NCBI GenBank assembly: GCA_900074885.1
Contig: FJUW01000046.1
Coordinates: forward strand, 231,408-295,407
Origin: Rhynchosporium graminicola
Lineage: Eukaryota > Ascomycota > Leotiomycetes > Helotiales > Ploettnerulaceae
Length of the DNA stretch: 64,000 nucleotides
Reading direction: 5' to 3'
In this document: one piece after another, positions 1 to 64,000 of the stretch
Layout: each line of letters begins with the position of its first letter
Numbering within the stretch: the stretch's first letter is position 1
The notes under the pieces: model-generated
What the model saw: the letters and a program-made list of their open reading frames with translations, nothing else
Database searches by the model: none
What the model was told of the DNA's origin: nothing
Made by a program: the position numbers and the translations under genes

Positions 1-27
1 TAGTTATCGAATAACTAACTTAGTAGG

Positions 28-352
28 TAAGATATTATATTAAGCTATCTCCGGCTATCTTGATCTTCTTATTTAATATAATAATATAAGACTTAAAGTA
101 GTATACGAGTAAAGATAGAATAAGTAGGAAGGCTAAGAGCGATCTTATATAGTCTATTACTAAGGAAATAAGAAGATAAGGAAAAGAAGAGGAGAGATAT
201 AGAGTACGAAGCCTCTTATATATATATGCCGGTGCTAGTCCGATACTATACCGCGTCAGATACTAGTTATACCGGGATGCCTATAATACCTATGAACTTG
301 GGCCCTAGTATCTATCCTTCTCCTTATGTGATGTTCAGGTAAGCTGTCGTTA
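28..352. repeat. Dispersed repeat X, copy 1 (RIP-degraded)
   Basis: This block recurs in two pieces at 571-676 and 3714-3952. Shared landmarks are the left end TAAGATATTATAT, the middle GCTAAGAGCGATCTTATATA, and the right part with TATATATATATG followed by a GAT/GGTACTAGTC segment and TTCAGGTA. It has no usable reading frame. CA and TG dinucleotides are scarce and TA is very frequent, the footprint of repeat-induced point mutation. Its class is unknown; it could be a solo LTR or a short non-autonomous element. It is an uninterrupted copy and so shows what the nested insertion at 677-3713 disrupted. Confidence 0.7.
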
Positions 353-570
353 TATTAATACTAGAGAAGATTATAATTGTCACGGGTAGAATGCAAAGTG
401 TATAGTATAGACGTTATATTATTTAATAGGAAGAATTAGCTAAAGAGCGGAGAATAATTCTTCCTTAATGGAAAAGAAGAGGATATAGTACTACTACTAC
501 TAGTGCCTTAGTATTAATAGTCAGCGAGATGCTTAGCGTCGAGTATTATCCTGGGTATAACCCGTAATAA

Positions 571-676
571 TAAGATATTATATCAGGCTATCTTTAGCTA
601 GCTTGATCTTCTTATTTAATATACTAATATAAAACTTAAGTTAATATATAAATAAAGATTAAATAAATAGAAAAGC
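571..676. repeat. Repeat X, copy 2, left fragment
   Basis: Matches 28-131 with scattered transitions. The similarity stops at GAAAAGC (676), where the LTR retroelement begins, and resumes at 3714 with GCTAAGAGCG. This is the left arm of a repeat copy split by a nested insertion. Confidence 0.7.
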
Positions 677-863
677 TAATATAAGGGTCAAGCCCTTAGG
701 TTATAGTGCTGGTACTACCAGCACGACTCGCTGACTAAGGCTCGGTTAAGCTTTAGTACTACGTACCTTTTCTTACGGCTTCCGGTTAGATTCTTACTCT
801 CTCCTTATCGAACTTGTTAAATACTATTATAAACCCTTATATATATATTATTTACTTATAATA
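677..863. repeat. 5' LTR of nested retroelement
   Basis: Aligns end to end with 3527-3713 without a length change. The differences inspected at its right end (TTTACTTATAATA against TTCACCCGTGACA) are all C-to-T or G-to-A, so this copy is the more heavily RIP-mutated one. It contains the hairpin GTGCTGGT-ACT-ACCAGCAC at about 707-725. Confidence 0.75.
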
Positions 864-1440
864 TTAAGTTCGATCAAATAACTAGCTCCTATAGCTTTTA
901 TATTAGAGTCCGAATGATCGTAGTCGAGGAACGAAGTCTTTGATAAATTATTAATAATAGGATAGTAAAGGTATAGGAGTAATAGAAGCCGAATCGATAT
1001 TAATAATACTTAGAGGAAAGCTCTAGGAACGCGAGGAAAGATAAAGATTCGATAGATTCTGCTATTCTTAAGCCGGAGTACGCCTGATTTATCCTTTAAA
1101 CTTATAAGATAAGAGCAGAAAGGTAGCTGAAAATTTTTTATAGGAGTAGAAAAGTAAGGAGTAGCTTAAGGTATAAACTACTCCCGAATAGATAAGGAAA
1201 GCGGCGATAATTAGTTAGTTACCGCTTACGAATAAGTAAACGATAGAAGCTATTCGATAGCTTAAGTAGAATATATACCTAAAAGATATAAGAAGCGATT
1301 ATCGCTAGCTAGTAGCTACTTAGGAACGCGCGGATAATAAGAACTTTTCGACGATATCTAAGATAAAGGAAAAAGATTTACTTTACCTTAAATAGAAAGG
1401 TAATAGCTACTTAATAATAGCTACTATAAAGATATCGGAA

Positions 1441-2175
1441 GACGATAGTATAAGTAAGCTATAACGAAGAACTACTCCGGAGGTAGCTATATATACGCTA
1501 GTCTCCGGACTCTGAAGAAGTACTCCGGTAAGCTAGAGACAGAAGATAGAAGACGCTTAAAGTAGATAATATAAAGAGGAGTTATAATAAAAGACTACTC
1601 CGGGGGTAAATAGCTATAAAAGCGCTAGTCTCCGGAGGTTTAAGGAAGGGCTCCGCGATATTAGAAGCGGAAGGAAACACTAGACATTAATAATAGAGCT
1701 ATAATAAGGAACTACTCTAGAGATAGCTACGTATACGTAAGTCTCCGGGGGCTTAAGGAAGAGCTATGTAAAGTTAGAGACAGAAAGAGGTATACTCTAC
1801 CTGAATAGAGAGGCAGCAGTTATATAATAGTAGTTACTATAAAGATACCGGAAGACGATAATATAAAAGGGGCTATAACGAAAGACTACCCCGGGGGTAG
1901 ATAGCTATATAAGCGCTAGCCTCCGGAAGCTTAAGGAAGAGCTCCGCGATATTAGAAGCGGAAGGAAACACTAGATATTAATAATAGGGCTATAATAAGG
2001 AACTACTCTAGAGATAGCTACGTATACGTAAGTCTCCGGGGGTTTAAGGAAGAGCTACGTAAAGTTAGAGATAGAAAGAGGTATACTCTACTTAAATAGG
2101 GAGGCGATAGTTACTAGAAGGCAGCTACTATAAAGATAGCGTAAGACTATAAGAAAGGAGGCTAAAGCTATATAG
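1441..2175. repeat. Internal tandem repeats of about 291 bp in the dead retroelement
   Basis: The segment starting AAGACTACTCCGGGGGTA at 1591 recurs at 1882 (AAGACTACCCCGGGGGTA) and the similarity runs on to about 2170. This gives two units of about 291 bp. Each contains a weaker half-unit repeat around CTAGTCTCCGG and AAGTCTCCGGGGG. A shorter, more diverged piece lies at about 1461-1560. A repetitive gag-like coding region or tandem non-coding repeats are both possible; decay prevents a choice. Confidence 0.6.
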
Positions 2176-3220
2176 CGATAGCAGAACTACTTAAGTCTTA
2201 AGTACAAGTCGATATTATCGGCTCGCTAGAGGAATAGATAGGAGAGCGATGACGACTAGCCGGAGCGCGAGCTATTATAGTTAAAGAAGAGAGAGCGAGC
2301 TAAGGAAGTCAGCTTATTAAAAAAAAAGATTAATTTTAGGATTTAATTTTAGATTTTCAAATTCTTAAGAAGATAATACTATAGAAAAGATACGTATTCC
2401 GCTATATCTCCTATAGAGTCCTTAGGAAGCTCAGCAGAGTCCTAAAACGAGAGCTAGAGATACTCCTCCGGTACTAAAAGAGAGTAAGCTAACGAAAAAC
2501 AAGCGGAGTCCGATAATTACTTATATTTAACCCTATTAGACGATAATAGTAATAATAGAAGTAGTAATCTCGGAGGCTAAAGGACTATAAAATATCAGTT
2601 ACTAATAAGGAATAAGCAGGGACCGAATAAACTTACGCGGAGAGAAGACTAGAGGATTAGAGGGGCTTAAGGGCTTTCTAGGCCTTTAAGACCTTAATAA
2701 GATTAGTATAAGTCTCGTTTCTAAATAGAGTATAAGGCGACGAAAAACAAGTAGAGTATAATACTTACTTATTAGTATTAGCGGAATAAGTCTAAATAGA
2801 GTAAGCGATATAGGAGATTTAAGGACTATTATATAAGCTATCTATTTTCGCGCGGAATCCGGGGAAAACTTATAAGTTCTTATAATTCTTCTTCTTATCC
2901 TTATAGCGGATATAGGATCAGGAGCGATTCGACTGAGTTCGTTAGGATTCCGTCTAAGAATAAGCGGAATGCGATACTTATAGCTTAGTCGATATAATTA
3001 GAGCCCGAGAGAGTATAAGCGATATAGTAAATCATAAGAGATATCTGATTCCGCTGGTTTTAGCGCGGATCCCGATAGTATAGTAAAGGGATTTTAATAT
3101 ATAATTCGCGAATTTTAATATTTTCTTTTAATAGAAGAAGAAGAGAGGGACTTACTTTACTATAATTATTATTATTATATAGAAGAAGAAAGAGAAGTCT
3201 AAAAAGGTAGAAGGTCTCTT

Positions 3221-3425
3221 CTTTTATAACGTCTTAGCCGGATCGAGCGATAATAGGAGCGGAGCGCTAGCCTAATACGGCAGGATAATAATAAAGGAAG
3301 CGAATGATAATAGGAGGAAGCATAATAATACTTTTATAAGGTCTTAGCCGGATCGAGCGATAATAGGAGCAGAGCGCTAGCCTAATACGGCGGGATCATA
3401 ATAAAGAAAGCGAACGACAATAGTA
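3221..3425. repeat. Two 110-bp tandem repeats upstream of the 3' LTR
   Basis: CTTTTATAACGTCTTAGCCGG (3221) and CTTTTATAAGGTCTTAGCCGG (3331) start two consecutive units. Both continue with GATCGAGCGATAATAGGAGC and CTAGCCTAATACGGC. The spacing is 110 bp. No coding potential was seen. Confidence 0.65.
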
Positions 3426-3526
3426 GAACGCCTAACGTTTAGTGATAGAACGCAGTCTTTAACTACAGGGGGTTCTACGACTATTTGCTATTAGTTTCCG
3501 CTAGAAAATAGGCGGGAGGAGGGGAG

Positions 3527-3713
3527 TAATATAAGGGTCAAGCTATTAGGTTATAGTGCTAGTACTACTAGCACGACTCGCTAACTAAGGCTCGGTTAAG
3601 CCTTAGTACTGCGTACCTTTTCTTGCGGCTTCCGGTTAGATTCTTACTCTCTCCTTATCGAACTTGTTGAATACTACTATGAACCCTCGTATATATATTA
3701 TTCACCCGTGACA
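3527..3713. repeat. 3' LTR of nested retroelement
   Basis: Second 187-bp LTR, directly after the polypurine tract. It is less RIP-mutated than the 5' LTR and keeps CACCCGTGACA at its end. Confidence 0.75.
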
Positions 3714-3952
3714 GCTAAGAGCGATCTTATATAATCTATTAACAAAAAAGCAAGAAGATGAAGGACAAAGAGAGAAGAAAAATAAGATATATGACCTTTT
3801 ATATATATATATATATATATATGCTGATACTAGTCTGTATCGGTACCGAGTCCGTCCCTAGCTATACCAGGGTGTCCGTCAACCTGGGTCTTAAGCCTAT
3901 ATCCTTTTACTCATATGACCTTCAGGTATATTATCGTCATAGTAATAACTAG
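3714..3952. repeat. Repeat X, copy 2, right fragment
   Basis: Continues repeat X after the nested retroelement and matches 132-352. It is visibly less TA-rich than copy 1. The 64-codon open frame here is an accident of the repeat. Confidence 0.7.
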
Positions 3953-4248
3953 GAGTCGATAGAACAGTATAGAATTATCTAGAATTTCTTAAAATTCTAA
4001 GATTATAAATTATAGAAGTGAATTCATTTTTGATTAATTAAATTAATTGGAATTGAATTAGATTAAATTAACTCTCAGATAGATTAAATTAAGTTAAAAT
4101 GAGTCGTGTTAATTTAATTTAATTTAATCAGTTCGCACGCTGAAGATTACCATGCATTTTGTATCGAACACACTAAAAATACCCGGCTACAACAATACAC
4201 AAAATTTCCAACAAACTATTATACAATCCAATTCGAAGCTTTCCAACT
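3953..4248. other. AT-rich intergenic spacer
   Basis: Low-complexity AATTAA/TTAATT runs (about 4030-4130) between the transposon block and the 3' end of the repeat-peptide gene. No gene was seen. Confidence 0.7.
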
Positions 4249-5266
4249 CTACTTCTTTCCACCCTTGGCTTTCTTGGCTGCAATTTGTCCAGCTGTATGG
4301 TGAGCCTCTCGGGATTCAATCCTGACCTCACGCTTTCCCCCCTTGGCCTTCTTGGCTGCTATTTGTCCTGCTGTGTGGTGTCTGGCGTTCAAAGCGGAGG
4401 CCATGGCGTCCTGGTAATCCTCAAGATCTTCCTGAGCCTCAAGAGCTTGATCAGTAGCCAAATCACGCTTGCCACCCTTGGCCTTCTTGGCAGCGATTTG
4501 TCCGGCAGTGTGGTGTCTAGCATTCAAAGCGGCAGCCATGGCATCTTGATAATCCTCAAGATCCTCCTGAGCCTCAAGAGCCTGGTCAGCAGCCAAATCG
4601 CGCTTACCACCCTTGGCTTTCTTAGCTGCGATCTGGCCCGCTGTATGGTGTCTTGCTACGAGTGCGGCGGCCTGGGCATCTAGGAAGTCTTCGAGATCTT
4701 CTTGAGCCTCGTCAGAGACAAGATCACGCTTTCCGCCCTTAGCTTTCTTAGCCTGCTAAGCCGTTAGAAATTGATACTATTATTGCAAGTCGATGACTTA
4801 CAGCAATTTGTCCTGCTGTATGGTGTCGTGCTACCAAAGCAGCGGCCTGAGCATCTAGGAAGTCTTCGAGATCCTCCTGAGCCTCATCGGAGACAAGATC
4901 TCTCTTCCCTCCCTTGGCCTTCTTGGCGGCGATTTGACCTGCTGTATGATGTCTTGCCTCGATCGAAACCTCACGCTTTCCACCCTTCGCCTTCTTGGCG
5001 GCGATCTGGCCTGCTGTGTGATGTCTTGTCTCAATCGCGTCACGCTTTCCACCTTTAGCTTTCTTGGCCTCGAGAGATGTTAGTACTTATCAGGCAGGGG
5101 ATAGATGAAAGCAACTTACGGCAATCTGACCGGCAGTGTGGTGTCTAGCCTCGATTGGAACAGACCGGGCTAAGTCTTGAGATTGAGAGGGAATGGCGTA
5201 GGCCGATGCCAATGGTGCAGACACCAAGAGGCCGAGGGCGAAAAGTTTTGAAACGGAAGTGTACAT
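4249..5266 (-). CDS. Secreted Kex2-processed repeat peptide precursor; candidate RiPP precursor
   Basis: Three exons: 5266-5120, 5068-4802 and 4752-4249; 305 residues. Introns of 51 and 49 bp have GTAAGT donors and TACTAAC or TTCTAAC branch sites, and both fall in phase 0 after QIA. Residues 1 to about 22 form a signal peptide (MYTSVSKLFALGLLVSAPLA). After it come eight copies of HHTAGQIA, each followed by AKKAKGGKR (AKKAKGGKK in the last). KR is the Kex2 protease site, so the secretory pathway should release about seven or eight related peptides. The spacers are short (6-9 residues, such as DAIETR or EVSIEAR) or long and acidic (25-28 residues, containing QEDLEDF or QEDLEDY). Architecture matches fungal KEPs and dikaritin precursors such as UstA. 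Two UstYa-like genes lie divergently upstream, which favours a RiPP. Against it, the invariant part has no Tyr; Tyr occurs only in the spacers of copies 6 and 7. It is not an alpha-pheromone precursor, since no W-C-x-G-Q-P-type repeat is present. Confidence 0.85.
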
Positions 5267-6494
5267 ATTGAAGGAATATAATATAAAGACTGGCCGGCAG
5301 TGAAATGAATGTATCGAGTAAGGATTGAAAGTAAGAAAGGCGAGTGGGCTGATGAGTGAGTTTGAGAAGGTAAGTGGCAGCTCACATCCTTTATACATCC
5401 TGTCACTTTGGTGGATAGTGGATACTGAACCCACAGAAGGCTGTCATTGTTCGGACGAAATCTGACAAGTATTCTGGGAATAGCTACAAGCTCAATCCGT
5501 TCATCGATTCCGAGACTGCTCTTGCTTGATGAGCCGCAGGGTGCAGTCCGAGGCTGCACTCGCGTGGTCTCGCACTGGGATCATCAGTCTGCCCCTACAG
5601 AAGCAACGTGGTAACCCAAGGAACATCATTGGCTGTCGGGACTAGTCACTGTCGACACCTAGGTCCGACGAGCTCTGTGAGTTGGAATTATGTCAAACAC
5701 TATGGCTGTCAGAACCTCCCCCTTCACCCCTATGAGGCTCCACATATTCTGACAGGGCAGGACTAGTCTGAAAGGAGTTTGGATGTGCAGTCTCAAGACC
5801 CTTTGAGGCATTAATGGCGCGATGCCATCCGAATGGACGCCTCAAACTGTAACTCGAGCCGCTGAACCTACACTCATCTCTTGGTGTTTGGCTTGGATAA
5901 GCTTGACCTCAACATGCATCTGGCATTTGTTCCTTCTGGGGTAATTTCAAGTGAATATGCTTTCTTGAGTATTTACACCAGTAAAAAAGAGAGCATGAGA
6001 ATTTACCAGGGCTACTATCGCATGGGCCAACTATCTTACAGTAAAGCAGTCAAAACCCGCTCCAGTGTAGTATTGTCTCTAGACACTGGGAAACTTCCTC
6101 TATCGAGATCCTCACTGCTCAGTTTGGGTCAAATCCGAGGCCTATTATTTCGACCTCGCTTGCAAGATCATTGTGGAGCTTCGTGGAACTGTTTCCAATT
6201 GGCGCTAGCGCGTAAAGTGGCTGAATCTGGCATATTCGTTTCAGAGATCCGATGGCGTTAATAGTGGACTTGTGCCATTTCTCATACAGCCATCAGACGA
6301 AGCGAGTCGCTTGAAATTGCACTCCTAATCTTCCACCCCTATGATGCAATTGTCGACCAGTTACTATCATAATTTCACGGATCTTGTCTTCTCATTCTTT
6401 CCTTCCTGCAATTGCTTCTGGTCAAGTACATTCGTTCGAAATAATTCAATTCTTTTTCAACTACCAGGAGTAGTTTTTGTTTGTTTGCGCAGTT
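5267..6494. promoter_or_regulatory. Shared divergent promoter region of precursor gene and first UstYa-like gene
   Basis: A 1.2-kb gap between two start codons facing away from each other. It contains a perfect inverted repeat GTGCAG-N7-CTGCAC (5541-5559), the type of site a dimeric regulator could bind. The open frame at 5881-6261 has no recognisable features. Co-regulation is inferred from layout alone. Confidence 0.45.
5541..5559. promoter_or_regulatory. Inverted repeat, possible regulator site
   Basis: GTGCAG and CTGCAC arms with a 7-base centre TCCGAGG, about 275 bp upstream of the precursor start codon. No specific factor can be assigned. Confidence 0.3.
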
Positions 6495-7465
6495 ATGTCT
6501 TTTACTAAATACGACAGAGTCGGTGAAGACGAGAAATTTCAAGAGCCCTTTCCTGGAGGACGAACGTCAACTTCGACTTCAGATTCCACATTGTTAGACG
6601 AAGAGGATGTCAGAGGATTTGCTCAACCAAGAGAAAAGTTTACAATAAAATGGATGTGGCTGGTTCACGCTGCGCTTCTCTCACTCTCGTTCACGATGTT
6701 TGTTGGCGCATTCTTCATACGGACGTCAACTTTAGAGCACGTGAAGAAGTTCTCTGCATATTGTGAGTACATCTGGATATATGGCCAGGAATGCGACTGA
6801 CCTTTGTAGCCCCTGCTGCGAGTGCTGTTGAATACCAAACAGTCAAGTTCAATGCGACCATGGGAGAGGGCTCGCCGTACGTCGGAAAAGGTCCGGAGGT
6901 CGATGAAGCATGGTTCAAGATTTCATATGATAGTAAGAAACCCTCGAATACATTCACGATTCAGATATTGATATATCTTAGTCGGCGACCAAGTCATCAC
7001 AGATGCAGAGCGAAAGATCATCGGAATGCCAGAGTCACATTTGAGAGCCACGAATCCAAAGACGGGAGTTGAAGGATACAGAGTCGGCTTAGAAGTCTTC
7101 CATCAGCTCCACTGCATCAACCTTCTCCGTCAAGTCACCTACAAAGACTATTATTCCCAACCTGAGCTCGGTTTCGGCAACTTCGTCGGTACTCAGGAAG
7201 ACCTACAAATGCATACCGGTAAGTTCTACGAATCAAGTTGCAGAAATCATACTGACAGAGGTCAGACCATTGCCTCGAAATTCTGAGAATGAATGCTGAG
7301 TGCAATGCGGATATCGGTGTCTTCACATTCTATATGGAGGAGGGAGACCCACTGCCATGGCCAGAGCTCAATTCCAACCACCAGTGCCGAAATTTTAATA
7401 AGGTTAAAGAATGGGCATTAGACAATTCCATTGGAAACATGGAGCGAGGAGACGTAAATCCATAG
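6495..7465 (+). CDS. UstYa-like (DUF3328) peptide-modifying oxidase, first copy
   Basis: Exons 6495-6762, 6810-6932, 6982-7218 and 7266-7465; 275 residues. The start is the first ATG that keeps the N-terminal cytosolic part (MSFTKYDRVGEDEK). Residues about 53-75 form one membrane helix, giving a type II membrane protein with a lumenal catalytic part. HQLHC (171-175) and DHCLEILR (210-217) are the two hallmark HxxHC/HC motifs of the UstYa family, thought to bind a metal. Known members (UstYa/Yb, PhomYc', AprY) oxidatively cyclise Kex2-released peptides in ustiloxin, phomopsin and asperipin biosynthesis. The neighbouring repeat precursor is the obvious candidate substrate. All motif residues are present and the splice sites are canonical, so it looks functional. 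DUF3328 proteins also occur outside RiPP clusters, so the substrate is inferred. Confidence 0.88.
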
Positions 7466-9485
7466 ACAGCCATGCCTAATTTAGTACCATAATCCTTTCG
7501 AGTTTTACACCCACTTGAATTCATACTTTGTACATGTGCCTACAATTGCCGTTTTCGTCTCAATCATCTGTGGGAACTTGCCCTTTAGGCGACTACTGCG
7601 GATTGTAGCCATTGGAAATCCAGCACAGAATCTTCTTTGCACTATCCTTGGAGGTCCGGGAATTCACTCTCGCCGTTGCTATTTCCAGGTTGTGGATCAT
7701 ACAGTGGATAGGACGTAGATCCACGATCGGGAGCCATTGAAGGACGCTAGGGATGGGGGTTGAGACCTGGAAGATGTTAGTGTCGGGAATCTGGGTACCT
7801 TTCGTACATATAGGCAGCTAGGGACGGCACGATGCTGCCGGTACTCGGGTAAGAAGATATACTTTTGCACTAATCGGCTTCTGTTATTGACAGATGGCTC
7901 GCTTCCCGACTCTGCCCATTTGTATTACTTCGTGACGGCCTTAGCGTACGTAAGTAAATGAAGTAGTCGCCGAGCAACCTCGATCAACCTACTCGTACGT
8001 TAAGATGAGTTTACCATTTCCAATTAGTCAATCAGCACAGGACTTGAACAAAAGAAACCGGAATTGACACATTCCATGAAACTGATCAAAGCGCCGCTGC
8101 CATCTGATCTTCCACCATCGGAACAATAATGCAATTCCACGCACAGATCTCCTGTCAAGTTCAACAAATCAAACGGGGTCCAATCACCGCTGCTTCCCCA
8201 CAGGGGCAGGTACCACTTCCCCTGTCTAAGCCTGGAACTTGGTGACTTGGCACATTTCTTGTCGCAGCTTGCCGCGCTGCCCACAAAATCCACCCACCTG
8301 CCAGATTGGCTGTAATCGACACTGGGATCTTATTTCCGTTCGAAGCAAGGCTTTGCTTGCCTGTTCGAATGGTCTGGACTTTGCTGAAACGGTATCGTTC
8401 GTGAGAAGGGATCAGTCATCTTTTCGCCGTCGCGTCGCCGTCGCGAGAAAGGAGTTGATGAAGCTGAGAAGGGGATAACTCTGAGATCTCGGTGAAGGAG
8501 TACGATGGCTTGTCTGCCGTGATATAACCCCTCGATACGTGTCACAGTCGCAGAAGCGGTAGATTGGCGACATAGATGAAGTACGCCGCGGACGTGGACT
8601 TCTTTCTGCGTACTTTGGGCAAGGCCATAACTTCGAAGGCGGATTGAAGTACAGCCTATACTATCCAAGACTGAGAATCGTGCAAATATCAGATTATCTT
8701 CCCACCACTATTGAACTCTATGGACGAAAAAATCCGACGCTATATCAGATTTCACTTACAATTTCTATACCAATTGCATAGACCTCGCTTAATGTGAGGC
8801 GGAATTGAAGCCTTTTGAATAGATCAAAGCGCCCGGACATTTATAACTCTTAGCTTGAAAGGCCGTACGCCGCGACATCATTGCAGCCAATCTCTCTGTG
8901 TTTTTACAGCTTTCAAATACCTCAGCTTAAGATTACATTTCAAATGAGACATCATTCTCGCTATTTCCAAGTACAGGAGCTATCTGAAAAGGTTCGATCT
9001 CCTCTCCCTCCAGGTTGAGACGAGCTCACCTGGCATCGATAGATAGATCGCCTGAAACCAGATGGCACTTGCTTGGGAGCAAGGCTACGCGACATATAGA
9101 TTCTCAAGTCAGGTATACTGGATGAAACTTGCTTGGGAGCAGGCCGACACGATGAAACTTGACGTTCGATTTCTTGTGGATCTGCCGCCGAGAGACTCCA
9201 CACTCGTGTCTGATATGCGCCTGGGGAGGAAGTTGTCTTCCGCCCCGAGCGTGTTGGAAGCCCGAGGTCTATCGTCTCAAAGTCCTCAGTTCATCTTGTG
9301 TTTTTGGGACGAATTTTGTTTTGATATCTCATTCTACAGTCCGGAACTGATTTTTTCATACTGCCAGAACTGGGTTCTCTGTTTCTCACGCTTTCTGGAA
9401 CTGGCTTCTGCTATTCTCTGTCTTTTTCTATTCTCTGTATTGCTTCAACATTTGAGTAAGATAATCATCAGGTTCTTTCTATACC
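7466..9485. other. Intergenic region between the two UstYa-like genes
   Basis: Two kilobases without a convincing gene. ACTTGCTTGGGAGCA occurs twice, 61 bp apart (about 9066 and 9127). Scattered open frames have no family signature. The last 300 bp probably hold the promoter of the second UstYa-like gene. Confidence 0.5.
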
Positions 9486-10577
9486 ATGTCACTTTTACAT
9501 CACGACAAGCAGAGCAGATATGCCAATATCGACAACGACGAAGTCATGTCCATTGATCTCGAGAACGATAACGACCACGATTCTGACACAACACTCGCAT
9601 CAGACGGCTTCCTCCACAGTAAAAAATCCACACATCGCATCTCGAAATATGAACGGGATTCTAGATTATCATCAGTATTGACTTGGACTAGATGGGCTGT
9701 CGTCATCTTCTTCCAGGGAATCATCATCATGTTATTATTACCTACCAATGGGCTTCTGAGGGACAGATGGGCAGGTCTGGGCACGGCGAGCGGGTGGACG
9801 CAGGAAAAAACCGAGACGGGCGGCGATATTAATGGATTATACGTTCCAAGTGAGCTCATGTGGCATGTCCAGAGTTGGTTCGTAGACTAATGGAAACAGC
9901 GAGTCATAAGTGGACTTTACTGACACCCGACGAGGAAATGTTCGTACCGAACATGACCTCCAACGATAATAGAATGGAAATCCGAAAGAATTGGGACATG
10001 TTGATGCCTCGTAAGTACTCTGATTAACCTTTGATCTTCATGCTGATGTTTGCAGTTGGAAGCGGAACCGTCTCGATCCCAGATTGGGAACAACACCCTA
10101 TGTTAGGAAAGCCAATCTCAGATGATCCTCTGCGCTTTGGACCAATCTTCGAAGCTTCCTGGACGCACGCCTTGCATTGTGTAATTGATTCACAAATCAC
10201 TTCCCTCCAGAGGTATCTTCACTAACATAAAATAGCTTTACTACACCGTAGACACCTATCACCAACTAGTCGTAAACAAGAGTTTCGGATTCGGCGGCGA
10301 GCGAAACGATTACCATGCAGGACATTGCTTCGAGTACCTCCGCAATCAAATCATGTGCATGTCAGATATGACGCTTGAAGGATCGGAGTCCGTTCTTGAT
10401 ACCACGGGTATGGGACAGGCTCATATGTGTCGGAATAGAGATGAGGCTGTCAAGTGGATCGAGGATAGGAGGGTGGACGATATTCAGAGCATTGTTGGAC
10501 CGGATCCACCGACAGATGGCCCGAGTGAGCTGGCTGAGGATATGTCGACGGATATGTCAGCCGTTGATTCGTCGTAG
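9486..10577 (+). CDS. UstYa-like (DUF3328) peptide-modifying oxidase, second copy
   Basis: Exons 9486-9849, 9900-10010, 10056-10180 and 10236-10577; 313 residues. A long charged cytosolic N-terminus rich in Asp and Asn precedes one membrane helix (about 66-86). HALHC (196-200) and HAGHCFEYLR (227-236) are the two family motifs; the third intron splits the coding sequence just after HALHC. The C-terminal tail is acidic and Ser/Met-rich (about 285-313) and is absent from the first copy. It diverges strongly from the 6495-7465 protein, so this is not a recent duplication. Many dikaritin clusters carry two or more UstY proteins that act together or in sequence. Same strand and 2.0 kb from the first copy, which suggests membership of the same cluster. 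Confidence 0.87.
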
Positions 10578-13518
10578 ATATTGTTATATAATTCAATTTT
10601 ACAAATTTTAGCATCACCTGGTTATGAGAGAACGCATCTAGCACACATCAGCCGATCGTCGGTAGGAAAGTCCAGTCACAGATCTCCGAAGGAGTTGAGG
10701 TGTAGAAAAAGATCTTCAAAGTCGCCCCACCTCTGGTGACCTCTGATGCTCAATACATCTCTGTCTTGACGTGTGCAAAAACGAATTAAGAAATCAACAA
10801 CATCCAGAAAGATACTGCTACCAGTATTGCACAGCGACAACGAGCGGGACTATCGATTTACTTGGGACAGCGCTTGCTGTTGCCATATACGTGTATAACT
10901 TATCCTTAGATTAGACATATTAAAGGATAATTTATTAAGTGATAACTTTCCCCTAGGTTCGCTTTATTGAATAATAACTTTTTAACTAATAACTCTTCCA
11001 TGGATTAGCTTTTTTCAAAGATAGATTATTAAAGGATAACGTATTCTTAGAGTAGCCTTATGAAAGAATAACTTGTTCAGTGATAAGGTATCCTTAGATA
11101 CGCCTCGTTAATCGACAATTTATTAAAGGATAACTAATCCTTAGATTAGCCTTATCAAGTAATAACTTATCAAAGGATAATTTATTCTTAGATTAGCAAT
11201 AATAAAGAGTAACTTATTAAGTAATAACGTATCCTTGGATTAGCTTTATTTAAGAATAACTTATTAAGTAATATGTTATCCCTAGATTCGCTTTATTAAA
11301 GGACAAGTTATCAAGTATTCAATTATAGTCTTCTAATATATTATTTCATCTCTTACGATCTGACTATAATATCGAAACGCACTTTCTTCCTAAAATAGAG
11401 AAAAGTAGTAGAGTTCAAGATATTATTCGAATTCGTTAGAAAAGAGTATCAACCTGGTGTGCTTGACTCCCCATGAGATCTTCCTCTGCTATCTACTTTC
11501 TAGTCCGCAGGTCTCGTAAATCTGGTATTATTTCGTTGGAAACAAAGGAATCTAATTCGCAACACAATAGGCAATATCATAGATCCATGGCCCATGCCCG
11601 GGCGAGACTTCTAGCTGTTGACTGCGCCGAAGTAAGTAAAAAGCGTATGCTATATCTCAATCAGATTGCGAGAAAATCTCAATACCTTCGCTGAACATAA
11701 AACTATATATAACTTCGAAGCTATAGGCGTTGAGCGTCAAGGTCATAACGGTAGACCTCAAATCAGCGATCTCCCAGATATGCCTCTCAACCTAACTTTT
11801 AAAAAGAGACACCCACCGGTCCAGGGATGTAAGTAAATCAGCTGCTGGGCGGACATGCTGGACTCATGCATTATATACCATCAACTACGATAAAAGCCTC
11901 TTTCCAAGAAGAACGCTGCTTGTAACGGAGGATCATGTCGCGGTGCCGGGGAAGATCACTATCACTCAACAAGGCAAAAACATCCAAACTATACCACAGC
12001 CCCTTTGCACATTTTGAAGTTGCAAGTAAGTGTACAGGATATGAGACCCTTCTATCTCCACGATCGAAATTCGATCCCGCTCTATCAAGTAGAACATGAA
12101 ACAGAAAGCAGCGATATGCAAATCACATCATAGAAAAAACCACCAACTATACCACCCATTCACCAGAACCGACCAATCACAGTTACAATCCTAACAACAT
12201 CATCATTCATCAGAATCCTTCACGAAGTTTCCCCAGGAACAGTGATAGCAATAATACATTTATCAAGCTTCAAACCCAGCAGGCCGCCTGCCTCCTAACC
12301 GTTACCAGCATAGTGAGAATACCTCCAGTGCTCCGAGTATTCTTACTACAAGTAACTCCGAGTGGGGTCAAGTACGCCGACGCCAATTCCGTACTCCTGG
12401 TCAATCAAGTTAAGCACTTCGATAGTGATGTCGATCTCGGACATGGAAATCAAGTCTGAGTATAACATGTCAAAGTACAGAAAAAAAAAAACCATATATC
12501 CAACAGACGTAACCGCACCAACCTATCTCCCTGCCTCCCCCTCCCCTGCCTCACAGACATAACCACCTCCAACCATCCTACCCAAAAGAAGAAGAAAAAA
12601 AGGAGAAGAAGAAGAAGAAGGAAAAAAAAAAAAAGGGAGCTCGGAACACAAAGCTTCCAGCTCGAAAGAAAAAAAAAAGTCTCGGCTTATTCTCTCACAA
12701 CTCGGTTCTTATCTCTTCCTTCTCCCTCTTACTCCAGCGGAAAAGAAAAGAAGAGCGTGCATACACACAAAACCACATGATCGAATCAACCTTGACCTTG
12801 GTGAGTTTTACACGCTCTCGACCCTACTCTGAGTGATATTTGTACTTTGAGTAACTTCCTTCCAGATTGAGTTGAGTCGGGTAGGTAGACTTTGAAAATA
12901 AGTACCACCTCCGACCACCTCACTTCACCTCACTTCACCTCACCTCGAGCCAACTCACTTACAACGCTATCCTCATCCTTATCCTTGACAGCACCGAGAT
13001 CTACTTACTTTGTCAAGAGAAGCTGCCAAACTGAAACGCGATAAATCAGTTGATGGTAAGCGAGTCGATATACATACATACATAATATGACAAAACAAAG
13101 TCCTTCCACCGAGGTAAGCGAGAAGAGATGATAGTGACTTGGGTAGGTTTTTACGAATAAACTTTTGGGCCTTTGATAGATGGAGGTAGGCGAGAGGCGT
13201 CTTCGCAATTGTCTCGACATGATAAAATGAAAAAAAGGCGTGTGATGAAATGCTAAAAGGAGAAGTGGAAATATCAGACTCAGATGGTAGGATGTTTGAT
13301 TGTCGTAGACTAGGAACTTTAAAAATGACTGAAAGAGCTTGGCTTCCAAGTATGTAGAGAAATGCAACGAATAACGCCGGGTATCGCCTGAACCCATTCC
13401 AACCCTCCCAAATCCCGACCAAAAATACCTACTTAAAGACTCTAAAAGAGTACCGTCTCACACCCCTCTCTCCAATTCTCCATTTCATTTCCCTCATCCC
13501 ACCTCAAGAATCCTCCGC
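10578..13518. other. Gene-poor region with minisatellite and purine tracts
   Basis: About 2.9 kb with no supportable gene. It holds the 48-bp minisatellite annotated separately and A/G-rich tracts around 12585-12640 (repeated AAG and poly-A). TCACTTCACCTCACTTCACC repeats lie near 12920-12950. Minus-strand open frames at 12979-13422 have no recognisable domain and may be 3' flank of the DUF3602 gene. Confidence 0.5.
10890..11320. repeat. AT-rich minisatellite, about nine units of 47-49 bp
   Basis: The motif TCCTTAGATTAGC or a variant (CCCTAGGTTCGC, TCCATGGATTAGC, TCCTTGGATTAGC, TCCCTAGATTCGC) recurs at about 10903, 10950, 10999, 11044, 11091, 11138, 11184, 11232 and 11278. Each is followed by TTTATTAAAGGATAACTTATTAAGTAATAAC-like sequence. 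Units are diverged, so the array is old. It lies just beyond the second UstYa-like gene. Confidence 0.7.
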
Positions 13519-14272
13519 CTACTTCAAAATCTTTCCCAACCATTCCTTTCCTTTATCCGCCAAGCCCTTACTCTTCTCACCATCACTCTTCTCCAGCTTC
13601 TTCCCCACAGCCCCATTCGTAGAAGTACGCACCAGGTTCTCCCTCCCATCGTCACTCTTATCATCTCCTATAGCACTCTCCCACTTGCCATTCTCCTTCT
13701 TCGCCTTCTCGAGATCGGCTGCTGAGGGCTTGAAGATGTTGGCTGCGCCACCGCGGCCAATGTGGGTGTTTGAAGCGGATTCACGACGCGGGTGGCTGTA
13801 TTTGTTTATCAGTATATTGGCTTGAATTGGTTCTAGGCAACAAGGTGAAGTTTGAGGAAGATGTTGTTCTCGGGTAGAGAGGGGAGCAGAGGAACGCACC
13901 CAACAACATCCTGTGCTCTTCGCGCCTCCTCTGCGCTGTCATTCTTGGCCATATTCCCAGTGCCTCCTCGGCCAGTTGTGTACATCTCGCTTTTGAGTGT
14001 TGGTGTCTCTAAGTTCACGGGTGCGGTATCTGCAGAAGAGATGCCGAAATTGCCTAAAGCAGAAGAGATGTCAGCTCTTTTTCATGGCATCCCTATAACT
14101 CTGGTCCCTTTTTTTGAATCTGGAATCAAGTTTTCTTATGTTGGGATTAGAGCTTGGGCTGGGAAATGGTGGACGTACCGGCACCGCCTCGTCCGTGAGA
14201 AAGTCCTTTCTTCTGCGAGTTGTTGCTGTCTCTGCGACCGGTCTCTGCGAGAGATTTGGGTATTGCTGCCAT
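13519..14272 (-). CDS. DUF3602 (Par32-like) phosphoprotein family member
   Basis: Exons 14272-14179, 14053-13900 and 13795-13519; 174 residues. Three glycine motifs mark the family: SHGRGGAGN (from residue 26, across the first intron), TTGRGGTGN, and THIGRGGAANI. The C-terminus is Lys/Glu-rich (KGLADKGKEWLGKILK). In yeast, Par32 is a rapamycin-responsive phosphoprotein that down-regulates Mep ammonium transporters under TORC1 control; whether this copy does so is unknown. Family members are small and largely disordered. The first intron is 125 bp, the second 104 bp. Confidence is high for the gene and family, low for the specific role. Confidence 0.8.
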
Positions 14273-15158
14273 TGTGGCGGTTTGGAGTCTGTGTTTGTCG
14301 TTGCTTCCGGGATGCGATTCGATTCAAATTTACTCGAATGGCGAGGGTGTAATGGAGGACGAGGAGAAGTACTCGGCACAGACAGATTCTAATTGAGTTG
14401 ATCTGTATCGCCACTGGGTGAGATCCGTGAATCACTCCGCAAAGTACGTGATAGTGAGAGTCTCGTGAAGGTACGTTACAAATGACAGTTCGTAGATGGA
14501 CTTCAAACACGATGATACTGTGAGGGGTGAAGTACAATAGAAAACAAAGCGCACGTACAGAAAAAAGGAAGGAGCATGGCGGGCACTACCAGATGTACTG
14601 GATGTAGGTAGGTAGGTACCTCCCTCCTAGTTACTGTACATCGTTCGTTACTAACAGATCCGACGGTCTGGTCACACACCCCCCTCCTCCCGGGCCTCCC
14701 ATCCTTCCAAGAGTGCCCTTGAAGGCTCACCACGAGCCTCCCCCTTTCAGCCAAGGGGAACAGGTATCAGTAGGAAGGTGCAATTGAGACTAGTGCAGGT
14801 GTATTTAGTCCGAGCCAGAGCTTCCTCTCTCATCAACAACCTTTTGCTCCGCCAATTATCTGTATCCTATCTTATTGACACCTGGTTTTGGCGTAGGATG
14901 ACAGTAGCTCCCAGCTACGACACGGCACGGCATGGCATGGTCTAGCTTTCTTTGATCTCCAATCCAGCAATAATAAATAGACTGTCAGTAATGGAAATTT
15001 GCACTTTGTAAACCCCAAGAGACTTTAGGTATGAAGCATGAAGCATGAAGCATGAACAGCCAAGCGGGGAAACCAACCACATGCGCTTTTCACTCGTCCT
15101 TCTTCACTTCTCGTGAGTCGTGATGTGAAACGCAATGTAGATAGAATGCGGGGGAGGA

Positions 15159-15159
<1 letters not shown>

Positions 15160-15200
<41 letters not shown>
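15160..15200. repeat. GAT trinucleotide microsatellite
   Basis: About 13 uninterrupted GAT units. Not in a supported gene. Confidence 0.9.
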
Positions 15201-15470
15201 CATGCAGAGAATGACGAACTAAACGTAATGGAAATCGCAAGGCCAACCAGCCAGCCCGGAAACGAGAGAGAGCCCAGGATGTGTCATGTCATGTGGCGAC
15301 CGCGGCCTAAAATACCTATCAGTCAATCAATCAATTCAAGCATCACCTATCAATCAATCAATCAATTCAAGTATCCATCCTTCTTTCCTTCTTCGGCTGT
15401 TCTAGACTGGGAGCTTTTACTCTAGCTTGCGGGGTGGGCTTGGGCTTGGGCTTGGGCACTGGGCGAACTG

Positions 15471-15514
15471 GTGGTGTGGTGTGGTGTGGTGTGGTGTGGT
15501 GTGGTGTGGTGTGG
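15471..15514. repeat. GGTGT pentanucleotide microsatellite
   Basis: About eight to nine GGTGT units in tandem. Confidence 0.9.
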
Positions 15515-16208
15515 TTGATCGAGGTATCTTCTTGATGCTGGCTGGACGTTGAGTCAAGAATAGGGTACAGTAGCTGCGGACTGAGCTACGGCAGATACCG
15601 TCGACGTACTTACTGTCATAGAGCTGCAAGCAAGACAAGCGAAATTGACCATTGTATATGCGCATACATGCTTGACAGCGGCATGTGTGCTTTCTGTATC
15701 TGAGCCACTGACTGAGTATGGCTTTGCACAGGTCCGACTGCGCATAATGAACAATATATGATATGGGTATCGCGTCACATGAGCTGCAGAACTGTCCTTT
15801 TTTGGTACTTCCCTACTCCTACCTAGCTAGGTAGGTAGGTAGGTACCTGAGGTACGGAAATACCCAAAGGAAGGTGGAGAGTGGGGTTTTGAGAATCCGG
15901 GGTACAGAACGGCCCCTAACGAGAGTATCATTCCCAGACAGGGGTTTCTTCCGGGGTGACCCTACCTAACCTCCATAGCCAGCAGGTATTTAGGTACCTA
16001 TGTAGGTAGTGTTTAGGTAGCGCGAGGCGACCGTACTTTTACTCCGGAAGGAAAATAATGGTGGGAGTGGAAGACCAACTTATGTACATCAGTCCTTCTT
16101 TACTGTATGAATCAATCTTTTTCAGCGACGTAGAATTTTCCTCGTTTCTAGGTATACCTGGTTTTCAAAGAGGAACTTCCACTCACTAACGGCCGCCTTA
16201 TACGAATG

Positions 16209-16230
16209 ACAGGACAGGACAGGACAGGAC
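16209..16230. repeat. ACAGG pentanucleotide microsatellite
   Basis: Four tandem units. The same motif family recurs at 53970-53992. Confidence 0.85.
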
Positions 16231-17980
16231 ATCAGAGGGTATCATTTCCTAGGATTCATATTCAGGTGTCAGTTTTTTTGATAATGTATTAATAATGAAA
16301 TGATTTGATAATCAGCAATAATCAAAGTATCAAATCCCTTATGATTATCAGATCCTCATAAAAGTACAATACCTTACACGCAAGCGCCGGAGCAAAAGAT
16401 TAACCAGGGGATGGTGGTCTTCCGACGTCTTATCTTGCGCACCGTGTGAGGGAGAAGATTCACCAGGGGACGGGTCTCTCTGACGGGACTAAAGGACGAA
16501 GGTCCTTGAAGTGAAGGGAACGATTCAAGAGCGAAGAGCGGCCCCGAATACTAGTTATAAGGTAGTAAGTATACTTTTGCCAGATCGACCGAGTATCAAC
16601 TCCTTTGAAGTTCCAACTACGTTAAAGTTGACAGGCTAGCGTCGATACTGAGCCATTAGCTACTACCTAGGTACTTAGCTCCAAGTACAGGGTAATCGAG
16701 CAGAAAGGCACGAACGAGATAGGTAGGTTCTCACCTTTATAAGCATCCCCTAGATAGCCATTCTCTATTTTAAGAACGATTCAGGGTAGAGTATCGACCG
16801 TCAGTTATGATTCATTTGCCCTTCAGAGCCATTCCTTACCCCTCCCTGCCCTTGCCTCGATGGGACTTCCATAGACCTTTTGACCTATTACTTTCTTACC
16901 TTATCGATTATTTAAGAAATGGTACTGGCCATACGTGACTTCTATACACAGGATGAATATCTTAGGTCTATAGTTTTGCCCATTGGAAACCCAAAAATGA
17001 GTACAACACTGTAGATCGGCTTAGGCTTGAGCCTGCCCTCAACAAGCACTTCAGAAAAGTAGGGTAAATCAGACCTGAACCACCGGTCAAAAGCGCTGCA
17101 ACGCTCCAAGTGTCGATAGTTAGTAATATTTACCGATCAAATCCATCACAACAAAGAACATCGATCGCAAACCAAATAACAACGGTCGCGACATGAAATC
17201 TTGATGTCGCGACTCGAGTGTCTTCTTTTCATGAAAGTTCTCAATAAGCTCCCTGGGTGCATCAGGGTTTCCGTAGGAACTACTGACCTGCTCTCTTCTC
17301 ACCACCGACCCTGCAACGTCACTTTGACCAGTAAAGGTCCGACCATCACCAATGTTTAGAAGCCGATTAGCTGTACCTCTGTACATACCTCACCCTAGGT
17401 ACATGTGCTCAATCAATCTCATGCTTCCGGATACGATGTTCTTGCCCGGCCGTACCTTGGTCTGCTCAACCGTCCCAGTAGAGGAGCGCATGTTTGGTTG
17501 GTAGAGGTCTGGAAACCGCACAGTGTAGGCCGCAACTCCTGTATTTGTGGAACACCACTGACTGGAGGTGCGAGACTATCGCAGTGTGACGAACGAAGCG
17601 CGGATTCTCCTGAGAGTGATCCCCAAGTTTCGGAAACTAGTTTCTCCGTTCATTCAGATGTGGTTTTGAGGGTGGTTGTATTGGGGAGATGGGTTTTCTA
17701 ACCGGATTCTGATTTGGCAAAAGCTGCATTGCTCTAAGATTTCCGATACGACTACGTGTGATCCTGTACTAACTAGCATATATGACTTCCATCCATGGAC
17801 GATATCCCTTCTATGCAAACACTAGACTCCCCTGGACTTTTCCGGGCAACCATGTATCGTACATCATATTGCGCTTTCACAATCATCACACAGCTTATTG
17901 CGAAGCGCTTCAAGTACAGATTTCTCTTGTCTGACAACCCTTTCACCTATGCAGGTCGAGTGAAACATCAAACTACTTGC

Positions 17981-19406
17981 TTAATCATCATCATCCTTCC
18001 CACTACTATATCCAAAATCTCCCAAATCATCACTATACTCGCCCAACAAAACATCATCCTGACCTGGTCCACCCAGGTCATCTTTCCCAGTAGTCCTAAC
18101 CCATTCCGTCTCTACACGGAAGAAGATCCATATCCATCTCCTTCCAACCTCCAAGAATTCCATAAGGAAGATCCCGCTCTCAAAATCAGCAAAGTGATCG
18201 AGATGCGGAGACAGCTTAAGGGACCAAGTACAACGAAATAGTAGGTCGAGTAAAATGACAATATAGTACAACTCTTTTGTATGAAAGAATAGGCGGGGTC
18301 GTAGCCCAAAGGGCATGTTTTGTGGGGCCTTTGATGGGGAGCGTATGGCCGAGAAGAGCGTCAGGTCCCAATCTTTGGCGACGTCCCAGTAGAAACTGTA
18401 GAGGGAGTTTATAATGACCGCGACAAGCCATGCACGGTATAGAGAAGTTTCCGTCAAACCGACTGCGTCATGGTTCATGCTTAAATTTCGCTGGAGAGCA
18501 GACAGTATGACTACTGGAAACGCTGAAGCGTATTTAAGCGCATTGGCTAGATGTTGTCCTCCCCATCCGTGGGCTCCTATTCCACCATTCCTGCGATTCG
18601 AGGCTCGGACTCGCACATATTCAATCAGACATTGTCGGAGACGGATGAGAGATGGAATGGCGATTATGATAGGAACGAGGTATTGGCCTCCGCATGCACG
18701 ATCGGGACGCTTGGTCGCTGATCCGTTTGAGGCAAAGAACATGCAGAGAGCTACGAATAGGTCTGCGATTACTTTGGCATAGGATGTGAGGACATCTGCG
18801 AGGAGAATGTCACCGAATTTACCATCGTTGGGTTGAGCTAGTCCACCGATTGAAACACGTCGTAGGGTTTGAAGAAATCGAGAGCGTCCTGAGGAGGAGA
18901 AGCGCCGAGGGAGGAAGAAGATGATCAGTATTAGGAGTAGGAGCGAGATTGGGAGAAAGTCGTAGTAGATGACCAGTGTCGGGTTGCGGTGCGATAAGGC
19001 CCAGAAGAGGAGGACAGAGAGGGACAGGGGCAGCGTGAGAAGGATGGCCAGGCGATAAGTCGATAGGTGGTGAGGGAGGTCTGTTCGAGGGGAGGCTCGT
19101 TGAGGATAGTTAATGAGGGACGGAACGTCCTGAGAAAGTCTTCATCAGTGCCGAATTGCGAATAGGGGGAGAGGGAGAGGGGGAGGGGCAGGCAGAGGAA
19201 AGGGGGACAACGAACAATTTTGACAAGAGACAAATAATGTAAGTTTGCGCCCCAAGCCCAAACGCCTGCATTTTGTTAGCTTTACATTCGCGATCGAGAT
19301 TGCGAATCAACATACCCAATACTACAATAAAAGCAACTCTATATGGTAAAGGGAATGTCAGACTGAACGAGTCGAGTTCTGGCTCCACAGCCGGGTCACC
19401 ATCCAT
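17981..19406 (-). CDS. ERD1: EXS-domain protein, ERD1-like
   Basis: Exons 19406-19316, 19265-19216 and 19129-17981; 429 residues. In yeast Erd1 is a Golgi membrane protein of the EXS/XPR1 family needed for ER-protein retention, Golgi glycosylation and phosphate recycling. Visible marks are the N-terminal helix around PYRVAFIVVLG, then WAWGANLHYLSLVKIDVPSL, HHLSTYRLA before a strongly hydrophobic block, several membrane helices, and the C-terminal EXS run with FRVETEWVR. The second intron uses the less common donor GTTCGT; splicing it restores the conserved KIDVPSLI junction. The tail is Asp/Gly-rich. The gene is divergent from PEX10 across 390 bp. Identification by motif is strong; the exact Golgi role is by analogy. 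Confidence 0.85.
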
Positions 19407-19796
19407 TGTTACTGGTACAAATAATGCCGCATCGAAAAAAGGAGAATGGAAGAAGTGCTACCAAGGTCCCAAAGGGCAAGAAATGAGCGACTGTGGCACG
19501 AGAATTCGAGGTGGATATTGAGGATACTTTTCGGTCCGTAGCCGTAGGAGAAATAGATTATAGGGAGGGATAGTGAGAGAAGGCTACGTCAAAAGTATCA
19601 GAGCCTCGACTCCACATGAATTTAGGTCAAGCCACAGTGCGTCTGTGCACGTCAGCCCCAGCAGCGGGAAGACTAACTGACGTGCCGAGGTCAAGGTCAA
19701 GTTCAAGTCAGCTAGCTAGGTACCTTATCTCTTTCGTCGGGAACAATCAGCTGATAGATCAACATCCAGCTCCAATCCCTAGCCAAACTTATCACA
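19407..19796. promoter_or_regulatory. Divergent promoter region ERD1/PEX10
   Basis: 390 bp between the two start codons. No specific element was recognised. Confidence 0.5.
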
Positions 19797-20906
19797 ATGG
19801 CAGATCATGTATCAGAGAAGGTGTCAGAAACACCAATATTCAACTATCCATGGGCTGCCGCGCCCGATATCATTCGCGCCCATCAGAAAGACTCCTATTT
19901 CGAAGGCATCCTCCTAAACCACCTTTCGAATCTCCTGCGCCGTCTTTATGGCGCTCGATTTCTACATACCTACACCTCTGAGGCTCGCACATTCTCTGAG
20001 CTGCTATATCTGGGTCTAACAACATTCATCGGGAATCGAACATTGGGAGAAGAATACTGTGATATTATCCAGATAGAGGATGATACTTTGAAGCTTCCAG
20101 GAGTGGAAAGGAGGGCCGGATATATCATTACAAGCATCTTACTTCCTTACGGATTAGCGAAGATCCTCCCAAGTTTTCGAGCGAGAATACGAGCGAAACT
20201 TGAAGCCAATCTGCGGAAACTGGGAAAGAGGAAAGAGGTTAATTCCAGGAGTTACAAGATCCAAGAATATATCCTTACGCACCTCTCAACAATCACGTCT
20301 CCATCACCACTCCACGCCTTAACATTAACGATTTTTTATTTCTCTGGAGCTTACTACCAGCTTTCGAAACGGATATGGGGATTACGATATATCTTCACGA
20401 AACGAATCGCGCCGTCGGAAGCAAGGGTGGGATACGAAGTTCTGGGCGTATTGATGATGTTACAGATGAGTGTGCAAGCGTGGTTACATCTGCACAACAC
20501 AATTCGCCAGCCTGTACCGGCAAATACAAGTACCATGAACGGAGGAAGTGCGATGCTCGAAGGTGGCGTGGAACTTTCTCTCGACCCGCCCTCTCCAGGC
20601 AATGAGATCCTGATGGAAAGTGCAGGGACGACGCAATATAGTAGTAGACAAGTGGGCAAGGTGACGCATACTCAGGTGTTGAAGGAACCGAGATACGATC
20701 TGAGGACGGATGGTGTGATGAAGTTTATCGGGGGCCAGAATCGGAAGTGTACGCTTTGTTTGGAGGAGCTGAAGGATCCAAGTGCTGTTGCTTGTGGACA
20801 TATCTTTTGCTGGGAGTGTATTGGGGATTGGGTTAGAGAAAAGGCTGAATGTCCACTCTGTAGGAGGGAGGTGGCTGTGCAGCATATTCTGCCGTTGAGG
20901 GCGTGA
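19797..20906 (+). CDS. PEX10: Peroxisome biogenesis RING E3 ligase PEX10
   Basis: Intron-less; 369 residues. Pex10 forms, with Pex2 and Pex12, the peroxisomal membrane ubiquitin ligase that modifies the import receptor Pex5. The N-terminus has the Pex2/12 domain (FNYPWAAAPDIIRAHQKD near residue 14, then LRRLYGARFLHTY). Hydrophobic segments lie in the middle (about 100-225). The C-terminal C3HC4 RING (about 318-357) reads CTLC, then CGHIFCWECI, then CPLC, so all zinc ligands are present. The length is normal for the family. The ATG follows CACA and starts the conserved N-terminus. Confidence 0.93.
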   Translation: MADHVSEKVSETPIFNYPWAAAPDIIRAHQKDSYFEGILLNHLSNLLRRLYGARFLHTYTSEARTFSELLYLGLTTFIGNRTLGEEYCDIIQIEDDTLKLPGVERRAGYIITSILLPYGLAKILPSFRARIRAKLEANLRKLGKRKEVNSRSYKIQEYILTHLSTITSPSPLHALTLTIFYFSGAYYQLSKRIWGLRYIFTKRIAPSEARVGYEVLGVLMMLQMSVQAWLHLHNTIRQPVPANTSTMNGGSAMLEGGVELSLDPPSPGNEILMESAGTTQYSSRQVGKVTHTQVLKEPRYDLRTDGVMKFIGGQNRKCTLCLEELKDPSAVACGHIFCWECIGDWVREKAECPLCRREVAVQHILPLRA

Positions 20907-23070
20907 TAGTGATTTTTATGCGGATGAGCAGCTTGTTGAAAGATATCTTGATGATTTTATGACATATCTAGATTTCTTTGGGGAATCTTCTAGCTACAGA
21001 TATCTGGAATCTACGTGTTGCTTTCTTGCAACGCAGGCAGTGCTGTTGCGCCGATGTATGCCAAGGGCGGTTTGTTTCCCGCTTCGCAAGCGAGAAGTCA
21101 CCACCACGTTCTCCTTTACTCCAAAGGTCGCATAATATAGGCAACAGTAAAGTGGAATTCTGCTTTCTGTCTGCAAAATCTTTCTTTTATCTTTCATCAA
21201 CTTCAAAACTGCTTCATGGGCCCTAATTGCTCGAGCTCCGTTCGTACCAACCATGCATACTCCAGGGCGAAGTGAAGCGGAAATGCTGTCCAAGACTAGT
21301 CAGCATTCACGGCGCATGGTAGCGGAAAAGTGCTCCTTCAGGGGCCAGATAATGTGAAGCTTGATGTGTCTTCACGTGGGAGCGTATGTTCGTAGTAACA
21401 GCATTGCGTTTTCATTTTGTGTTTAATGCTATGTTACTATATCGAGGCACCACGTTCTATATTTATGTCGTCTAAGCAATCATACGAGGAAAGACATTAA
21501 GCCATTCGCTTAAAGGGAATAGCTCGTTCAACTTCTGAACGAGAAGTCATCGCGTCTCCTAGTTCACTGCAATGTGTTTGTTGTTGTTATTACGATAAGC
21601 GAGATACTTCGCGTCACGCCGCCAGTACCGAGCATCGTTTATTTTGTAGCGGCAGAGGTATCTCGAAGCAAAGGATGACATCCCCGTTGCTCAAACCACC
21701 ATGATTCCCAGAGCTGCTTCTGGTTCAAGATCTATCAGGCTCACTCCCACCACCAGTCTGCTAGCTGACTGTTCGAATCAACGACCGTCATCAAGAGCCG
21801 CGATAAGGATCACTGGCTGTTGATGAATCTTTTCAGCTATGCTTCCAAGATATCGGGGCGCATTCTTTGAGGGTGCTTTACGCCACTTGTTATTCGTGAA
21901 TGTTTCTCGTTTCCTTCATCCCGTAATCGTATGAGGTGGGCGGAAATACCAAAATAGTAAGCAAGTTCTAGTATGATCCATTACCAGTGGCGTCAGCAGT
22001 ATCACCCATTGAATGCGCAATGGTCGATGGGAGAGATTACTCTCCTCCCCCTTCAGTGACCTTCGACCACACCACCACTATCCCAAGCACACCTACCCAA
22101 ACCAGTATCTTCCCTTCTCACCCGCCAGCCCAGATCCAAATCCCAACAGCACCAACTACCCCGACATCCACCCCGCCTACTAAATCATACCGATCTTAGC
22201 ACCGGTTTGGTATAGAAGCCTTGAACGTGTTGATGCTTGGTCAAGTATTGTTTGCTGACATTATTTTCGCTCCGCTGCTTGGCGCATGCACGTTCAGCCC
22301 AGGAAGGTAGGTAAAATGACGAAGCGACTCAGCCGATCGTAATCTTCCAATTCTTCATGACAAAACCCACTAAGAAAATCTGCTCGGGCGCAATTGGTAG
22401 AAGACAGCACATCCAAGTTTCACTCTCGACTGCACATTTATGTGACGGAGTTGATATCGTAGCCTGTGAATATATATATATATATATACGCAGCGTAGTC
22501 GAAACACAATTTCATTTTGAAAGACTTTAAACTACCTTCTGCACCCTTTGGTGAGGGTCGTGGGGGATTGGATGTCTATGTTGGAGAAAGTAACACAGAG
22601 CTTCGTCATAAGATCTGTATCAAAGTGTCATTTCGAACAAACGGAATCATATTGTCATATCGTACGAATGGCCGGCCTAGTGTACTTTTAGGATATATAG
22701 GGCTCTCAAGGAAAAGGCCGACTTACTTGGAATACCATACCTTTCTTTACTACTAGGTAGGTAGGTGCAAATTCTTACCTTACATCAATATGATCTCAAC
22801 AGTGGGTTTCTTTTTGTTATGAAAGTGGAAGCAACATGTGCTACGAACGTAGAGAGATTCCTATCAACTCGGAAAATAATTGAATGAAATATTGCTCTTC
22901 GATCCGAATTGGAAGTGTTAATAGGCCAAATTATTTATCGTATTCGTAACCTTTTTTGTCCTAGAGTACAACTATTTTCTTTCTCGTCTCATAACTTTTC
23001 TCCCCGTAGGTAACGCACCACGATCATACAACACCCTCACCGACTGCGGCACTCTCTCTGAACTACTGAT
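20907..23070. other. Intergenic region after PEX10
   Basis: About 2.2 kb with the convergent 3' ends of PEX10 and ERJ5. A TA dinucleotide run lies at 22470-22488. A Pro/Thr-rich open frame (about 22020-22199) has no recognisable feature. Nothing else was seen. Confidence 0.5.
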
Positions 23071-24487
23071 TTACCTTCCCTTGGAGCTCTTCTTCCTCCT
23101 TACACTCTTTCCATTTCCATTCAACGCGCTCGTCTTGCTTTTCTCAAGAACCTCGAAGTCTTCAGCGCCAGAAGAGCTGTCAGGTGCCTCATCTTCGTCA
23201 ATACCGTCGGACTCGGAGTCGGTGCTGGGCTTGAAGAGGAAGCGTGAGGTAGCTTTGTTGAGGATCCAGATGGGGACGCGGACTAGAGCTGTGTCGCTGA
23301 TTGTTGGTTGGGCTAATTCGTTGGGCTAGGAGGGGATGTTAGTTGAGCTTTCTGTGAATCGGGTGGAGGATTTAGAGGGGAAGGAGAAAGCTTACATCAA
23401 GCAAAAATTCCTGCATAACACCATCCTCATTAGGTTGTTCCAAATAAACATTTCCCACAGAATCAACAACCAAGATCTTGCCGTTCTCAGCAACAACACG
23501 CTTCTTTGGACCTGCGGCACCTCTGGGTGGAGTAGCAGCCGGGCTCGCTTTTGCAGCTTTATTGCCCTTGGATTTCTTGTCGGATTTATCCTTCTTGGTA
23601 TCTTTCTCTTGCATTCGACGCATGCGGCGATTCATAGCCTGACCAGCAGATGGATCAGCGTTGTCCTCCGCACCACTCGTGGATGTAGCAGTTCCATCCA
23701 AGCCAGGGATATTCAAGTTATCTCCCCAAGCAGCATGGCGCGCGAACTTGATGTAGCGACCCACAAACTCCTGTTGACGTTTCCAGCTCATGTAAAGCGC
23801 AAGCCAGTGTCCACCACCACCGACGAAGATGAATAATCCAGCAAGGACTGATCCCAAACCAGGTCTGAAGCGAGCGTAGTAATAGCCTGTACCCTTCCAT
23901 TTAGGAAATCCATTGCTCAAGAAATGATCGTATCTCTCCCGTCCAGCACCTCTCAGAATGTTGGTCACTATACCCAATCTTGCGAAACGATCGGATGCGG
24001 CTTTGGCAGTGGCCTTGATTTCAGCTTGAGTAGGTCCTTTGCTGACATGGACACCTGGTTTCTTGTTTGACTTGGGATCATTCTTGGCGGTAGATTTTTT
24101 AGCGATGAATTGCTGCTTGACCTTGTCAGGATGCAGGACTCGAGATTTCTTCTTGTAGGCTTTGTTGATCTCTTCTTGGTTCGCAGAGGGGGTTATGCCG
24201 AGGAAGTCGTAGAAGGATACTCCTGGGCCTTCGGAGAGCTCGACTTCATCTCGGAGACGGAAGATTTCCTGATCTGTTTTTGTCAGTCGGGTTCAATTCA
24301 ATTGCTGACATGTTTCGTGGTGGGTCGGGCTCGAAGTATGGATGTGGAGAGGAGGAAATGGGTTATGGGAAAAGAGGGATTGGGCAATTGGGCATGCATT
24401 GCTGACTGACAGACCTTCTTTGCTCCAAGCTGCGACAGAGGCGATTAAGCAGGCAAGAATGCCTACGGTGAGGAATTGATACCTCAT
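23071..24487 (-). CDS. ERJ5: ER membrane J-domain protein ERJ5
   Basis: Exons 24487-24415, 24273-23396 and 23325-23071; 401 residues. Erj5 is a type I ER membrane J-protein that supports ER folding with Kar2/BiP. Residues 1-20 form a signal peptide ending ASVAA-W. The J domain starts near 45 (FYDFLGITPSANQEE) and has the HPDK motif at 72-75, extended by a Lys-rich insert. YDHFLSNGFPKWKGTGYYY and the following helix (SVLAGLFIFVGGGGHWLALY) are typical of the family. The rest is cytosolic, Lys-rich, and ends SVRRKKSSKGR, a basic ER-retention-like tail. The first intron is 141 bp and is in phase 1; the second is 70 bp. The ortholog assignment is firm at family level. Confidence 0.88.
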
Positions 24488-26239
24488 GTTCCAATTGGAT
24501 AGCGACGTGACAGTGAAGAATGGGACCAGGGCACACCGCTGAAGGGTATTGTGGTGTCGTGTCGTGTCGTGTCGTGTCGTATCGTCTTGTCTCGTCTCGT
24601 GTCGAGTCAAGGAATGTCAGCAAGGAGAGTCAAGATGCGGTGCAGTGCTGTCCCTGACTTTTTATTCAAAAAGCCAGCGAGGCACGATTACTTACTGGCT
24701 TGGGCTGGCCAGGCTGGCTTGCGGGGCGGCTTTGAGGCAGGGGTATTCCCGATTCGCCTCCGATACTATACTTATACAATATGTGGTGGAGGTGGGGGTG
24801 GAGCGTTGGTGAACAACAAATAAGTAATGCCTTTCTTTCTTAGTCGCTTCAACCTATGATACTGTACCGGGTACTATCATATCATATTATCATTGTATAT
24901 ATTATAGTGTCATCAGCAAATGAGGGCAGAAGTATAGATAGGTACCTACACAGTCAAAAGAGGTATTTATATCCAATTGGCTTCAAGCTCATCATGTCTG
25001 GGGATGGATGTCTGGTCTCCACGATATGATATGATGTGATGTGCCTTGCTGTATCCAGGTACAGTATGGGATGACCATGAACGCACGCATGAATACAAGC
25101 AAGTGCAGGATATCATTGGTTGGCTTGGGTAGCTGCAGAATCTGCAATGGAGGAAGGCAAATAAAGTATCAAGTATAAGTATCAAGATTGACAGCAAACC
25201 GGCCTTTAATTAAAGGGATAGACAGATACCTACCTAGGAAGGAGGAACTTCCGTAGGTGTACGGTGTACCTACCTTCCTTCGTATTGGCGTTTGTTTACA
25301 ATAAAAAGGTCGAGATGTCCCACCGACACTTGCAAACATAGCTAGCTAGCAGCCTACCCTATACAATATTACTAGTAATACCTATCTACAATATCTTCCT
25401 ACCTAGGTAGGTAGGTGCCGCCCGCCGTATCTACCTTCCTTCTCCCTCTCCTTCACCTCCTCTCTCCACCACCGCTTCGATCTGTCGGTACCAACACCAC
25501 GGATCTGAAGCCTCTTGGTGCCAGGGAAGATACCTACCTTCCTTCCTTAAGTACCTACCTATGATTACGCTGATCTGATGGACGGTGAATCTCGACTTTT
25601 CTTTCCTTCTGCGGCATCCGATTCCAGCTCGTGCTATGTATGGCCACACCTCTCAGGCAGTAATCAAGGCCACAATCTCATCAACATCGACATCGACACC
25701 GACACCGACACCGACACCGACATCCGGGTGCAGGGCCGGCAGGGGTTGCGTCGCGGGAGTGGGAACAGATCGCTGGCTCGTGGGTTGAGCCAAAGCTTCC
25801 CCCCTGAAATAATTTCTAGAGGAGACGGGGACAATCGCCTCGCAATCTCGACCCAATTCAAAGTCGTCCATCGCCATTGCACAACAACTATTCATTCCCC
25901 TCGACCGAAGTCTCACTTACGCGTCAGCTGAACCACACAAATTCCCATACGAGGTAAGCAAGTGCCTTCAATTAGCTGGCTGCCTTGATTGGGTTACGAA
26001 TCAAGGAATCCTTTCTGATATATAAAGTTTCGCAGTTTGACAGATCTCGAAACATACGAATTTCACACACAAAGCACTTCTACAACAACCTCATCTCGAA
26101 CCATTGAATCTTGCCAGAATCAACCCTACCACCTAGAACTATCTAGCCTCGACTAGTACCCTGCCAATCCTCCTCAAGTCTGACATACCTCCATCTCCCA
26201 CTTCAATCTTCAACCTCAACACCCACAAACACCTTCACG
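24488..26239. other. Divergent intergenic region ERJ5/PRA1 with simple repeats
   Basis: About 1.75 kb. GTCGT pentanucleotide repeats (24553-24605) lie just upstream of ERJ5. Repeated CTACCTACC/GGTAGGTAGG stretches lie at about 25225-25560, and an ACACCG/ACATCG run at about 25690-25722. The 200 bp before PRA1 are C-rich and probably its 5' leader. No gene was seen. Confidence 0.5.
24553..24605. repeat. GTCGT pentanucleotide microsatellite
   Basis: About five perfect GTCGT units followed by degenerate CTCGT units, 66-118 bp upstream of the ERJ5 start codon and possibly in its 5' leader. Confidence 0.85.
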
Positions 26240-26770
26240 ATGTCGCGTATGCAATTCCCCATCGACGTCCTGACCTCCCGCCTCAACCTCTCCGATCGCT
26301 TCGCCAGCGTACGCTCCCAATCTCTTGGCTCGCGCTTTGCAAACCTCAAGCCGGTCTCCGAGTTCTTCGACCTCAAGCGCCTCTCCAAACCTGCCAACTT
26401 CTCTGAAGTCCAATCACGCGTCAACTACAACCTAGGCTATTTCTCTAGTAACTATGCCGCCGTTTTTGCCATGCTCAGCATCTATTCGTTGTTGACAAAC
26501 AAGTGGCTACTCTTCGACTTGGTACTCATTATTGGGGGAATCTGGAGTATTGGCAAGCTAGGTGGAAATGATCTCAACATCGCTGGTCTACACGCAACCT
26601 CGTCACAGCTCTACACAGGTCTCCTAGTGATCGCCGTCCCGCTCACATTCTTCGCGGGACCTTTCTCCACTCTCCTCTGGCTCATTGGAGCCAGCGGTGT
26701 TACAATTCTGGGACACGCTTCATTTATGGACAAACCGATCGATGAGGCTTTTTCCGGGGAGGCGGTCTAG
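26240..26770 (+). CDS. PRA1 family (prenylated Rab acceptor, Yip3-like) protein
   Basis: Intron-less; 176 residues. PRA1/Yip3 proteins are small ER-Golgi membrane proteins that bind prenylated Rab GTPases and help place them on membranes. The family core is visible: RVNYNLGYFSSNYAAVF, two paired hydrophobic blocks (about 70-105 and 122-155), and the ending GHASFMDKPIDEAF. The length is normal. The stop codon at 26768-26770 is followed by the next gene's ATG after only 26 bases. Confidence 0.92.
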   Translation: MSRMQFPIDVLTSRLNLSDRFASVRSQSLGSRFANLKPVSEFFDLKRLSKPANFSEVQSRVNYNLGYFSSNYAAVFAMLSIYSLLTNKWLLFDLVLIIGGIWSIGKLGGNDLNIAGLHATSSQLYTGLLVIAVPLTFFAGPFSTLLWLIGASGVTILGHASFMDKPIDEAFSGEAV

Positions 26771-26796
26771 ATGGTCGGCCGCGATCTCCCGAATTT

Positions 26797-28266
26797 ATGC
26801 CCTCATGGGGAAGACCACCAGGGGCGAAGGGGAGCAGGAGGAGGAGGCAGTGGGAACGAGAAAACGAACAAGCTCAACGTGGAGGGTTTTGGAATAATAA
26901 TGGACGAGTGGAAGAGCTTGGTAGCGACGATACGGACACACAGGGCGTTGGGTTGCATTACGGCAAAAGACGATTTGTTAGCGATCCTTTGCAATATTTG
27001 ACGAAAGGCGCAGGGGGCGAGGCTTCTTCGAGTAGAGCGAGAGAGACTTATGCTTTTGGTGATTCGGATGATTCTGAGTCCGAGGATTCGGAAGTGTCCG
27101 AAGTTGATGGTACGGACACTCTACAGATTGCTCTGAGAGACAAGGAGGAGGCGTTAGTACAGTCTGCATTAGCAAGGATACGACGAGCCCAAGAGAAAGG
27201 GAAGAGGGAGGTGAAACTTAACAAAGATGAATTGGAAGCATTAGAGAACCGTCGAAAACGCATGCAGGCAGCAGCAACAACGAAAGCGAGGAAAGGGAGC
27301 GGTGGAAGTGGTGGTGGGAGCGATAGAGAAAAAAGACGAAGCGAGAGGATATCAATTCCTATAGCAGCAGCTACCGAATCCCTCAGTCGACCGAGCAGTA
27401 GACCAAGTAGTCGCCGAGACAAAGGGCGAGCTCCTCATCCAGCAGCAGCAGCCAACCCACCAGGAATGCTCGTCGCAGGGCCCGATGGCCTTGCTTATGC
27501 ACCTTTAGGAACCTACCCTTCAAACGCCATCGCAAACACACAGCAACAATCACAACCACAAGGACGTAATTCGCCCTTCCGCCCCCGCTCGAATACAGCA
27601 TCTTCTTCACAGCATCAATCACGCGGCAATCCACCTCCAATCCCATACTTCCAACATCAATCACTCTCCTCTGGCAACGCAAGGCATTTTAGCGATGGCA
27701 TGCGACCACCTTCTTCGTCGAGTAACATTTCGAGAAGACCGCTACCGGATGAAGCTGACTGGCGACCTGTGTCACGCAGGAGTTCCGTCGCAAGTTCGCA
27801 AGGATTTGTGGTTGATCCGTTTGACTATCAAGTTGCGAGTGATCCTTCACCGCCGATTTCGAGGGAATTTCAATATCAAAGCCAATCTCAGGAACAAGCA
27901 CAGACGAATCGGAGGATTGTGTCGAATCCTAGCGATGTTGCGTATTCCAGTGTGAGAAGGATTGTACCGCCTGGTTTTGCCTCCAAGTCACAATCCCAGT
28001 TCCAACGCGCCCCGATCACGAGTTCGAGTTCTGATCCGAGTCTCGCTACAAGACAAGGTCTCCGACCCCGATCTTCCCGTAATCGTGGTCCAGGGGCCTT
28101 CGATTCGGACTCCTTTGAGGAGCCGGAAGAGGACGAGGACGAGGATGAGAGCGATGAGTTGGGCAATGGAGTACAAGTGTTTGTGGATGAGAGTGACAAA
28201 AGTAGGGAGAAGGGGAAAGGTGTTGCTAAGAAACCAGTGGGGAAGAGGAAGGGGAAGGGTAAGTGA
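26797..28266 (+). CDS. Disordered Ser/Arg-rich protein of unknown function
   Basis: 489 residues from the first in-frame ATG. No family was recognised. The N-terminus (MPSWGRPPG, then SDDTDTQG and HYGKRRFVSDPLQYLTKG) looks conserved in style. An acidic Ser/Asp/Glu stretch (about 86-110) precedes a coiled-coil-like segment (LRDKEEALVQSALARIRRAQ, then KLNKDELEALENRRKRM). The remainder is low complexity, rich in Ser, Gln, Pro and Arg, with an acidic run (EEPEEDEDEDESDE) and a Lys-rich end (KRKGKGK) that could be a nuclear signal. The reading frame stays open upstream into the end of PRA1 (to about 26746, with SPEF before the Met), so an upstream exon overlapping PRA1 cannot be excluded. The strand and coding character are convincing; the start is uncertain. 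Confidence 0.7.
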   Translation: MPSWGRPPGAKGSRRRRQWERENEQAQRGGFWNNNGRVEELGSDDTDTQGVGLHYGKRRFVSDPLQYLTKGAGGEASSSRARETYAFGDSDDSESEDSEVSEVDGTDTLQIALRDKEEALVQSALARIRRAQEKGKREVKLNKDELEALENRRKRMQAAATTKARKGSGGSGGGSDREKRRSERISIPIAAATESLSRPSSRPSSRRDKGRAPHPAAAANPPGMLVAGPDGLAYAPLGTYPSNAIANTQQQSQPQGRNSPFRPRSNTASSSQHQSRGNPPPIPYFQHQSLSSGNARHFSDGMRPPSSSSNISRRPLPDEADWRPVSRRSSVASSQGFVVDPFDYQVASDPSPPISREFQYQSQSQEQAQTNRRIVSNPSDVAYSSVRRIVPPGFASKSQSQFQRAPITSSSSDPSLATRQGLRPRSSRNRGPGAFDSDSFEEPEEDEDEDESDELGNGVQVFVDESDKSREKGKGVAKKPVGKRKGKGK

Positions 28267-28935
28267 GTATTGATTGGAGGGATAGATGGTGTCGGGAAAA
28301 TTTGCATCGCATCGCGTTTCTATAGAATTATTATTTTGTTTTCTTTTGAATGGAACATTTTCTTAACCTTGGTAAAAAAAAAAAAAGTTGACTTCATCTG
28401 CCGTAAATTTGGTTTTCCATTTTCAGCTTCAAATGATCTAATTCCCTTGTTAACTGTTCCGTTCGACTGTTCCAATGAACATACACTTATACACATATAC
28501 ACATGTTTATAGCTAGCGAGCTACACATATATCAAAACAGACTAATACACGCGAATTGATACGATCTAAGGAGAATTGAGACTGCTCTGCCCTTTCCGTC
28601 TCCCCTTCTCCGCTTTTCTAGTCTTATCATATCTCATCGAAGGAATGAAGGAATGAATAAAACCTGTTATCCAAATACGCCTGACGCCTTACCTTACTTT
28701 GGTCTCAACCATACCGTTGGAAAGATATATGATCATCATGATCCCAATGTCCTTTTCCCTCCCTCTTGCTCATTCTGAATATGGCGCTTGCAACTGTGAA
28801 TCCCTGACCGTGCTGTGGAAAGATCCGGTTCTAGACCTCGTCCATCGCCTGCCTCTTCTAAGAATTTTCTTTCCGTGTCTTGAAGCTCTCATATCTCGAT
28901 CTTTGCACCTCGTTCATTCTCCTCCTTAGTGCCCT
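28267..28935. other. Convergent intergenic region
   Basis: Contains a poly-A run (about 28374-28385). No gene was seen. It lies between two genes facing each other, so it should hold both terminators. Confidence 0.5.
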
Positions 28936-29650
28936 TCACATGAACATCTTCGCCAAACTGAGCGCACCACCCACACCTCCCATACCACCAAGAACACTAC
29001 CCAACCCACCCATCATCCCCATCGGCCCTGAACTCTCAACATGCGTTCTTTCAAACTGCAAACCTCCCGAACTTCCCCTCCCGACACCTCCATACCCTCC
29101 CGATCCGTTAAAACCACCCATCCCCGCCCCACCAGCCATCCCAAACATTTTCTCCACTCCCCCTGGCAACCTGATCCCGAATTTCGCTAACAGTGTCGTC
29201 AAGGCTCCGCCTGTGATCAAAGGCATGATTACCAAAACGAAAACTTTCATAGGGTGCCTCTTTGCATAGTAAACGAGGTCGCGGAAGAGACGGCGCAATT
29301 TGTGGTAGATGCGGTTAAGGTAGCCGCTGCGAGGAGAGCGGCGGTAAGCGGAGGAGGAAGAGCGGTGGTTGTTCGAGAAGCCTGTGTAACATACATCAGT
29401 TTTGACTTGCGATATTGGAGCTAGGTTGGGGGAGAAGAATAAGAGGGGTTGAAAATGAGGAGAGGAATTAATCACCGAAGAATGATGACCGCGAAGAGTT
29501 ATGCTTGGAATCCCCGAGCCCGAAAATCCCACTTCCGCGTGGTGAGCCGTATAATGAGTGGTGCTTGGAGGAATTGTGTTTCTTGTGGTGACTGGAGTGG
29601 CCGCTGGTTGATCCTAACATTGAGTCGGATACGCCGTCGAGCCAACCCAT
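28936..29650 (-). CDS. Small Gly-rich membrane protein, unknown function
   Basis: Exons 29650-29476 and 29381-28936; 206 residues; intron 94 bp. The N-terminus (MGWLDGVSDSML) is followed by a His/Ser/Lys-rich part (HSSHHKKHNSSKHHSLYG). An Arg/Tyr-rich segment (YLNRIYHKLRRLFRDLVYYAKRH) precedes a likely membrane helix (VFVLVIMPLITGGALTTLLA, about 120-140). The C-terminus is Gly/Met-rich. I do not recognise a named family. Clean splice junctions and frame continuity across the intron support a real gene. No transport or enzymatic motif was seen. Confidence 0.7.
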
Positions 29651-30408
29651 CTTTACTTATCTGCGTGGTTGTTTGGTATGTGGTTTGGCTGGTGTGTATA
29701 AATAACTTGCTGTACAGTTGTTTCCGCGCTCCTATAGATAACTCTCCTACTCCGTAGATTTTGTGTTGTATTTGCGATGGTCGGTTGGGTCGTCGTTAAT
29801 ATAAGAGCTTGGAGCTTGTACGAGGCAATCTGATATCGATAGCTCGAGCTGGAATAAAGTCTCTTTCCGCCAGGTGTATTTCCGAGCTCGATCAATGGGA
29901 TATTGTGATCGTATATGTCGCTTTCGCAATGCAATTGCAAAATCTCAATCAAGCCTACCAGTCGCTTGGGCCGCGAGGGTCGTAGTTGAATGTTGTGTGG
30001 AGCTACAGTATTGAAGGGTGAAGTCAATTGAATTACCCTGAGAGCTTTGGATGGGGATAAGCCCAGCCCCTCTATTAAACTCGCGGCTTGCAGATCGAAT
30101 GGTGGCGGTGAGAGCCGCCCGTGACAGGGGTAAAGCTCGTGACTCAAACGCTAGATCCAAATGGGTAAGCCACTTTCTTGGGAACTGAGATGTGACTTTG
30201 TCGCAACGCGGGGTGTGCACAGCCACAATCAGTGACGCATGTGAGAATGACCGAGGGTAGGCATCTAGGTAGTTTTCGTTTCTAGACATGCAACTCCCCT
30301 ATCTTCTTTACCTCTTGACCTTCGCCTGACCCTCCAATAACTACCTAGCCATCCTCCAGGCCCAGAGAGTTTTTCGGGACTCGAGTATTCAGAAAGACTT
30401 AGATCATA
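29651..30408. other. Divergent intergenic region
   Basis: 760 bp between the Gly-rich membrane protein and the J-domain gene. Open frames here are antisense or random. No motif was recognised. Confidence 0.5.
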
Positions 30409-31338
30409 ATGGCTGGACTTCCTGTTGATTATTGCAAGTTCAGCCTCGTTAGCCCTATCAGTATGATCAAGAGAGCCATCACTAACGAGGACAGATGCGG
30501 CCCTGAGCATATCGTCCACGGCTAGTCAGCAGCAGATTAGAGATGCATACAAAAGGTATGTACCTTAGCTCCGACTCAAGAGAAGCAATTGATTCAAGCT
30601 CAACCGACCTATCTCTACGTTACGATTCGCAACCATAGCAAAAGACACCAACTAACAACTCCAAGAGCAGCACTCAAAACCCATCCCGACCGCGTCGCAT
30701 CAGACTCCCCTGAACGTGCTGAACGAACTCGCAAATTTCAACTAATAAACGACGCCTACTTCACTCTCTCCGACCCCTCCAGACGATCCGACTACGACTC
30801 GGCACGAACCTACCACGGTTTCGGGTCGGGTGCTTCCACAGCTTCCACAGCGTACGATTCCGACGACGATAGTTCCATCCCCGATCCCGGTGCTGCTAGA
30901 ACTGGGTTCCCCTGGTCTAGTTTCGGATTTAGGACTAAGGCGAAGAATGAGCAAGAGGAGCAGAAGTTTGGGAACGAGCAGTTCGGAGATGCGTTTGAGG
31001 AAATGTTGAGGGAGGAGGGAATGGCTGAAAAAGGGGGAGCCCCGACGGGCAAGTTTTGGAGTATGGTAGGCGGGTTGAGTGGAGGTGCGATGGGTTTTAT
31101 TGTGGCGAACTTTGGGGGAATGGTTGCTGGCGCTGTGGCAGGAAATAGGTTGGGTGCTGTGAGGGATGCGAAGGGAAAGAGTGTGTATGCTGGTAAGTTT
31201 TACTGAGCTTGCGATTTCTGGGGGAGAATGGGTGCTAATGATGTGGGTGCAGTTTTCCAGGAGTTACCGCAAGATGCCAAGGGAAAGCTCTTGAGCCAGC
31301 TGGCGGCAAAGGTTTTCAGCCACGCGGTTGGTATTTAG
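30409..31338 (+). CDS. J-domain (DnaJ-like) co-chaperone
   Basis: Exons 30409-30433, 30495-30555, 30666-31192 and 31253-31338; 232 residues. J domains stimulate Hsp70 ATPase activity. The spliced N-terminus reads MAGLPVDYYAALSI, then SSTASQQQIRDAYKRAALK and HPD at 35-37, which is a complete J domain; FQLINDAYFTLSD marks its fourth helix. The first intron starts with GC (GCAAGT) and ends ACAG, a GC-AG intron; no other join gives the canonical YY-x-x-L segment. The C-terminal half has a Gly/Ala-rich hydrophobic stretch (SGGAMGFIVANFGGMVAGA) that may insert in or bind a membrane, and ends FSHAVGI. No specific partner can be named. Location is uncertain. Confidence 0.82.
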
Positions 31339-32438
31339 AAGCGGTTGGTGTGGCTTATAGAATTTGGATTTTGTGGAGGAATCGACAAGGAGAAATCATA
31401 GAGTGGATTGAAAGGACTATTATGGGACGTTAGGGTTGTAATGAGAGTGAGATACCAGATGAGAATACTCATAAGGCGTTATGGATTTTGGCTCTACGTG
31501 GAGGGCATCACAGAGATGCTGGGCAAGCGATGACCTGTATGTAGGTAGATAGACGAATGCAATCGGCCGACAACTACATTTGATTAGACAACTTCACGTA
31601 TTGCACCAGAAAGAGCCTGATCCGCCTCCGAGCCTCCGGTTGTTGCCTTACGGGAGGATGAGAAGTTAGCATGTCAGCTGTGCACGGACATATATCTAGT
31701 ATGAAAAGTATCATGTGAAGTTATCTAATCAAATAAAATTATCTAATCACTTCCACCTACTACCAGCTGGGGGTGGTTGGGGGGGGGGAGGGAAGGGAAG
31801 GAGGGCGTAATCGACGATTATTCGGATTCGAACATAGGTGCCTAGGTACTCTTTCAATTTCCTTTCGTAGGTCGATTTACAGTGTAATTAATCACTTTTT
31901 GAACCTTCAAACGTATTTCTTGAAGTTAATTGCTTAGCGATCAAAAGCGGCATGCGTATGTTTTGCGATATCTGCGTGTGCCTTGTGGCCTCATGACCTT
32001 TCAACCGATTCCGTAATATCAGTGGAGTTTGGCTGGCCAGACAGCTTTCCCGGTCGATCCTAAAGCATATGTTCCCACAACCTTATACCAGCAGGAGAAA
32101 AGGTGTAGATTCCTGAATGAGTCAGGAGCTAGATTTTTTTGAGGATCGCTCAGACAGCGTTATAGGACTCCGGTAACCTCACGTGTTCTTCAGCATGTCT
32201 CCAGGTGTGCCTGTTTATCCTTGGCCAGAGAGGCAGATATATTACAGATGTAGGCCTTGCCCAGGCAGGCGAAAAAGGTTACTTATAATACGAGGAGTTG
32301 GGCCTGTAGATTGGGCAGGGATGACAGCTAAGTAAGATGGGAAATATAAATGGGATGAACATCTCCTCCCTCTCACCACTTCCTGCTGCCTTGGTGGCGA
32401 TTGATTGAGATCCTCGACCTGATACGGCTTCAATCAGG
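31339..32438. other. Intergenic region before the sedolisin gene
   Basis: 1.1 kb. A G-run followed by GGGAAGGGAAGG lies at about 31778-31802. No gene was seen. The last part presumably holds the sedolisin promoter. Confidence 0.5.
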
Positions 32439-34762
32439 ATGATTGTCAAGCTGTTAGCCGTTCTGAGCTTGGCCGCTCACTGTAATGCTGCTCCGTCTCC
32501 AATTAAGTATGTCCTGCATGAGGAGAGAGCTGTTGAATCTCCAAACTGGGTGCGCGGTGCCAGACTTGAGAAAAGCGCCATTGTGCCAATTAGGATTGGT
32601 CTTACCCAGACTAATTTGGACTTGGGCTATGATTATCTCATGGACGTGTAAGTGTCTTAACAACCCTAAGATTTCCCCAGATCAGTCCCCACAGAGAAAC
32701 GATCGAACGTGAGCTGATCCGTTGAACAGCGCGAGCTCCGATAGTGAAAATTACGGCAAGCATTGGACTCCGGAACAGGTTCACAATGCTTTCGCTCCTA
32801 AGGATGAGACTATTGCCAGTGTTAAAGAATGGCTTACCGACTCTGGTATTCAAGACTCCCGTATCATGTTTTACGAGAACCGGGGCTGGATTTCAGTCGT
32901 TGACATGACTGTTGAAGAGCTCGAGTCACTGCTGCAAGCTGAATACCACGAGCACGAAAACAGCCAAACTTCGAAGGTTCGACTGGGCACACACAAGTAC
33001 GCATGCATCGATCCAAGACAGAAGGGGTTTGAAGTTTCTGTGCTGATAGGAATCGCAGGTACCACGTCCCGGAGCATCTGGCCTCTCATATAGACTACAT
33101 CACTCCCGGAATCAAGCTCTCGCCTGTTATCAAGCGCACTGTGGAAAAGAAGCTCAAGCGAAGCAACCGCTCCGTTCATGTGCCAGCTCTTGTGAGTACC
33201 CGAGCCAACAAAGGCAGTGAGAGTCTCGCTATCTCAGACGCCGCCGCAGCTCTTCCTCCTGCTCTTCAGGACTGCGCCTATGTAATGACCCCGTATTGTA
33301 TTCGAACTCTCTACAGTATACCAGAAACCCCTGAGCCAGTCGATGGCAACTCTCTCGGAGTCTTCGCGCAGGGCAGCTATTTCTTTAAAGCCGATCTCAA
33401 CCAGTACTATGCAAAATACGCAACATATGTGCCACAAAATACCTTCCCTATCAACGCGTCCATCGACGGCGCATCTTACTCTGTGCCAGCTGCAAGCGAG
33501 TCGAACGGAGCAGAAGCAATTCTCGACATTCAGATAGCGTAAGTGTATCTGTGGGTGCCAACAAATGACATACCTACCTCAGTGAACTTTCGCTAACTCG
33601 GTCAGAACCTCGCTTGTCTATCCCCAAACTGTCACTCTCTACCAGGTCGATGACGACATATACGGGCCAGGTCAAGTCGCGGTTTTATTCAACACCTTCT
33701 TGGATGCCCTCGATGGATCATACTGCAGCTATAGCTCAGATGGCCATACTGGTGACGATCCAAACATCGATCCAGTCTACCCGCACAACGTTACCGGTGG
33801 CTACCAGGGACAAAGACAGTGTGGTGTTTACAAGCCGGTGAGTGATGATAAGCGAAAGAATACTGACAATACTGACATGTCTCTAGACCAAGGTTATTTC
33901 TATATCTTATGGTCAGGCCGAGGCAGATCTCCCCGCACCGTAGTACGTATTGAAAAAGCTTAAACCAGATTCGAATGGTCAGTCGCTGACTCACATTGCC
34001 TACAGTACCCGTCGCCAGTGTAATGAGTTCATGAAGCTCGGGCTGCAGGGAGTTTCGATTCTCATCGCTTCTGGAGATAACGGTGTCGCCACATTTCCAG
34101 AAGATGGACCTACATGTCTTGGTCCTCAGCAGACCATCTTCAATCCTGGATACCCCAACGGATGTCCCTACGTCACCGTAGTCGGAGCAACCCAACTCCC
34201 ATCCGACGGCACCGTCTATGATGCCGAAGTTGTCATGCAAGCTGACTATGAAGGACGCTTACCCGATACCTCTTCGGCAGGAGGTTTCTCCAACTACTTC
34301 TCTCGCCCAAGATATCAAGACGGACATGTGCAAGCATACTTCCACCGCGCCAATATCACTTACCCATACTACTCGGAGCTCAACTTCAACGCTAACACTA
34401 CAACCGGTATCTACAACAGAATCGGTAGGGCATACCCAGATGTATCTGCCATCGGTTCAAACTTCCCTCTGTACCTCAATGGCACGCTGGGGAACAGTTA
34501 CGGATCTTCACTGTCTTCTCCTGTGTTTGCTGCTGTGTTGACTCTCTTGAACCAAGAGCGTGCTGCGGCTGGAAAGGGCACGATTGGTTTCGTAAACCCG
34601 GTACTGTACAAACATTCCGATGTTTTGAACGATATTGTCGTTGGAAGAAACCCTGGATGTGGGACTCAAGGCTTCAAGGCTGTTCATGGTTGGGATGCTG
34701 CCACTGGTTTGGGCACGCCGAACTATCCTAAGATGAAGGCTCTGTTCATGTCGCTGCCATAG
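32439..34762 (+). CDS. Secreted sedolisin (S53) tripeptidyl-peptidase-like protease
   Basis: Six exons: 32439-32647, 32730-32996, 33059-33538, 33606-33837, 33887-33942 and 34006-34762; 666 residues. Sedolisins are acid serine proteases; fungal ones are secreted tripeptidyl peptidases. Residues 1-18 are a signal peptide (MIVKLLAVLSLAAHCNA). The pro-domain shows YGKHWTPEQV and WLTDSGI. Catalytic positions are visible: Glu and Asp in NGAEAILDIQ (about 311 and 315), the oxyanion Asp in SGDNG (about 439), and Ser in YGSSLSSPVFA (about 583), where GSS replaces the usual GTS. The C-terminal calcium-site region ends GWDAATGLGTPNY. An apparent TAG at 33941-33943 is removed by using donor GTACGT at 33943, which yields the family junction LPAPYTRRQCNEFMKLGLQG. 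The gene looks intact. It is closest in style to the SED-type sedolisins. Confidence 0.9.
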
Positions 34763-35366
34763 TTTGAAGGGTCCTCATGTGTTGATTGAAGTATAGCTTT
34801 GTATGATATGGCTTGAAAATCCTTGCTGTGTCTAATGAAACATATTACCATTTTTTTCTCTCACAAGAACTGATTCACGTATTAGTATTCGTTTTTATTC
34901 CTTATTTTGGTGGGCTAGTCACGGTTCAAAAGAAATGCTCGGTGTGTAATCTCGGTATTAAATTGTAAAGAGTTCATGAGTAACGAGAATACATGAATGT
35001 TACACAATTACAGCCTGCCAAAAGAACGTGTCTCCATACGCACCCTTGAAACTTCAATGTACAGGGCGTCAGTCTAATCATGTAACGCTCATGAACAACA
35101 CATTCATGAAGTACTGAGCGAGGAATAGAAGACCCATTGAGGCTAATGGGTGGGGATAGCTGCGGGTGAACATTCACGATGCTTTGTTCAGTATGTGTAA
35201 CAACATTCGGTTTTGACAAGTATAAAAGAACCTTCCATTTACACTTCGTACCCTGACCTTCAGACATCACAGAAGACAAGCAACCAACCAAGACACCTTA
35301 CAACTACCTTGACTTTACCATCCCCGAAACCTCACTAACCAACCAAACCAACCGAGCCCCAAAATC
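34763..35366. other. Intergenic region with promoter of the small Cys gene
   Basis: 600 bp. TATAAAA at 35221-35227 lies about 140 bp before the next ATG, followed by a C/A-rich pyrimidine leader (AACCAACCAAACCAACC). This is a credible core promoter. Nothing else was seen. Confidence 0.5.
35221..35227 (+). promoter_or_regulatory. TATA box of small Cys-containing gene
   Basis: TATAAAA, about 140 bp upstream of the start codon, in front of a CA-rich 5' leader. Position and sequence fit a fungal core promoter. Confidence 0.45.
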
Positions 35367-35618
35367 ATGTGCTGGTTCACCCTCGAATACTGCCGCTGCG
35401 GCAGAGAATACTCGCAAACAGCAAAACGGACGAGATTGTGTGACGATTTCCCGAACTGTTCCAGCTATGATACTGATACCCCCTATGCCATGACCGTTGA
35501 TAAGGAGTGCTCCAGATGTATTCAGAAGAGAAGGGAGGAGCAGAAGCGGAGAGAGAAGGAGGAGCGAGATAAGGTCAAGGAGGATAGGAGACGGGGCCAG
35601 AAAGTGAGATTTGATTAA
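35367..35618 (+). CDS. Small Cys-containing, charged-tail protein of unknown function
   Basis: Single exon; 83 residues; start context AAAATCATG. The N-terminal half has six cysteines (MCWFTLEYCRCG, LCDDFPNCSSY, DKECSRC), which could bind zinc. The C-terminal part is a highly charged helix (KRREEQKRREKEERDKVKED) ending KVRFD. There is no signal peptide, so it is probably not a secreted effector. No named family was recognised. A TATA box and a C/A-rich leader upstream support a real gene. Confidence 0.6.
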   Translation: MCWFTLEYCRCGREYSQTAKRTRLCDDFPNCSSYDTDTPYAMTVDKECSRCIQKRREEQKRREKEERDKVKEDRRRGQKVRFD

Positions 35619-36449
35619 ATGAGGAAGGAGAGTTGAGGCGGAGGGAGGTTTGGGCCTTAGGGGGATTCGGGGAGTGTGGAGTTTGGCGTCTGGGACGGGA
35701 AGGGAAGGGAAGGCGTATGGTCTATGGGGTGGAGTGCACGTGTGCGTGCCTAATGTTTAGGAGGTTATATTTGAGTGGTGAGACCTAGCATGATTTACGT
35801 AGAATAGAGCATGATTTACAAATATTTTCGAGCTGTGTAGTTGAGGAGCTTATGAGATCGCTCTACTTCTTGTCAAGGGTCAGTGCACACTGCCTAATTT
35901 CTCGTTTTAACGGGCTCAAGTCCATTCTAGGGTAAAGATGAAAAGATGCGGGTTGACACTAGAAAAGCTCGCTCGGGATTGTTATTCGGTATGCGACTTT
36001 GGTCAACACGCCGAACGTCTTTCGCTTGGTGACCCTCTGACTATCAATGGCTGGAATTTATTTTGCGCCACTATAGAGGTGGTGGTCTCTTCTCCTCGCA
36101 CGTGAATCATATTAGGCACTCAAGGACTGATTTTTAGACAACTCAGGCGACAAATTCTATGACAGCTATATCTCAGACCTCTAGATGAACCTCTACGGGC
36201 CGAATTTAATCTATATTCAGAGCGAAACACGAGAAGTGACTCAAATACATCCTTTGAAGCATTATTTATTTGCATTTCACCTTTTCGCTTAATTATCCTT
36301 GACCTAAGCGAACAAAAACAAATGAAAGAACCCACTCGGCTATACTCAATACATCGGCCTTGTGAAGAGGAACTAGTCCAAGTAATACTATTGAGACCAA
36401 GATCATGGAAGTGATGGTATCTATGCAGCAATATTAAAGAGGCTCAGTA
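35619..36449. other. Intergenic region
   Basis: 830 bp; GGGAAGGGAAGG-type purine stretch near 35697-35711. The open frame at 36120-36431 (minus) has no recognisable feature. No gene was seen. Confidence 0.5.
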
Positions 36450-36614
36450 TCACGCCTCTATCGCTTTTTCTGGAATTTTCCCTCGAGATCTTTGATAAGC
36501 ATCAAGTACAGCATATCCGACGCACGCCACGATAATCACTACTATCCCGAAGAGACTTGGAGGGCCTCTCTGATCATCAAATTTCTTCTCAAATAGTTCT
36601 ACGGTTCTCTCCAT
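36450..36614 (-). CDS. Possible small single-pass membrane protein
   Basis: 54 residues from the only in-frame ATG (MERTVELFEKKFDDQRGPPS). One clear membrane helix (LFGIVVIIVACVGYAVLDAY) is followed by a basic end (RSRGKIPEKAIEA). A tail-anchored or small single-pass protein is possible. The frame is open a further 11 codons upstream, so this could also be the last exon of a longer gene. There is no homology evidence. Confidence 0.35.
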   Translation of the reverse strand: MERTVELFEKKFDDQRGPPSLFGIVVIIVACVGYAVLDAYQRSRGKIPEKAIEA

Positions 36615-37870
36615 CTCAGATAGTCCTGAGCTGCCCAGCGATATCAAGCCCTCAGCGACCGTTACAGCCGCTCAAAAATCTCAGTAGCTTTTGCCACACA
36701 CTGCCCACTACCTCCCACCATCTAAACATCCTTTACACTCACAACTCAAACTCCTCTATCTCCGCCTCCAACCAGAAACCTCGATGTGCACATACCAAGA
36801 AATCATATACACCTAGCCCTACTGCCCTCGAATCGTCGTAAAATCCTTACAAGTACAAGGATGTCGGATCCCAAGCTGTAGTGTATATTGGTTCCGACTA
36901 CCCGCTCAAGGGATGAGGAAATGTGAGATATGTAGGTGGCTCGATGGAGAGTATCTGCACAATCAGGATTATGTGTATTTGGCAAGGGAGGGAGGAGAGG
37001 AGAAGGTTATTGGAGCTGCTGTCTATGCTCAGATTGTACGTATTGGAGAAGCGGAAGCCTATTTTTCTTATTTAAATGTCTAAGAATTTTTCTGAGACTT
37101 GTCTTGTTTTTCTCTCTCTTAAAGTTGTGAATTAGATAGCAGCCCACTGCATAGGCTTGAGAGCTTTTGCACAGGGAGTGAAGCGATTATTTTCTTCGGA
37201 AAACATCATCTTGCCAGCTTTGAGAGAGAGCCGTTGAGTCATTTCATTAGCTTGAGATCCTGAAATGCGAAGCTCAACAATGCGAGTCTTTCTAGCGCTT
37301 TAACATGCCGTGCATGTGGAGTAATTGATGAGGCGATATTTTGACATGTGTTGTGGTATTTATTCATTCCTCCTCTTCCCTCAGCCGATGTTATTATTCC
37401 TCGCTTAGGCCAACAGGTCCATCATTGATATTTTGATAATGTGGTGAAACAATGTCAAGCAGAGTTGGTGCATGATACACAAAGACCGTGTCTATAATGA
37501 ATATCTGCAAGCAGCGTCATAGATAGGTTGAGTCCTAGTTGAAATTAAATGCAACTGGTGGATGGTTAGCAATTCTGCTGTCAATCGACGCAACTCATCC
37601 GCCATCCTGATGCCTCTGTCTAATCAAGACCCTTTCCCACGAAGCCACCTCAGCAATACATATATAGCATGAAGTAAGCTCACCTCTTCTATCTACATCC
37701 AAATTCTCATTTCCGCAATCCAGGGTATAAATCTATCAATCTGATCCGTCCATAGGCGCATATTTCACACACTCGGTTAGCCAGCCACGTCCCTACCCCA
37801 GATCTGAAGCCAAAACGCCGCGAGATGCACAGCCTCTCGACTATCTACCACCGCCCTCCAGCAAACCTCT
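36615..37870. other. Intergenic region
   Basis: 1.25 kb. It contains a 56-codon plus-strand frame at 36913-37083 (MRKCEICRWLDGEYLHNQDY, then KVIGAAVYAQI) that resembles a fragment of a GNAT-type acetyltransferase but is too short to call. Nothing else was seen. Confidence 0.4.
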
Positions 37871-39884
37871 TCACAAATACTCCTCCTCCTCATAGACCTT
37901 AATATTTTCCGCATACTTCCTAATATTACTACTGACAAACTCCTCAATCTCCTCTCCTTTCCCCGCCGCCACTCTCAAAATTAAATCATTCAGACTCTGT
38001 CTCCCCAGAATATCAACATGATCACCCGTATTTGGCCCTCCACGTGGGCTGAACCTGTCTGGCTCATGCGGCATCTCGTAGACCTTGACTTGAATACCAG
38101 CCGGATTATAGCGATGGATGTTCCAGCCTTTGTTACACATGTACCCCGTGGAGAGGAGACTGACGGTGCCGTCGCCCTCGCCGAGAATGACGCCGTGGTC
38201 GATATTGCCTTGGGAGAGGGTCGTGTCGATTGTGATGTTGAGTGAGGAAAGCGGGTTTGTGTCAGGGCGATAGAAATAGGACCGCTCTGTTGGTTTACCG
38301 ATCCCTGTTTATGTGAGTACAAGTGTTGCGAATGTAGGAGATGACTGAAAGGGGACCTACCATAGAAGCAGTAGATTTTCAAGTTGGGAGCAAGTGGGAG
38401 GCGAGTTTCTAGAGGGTTGATCCATTTCCTCTGGTCTTTCTCGTTGGCTTCTACTTCTACCGTAGTGTGCGCTACCCCATGTGAATAGCTTCCCTTCACA
38501 GAGTCTTGAAACCACTGCTCCGTAGTATTCATCAGATAATCCATGCTATCTTCGACTGTCAAATTGCGGTATTCAGATGTCCGGTTGTAATGCTTGAAAT
38601 TTAGGAATGTGCCATAGCTGACATTCTGGCCGGGTTGGTCATCAGGTGCCCATGTTGAGTTGCCCCAGACTGCATTCCCACCAATTGGCAACATCGAGCT
38701 GATTCCTGGCATGGCTCTAAATATCTCTGCGCGCTCTTCCCGGCTTAAGAATTTCTCCAGCCCGTAAACCGCAAATGCGTTCAATTGAGCAGTATCTTTC
38801 ATCTCGCCAGAGAGAACGGCAGGGAGACCTTTCAGAGCTCCTAGCATGCACCCGCTAATGTTGATCCAAGAACCGATATATTTGTCCACCCAATCATCTC
38901 CGCCGTTCCCTCCAGCTTCAGCTGCGACCCAATGGAAGAAGTAGAAAAGGACCTGGCTTCCCATGGAGTGTGACACCAAAACAGCCTTTTTCCCCGTTGT
39001 CTTATAGGCCATCTCACAGAACATCTTCAGCCTCGTGAAATACGAATCCCTGACCTCCAAATTCTCGTACGATAACCTCCAGTCGTAAGCTGCCGTATAC
39101 GAATTATCTGGATCATATCCAATAGTCGCCAGATTCTCGAGAATTTTGTTCCAAATCCAGTATCCCGTGATGAAGAAATCCGCCGCATCGAATCCTTGCG
39201 CTGCTCGTAATTTGATGCCACCTGGCGGATCGAGTCCTGTCATTTTGTCCAGCATAATGTGTCTCTTCCAGCCTTCTTTATCCAGCACTAATGCCCGCAT
39301 CATGCTCCAACTGCCCCATAACCTCTTCCTGAAATATTGGCGTGAGCTATTGGTTGTTCCCCATGATTCAAGTCCCGTAGATATGACGCCCGGCACCATA
39401 ATAACCGGATGTTTGGCACGTACTCCTTGCGCAACCAGATTCAACCCTACTGAAAAAGAATCATAGTTGACCGCTTCTCTCTCTCCTTTCTATACAACAG
39501 TTAGCCTCTTACCAATTCCGCAATCCCCAGACGAAGTCCAGAAACACACACCGCCAAATCCCTCGCATCCTTCACAAAGCCCGCCGGCAGAATATCCATC
39601 ATACTATCCATACTCAAATCCCCAAATGCTGGGATGTCTATCAAGTCATTTCTGCCGGCAAAGAAGCCAGCGACTAGTATGCCGAATAGACCGCCCAAGG
39701 CGAAAATGAAGCCATTCCTGCGCTTGTTCTTGTTCTTCTGTTGCTTGTGATTGTGCGGGTGTTCGCTGTCGTCATATATTATCTTCGAGACGGGCGCAAG
39801 ACGTACTTCTTCGGCTTTGGCGGGAGAGTCGTCGCGTGGGGGAGGAGGGTCTTTCTTACCTCTGCTACGGAGGGAGGAGGACAT
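37871..39884 (-). CDS. LRO1: Phospholipid:diacylglycerol acyltransferase (PDAT)
   Basis: Exons 39884-39552, 39489-38361 and 38304-37871; 631 residues. Lro1 moves an acyl group from a phospholipid to diacylglycerol, making triacylglycerol at the ER. A basic N-terminus (KNKNKRRNG) precedes one membrane helix (about 58-77). The LCAT domain follows: HPVIMVPGVISTGLESWG, the lipase nucleophile in VSHSMGS (Ser about 286), AYDWRLSYENLE, and the C-terminal His in NTGDHVDILG. The first intron (62 bp) uses donor GTGTGT inside what looks like a continuing frame; removing it gives AKGEREAVNYDSFSVGLNL, matching family style. The downstream GTAAGA would leave an intron of only about 23-36 bp. The gene looks intact. 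Confidence 0.92.
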
Positions 39885-40475
39885 GCTGGATGGTCAAGGT
39901 ATGTAGAGGAAGAGAGCGGAGAAGACAGGATAGAAGATGCTATTGATGAATACCCAACATGCTTAGTGAAGAAAGAAATTGGTAAGGCGTACGGGGATCG
40001 CGAACTTAGGTCCGCGTGCCAAAGTTTCTATTTTGACGGCGCTGGGTGTCCGTCCACCTACGTAATATCTCAGGTCTGAGTTTTGACCGCCTGGCTGCAC
40101 CGCAAATCCTCCGGCATCTCCCCGTCACGTCCCCTGGCACTCCACACACAGCATGTGAAAGCCTCAATTTCTTGGTAACTGTTATCTGTCTACCTAAGAT
40201 TGAGTTCTATTTCGACTATCGGATAGGTAATTATTACCTACTAACCAAGCTTTTGGCATGGACTTGTTGATGTGTCTTGATTACAGAGATCTAATAAATA
40301 GCCAGTTCCATCCATGACTGTGTGGCTCGTGGATATCAAGAGGTGAAATCGCTAATTGACATCGGCAAAAAAAATCATTTGATTTGGTACTACCTCAGGA
40401 GCTCAGCAAATCTACGAGAAAATTGTGAAATCGGCACAATTGACTATGATAGAGCGGGGGATCTAGAAAGCACAA
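39885..40475. other. Intergenic region
   Basis: 590 bp upstream of LRO1 and downstream of the DUF1917-like gene. Nothing specific was seen. Confidence 0.5.
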
Positions 40476-41922
40476 TCACTCCATATCCACACGTATCCAG
40501 TCCCCGCTCTCCTGTTTCTTCTTCGGACACAGAAAGTTCTCCAATTTGCTGTCCTTAGCCTCGAATATATCCTTAGAACTATATAGAGATGCTTTGATAT
40601 TGTACTCGTTGTTCGATTTGAGTCCCAAATACGTATATGCATCTTAACCATGTCAGTTCGACCAAGGAAAGAGGTGTGACGGAACATTACTTACCACACT
40701 TGTAATAAATCCCTTTGCCTTTCTGCACAAGTCCCAGGTCTTTCAGCTTCAAAAGGACTCTTCTGACATCGGCCATGTCTTTGAAATTGTTCGTGTAGAT
40801 GCAAATCAATCGGGCACTTCTGTCATCCCCATCATCTGTTGCTACTTTCGACGAGATCCCCAGCTGGTTAGTTGCAGTAGCGTGTGCAACCACGGACCAG
40901 ACTTCGTTGACCTCGCTAGGGCTCGGGAATATCATCCACTGGCTACAGTCAGCTACAAAGGTCCAAAATGAGATGATACTATCGCCACGAGTAATTGAGG
41001 AAAATACATCTTACCTTGCCAGTAGTAACACGCAACTCCACAGCAGTCTCCAGCAGCTGCTTGACGATGTCCTCCTTGTGCTTATTGAGAGCCTTAGTTA
41101 TAGCTGCTTTGGTTCTGCCGACAGTTTTCTTCTCCAAATCATGCCTCACTACGGTCAGCTGTTCCAGGAGCTCAATACCACGGACGACAAATTCAGCGAG
41201 GTTTGCACCGTCATCTAAAGGGCCTTCGTCGGCTAGCTTAGCTTCGCTGTACTTGTACTTGGAAACCTTGCGATATGGGTTGGCGAGGAAGATCCACGGA
41301 CCATCAGTCACCGGAGTTGTCGCAGGCGCAAGTCGTTCCAGGAACTCCTCTACACTTTCATGAAGCTGTTTCGCGCGTAGCATACCATTGTAAGGATTGT
41401 ACAGAGTGACAGCAGATTTCTCGGTCCTAAGAGCTGTAAGATTCTGACGCGCCAACTCAATCAGAGAAGTAGATCTGTTCTCAAGCCAGTTTTGAGCGTC
41501 GAAAGCACCGTTTCTTGCTTCAAGATCGGACCGGGTAGTCTCGTCGCCTTCGATTATCAGGCTTGGCACGACATCCAAAAACTGGGAAAGGATATACCGT
41601 AAAAATCTGATTCATTAGACAGGTATCCTGTTTCCTCAGCCACTGTAGATCTTCCTCCTCGACCAATTGCCATCTTGAGGTTGCATGGATGATGGTCTGT
41701 TGAGATTTCCAGAAGCCTAATAATTCCGCGTTCAAGGCGTGATCGTCAAAGGACCATGTGTCGTTTGAGAAGCGCTTCAAAGCCCTGGAAAGGCATGGGG
41801 CTCAAAAAAGGCAGCTCCTCAAGCCTGGGCTGTTGTAATTATAGAGTTTCCTTCTCCTTGGCAGATGTTGATGCTGAAGGTGGCCTCGTTTGGCGCAAGA
41901 AAGGGTTTAGCTCAGATGGCAT
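40476..41922 (-). CDS. DUF1917 (BLES03-like) protein; 5' end unresolved
   Basis: The 3' part is clear: exon to 41015 (containing SLIIEGDETTRSDLEARNG, DGPWIFLANPYRK), exon 40938-40695 (WMIFPSPSEVNEVW, RSARLICIYT) and exon 40642-40476 (DAYTYLGLKSNNEYNI, ending WIRVDME). These are family hallmarks; the function is unknown. The 5' part breaks twice. ATG 41922 starts MPSELNPFLRQTRPPS but meets TAA at 41841-41839, and no GT exists between that ATG and the next frame (from 41780, LKRFSNDTWSFDDH). That frame then shifts again near 41607. A 37-bp intron (41643-41607, GTGGCT to ATCAG) would repair the second break, but is short. Either small indels, non-canonical splicing or an assembly error is present. 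Confidence 0.65.
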
Positions 41923-42283
41923 GGTTTGTTGATATGGAAGTCACGCAGGGCGCTCGGGCCATCCAGGCTCGCGTAATTGAGGTACCGTTTTAATCTTCGC
42001 TCTCACTTTCACTGTAATAGCAAGAGCGATGGTTGACAAGAATCACGGGATAGTCTTCTGCCCTTTCCCAGATCCTCCTCTTCCCCTCCCTCTTCATTCC
42101 GAATTCACTCTACTTTGCGTCTCTTGGATTCTTTGCTTCTCCACCTGATAACTTGATCAATTATTCACTGCTTATTTACCCAGCGGCGAAACTCTAGTGT
42201 TATACAGTACCCAAGCGGCGTCAACACTCCCTAGCGAGCATATCTCCAAAGATCACTTGCCTGTTCTCGTACTCGATACCACG
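41923..42283. promoter_or_regulatory. Divergent promoter region DUF1917-like/DPH7
   Basis: 360 bp between the two start regions. It has a pyrimidine-rich stretch (CTTTCCCAGATCCTCCTCTTCCCC) before DPH7. No defined site was seen. Confidence 0.4.
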
Positions 42284-43671
42284 ATGACAAATGTACTGAC
42301 ATCAACCAACGTGATCGAAGCCAACAATTCCGCCAGACTTATCTCAGAGTTTGTGCTTCAAAAACCGCCAAGTTGCGTCCAATTTGTGCCATCATGCGAT
42401 TATCCAAATTATCTTGTAGTAGGAACGTACGAATTGGAACGCGAGCAAAGCGATGATTTGGAAGCTGATGCCCCCATGGATGAGGACTGCATGGATCATG
42501 ACCACAGTACGCCACAGCAACAGGTTCGAAGTGGCTCCATATTTCTACTCGAGTATACAGATAGTCAGTTGTACGTATCATACCTGATGACAATATTTCC
42601 TCCAACACTGACACATTACGAAGACGGCTCGTTGACAGTTTTGAGTGTCCTTCCGCTGTGTACGATCTGCAGTTCCTGGAAGGAGATACGGCGATCTTTG
42701 TGACGGCATCGAGTACTGGAACCATCTCCTTCTACTTTGTGGGAGAAACACAGGGCATCCCCGGACCTCAAATTAAGCTTCTCTGGATATCTCAAGTCTT
42801 GCCAACACATACCATCATCACTTATCTCGAAATAGTTTCCACCGAACTAAGCGTCTTTGGCCCACTCATTGCAGCCACTACCAATACTGGAGGGGTGTAT
42901 CTTATGAGCTACTCTCTCGAAGAGAGGAGTGTGCAATTACTGAACAACGACATGCCTCTTACTAGGCACTGTATTCCGCGGACCAATCAAATGCCTGATA
43001 ATGCTTGGTGCTGCGCTTCGATCTGCGACAATGGACAGAATGAGGTACTCAAAATTCTTTCCGGATCGGATGGTGGCATCCTCAAGTCCGTCATCCTTCC
43101 TGTCTCAAATTTCGTCCCCCGAATCAACTTTGAGAATCACCTACAAACAGAAACCCACCGATTTCATTTCGCGGGACTTACTGCGATTCTTCCTCTGCCA
43201 TTGATTCTAGAAGGATCGGAACTAATACTTACTGGCAGCTATGATGAGCGAGTACGACTCTATTCATTACGTCTGAGAAGAGTCCTGGCAGAGATTAGTT
43301 TGGGTGGTGGAGTCTATCGTCTAAGACTTGTACGACAGTACCTCATTGGAAAGTCCAGTTACATAGTACTAGCAACTTGTATGCATGCCGGCACCAAGGT
43401 GCTCGAGGTGGATGTGAAAGTCTCGAGTGGTGAGTGCAATATCAACGTAGTTGCTACTTTAGGCGTATTGGAGGAGGGCGACTATTCGTATGCGGCAGAT
43501 TTCCAACCACTTGATCTCCCCGAAGATCAGGACTATAAGCAGCTGTGTGTCAGTGGAACTTGGCTAGATAAGAAGCTTCGCGTCTGGGACTACAATTGCA
43601 AGGCGGAGGACAGAAGTTTAGATGGGGAGATCAGTGGACTGGTGACCAGTTTCAAAGATACGAGTATGTAA
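42284..43671 (+). CDS. DPH7: Diphthine methylesterase-like WD40 protein (DPH7/RRT2)
   Basis: Exons 42284-42570 and 42624-43671; 444 residues. Dph7 demethylates methylated diphthine on elongation factor 2, the step before the final amidation to diphthamide. The N-terminus fits (LQKPPSCVQFVPS, YLVVGTYELE), then an acidic insert (SDDLEADAPMDEDCMDHDH). WD-type segments include AVYDLQFLEGDTAIFVTAS, ILSGSDGGILKSV, LILTGSYDERVRLYSL, and the family mark LGGGVYRLRLV followed by LATCMHAGTKVLEV. It ends with a further WD blade (CVSGTWLDKKLRVWDY). ATG 42284 was chosen because the upstream frame has only non-ATG codons. The 53-bp intron joins SQL to RLVDSFECPSAVYD. Confidence 0.85.
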
Positions 43672-44421
43672 ATCAATCATTCTGCTGTGGAGTTGGATGA
43701 CTGAATGGGGCCTGGGAGCTGGAAGACCCTCTTGCGCAGCAAGACGAGATAGAGGACCGCTCGTATCATTTCATCGAAAACTTGGCTGTGCCAAGTTCGC
43801 AAACGAATATCTCTATTAATAGCTTAATGAATGAGTTCAATTAAGTTGAGTCTGCTACAGCCTTCAGCTAACCCAGGTTCGCTGAGTTATACTGATTATG
43901 CTGTCCCTTTATTGGCTCGCCAATATGGCTCTGTCGTCTCATGGCCAATGTGTATCCTTTCACCTACACACTCACGATATACAGAAGCAAAAGACAAATG
44001 CCTTATACCGCAAATCGTTCATCTATCACTGATTCAAACCTGTTCCCATCAAGATGATAATAAGAATTGAAACGTTCCTTATATCTCGAAACTTTTGATC
44101 TATGAAGCCTGTAGGTGAGTTTTTGGATACGTAGCTGAGCACTACAAACATCTCATCTTTACTATTACAAAAATCATATTGATTCGTATTCAATCGTCTT
44201 TAGGAGACTACTTTATATAATTCATTTTGAATCCTGATACTGTATCCTCTCGCGGATATCGTGGTATCTCGTAGTCATAGACAAGTGCAACTCAAGTCAC
44301 AGCTATCGGGGTCTCAAACTATGATAAACTGTTCACTCTCTGAGACATATATCTAATACATCATCAGGTATTGATCATTAGAATCATAAGAATCATTATC
44401 ATCACTCCAAGTCACCCACAC
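43672..44421. other. Convergent intergenic region DPH7/SKI3
   Basis: 750 bp, AT-rich towards SKI3 with repeated ATCAT motifs at about 44330-44405. No gene was seen. Confidence 0.5.
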
Positions 44422-47400
44422 TCATGAATTTCTCCCAGTCAACCCCGCCCCAAGAGCATCCCACCCACATCCACTCCATGGCGCAATCATAATCGCCTCC
44501 TGGGCACCCACCAACTTTCTTGTTCCCGCAAATGCCTTCGCCAAATCCTCTGCATCAAGTTCCCCTCTTGGCGGCACAGCTTTGAGAGCAGTCTTCAGCG
44601 CCATCTCCGCCGCATGGTCATCACTCTCAAACTGCGACAATCGAGTCCATCCATGCGGCTGATCCGGGTGCAGGAAAACATCGGTTTGAATCTCCATCAA
44701 GACTTGTTGATCTGGATCCTGGATTGACAGAGCTGCGATGGCACGAAGGAGCTCGCCTACTTGTGCTTGTTCTAAGGAGCTTATGGAGTGCGAAGTGCGT
44801 AGGTCTTGGAGAGTTGAGGATGCGGCTTCGAGACTATCGGTGTCGTTGTCGAGGAGGGCGATAGTGCCGAGTAAGAGGATGGATTGAACGTGCTCAGGCT
44901 CTTTTTCTACGGAGCTGAAGAGATGGTCTCGTGCTTGTTCGCGCGAGGAGTCGTCGCCTTTGGCCCAGAGGACTTGAGCGAGTAGACATACAGCGTCGGG
45001 ATTGCCGTTCGACTCTTCGAGAGCGGGGTTAAAGTATTGCAAGGCGGCTTCGGGCTCTTGGGAATAGTATTGTGCAAGACCAACTGTTAGGTGGGCGGAT
45101 AGGCGGCAGCGCTGGCGAGACTCGGCTGTGAGTTCGTTGCCGGCGTCTTCGGCGCTGAGCTGAAGGGCAATCTCGCCGTTCTCAATGGCTTCGGAATATA
45201 GGCCCGCGGATAGTTGAGATCGAGCTAAGTCGGCTTTAGTGAGTGCAAAGCGTGAAAGAGAGGCAGGCGATTCGGTGATTTCGTAATCTGCTTCAACGGT
45301 GGCACAGATCTTGGTCAGTGTTTCTAGAGCTGCGGAGATATTTTCTATGCGTTCCAGGAAGAGACCTGAGAGATGATGATACATGATATCTTTAGGATCC
45401 ATAGAATGCAATTGCTTTAGAGCAAACAAGGGCTGTACAAGATCTGTGATGCTGGAGCATGTCTTAGAGGCCAGTATTTTATCGAAAGTAGACTGAGAAT
45501 ACTGCTTCTTGGTGATAAGGGAGGAGGATTCCGAGATCTCCATAGCATGGGTAAAGAGGAGATTTGCCTCGTTGGTGTCGCCTGTCATAAGCAATGCCAG
45601 CAATCCTTGGCCGATCCACGCATGTGCAAAATCCGGGTCACTTGATTGAGCGCGAGTAAAAGCCTCATTAGCAAGCACGTAGTCGTTCTGCAGCAAGTAA
45701 AGTGTGCCCAGGTTTGTCCATGCCTGAGAGCTTCTCTCGTTGAGAAAGAGACTGCGAACGAAAGAATGTTGTGCGACTTGAGGATTTAGCTGGCTTGTGA
45801 CGACCCCGAGAGCATTCCAGAATTCTGAATTGCCAGCCTCGAGTTCGATAGCCCGTTTGAAACATCGGACTGCTGCTTTGAGGTATCTTGTACTTCGCTT
45901 CTTTATGCCCGCACACAAACAGACATGCCCTCGGTGTTCTGCCCACCCCAGATTGTAGTACGCTACGGCTTGGGCGTGAATGTCATGAGCCGATACGTGA
46001 ATGGCTCGCTTCTGGGCGAGTATCGAAGCATGCAGGCATCGCGTTAAATTCAAACCCTCAGTCTCTTCATCAGAATAAAGGCCATTAGCAAAAACGACAT
46101 CGACTCCGACTCCATCGATATCCGCGAATAGTGAATATGCGTCTTTCTCATCTCCTAATTGTAGAAGCTCCTTAATCTTCAAATGTGGGAAGGCAGAGAT
46201 GCGGCTCTGAATCCATGAGAATACTGAGGAAGCATCCCCCACCGCCCTCCAAAGATTGAATGCATCGTTCCTATTGGGCGCGAGACTGAGTGCTACATCA
46301 ATGGTCTCACATGCCCGTTCGGCAGCATAACCAAAGAACCCTTTATCAATACCATCCCAGGCACTCTCCACTAGCACTTCTATCAAGGCGATAGAAACCC
46401 CGAATTCAGTTGGCTTCTCATTGAGCACCGTCTTGTACCCTTCAATAGCATCATCATAATCGCCCAATTCGCGTTTTACATTTGCAAGCATGTGCTTTGC
46501 AAACCAGGTCTCTCCAGCCTTCGCTTGCTCGACTTCTTGCTCGAATTGCTCCGCATGCTGGAAAGCTTTCGTAGCCGCAATATATCGCCCAGAATTGTGG
46601 TAGCTCTCACCAAGGCCGACCCAAGAATGATAGTCGTTGGGCGTTATCCTTAGCGCAGATTGAAATGAGACGATGCTCTTGGCGTAGTCTTGCTTGTTCA
46701 GTTCCGCGACTCCCAAGGCAGCGAAAGGCCAGCTTATACCCTTCTTCTTAGAACCTGGCGACGGTCGTACCTTTCCGGAGACTACCACACGCTGTGCTAC
46801 GACTTCGACAAGTTCCCATTCTCCCGATTCTGCAAAAATCTTGGCAAGACGTTCGGCAGCTTCTACTTCTGATGGCGACAGTTCAAAAGCTTTCTGGAAA
46901 CACTTCCGGGCCCTCTTCTTGTCTCCAACATAGTCGGCGTAAAAGATACCTAGACTAGTGTATGCAGGTGCAAAGTTCAAGTTGCTTTTCAGAGCAGCCA
47001 GAAAATATGCATAAGCACCATTTCTGTCCTTCCGCGCTGCCTTTGTTGTGTTGATGTTCCACAAGCACATTCCAATACGATACTGTGTTTGAGCGAGTAG
47101 ATCTCGGTTGCGAGGATCTTTGCCGTTGATCGTCGCCAGGCACGCTTCCAGGTCATTCCTACCACTGTCAAAGTCGCCATTCAGAGCTTTCACCCACGCT
47201 GCCTCAGTCCTGACTCGTATATTTTTGGGGTCTCTTTGGAGGGCCCGTCCGAGGAAGTCGATAGCTGCTGGGTAATCTTCTTCCTCTTCATAGATCAGAC
47301 CTACACCAATCAAAGCGGGAGTGGACGTAGAGTTCCGTTCTAGGAGTCTATCAAACAGCGCCTTTGCTTCAGGATGGTTCTTTGGAGATTGATAGAAGAC

Positions 47401-48779
47401 CAAAGCTGTGCCGAGAAGAGCGGTCATTGCATCAGAAGAGTGATCAAATTTGATCCCGGTCCGATTTGACTCGTCGGCGATCAATCTTCGGCCGTTACGT
47501 GTGAGTTCCACTACACTTTCGTATTCTTCTAAGAACTGGTAGTATTCTCCCATGAGTCGGTGGGCGAGAATCGATTTCCCGGAATCTGAAATGCCATCAT
47601 GCATCAAGAGTAGGCGATCTTCACCAGACAGAAATCCGTCTAGTGCAACTCCCCCACCATCATCATCTTCGTCTTCGCTCTCGTCCGATGCTGTGGTTTC
47701 TGCCTTTTGTACTGGCGGTGGAGGAGGCGCGAAAGGAGATATTTCGCTGCTCATGTATCCTCGCAAGACTTGCGCGAGTCCGGCCGTTGGGAAGAACATG
47801 TAGTATTCCCGCAGAATGTTGACGTCCAAATCTCGAATGTTTTCCACATCGTTCCACTCGATCGTAATGTCCCAAGCAACCTTGAAGGGATGTTTGATGA
47901 TGACCATATCATTCGCTAGTTTCAATGCCTTTTGCCTTTTTTCAGTCTTTTCTTGGCCGGATGGTAGGACATTCAAAGCTTCGACACATCTCTGGACGAG
48001 CTTTTCTTCGTATTGCCGGCGGATATCATCGTCAGTACTCCAGTCGATGATGTTACTGTATAGCTCCTCCAAATCACTGTCCCTGAGGACTTCTCGTTTG
48101 ACTTCTGTCGTGACTTGTCCAATCTTTGCACCAAGTCTTGTTCTTCGTTCGCCAATTTCTTTGTTGATGCGTTCCTTTTCCTCGAATTCGGTGATCTGGG
48201 CCATGATCTGATATGTATGACTGGGGTGAGGAACTCTGCCCTCAAGGTAGTCATAGATTTGGCTGGTGGGAATAACCAATTCTTGAGCTTTCTTCTGCTG
48301 AAATCGCGTGCCCTGACTTTTGGCAAAAGCAAGAAATTTGTCCACCACATCTTGACATTTGTACTTGTCATCAGAATCTCGGTATATCTCAGCGAGGCTC
48401 AATGCTGCTGTTTGGTACTTTGATACTTTCTCCCCACTGCCCTTCTCGTACAGTTGTATCAGACCCTGCCATGCTTGCGGCTCGGAGGGTTTGATCTTGG
48501 TGGCAGCATCGTAAGCTTTCTCTGCATCCTCAAGCTTGCTTTGTTTGGCGAAGGCGAATCCGAGGAAGATTGATCTAGAAAAGAATTAGACATTTGCCCA
48601 TCGTAGAAAATCGACAGTACTAATCAAGAGTTGCCGGATTGGGCTTGTTATGCAACGTACGCCTGGTAGTTTTTGGGGTCAACAGCAAGTAGCTTTTGAG
48701 CTTCCTGCACAACATCATCATATTTCTGTGCCTTTACAGCTGCAGAAATAGCCTTCAACGCAGCCTTTGGGCCTAACAT
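44422..48779 (-). CDS. SKI3: Superkiller complex TPR scaffold SKI3
   Basis: Exons 48779-48661 and 48574-44422 (intron 86 bp); 1423 residues, close to the 1432 of yeast Ski3. Ski3 is the TPR scaffold of the Ski2-Ski3-Ski8 complex that feeds mRNA into the cytoplasmic exosome for 3'-5' decay. TPR units start at the N-terminus (MLGPKAALKAISAAVKAQKY, DPKNYQASIFLGFAFAK, KPSEPQAWQGLIQLYEKG). Further TPRs run through the middle (PALIGVGLIYEEEEDYPAAI, PAYTSLGIFYADYVG, YHSWVGLGESYHNSGRYIAA) and the C-terminal part (SEFWNALGVV, QAWTNLGTLYLLQNDYVLA, AHAWIGQGLLALL). The acidic insert SDESEDEDDD lies near residue 340. The C-terminal end WSGCGWDALGAGL is in family style. The gene is on the opposite strand to both neighbours. 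Confidence 0.92.
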
Positions 48780-49378
48780 GATCAAGTAGGTACTCCTCAG
48801 TCTGACATATTTGATTGAGCAAATGACTTTGGTCGATCGAGGATTCTAATGTTATGTTAGATGTATGCGGGCGACTTTTGTTATTCTTGTAAGTCTGCCC
48901 GCTTTCATATAAACATCTCAGCCTTGTCTAATCCTTGCAGTACGGCGAGGGGCAATCAATCGGTACCCGAGCCGAGCTCTGGTATAATAAACGAAAGCCC
49001 ATCGTGCCGGCCCATTTCCTGAATCTCGAATGCATGGCATCATGGTGCCACCACCTCCACATCCAACTTTGCAGACTTATTCTTATTCAGCATCATAGTA
49101 GCTATTGTACATTCAGATTGGCTAGACTTCCACGTAATTCAACTATACCCAAGCCTCTTTCCCATATTTTGCACAACCTGCAGTCATATTCTGTCCCACG
49201 CCATAAACAGCGGTGTTGCTCCTTCCACTGTGAATTGCTGCCCTTGGTATTGATACCAAGAAGAGGACAACAAGTGGACCTAGCAGCTCGAGCCCTCTCC
49301 AGAACCTCTGGTTTCGCACTTCTCCTGACCAGCAGAGCTGTTCGACGGCAAAGTCTTTTACTCCGATAGCTCCATAAC
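48780..49378. promoter_or_regulatory. Divergent promoter region SKI3/GH5
   Basis: 600 bp between two start codons on opposite strands. No specific element was recognised. Confidence 0.4.
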
Positions 49379-51771
49379 ATGGCTCCTCTTAGACTCACCA
49401 TCGAGAAAGGTCACTTCCAGGACGAACATGGAAGACAGGTAACACTTCGCGGGATCAACATGGCTGGGGATGCCAAGTATCCCAGCAGTCCACATCAGCC
49501 GTCTCATATTCCCATGGACTTCTTCGATGGAGATACAGTAAACTTCCGATCGCGACCGTTCCCTCTCGAAGATGCCCATCTACATTTCTCCCGACTAAAG
49601 CGCTGGGGCTACAATACCATACGATACGTCTTTACCTGGGAAGCAATCGAGGCGGCAGGGCCTGGGATATATGATGAAGAGTGGATTCAGCATACCATTG
49701 AAGTTTTGCGACTGGGAAGGAGTTACGGGTTTTACATTTTCATGGATCCGCATCAGGACGTTGTATGTTGGGCTCTTAGCTAAGTGCGGAACTTGCTAAT
49801 CATTACAGTGGTCGAGATTCTCAGGAGGCTCTGGAGCTCCTATGTGGACGTTGTATGCTTGTGGACTAAATCCTCAAAGCTTCGCTGCAACAGAAGCTGC
49901 TCTGGTACACAATACATATCCAGAACCCGAAAAGTTTCCCAAAATGATCTGGTCCACGAATTACACACGACTGGTTTGTCAGGTCATGTTCACCCTTTTC
50001 TTTGCGGGCAGAGACTTCGCCCCAAAGTGTATTATCGATGGCAAGAATATCCAGGACTTCTTGCAAGGCCACTTTATTGGTGCTCTGGCCCATCTAGCTA
50101 AGCGGATACACGAAGCTGGCGACTTGGAAGACGATATTGTCATCGGATGGGAAAGCATGAACGAGCCAAATCGTGGACTGGTGGGCTGGCAAGACCTCAC
50201 CGTAATTCCAAGCGAACAAAAGTTACAGAAAGGCACATCACCAACCGCTTGGCAAGCGATATTGACCGGATCTGGAAGGGCATGCGAGATAGATACCTGG
50301 GACTTTGGAGGCATGGGCCCTTTCAAATCCGGAAGAGTCCTAGTAGATCCTCAGGGTGAAAGTGCTTGGCTTCCAGCAGATTATGATGAGTCTAGATACT
50401 CGTACAAACGAGATCCTGGTTGGAAGCTTGGAGAGTGTATCTGGGCCCAACACGGAGTTTGGGATCCAAGTACAGATACCATTCTGAAGAAGGATTATTT
50501 CAAAAAGAACGCTAAAGGAGAGGTTCTCGACTATGAAATGTTCACCAATACGTATTTCATGGATTATTATAGGGCAAACCGAGATGCGATTCGGAACCAT
50601 CACAAAGATTGTATCATGTTTTGCCAGCCTCCAGTCTTGGAAATTCCACCTTCCATCAAAGGCACTCCAGATGACGACCCGAAATTGGTTTATGCACCGC
50701 ATTATTATGATGGTCTGACTTTGATGACCAAGAAGTGGAATCGCTACTGGAACGTTGATGTTTTTGGCGTTTTACGTGGGAGATACATGAGTCCAGCTTT
50801 TGCTGTAAAGATTGGAGAGACCGCGATTCGCAATAGTTTCAAGGACCAACTCATTGCAATTAGGAAGGAAGGACTGGATTACATGGGCAACCATCCTTGT
50901 GTTCTGACCGAATTTGGCATTCCGTACGATATGGACGACAAATATGCCTACAAGACTGGGGATTACTCAAGCCAATCTGGAGCCATGGATGCAAACCACT
51001 ATGCGGTTGAAGGCAGTTCGATGGCAGGGTATACTCTATGGCTGTACATGTGCGAGGTGAGTTCTACTTCAAGGACACAACAAATCCAAGCTTCTGACAA
51101 TTCGCTAGAACAAACATCAACTGGGCGATCAATGGAATGGGGAAGACCTGTCAATATTCTCTCTAGACGACCAGCCTCTCCCACTTTCCCCACTTCCCCC
51201 CTCACCATCCAGTGCCTCGACAACAAGCCTAGTCCAAAAAGCTGGTCCCATATCCAAGAAAGCATTTTCCGACGAATCAGCCGTCAATCCGGGAAACCTC
51301 AAAGACAACCTCAAGACCCCCTCCATCTCCTCGGAAGCGCGCGCCAGCGACGCCCCCCCCGAACTCACAACCGCACCCGGCTACCGCGCAGCAGAAGCCT
51401 ACGTCCGGCCCTCTCCCATCTCCACAGTCGGCAAGATCGTCAAATCCGGCTTCGATCTGCGAAATTGCATTTTCACATTTACCTTGAACGCGCATAAACC
51501 ATGCGCGGGAGAGAAACCTACAGAGATGTTCCTGCCGGAATATCATTTCCCGAAGGATAAGTGCGAGATTGTCGTCACCGCTGGCAAATGGACCATCACT
51601 ACTGACGATGAAGACGGCGGCATGATTCAGAAGTTGAGGTGGTGGCATGTAGAGGGCGAGCATAGTATTAAAGTTACGGGTGTTCAGCGGAGACAGAATA
51701 TGGCGCTGGGGAGGGAGGAGGAGGAGGGGTACCTGGATCAGTGTCAGCAGAGCAGATGCTCGGTAATGTAG
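49379..51771 (+). CDS. GH5 endoglycoceramidase-like glucosidase (EGCrP/Egh1 type)
   Basis: Exons 49379-49762, 49809-51056 and 51109-51771; 764 residues. GH5_12 enzymes of this type hydrolyse glucosylceramide or ergosteryl beta-glucoside inside fungal cells. The N-terminus reads LRGINMAGDAKYPSSPHQPS. The barrel shows RYVFTWEAIEAAGPGIYDE, MDPHQDVWSRFSGGSGAP, the acid/base Glu in GWESMNEPN (about 247), APHYYDGLTLMTKKWN, and the nucleophile Glu in VLTEFGIPYD (about 496). A C-terminal beta-type domain (from about 650, NCIFTFTLNAHKP to KVTGVQRRQ) follows a Ser/Pro-rich linker. There is no signal peptide, in line with intracellular members. Which glycolipid it prefers cannot be told from sequence. 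Confidence 0.88.
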
Positions 51772-53893
51772 ATGATGAACTTACGATAGGAAACCAACAG
51801 CGAGTGGTCGCAACGGTCAAAAATGGTCAGAAGCTGTGCGCGGGTCGAGTTCTAAGAAGTCCTTGCACAGAACGTTCTATTGAGCGGTTTCTTGGATCCA
51901 ATAATCAGTGTAAATATTTGAATGGAACAGCGTTTTCGTGGAATGTGTATCGCTGAAATTCTATACATAATGGAATTGATTGAATATTCTAGTCCCGCAA
52001 AAACCGTCCAGTATTTCTGGTCAGCTATCAGTGAACTTTACAAGAATGCCACGCAACATCAACTCAATAATCACGTCTTCAGCCCAGCGGGAGCTTAGGA
52101 ACATCCTCTAAGAGAACCTTTCCACCAGAATTACCAGGGAGTAAGAAAACCCTCCAAAACCCGACTTATAACCTCGAAACATGCACGAGGATGGGAGAAT
52201 TGGTACTTCGCTATCCGGAAGAAAGATATCCTGCAAACATGTGTGTATAGTGGAATGATTCAGATGCAAAGAAAATCCCAAGGTCCGTCCGTGCTAGTTG
52301 GTCAGATTGTCTCGAATCATGGATTACTTGTCTTCTACAAAGAAACTCATACCTACCTTACCATTCCGAAGTACTAGTAGTGATCCAGAAACTCTTCACA
52401 ACTCAAAGCTTCTTTACAGATTTTAGAACAGCCATCTCGGAATCTCAATCAATAGCTTGGGTGACTGCCATTTGTGGTGTTCATTCGCTCGATGGATCGG
52501 GGTATTACTTGCTGACACTGTAGGGTACTGAATCCTCGAATATCTTGTGTTATCTCATCCTCAATGACCGTGGAAGGGCTCAGCGAGCACGGCCGCTCAC
52601 TCACTTTCTTTCGCTCTTCGCTAGAAGTGCCCTATGAGGTGTACTTCTGTACATGATTCCACAGCTCGGCATGTCTCTGTACCCTATGGGAGGTCCTGAG
52701 AAATCACGAGCCTCACTCGTGATTACTCGTGATTTGCTAGACGCAAATCACTGCTACTAGTATCACGACACGACTCTGTACTCACACTTGCAAGAATCGA
52801 CCGTATCGGATCGCGGGAAGCAAGAGCCTTCGTTTGGGAGGTGTTTGACTACTGTTTTTGGAATGGAGAAGGAGGATCCTGGTTCGTTGGCAAACTTGGT
52901 AACGGAAGGTCGAAGCGGTTGATTGAGGATAGACCCTGGCCGGGATGGTATAGTTAGGTAGCTATGGGGGTTGTGGTATAGCTCGCGAATGAACAGCGGA
53001 AGACTTCGTGGCCCGGGCGAGTGGGTTCGAGGTTCTTTTTTGGAGGCCTGTGAGTTAGATGACTGAGGTAGTGATAGGAGCTTGAGCGGTGAAGCAAATG
53101 ATAAATAAAATTAACAAGCTTGAGCGTCGAGCCAGTGCTACTTGATTTTGATTTTGCTACTCGAGAGCGAGGAGTAGGAGCAAACTGTAGATAGCTGTTC
53201 TGGTTCGAAATAGTAGGTTTCTGGCCGGTGATGGCAGATGCGCCAGGAGTTGATAAAAGGCTACCTTGCCTTACCTTGATCTCGCTTGTAGTCTGATTTA
53301 AGGCTGGTTGGAGAGAAGTCTAAATATGTAATTCATCTAGAAGTTGACGTAGTCGGCAGGCGTAGCAAGTAGCCAGGTACCACACGCCGAACAAAGGGTC
53401 AGCCTTGTACCAGCCGTCATGTCATCTAAGGAACGGTGATAGCAATAATCCGGCGTAATATCTGCCATCACACCGCACCATAGTCGCCAGTCGTGAAACG
53501 CTTTCGTTGATAGGTACGTCCAATATGAAACAAGCGCTGTTGGTAGTCAGAAGCTATCCCCGGTGCCTTGAAATGAAGTTGGTGGTTGCTGTTGTTATAT
53601 TTGTGTTTATGTCGCACTGGTCACATCCGGTTGGTGATAAGTGGCAGCGCTGCGCTGGCGCTTAGAGAAGAGGCCAAATAGAGCGGCCAAGGCAGCGGGA
53701 CCGACCATGATCCCTCCCAGTCGCTAGCTAACAGCGCTCGCCCCTCCTCATGGATGATAGCTCGAGGGGTACTTATAATCTGATACGCTGATTCGACATG
53801 GCTGTGAAGCCATACATTTCCTCCCAGCAGCAGGCCAGCCAGTCATAGTTCTTTGTCTATGCTCTATCCCTATCCTCAAGCACCGTCAAAGGA

Positions 53894-53992
53894 GAGACGA
53901 GACCAGACGAGACCAGACGAGACGAGACTGACAAGGGCAAAAGGTGGGAAGCCAAAGGCAGAGGAGGGGAGGACAGGACAGGACAGGACAGG
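53894..53992. repeat. Clustered GACGAGACCA and GGACA microsatellites
   Basis: Two short arrays 40 bp apart: three imperfect GACGAGACCA units and four to five GGACA units. Confidence 0.8.
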
Positions 53993-54165
53993 AATGGTCT
54001 GCAGTCCGCAGCGACCCCTCCTAGCCCTCCTCAAAGTGCTCCCTCCACTTCCCTTAGGTTCCCTTCCCCAAGGCCCATACGTACCTACTCACTACTACCC
54101 CGAGCCAGCCAGCCACCCACCTAGACTAGACCCTGACCAACGACTCGCAGTTGCAGTCTGACCTC

Positions 54166-54169
54166 TGAC

Positions 54170-54201
<32 letters not shown>

Positions 54202-54202
54202 C
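54166..54202. repeat. CT dinucleotide microsatellite
   Basis: CT-rich run with about 12 uninterrupted CT units, then CCACAG. It could act as a polypyrimidine tract of a leader intron or as a GAGA-type promoter element. Confidence 0.75.
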
Positions 54203-55272
54203 ACAGCAAAGAGACTAACCAGGAGACCAGCCGGACGAAGTACCATTGTCACCTCTGTGCACAGAGCTGTTTCTGCACTCCTCGATCCTCCTGTCTTCAA
54301 GACCACATCCATATCCACCTCCTATTTCGTCGACATCTTTCTATACAATCTGCCACTCTTTCTCAACCTGCAGCTGGGTATTGTTTGATTCTCGCGCACT
54401 CCTACCGCAACGAACGGCTTGTACAAGTAAACAATCCTTGTAGCGGGGCATCGACTCGAGGTCAGGCGGGAACAGCAGATAGTTGGGTATTAAGGTACAG
54501 AACGCACCCCTCGAGCATATCATTCGCGAGATCACTTCTATATCTGCTGTATGTACGGTCTGCGACGGTGAACTAGACCTTCTGGAAGCTCGTGTTTCGA
54601 GTTTGAAAAGAGACAAAGTGACTGAGACATACTATAACACAGGAGACGAGAAAAGAGAGGAGCACTTGCTGATGTCCATTGATATTCTAGAAGTGCATCA
54701 TATACACTTGGCGCAGACGAATATATCCCCTGAAAACTTCGAGTTGAATTGGAAAGGGTGCGACATTGGCATATTCGTGGCAGGGCCGAGCGCAGATTCG
54801 AATACTATACCATCAGTCACCCAAGACAGGCGTTGAGCAAAGTACTGTACGTTACCGAATTGGCAACCACGAGTCGATACCCCAAGAAATTAAATATCGA
54901 ATCCAGACAAAAGTCGGATGATTTTAAAATTGCCTTACTGATTTGAGTCAGGCCAAATCAGCAGGTCCCTGGGAAAGTGGAGGGTTTATTTAAATTTACA
55001 AACATCCATCCATCTTACGCTCGAGGTCTTGATTGAAAGACAACACTCCGAGACCACACCTCGTCAACTTTCATTCATCTACAAGGTCTCTGACAAACGA
55101 TCAACAAAGGAGTCTTCGCCTCCTCTTCACCTTTACATCTGCCAAGTAGAACCACAGCTATTCCAGAACCACTCGTTCCCAACAAATACACTTTCTGCAT
55201 CTGCAACTCCAACAAGAACCGAAGTCAATCAAGAACAACGTTTGCTTGCTCGAGTAATTCTTCTCCAACAAG

Positions 55273-56643
<1,371 letters not shown>

Positions 56644-58008
56644 GTTACACAAAACTTTTCGCTCGCGTATTTCCATTTAAACGCAATGTCAGAAATACCC
56701 TCAAGGACATGCCTTGCTGACGGATCCTTGCTATCTCGATTGGAAACTGACCGACATATGTTCAATCCGATCTCCTAATACTGCGAAAACCCCTTGCTCA
56801 ATTTGGCTGTGTGACGACCATGATACGATAACACACACTCCTCTCTGCTACTATTGTTTGTATCGTCGAAATTTTACAGGATGGAAAATGGGTAGCTTGG
56901 GAATCTCATTTTGAACGAAGGTGGAAAATAGTGTCGGGGAACCATCAGGCACGGCTTTGTTCAGTCACCGAAAATTTGAGTAGGAAAGGAAATCTGCAAA
57001 TCTTTGCGTAACCTCGCCTCTGTCCGCTCATGTTTAGAGGTTTGGGAAACTGGTGGTTCCCGATCTCCAGGAACTTCTTTGTCTCATCACGCTCCCGTCG
57101 CTTCTTCATTTTTCCTCTGTTACTGTTCTTTCCCTCTTGTTTGCGCAATTGAACATATGGATAGGTACGATGCGTACCTATAAAATGTTCTGTCAGGATG
57201 GAAATGTTAGACTTCAACGAACGAAAGTTGGGATGAAAATTGAGATCTGGTCTAGTCTCTGGATGAGTAGATAATCGGATCGTTTGTTTGAGATTGGGAC
57301 ACTAGGTAGATATAACAGCGGGAAAAACTAGTGCGCTACCTTCTTGCTTCTGTTGCGAATCGTACTAGAGCTAGCTGATTCGTTTGATTATAAAGACAAA
57401 AAGAGAAACATAATTGTTATTTGCATCGCCACACTTCTCATATCCTCACGCATGATGCTGACTTCGTCTAACACTTCGCAATTTAAGCCTCTAGTATCCT
57501 GTTCACGACTGCCCAAATTTTATCACTCTTCGGACTTGACAATTGCTTGCATATCTACCTCGTTCCTTTTGCGGATAGCTGCTAGACGCGACGCAGCCAG
57601 CACAAATAGAAGCGCGTCCGTGTCTGCCTTTTTTGAGCTCGGCAATGCGCAGCGGGAACTCTAATAGAGCGGTACGAAGTCCTTACTACAGTATTCCTGA
57701 TCGCTGGGGTATCCCTCGGGAGTGGATTGACTAGACCAAGTATGATTCGCGGCTGCATGAGGATAGTAGTTTCCTACGTCCGCTGCGGTGACCATTTAGG
57801 TTAGGATTGATCCTGTGGTTAGTAGCTACCAGTTTACACAAAGTCGAGGATACTTTTGGCGATGTTCAAATCATGATGTTCATACGTCACCATCAAATGC
57901 TAGGACATTAATAGAGAAGCAAAATCGTCAATTCATGGGTATCTAGGAACTCCAAAACGCCTCACCACACACCTGCCATCCGTCCTTCCATCCATTGCAG
58001 TCAACCCT
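56644..58008. other. Convergent intergenic region MAP kinase/RMI1
   Basis: 1.36 kb. No gene was seen; the open frames at 56945-57664 lack features. It holds the 3' untranslated parts of both neighbours. Confidence 0.5.
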
Positions 58009-58776
58009 CTAACCCTCCACTCCCCTCTCCTCAACAACCTCCTTCCTCAACCTCTCCTCCCTCCCTCCTCTCCAAGCCTTATCCATCCCCTCAATCTTCC
58101 CTCCCAGCACAACCACCTTACCAGGCTGTAACAAAACCATCCCCCTCGCAACCTTGACCCCCCTCTTCAACAAAAGCTTGCACCCGATGCCCATACCTGG
58201 CGGCATCATGATCCTCTCCACCTTCCTAACCTCAAATCCCCAAACCACGACTCCCTTCCAATCCTGCAGCAACAACTTGAACGGTCCCTTGGAGCCTTTA
58301 TCTCCCGAAGTATTCCGAGCTTGTCCATTCGGAAGGACCTGCGTACTCGTACTCGACGCATCCTGATCCTGCTCCACAGGCACAACCCTGATGATCTCTC
58401 GTCCCTTCATACTTTCTCCTTTCCTCTGCGCCTCCAGACTCTCGATCTGTTCCCATTTCCCGCGTCCCAGATCCAGGATATCGACGACTTGGACGAAGAT
58501 GTCTTGGTCTAGGACGCGCTCTTGGATGCGGACCTCTGAGATGTTGGTGGGGAAGGAGGGCGTGCTGGGGATGAGTATTGAGGGGCTGGATGGGGTGGAT
58601 GTTATGGAGGCGCTGAGGAGTCGGTGTTTCGCTGTTGCTGTTAGGGCTGCGAGGGGGGGTGGGGGACGGTGGGAGGAGGGGGTGAGGATTGGATTGAGGA
58701 AGAGAGAGGTAGGTGTTGGGAGGGAGAGGGCGGTTAGGGATGAGATGAGGAGAGGGAGGGTTGGGGGTTGTGCCAT
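58009..58776 (-). CDS. RMI1: RecQ-mediated genome instability protein RMI1
   Basis: Single exon; 255 residues. Rmi1 joins Sgs1/BLM helicase and Top3 to dissolve double Holliday junctions. The OB-fold core is visible in family order: VFVQ-type strand (QDIFVQVVDILDLGRGKWEQ), IESLEAQRKGE, GREIIRVVPVE, GPFKLLLQDWKG, VVVWGFEVRKV, and KLLLKRGVKVARGMVLLQPG followed by VVLGGKIEGMDKAW. The N-terminus is Pro/Ser-rich. Its start faces VPS51 across 450 bp. The assignment rests on this ordered set of motifs. Confidence 0.85.
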   Translation of the reverse strand: MAQPPTLPLLISSLTALSLPTPTSLFLNPILTPSSHRPPPPLAALTATAKHRLLSASITSTPSSPSILIPSTPSFPTNISEVRIQERVLDQDIFVQVVDILDLGRGKWEQIESLEAQRKGESMKGREIIRVVPVEQDQDASSTSTQVLPNGQARNTSGDKGSKGPFKLLLQDWKGVVVWGFEVRKVERIMMPPGMGIGCKLLLKRGVKVARGMVLLQPGKVVVLGGKIEGMDKAWRGGREERLRKEVVEERGVEG

Positions 58777-59229
58777 TTTGGTGGTGTTGTTGTGTTGTGT
58801 TTTTAGGTGGTGTTGATACTGTAGGTAGGTATTTATTCAAGTTGCAGCCTCGCTTCACAGCCTTGCCAGATCTTCACGAAACGAGAGTAGAGCTCCCTCT
58901 ACGTCGTTCTGCAAAGTCGCAAAATGACAATAGGACAATCGTCCTATCGCATTTAAATAATATTCAAAATTTGCCAATAACACTATGCGACATTACGCAA
59001 GAACCAATTTTAAAGTCACAGAATTATCGCGGCACTTTACTTGCTTGACAGCCTTGAACCCAAAATTCCTGCAACTCACCTGCACAGCCTCGCTAAGTCA
59101 ACAACCTCGTTCCTGGACCTCGCTCTCCGGACATACACCTATTCTCTAAAACAGACACAACATTCTTCTCCCGCCTACTCAGCCAGATCGACTCTCTCCA
59201 ACAAACTGAGCGTGAAACAAAAACCCATC
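58777..59229. promoter_or_regulatory. Divergent promoter region RMI1/VPS51
   Basis: 450 bp between two start codons facing away from each other. No specific site was recognised. Confidence 0.4.
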
Positions 59230-60222
59230 ATGTCCACAATCGCCAGTCCGCGCGAACCCTCCCTTTCAGGCCGGCGCATCCCCCTCATCTCAACACCCAC
59301 CTCCTCCTCCCGTCCCAGTCTCGACACCACACGTTCAGAATCCTCTCCCTCACGATCCTCTCATCCCATCTCACAAGGCACCACACTCCCCCTTCCGCCA
59401 CCAAAACGTAACCGCGCCGCCCTGCGCGAGTACTACAATCTCCAAAGTCAAAAAAGCGGGCCCTCTTCCTCCCTCTCCACCACTACCTCTCAGCCGCCGT
59501 CCTCACCCGCGAGTTCTAGCATCCATTCCCTGGCCGACGAGTACGGCAATGGTGATGGCGACGAGAATCTGGATAGCGAGATGGACAGAGAGGGTTTCGA
59601 CGCGGAGGAATACGTGAGGAGGGTGTTGGAGGAGAAGAGTCTAGGTGAGGTGCTGGGGATTTACAGAGGGGTGCTTGCGGATGTGAGGGCGCTGGATGCG
59701 GAGAGGAAGGCGTTGGTGTATGATAATTATAGTAAGTTGATTGTGGCGACGGAGATGATTGGGAGGATGAGGGAGGGTGTTGGGAATGGAAAAGGGAGTG
59801 TGAGTGGGAGTGGGAGTGGCAGTGGGAGGAATGTTGGTGGAGGAGCCGTTGGGGGGAAGAAGAATGAGGATAAGGTGGAGGGTGTCGAGCAGCTGGTTGA
59901 GAGGGTTAGGAAGGGCGTCGAGGCTTTGAGGAGGGATGGCGAAGGGAGGGAAGCTAGGAAGGCGGAGATGGAAAGGGCGGAGAGGAGGAGGAAGACTAGG
60001 CTTGTTGTGGAGAGGGTTTCCAGTGCGCCGGAAAAGGTGAGGAGGCTTTTGAAAGATGGAAAGAAGGACGAGGCAAGTGCTCTTTGGGAGCACGAGAAGA
60101 GGCTCTTGGAGAGGTGGAGAGAGAGAGGTGTTGGTGGTCCGGATGTTGGAGAGGTCATTGAGGATGGGGAGAGAGCCTTGAGAGGTGAGGATGCTATTAC
60201 TAGACCGGAATCGGATTCTTGA
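59230..60222 (+). CDS. VPS51: GARP/EARP tethering complex subunit VPS51
   Basis: Single exon; 330 residues from the first ATG of the frame (MSTIASPREPSLSGRRIPL); the frame continues upstream without an ATG. Vps51 links the GARP tether to SNAREs for endosome-to-Golgi retrieval. A Ser/Thr/Pro-rich N-terminus precedes the family signature RAALREYYNL, the acidic DREGFDAEEYVRRVLEEKSL, and VRALDAERKALVYDNYSKLI. The C-terminal part is coiled-coil-like and Arg/Glu-rich (about 220-320), interrupted by a Gly/Ser run (SVSGSGSGSGRNVGGG). The length fits the short fungal form. Confidence 0.85.
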   Translation: MSTIASPREPSLSGRRIPLISTPTSSSRPSLDTTRSESSPSRSSHPISQGTTLPLPPPKRNRAALREYYNLQSQKSGPSSSLSTTTSQPPSSPASSSIHSLADEYGNGDGDENLDSEMDREGFDAEEYVRRVLEEKSLGEVLGIYRGVLADVRALDAERKALVYDNYSKLIVATEMIGRMREGVGNGKGSVSGSGSGSGRNVGGGAVGGKKNEDKVEGVEQLVERVRKGVEALRRDGEGREARKAEMERAERRRKTRLVVERVSSAPEKVRRLLKDGKKDEASALWEHEKRLLERWRERGVGGPDVGEVIEDGERALRGEDAITRPESDS

Positions 60223-61279
60223 TGCCGAATTGGCTCTTCTGATGGCTGTTAGCCGTTTATGATCTTGATACCTAAATGAAGTCGAAGAGTCAGTAAAGTC
60301 GAGTAGTAGACGCTCCCTGACGGCCTGGGAAGAACATCTTTAAGCCACATTCAGTGTGAGGTAAAGAGATCCAGACAGGTTCAAGGTACGATGAGTTGAT
60401 GAATTACAAGAGATAGTGAACCTTCATTCATTACTCCCTAGACTTAACGTAGAGCCCACTGATCCAAGCACCACACAAACAGCATGTCAAACTCACTTCG
60501 TTTGATTTACGGATTTCTTTCTTCCTCACGAAGCAGATGGAGTAGTAACCCAATCCCTCTCACGCCACGGCGAAACAGAACAACATACTGCCAGCGGAGA
60601 CGTCACATCTCCGATCCTCTAACTTGGAAAGAACGCGGGGTGATCCAAATATTCCGGTCTGATTTGCTCCTGAGATTTAGGTCACAGGGATGGATGGATG
60701 GGATCGTACGTGCACTTGATGGCGAGGTACTGACTGTATCGGGGAAGAAGCGAACTCTGGAGATTCGTCTGCCACGATTGCGTAAGCTGTATAGTCCCCC
60801 TCTATGTGCCAAGTACAGCAACTGCGACAGGCTGACAGCCATTCTTGCAGAGAAAGATTTTTAAACTCGGGATAGAGTACTAGAAAGTCTTCACCACATT
60901 CACCACGAGTTCAAGAACAAGTAAATCTTCTTGATTTTGTCCATGCATGCATTGATTACAGACAAATTAAGTGTACTAACCACCCCGAGATTTTCGATGA
61001 TTTCTCGTATTTGTACAGATAACCATCCCTCATTCTCCGTCCTATCCTATCCCAAACTTGCTTGCTCATCCGGGAGCTAAGAGACGTGGGTACATAGGTA
61101 AAACGCCAAAAGATTCATTCCTCCCCCAACTACAGAGAGAAGATCCACATTCATGTCCGCCCCACCGAGTACTATTCCGTAAGGTTCACATCCAATACAA
61201 TATTATCTATCAAAATGCAATTTCGTACGGAGTACAGTCCATTCCCAAAAACGCCACCGTCTTCCTTTTGGAAGTCCTC
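60223..61279. other. Intergenic region VPS51 to transcription factor
   Basis: 1.06 kb, mostly occupied by the doubtful frame at 60484-60864. Otherwise nothing was seen. Confidence 0.45.
60484..60864 (+). CDS. Doubtful 126-residue hypothetical protein
   Basis: An ATG-initiated frame with a Ser/Arg-rich, positively charged N-terminus (LIYGFLSSSRSRWSSN) that could be a mitochondrial presequence. It then shows WKERGVIQIFRSDLLLRF and DGEVLTVSGKKRTLEIRLPR. No family was recognised and no intron supports it. It may be random. Confidence 0.25.
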   Translation: MSNSLRLIYGFLSSSRSRWSSNPIPLTPRRNRTTYCQRRRHISDPLTWKERGVIQIFRSDLLLRFRSQGWMDGIVRALDGEVLTVSGKKRTLEIRLPRLRKLYSPPLCAKYSNCDRLTAILAEKDF

Positions 61280-63900
61280 TCAAACGACAAAGTAATTCGC
61301 CAACAATCTCTCCACCGAGTCACCCTGCGAGTTGGCTCCCTTCTTGAGGAGGTTCTTTCGCTCATCGTCCCACTTCTCTTGGAGCATGGCTTCGCGCTGC
61401 TGGAGTGGGTTCATTGTGTAGGTTGGGAGACCCGTTGTCATGACGTTTGGCGCTCCTGTATTTGCTCCTTGACTTGGTCCAGGGGCGGGCTCAGTCGTGT
61501 ATGCATTTCCGTTCATGTTGCTCACATTGATGAAGTTGTTATTATTACTGACGTAGCTGTCATTGCCGTTGTTGTTCGTATTACTGACAGTATAGTCGAG
61601 GTTCATATTGTCACTGGAGTTGGAGACAAAACTGCTGTTGCCAATGTAATTGCTATTGCCATGATTGTCCGTGCTACTGACAGCATAATCGAGATTCATA
61701 TTGGCATTATGGGCAAAGCTGCTGTTGCTGGCGTAGCTGTTACTGCCGTTGTTGTCTGTATCACTGACCATGTAATTGGTGATGGTATTGATAGTAGGGT
61801 TGGAGACGAAGCTGTTATTGCTGCTGATATGGTTGTTATTGCTATTATTGTTATCCGGATTACTGACAGAGTAATTGATGTTCGTGTTGGCATTTGGGCT
61901 GGCGACGAAGCTGTTGGGGTTGATGAAGCTAGCAGGTGGACTGGGGAAACCATTTGCTACGGCAATCTTGCTGATCGTGTTTGTCGTCATCTGAGCCGAT
62001 GTATTGGCTGCTACAGGAGGGGAGAACCCGCGAGTTCCAGCTGCAGAAGCTGCCACGGATTGTGCCATATGCATCATGTTATCGCGACGGATAATCATAG
62101 ATGGAAGACGGAGATGGTACTGGTTTGTTGTCAGCTTGGCTCGCTTAAATGAGAGCGAGGAGGGCAATTCATGAACTCACATTGCTCAATACTTTCGCAT
62201 GATTCAATCCCAACGTCTCGCTGACGAACAGCAATCGTGACTTCGCCCATATTCGTTGCGAGTCAGATATGTAGTCCATATTCGAGATGCTGAATAGTGG
62301 CCACATCATAAAGACTCCTCCGATGGCTTTTATGCCCGACCCTCCATTTCCACTGTCACTCGATAGCGGACTCGCAAAGTCGCCCGACTTCAAGATTCCC
62401 GATGAATTCACGCGCCAGCCAAGATGGTACGGGGTGCCGGCAATGACATCCGTGATGAGATCGGCACAAAGTCGAACAGCTTGTGCGTACTCAGGCGTAG
62501 TGCGGAAGTCAACCGGTGAACAGATCCAAGCAGCGCAGCGGACAACCGCCCCTGAGATGAAGAGCCTGGCTACTCTGAGTATGTTCCAGAGATTGGCAAT
62601 GGTGATGTCTGTATACATGTCTACTTTGCCTGGGAAAACTTCCGCTTTGGTGATATCGCCACCGGGGACTTGATCGACCCACGAAACGGTGCGAGGGCGC
62701 CACTCATCTGGCAGAGAAGCTTCCCAATCTAAACATTCATTTTCGAGAGCCTGACCCTTGCGCATAATTTTCGTTACTTCTTGGTAGTATTCATGCGTGC
62801 GGGGAAACGTGGACACAGCGTTGTTGAGTTCCATACGAAGCTCAGCAGCACGACACGTTATATCTGTGACAAAACTGCTGATCTTGTCTGTGTCGGTTTC
62901 GGCTATCCACCATTTCGTTCCCATGGTCAAAGGCTTCGATCCCGTCAAGGCCGATACCAGCTTAGTGTTGTCAGTATCATCATACGTCAAGTTCGTTAGA
63001 ATTGGTACATACCATTTGATTCCTTACAGAGGTAAAAAGCGAATAGCCGACTTTGGTTTTTAATTGCTTTTTGCCTCTCATCTCTACAAGTTGAACCGCT
63101 CCTTCGACATGTGAGTACCATGCCATAGCATTGGTCTTTTCCATTGCTACGACCTCGAAAAATCCCAGCATTAGAATGGCAGCGAGGGTTGAATCTGTCT
63201 TTTGGTTGACAGGAGACTGCAAGGCCAGATTGGTCGCCTTCAGAGCTTTCGCATACTGTCCGATGGCCTGACTGAATAGCATCCGCTGCCCTCTTGTGTT
63301 TGGCCGGTTCGCCAATGAAGCCATCGCCACAGCCGAGAAAGCAAGTGATAAATGCGAATCCGAAGATTCATTCTTCAACATGGGCATAAGAAAGTCGAAA
63401 TACCCCCTCGATTGTTGGCGAGGCGCGATAACGAAGTTCGAAACGAAGAAGCACGGTGCTTGTTGTTCTAGAGGGATGGATGGTGCTACAAAAGGGACGC
63501 CAAAAGGGACTACCGTCCCCGACATGTCCTGGTCTGGATTCGGCGCGATCAGGGTAGGTGATTTCTGGGGGTTCGTTTCGTCTCTCGAGATCGAAAAGGA
63601 CGACTGTTGGTTCGCAAGTACGATCTGGGACCCTGTCCTCTTGCTGTTCACTGCTCGCCGAGCCCTTCTCTCTGTGGCCTGCGTCTCATTTCGGAAGACA
63701 AGATCGAAATCATCTTTGTATCCTGGACAAACTCGCCTCGACTTAGCGCATTGGTTGCATGTTGGTTTTGTTTCGTCACACTATGTACTGGTCAGTATAG
63801 CTTCATTGCAAGTCTTGGAAGAACTTGAAGCAGTCCTTACTTTAATCCTTCGAGTCCGGCACATCTGACAGCCCCTCGAGGGCTTCCCACAGTAAACCAT
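61280..63900 (-). CDS. Zn2Cys6 fungal transcription factor with Asn/Ser repeat tail
   Basis: Exons 63900-63841, 63780-63013, 62960-62181 and 62119-61280; 815 residues. The binuclear zinc cluster is complete: C11, C14, C21, C28, C31 and C38 (GCQMCRTRRIKC, then PTCNQCAKSRRVCPGY); the first intron falls directly before the third Cys. The middle is a fungal-specific transcription factor domain (LMPMLKNESSDSHLSLAFSA, YSLFTSVRNQMLVSALTGSK, EWRPRTVSWVD). The tail (about residues 610-740) is an array of about five imperfect 29-residue repeats rich in Asn and Ser, containing NSSFVSN and MNLDYTVSNT. The regulated genes are unknown, and no neighbouring cluster suggests a target. All introns are 53-61 bp with canonical ends. 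Confidence 0.9.
61535..61915 (-). repeat. Coding minisatellite of about 87 bp in the transcription factor gene
   Basis: The DNA under the Asn/Ser tail repeats about every 87-90 bp, for example NSSF-containing units followed by NMNLDY (A/T) VS and STDN or NTNNNG. About five units can be lined up; the first ones are most diverged. The antisense strand of this array makes a long spurious open frame. Confidence 0.65.
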
Positions 63901-64000
63901 TTTGCTACCGGTACTTCGGTGATGGGCGGCAGATACGAGGGCGTTCCTGTAGATCTACTTCACGCGGTAGATCTTTTGTGTGGATGATTGTTTATTCTCC
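63901..64000. other. Upstream region of the transcription factor
   Basis: The last 100 bases hold only the 5' flank of the Zn2Cys6 gene. Nothing else was seen. Confidence 0.6.

What the first reader, a model, noticed from the sequence alone, without database searches (positions are those of the whole stretch)
4249..10577. Candidate dikaritin-type RiPP cluster: Kex2 repeat precursor plus two UstYa-like oxidases
Seen: a secreted precursor with eight copies of HHTAGQIA and Kex2 KR sites faces a UstYa-like gene (HQLHC, DHC motifs) across a 1.2-kb shared promoter region, and a second UstYa-like gene (HALHC, GHC) follows. Known: this pairing defines ustiloxin, phomopsin, asperipin and victorin clusters. 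Inference: these three genes make an undescribed cyclic peptide family. No P450, methyltransferase, tyrosinase, protease or transporter gene is visible in the 30 kb to the right, so the set is either minimal or continues to the left.
Basis: partly seen in the sequence, partly recalled or inferred. Interest (0 to 1): 0.88.

Follow-up and report, generated by a model that had tools for sequence, protein, structure and literature searches.

The report
Fungal repeat-peptide precursor with two oxidases
A plant-pathogenic fungus carries a small three-gene set that probably makes an enzyme-oxidised peptide cut from an eight-copy precursor; it seems to belong to a type already listed in a 2020 survey, but its product is unknown and its core lacks tyrosine, the residue through which several known relatives are joined.

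Summary
The window is from a Rhynchosporium genome. A gene found at one locus (4249-5266, minus) encodes a 305-aa protein with a secretion-signal-like start and eight identical HHTAGQIAAKKAKGG copies, seven followed by KR. It is divergent (1,228 bp) from UstYa1 (6495-7465); UstYa2 follows (9486-10577). Both match Pfam UstYa and have two HxxHC motifs. Among the eight cores 14 of 48 bases vary, all third codon positions. The 54 kb to the left are RIP-like repeats without a long frame, so the set looks minimal. Relatives (HHTEAQIAAK repeats) occur in other Leotiomycetes, Trichoderma, Talaromyces and a lichen fungus, where precursor and both UstYa genes have consecutive tags. This fits KEP type G-3 of a 2020 survey (di-histidine, 64 proteins, 20 genera including Rhynchosporium, 57 of 64 with DUF3328 neighbours); I found no product in the papers searched. 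New here: in 134 of 134 copies the residue before HH is P, A or R, which fits Kex2 plus Ste13-like trimming to an N-terminal His-His; and no core copy has Tyr or Trp, so a UstYa cross-link there would need other chemistry. Modification, cyclisation and expression were not testable; linkage fails or is unclear in Lachnellula, Xylogone and Scytalidium.

The parts
4249..5266 (-). Precursor gene: KEX2-processed repeat protein, 305 aa, exons 5266-5120, 5068-4802, 4752-4249; signal-peptide-like N-terminus, eight HHTAGQIAAKKAKGG cores, seven followed by KR
   Evidence: Splice model with introns 5119-5069 and 4801-4753; 8 DNA matches, 0 expected; 24 relatives at E<=1e-3; the only locus matched in the genome
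5267..6494 (.). Divergent intergenic region (1,228 bp) between the precursor and UstYa1, presumed shared promoter
   Evidence: Gene models; promoter function not tested
6495..7465 (+). UstYa1 (DUF3328/PF11807) oxidase gene, 275 aa, exons 6495-6762, 6810-6932, 6982-7218, 7266-7465; hydrophobic segment about residues 57-75; HQLHC at 171 and HTDHC at 208
   Evidence: 182.8 bits; 97% identical to Rhynchosporium agropyri RAG0_16749
9486..10577 (+). UstYa2 (DUF3328/PF11807) oxidase gene, 313 aa, exons 9486-9849, 9900-10010, 10056-10180, 10236-10577; hydrophobic segment about residues 72-90; HALHC at 196 and HAGHC at 227
   Evidence: 60.9 bits; identical over 313 aa to Rhynchosporium graminicola WAI453_007338
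1..4000 (.). Left boundary: A+T-rich, RIP-like repeat DNA, continuing at least 50 kb further left
   Evidence: GC 0.32-0.37 in the window part; TpA/ApT 1.51-1.70 and (CpA+TpG)/(ApC+GpT) 0.20-0.35 over the 54 kb

Best explanation
A minimal fungal RiPP locus of the di-histidine KEP type (type G-3 of PMC7329392). The precursor enters the secretory pathway (inferred). Kex2 cuts after KR (and, inferred, after the single R before HH), carboxypeptidase removes the basic tail, and in relatives a Ste13/DPP-like enzyme removes EA, EP or DP, so that units yield a peptide starting His-His-Thr (HHTAGQIAAKKAKGG or a shorter form). Two membrane-anchored, lumen-facing UstYa proteins, by analogy with the binuclear copper enzyme CctR, oxidise this core (hydroxylation, desaturation or a cross-link) at histidine or at non-aromatic residues. 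The modified peptide is secreted. Shown: gene structures, repeats, constraint on the core, oxidase motifs, co-location in some other genomes. Inferred: processing, oxidation, secretion, biological role.
For: Eight identical cores with 14 of 48 bases varying, all third codon positions; 224 synonymous and 0 non-synonymous codon differences in 448 pairwise comparisons. In 134 of 134 core copies from 25 proteins the -1 residue is P (59), A (38) or R (37), these three being 30% of residues outside the cores. Varicellaria: UstYa2, UstYa1 and precursor are MMC14_001555/1556/1557; Ciborinia: precursor NHQ30_010197 beside UstYa1 NHQ30_010198; precursor and UstYa2 on contigs of equal length in Trichoderma gracile, T. 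chlorosporum, Talaromyces stipitatus and Xylogone. UstYa1 and UstYa2 share a contig length in 11 cases. The survey gives 57 of 64 type G-3 KEPs DUF3328 within 15 genes. Double HxxHC is the copper site in CctR (PMC12435403). One proprotein-convertase P-domain match and two DPPIV_N loci exist in the genome.
Against: No expression, proteomic or metabolite data. No Tyr in the core, unlike ustiloxin, phomopsin and asperipin. No tyrosinase match on this contig; no P450, methyltransferase or MFS domain in the 40 frames scanned. The type G-3 sequence is not in the text I could read, so the match rests on di-His, genera (6 of the 9 named hit genera are on the list) and neighbours. Precursor and UstYa2 lie on different draft contigs in Lachnellula hyalina, precursor and UstYa1 on different contigs in Xylogone and Scytalidium. 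No UstYa1 hit bears the name Trichoderma or Talaromyces (120 of 139 hits listed). No named Rhynchosporium precursor came up. The survey found HH almost as common in KEPs without DUF3328 neighbours.
Confidence: 0.7

Rival explanations
1. The precursor yields linear, unmodified secreted peptides (pheromone-like or surface peptides); the UstYa genes beside it act on something else.
For: The window's core has no Tyr, Phe or Trp. The survey found HH about as common in KEPs with and without DUF3328 neighbours, 5.7% and 3.9%. R-EA/EP/DP before the core resembles alpha-factor maturation (recalled). Linkage to a UstYa gene is not seen in Lachnellula hyalina or, for UstYa1, in Xylogone and Scytalidium.
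Against: Precursor and one or both UstYa genes share a contig in 6 of 24 precursor hits, from four classes (classes, the rest recalled); 57 of 64 type G-3 KEPs have DUF3328 neighbours against 22% of all KEPs. Only 1 of 17 other UstYa stretches in this genome (two of them overlapping) shows a KEP-like frame by my scan.
Confidence: 0.18
2. The UstYa enzymes act on the acidic spacer (EDLEDYQDAM / EDLEDFLDAQ) or, in relatives, on the EFGxW-bearing segment, and the HHT unit is only a recognition sequence.
For: Four of the seven spacers here carry Y or F; 16 of 24 relatives carry EFGxW segments.
Against: Three Botrytis-group precursors (P0001, P0004, P0005) have no Tyr, Phe or Trp after residue 22, and 8 of 24 relatives lack EFGxW. 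Spacers differ in length (6 to 28 residues) and sequence while the core does not. Botrytis has UstYa1 and UstYa2 relatives, though their adjacency to the precursor there was not shown.
Confidence: 0.09
3. A decaying or unused locus at the edge of a repeat desert.
For: It abuts RIP-like DNA: GC rises only in the 1-kb bin that starts at 4000.
Against: The three frames are intact, the cores show no amino-acid change, RIP indices inside the genes are normal, and UstYa2 is identical to the R. graminicola protein.
Confidence: 0.03

Closest known systems
KEP type G-3 (#6) of PMC7329392 (2020; section 6 part 1, section 7 and passages read)
   Same: Di-histidine motif; Ascomycota; genus list includes Rhynchosporium and 6 of the 9 genera named among the precursor hits (Botryotinia, Botrytis, Lachnellula, Trichoderma, Talaromyces, Scytalidium); DUF3328 neighbours in 57 of 64
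   Different: Positions 4-5 of the core are A-G in all 8 copies here; of the 126 other copies 119 have E-A, 5 A-A (Lachnellula), 1 K-A and 1 E-S; no EFGxW segment
Ustiloxin, phomopsin and asperipin-2a clusters (dikaritins)
   Same: Secreted multi-core Kex2 precursor next to UstYa/DUF3328 genes with double HxxHC
   Different: No Tyr in the core; no tyrosinase on the contig and no methyltransferase, P450 or S41 peptidase match in the frames scanned; product unknown
Victorin (recalled; named as a dikaritin in passages of PMC9632046)
   Same: UstYa-type enzymes on a precursor whose core lacks Tyr (recalled)
   Different: Different core sequence, with Phe (recalled)
CctR of cyclochlorotine (PMC12435403, abstract and part 1 of 3 read)
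   Same: HxxHC(x)nHxxHC and one N-terminal hydrophobic segment
   Different: CctR acts on a non-ribosomal cyclic peptide

Membership tests
Dikaritin-type RiPP locus (DUF3328 as class-defining enzyme, as reported in passages of PMC12048977) | DUF3328/UstYa gene(s) with two HxxHC motifs beside the precursor gene | tested here: met
Dikaritin-type RiPP locus (DUF3328 as class-defining enzyme, as reported in passages of PMC12048977) | Signal peptide and multiple repeated cores bounded by Kex2 sites | tested here: met
   Eight cores, seven followed by KR; the signal peptide was judged by eye, no predictor was run
Dikaritin-type RiPP locus (DUF3328 as class-defining enzyme, as reported in passages of PMC12048977) | Product is an oxidatively modified or cross-linked peptide | not testable with these tools
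   Needs LC-MS/NMR
Ustiloxin/phomopsin/asperipin subgroup | Tyr in the core, joined through an ether bond | tested here: not met
   0 of 134 core copies (8 here, 126 in relatives) have Y in the first 15 residues
Ustiloxin/phomopsin subgroup | Tyrosinase gene in the cluster | tested here: not met
   22 tyrosinase matches listed in the genome, none on contig C66
KEP type G-3 (PMC7329392) | Di-His repeat, DUF3328 neighbours, matching genera | tested here: met
   genus Rhynchosporium is on the published list
KEP type G-3 (PMC7329392) | Sequence match to the type's own profile or member accessions | not testable with these tools
   The profile is in Fig. 5 and the members in a supplementary table; figures are not held and supplement look-ups are capped at 0

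The most novel reading that the evidence does not exclude
The two UstYa copper oxidases cross-link or hydroxylate a core that has no aromatic residue other than histidine, giving a His-, Thr-, Gln-, Ile- or Lys-centred linkage that I do not know from dikaritins; the mature peptide has an N-terminal His-His that may itself bind copper, and its near-invariance in precursors from four Pezizomycotina classes points to a shared physiological or signalling role and not to a lineage-specific toxin.
Probability: 0.35. Interest if true: 0.78.

Novelty: new member of a known kind. Interest (0 to 1): 0.5.

Why it matters
[quoted passage not shown] A widespread precursor type whose core lacks Tyr and Trp (and Phe, save two copies that run into intron-like sequence), found with dedicated UstYa genes in several classes of Pezizomycotina, would show what else these enzymes can do on peptides. 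The predicted N-terminus (His-His) and listed masses make a targeted LC-MS search straightforward.

Tried and rejected
Continuation to the left: 50 kb fetched (L009-L013); only A+T-rich RIP-like DNA, with frames that look retroelement-like by eye. Extra genes: 10 frames of 72-151 aa between 7.5 and 18.2 kb gave no Pfam match at E 0.1; small or multi-exon unknown proteins cannot be excluded. On the right, 32 of the 64 frames of 130 aa or more were scanned. Pfam on 5 precursors gave nothing over cut-off; the precomputed accession PF28547.1 for P0015 is not in the library here. A second copy of the precursor in the genome: none found. RNA families: none at gathering score. Solved structures by sequence: 0 matches for each UstYa protein at E 1.

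My first count of cores used a pattern that fixed HHT..Q[IV] and so made those positions invariant by construction; one search used a 6-of-10 match: 134 copies, H1, H2 and T3 in 134, Q6 in 133. Six of these copies score 8 or less, five of them in the JGI predictions P0007 and P0008, which appear to run into unspliced introns. One search scored only 7996 candidates of 0.55-1.75 times the query length, which may have hidden relatives, including an annotated Rhynchosporium precursor.

Contig matching used hand-typed contig lengths for 20 of 24 precursor hits, 45 of the 120 listed UstYa1 hits and 47 of 76 UstYa2 hits; equal length stands in for same contig, and each row is a 90% cluster with one contig shown, so a missing match says little. 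The KEP scan sees only unspliced frames with three or more copies of an exact 4-mer and three basic sites; it can miss KEPs with introns, and it also flagged one unrelated frame in the window (26746-28263). Against the draft of this report I lowered the best explanation from 0.72 to 0.70 because of the Lachnellula contigs.

Structure prediction: UstYa1 was accepted once but not finished after 11 collecting calls; UstYa2 was never accepted. No model was obtained.
Full report
What is there. The window is G000:C66:231408-295407 of a 55.3-Mb, 121-contig genome. The spliced UstYa2 is identical over 313 aa to Rhynchosporium graminicola WAI453_007338 and UstYa1 differs from R. agropyri RAG0_16749 at 8 of 275 residues, so the organism is very likely a Rhynchosporium (Leotiomycetes, Helotiales, Ploettnerulaceae). 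The precursor gene runs on the minus strand from 5266 to 4249 with two short introns and gives 305 aa. It holds eight HHTAGQIA copies, 0 expected by chance, and is the only locus in the genome that matched it. UstYa1 and UstYa2 were spliced by hand to 275 and 313 aa; both pass Pfam's UstYa cut-off and both carry two HxxHC motifs and a strongly hydrophobic segment. They are 28% identical over 101 residues, so they are not a recent duplicate pair.

The core is under constraint. The 16 residues HHTAGQIAAKKAKGGK are the same in 8 of 8 copies, yet 14 of the 48 bases vary, all at third codon positions: 224 synonymous and 0 non-synonymous codon differences in 448 pairwise codon comparisons. The seven spacers between KR and the next HH are 6 to 28 residues long. 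Two long-spacer pairs were also compared: 9 synonymous and 0 non-synonymous, and 9 and 2, so the spacers within a pair are also kept; what sets the core apart is that it is the same across all eight units.

Boundaries. The 54 kb to the left are A+T-rich with RIP-like indices (TpA/ApT 1.51-1.70; (CpA+TpG)/(ApC+GpT) 0.20-0.35), against 0.54-0.72 and 1.20-1.70 in the three genes and the spaces between them; the longest stop-free frame in the 50 kb fetched is 182 aa. To the right, 30 frames scanned give EXS, Pex2/12, DnaJ, PRA1, a weak sedolisin-like match, LCAT, Bles03, TPR, RMI1, Exo84 and, at 62980-63780, a fungal transcription-factor domain; 10 more frames near the set give none. None of the 22 tyrosinase matches listed for the genome lies on this contig. 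The set looks complete with three genes, as far as Pfam on single frames can tell.

Relatives. A protein search with the precursor gave 24 hits: Botryotinia/Botrytis, Ciborinia, Lachnellula, Trichoderma, Talaromyces, Xylogone, Scytalidium, the lichen fungus Varicellaria and unnamed metagenome proteins. All 24 carry copies of HHTEAQIAAK or something close. In 16 of 24 there are also EFGxW-bearing segments (often DEFGPWD...DEFGSWVDKR); 8 of 24 (P0001-P0005, P0007, P0008, P0012: Botrytis group, Lachnellula, Ciborinia, two JGI proteins) and this window lack them. With a 6-of-10 match, 134 copies were found in the 25 proteins: H1, H2 and T3 in 134, Q6 in 133, I7 in 132, K10 in 128. Positions 4-5 are E-A in 119, A-G only in the 8 copies here.

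Where the peptide starts. In 134 of 134 copies the residue before HH is P (59), A (38) or R (37); these three make up 30% of residues outside the cores. Of the 97 P/A cases, 84 are R-EP, R-EA, R-DP or R-AP and 85 have R just before the dipeptide; the other 12 have A or P there. This is what Kex2-type cleavage after a basic residue followed by removal of X-Pro/X-Ala dipeptides by a Ste13/DPP-IV-like enzyme would need, as in yeast alpha-factor (recalled). In the window 7 of 8 copies have R directly before HH and one has R-EA. The genome has one proprotein-convertase P-domain match and two DPPIV_N loci. The likely mature N-terminus is therefore His-His-Thr. This is inference, not shown.

Co-location elsewhere. 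No fungal genome collection was open to me, so I used locus tags and contig lengths in the hit tables. Varicellaria rhodocarpa: MMC14_001555 (UstYa2), 1556 (UstYa1), 1557 (precursor). Ciborinia camelliae: NHQ30_010197 (precursor), 010198 (UstYa1). Precursor and UstYa2 with equal contig length: Trichoderma gracile, T. chlorosporum (V8C35DRAFT_310658 and 310655), Talaromyces stipitatus, Xylogone. In all, 6 of 24 precursor hits share a contig length with a typed UstYa1 or UstYa2 hit, and UstYa1 and UstYa2 share one in 11 cases, with tags one apart in Venustampulla, Chlorociboria, Hymenoscyphus, Fonsecaea monophora, Bathelium and Varicellaria. Against: in Lachnellula hyalina the precursor (LHYA1_G007466, partial) and the UstYa2 relative (LHYA1_G004311) are on different draft contigs; UstYa1 is on another contig than the precursor in Xylogone and in Scytalidium; and no UstYa1 hit bears the name Trichoderma or Talaromyces (120 of 139 hits listed). 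UstYa2 looks like the more constant partner: 11 of the 20 published G-3 genera are named in its hit list and none of the 18 G-8 genera, whereas named UstYa1 hits also include Pseudogymnoascus, Colletotrichum, Coniochaeta and Thermothielavioides, which are on the list of G-8, the other di-histidine type (compared by eye; names stand for clusters).

Control. Of 17 other 10-kb stretches around UstYa matches in this genome (two overlap), 1 holds a KEP-like open frame. The scan misses spliced precursors and flagged one unrelated frame in the window, so it is a rough control.

History. A tree of 28 UstYa2 proteins splits at its midpoint into 12 Leotiomycete plus 2 Dothideomycete rows (99/95) and a branch with Eurotiomycetes, Lecanoromycetes, Trichoderma, Xylogone and two more Dothideomycetes (99/95); Trichoderma groups with Xylogone (100/97), which hints at transfer between classes (8 of 25 inner branches are weak; some class labels are recalled). 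Species whose precursor has EFGxW segments (two Trichoderma, Talaromyces stipitatus, Xylogone, Varicellaria) fall on the second side; Rhynchosporium, Botrytis and Lachnellula, whose precursors lack them, on the first.

Comparison with print. PMC7329392 (2020; section 6 part 1, section 7 and passages read; its author, Umemura, is recalled) surveyed 7878 KEPs from 1461 strains. Type G-3 has 64 members in 20 genera, Rhynchosporium among them, a di-histidine motif and DUF3328 genes within 15 genes in 57 of 64. Its sequence is in a figure and a supplement that I could not see, so the match rests on motif, genera (6 of the 9 named here are listed) and neighbours; I put it near 0.93. 'HHTAGQ' occurs in one paper on suprabasin peptides, 'HHTEAQ' in none and 'DEFGSW' in one on human cell-line peptides (listings only). 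Searches for UstYa with histidine, Rhynchosporium with RiPP terms, UstY/dikaritins since 2021, and di-histidine with DUF3328 listed no paper whose title or abstract start names a product for this type; I read passages of PMC7099791, PMC6339444, PMC12048977, PMC6941272 and PMC9632046. Only open-licence papers are held.

Mechanism. CctR, a DUF3328 enzyme, is a membrane-associated homodimer with a binuclear copper site built from HxxHC(x)nHxxHC, and needs O2 and electrons (PMC12435403, abstract and part 1 of 3). UstYa1 and UstYa2 have the same motif pair: of its 12 His and Cys, 8 are invariant and 4 are kept in 29 of 30 rows of the two 30-member alignments. The best reading is that they oxidise the HHT core in the secretory pathway. 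None of 134 core copies has Tyr or Trp in the first 15 residues, and Phe occurs only in one copy each of P0007 and P0008, which run into intron-like sequence. Three Botrytis-group precursors have no Tyr, Phe or Trp after residue 22. The Tyr-ether chemistry of ustiloxin, phomopsin and asperipin can therefore not apply to this core. Which residue is modified, and whether a ring forms, is open.

Verdict. An intact, minimal, dikaritin-like RiPP locus; very probably a member of a catalogued but chemically unknown type; ordinary as a gene set, of medium interest because of the Tyr-free, histidine-led core.

Noticed in passing
L024:4356-5468 (+), G000:C62:1124355-1125467: A second KEP-like precursor in the same genome with about 20 DSDAATAYGADKR repeats and a signal-like N-terminus, between UstYa matches at C62:1122765 and C62:1126881; this one has a Tyr in the repeat.
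   Followed up: no
G000:C18:409189-414100 (L021): Tyrosinase matches (409189-410020) about 2.4 kb from UstYa matches (412409-414100), gene kinds reported together in ustiloxin and phomopsin clusters; several of the matched frames contain stops.
   Followed up: no
window 10895-11316: A+T-rich tandem array of about nine 47-bp units with RIP-like composition, 0.3 kb beyond UstYa2.
   Followed up: partly
window 33033-34762: Sedolisin-like peptidase gene by weak Pfam matches, 22 kb right of the set; no sign that it belongs.
   Followed up: no
P0006, P0009-P0011, P0013-P0024: 16 of 24 related precursors carry EFGxW-bearing segments between the HHT cores, so one precursor may release two kinds of peptide; absent from the Botrytis group, Lachnellula and Rhynchosporium.
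   Followed up: partly
P0071-P0133 (some UstYa1 hits): UstYa1-like proteins occur in genera listed for KEP type G-8, the other di-histidine type, so this subfamily may be tied to di-His cores in general (by eye).
   Followed up: no
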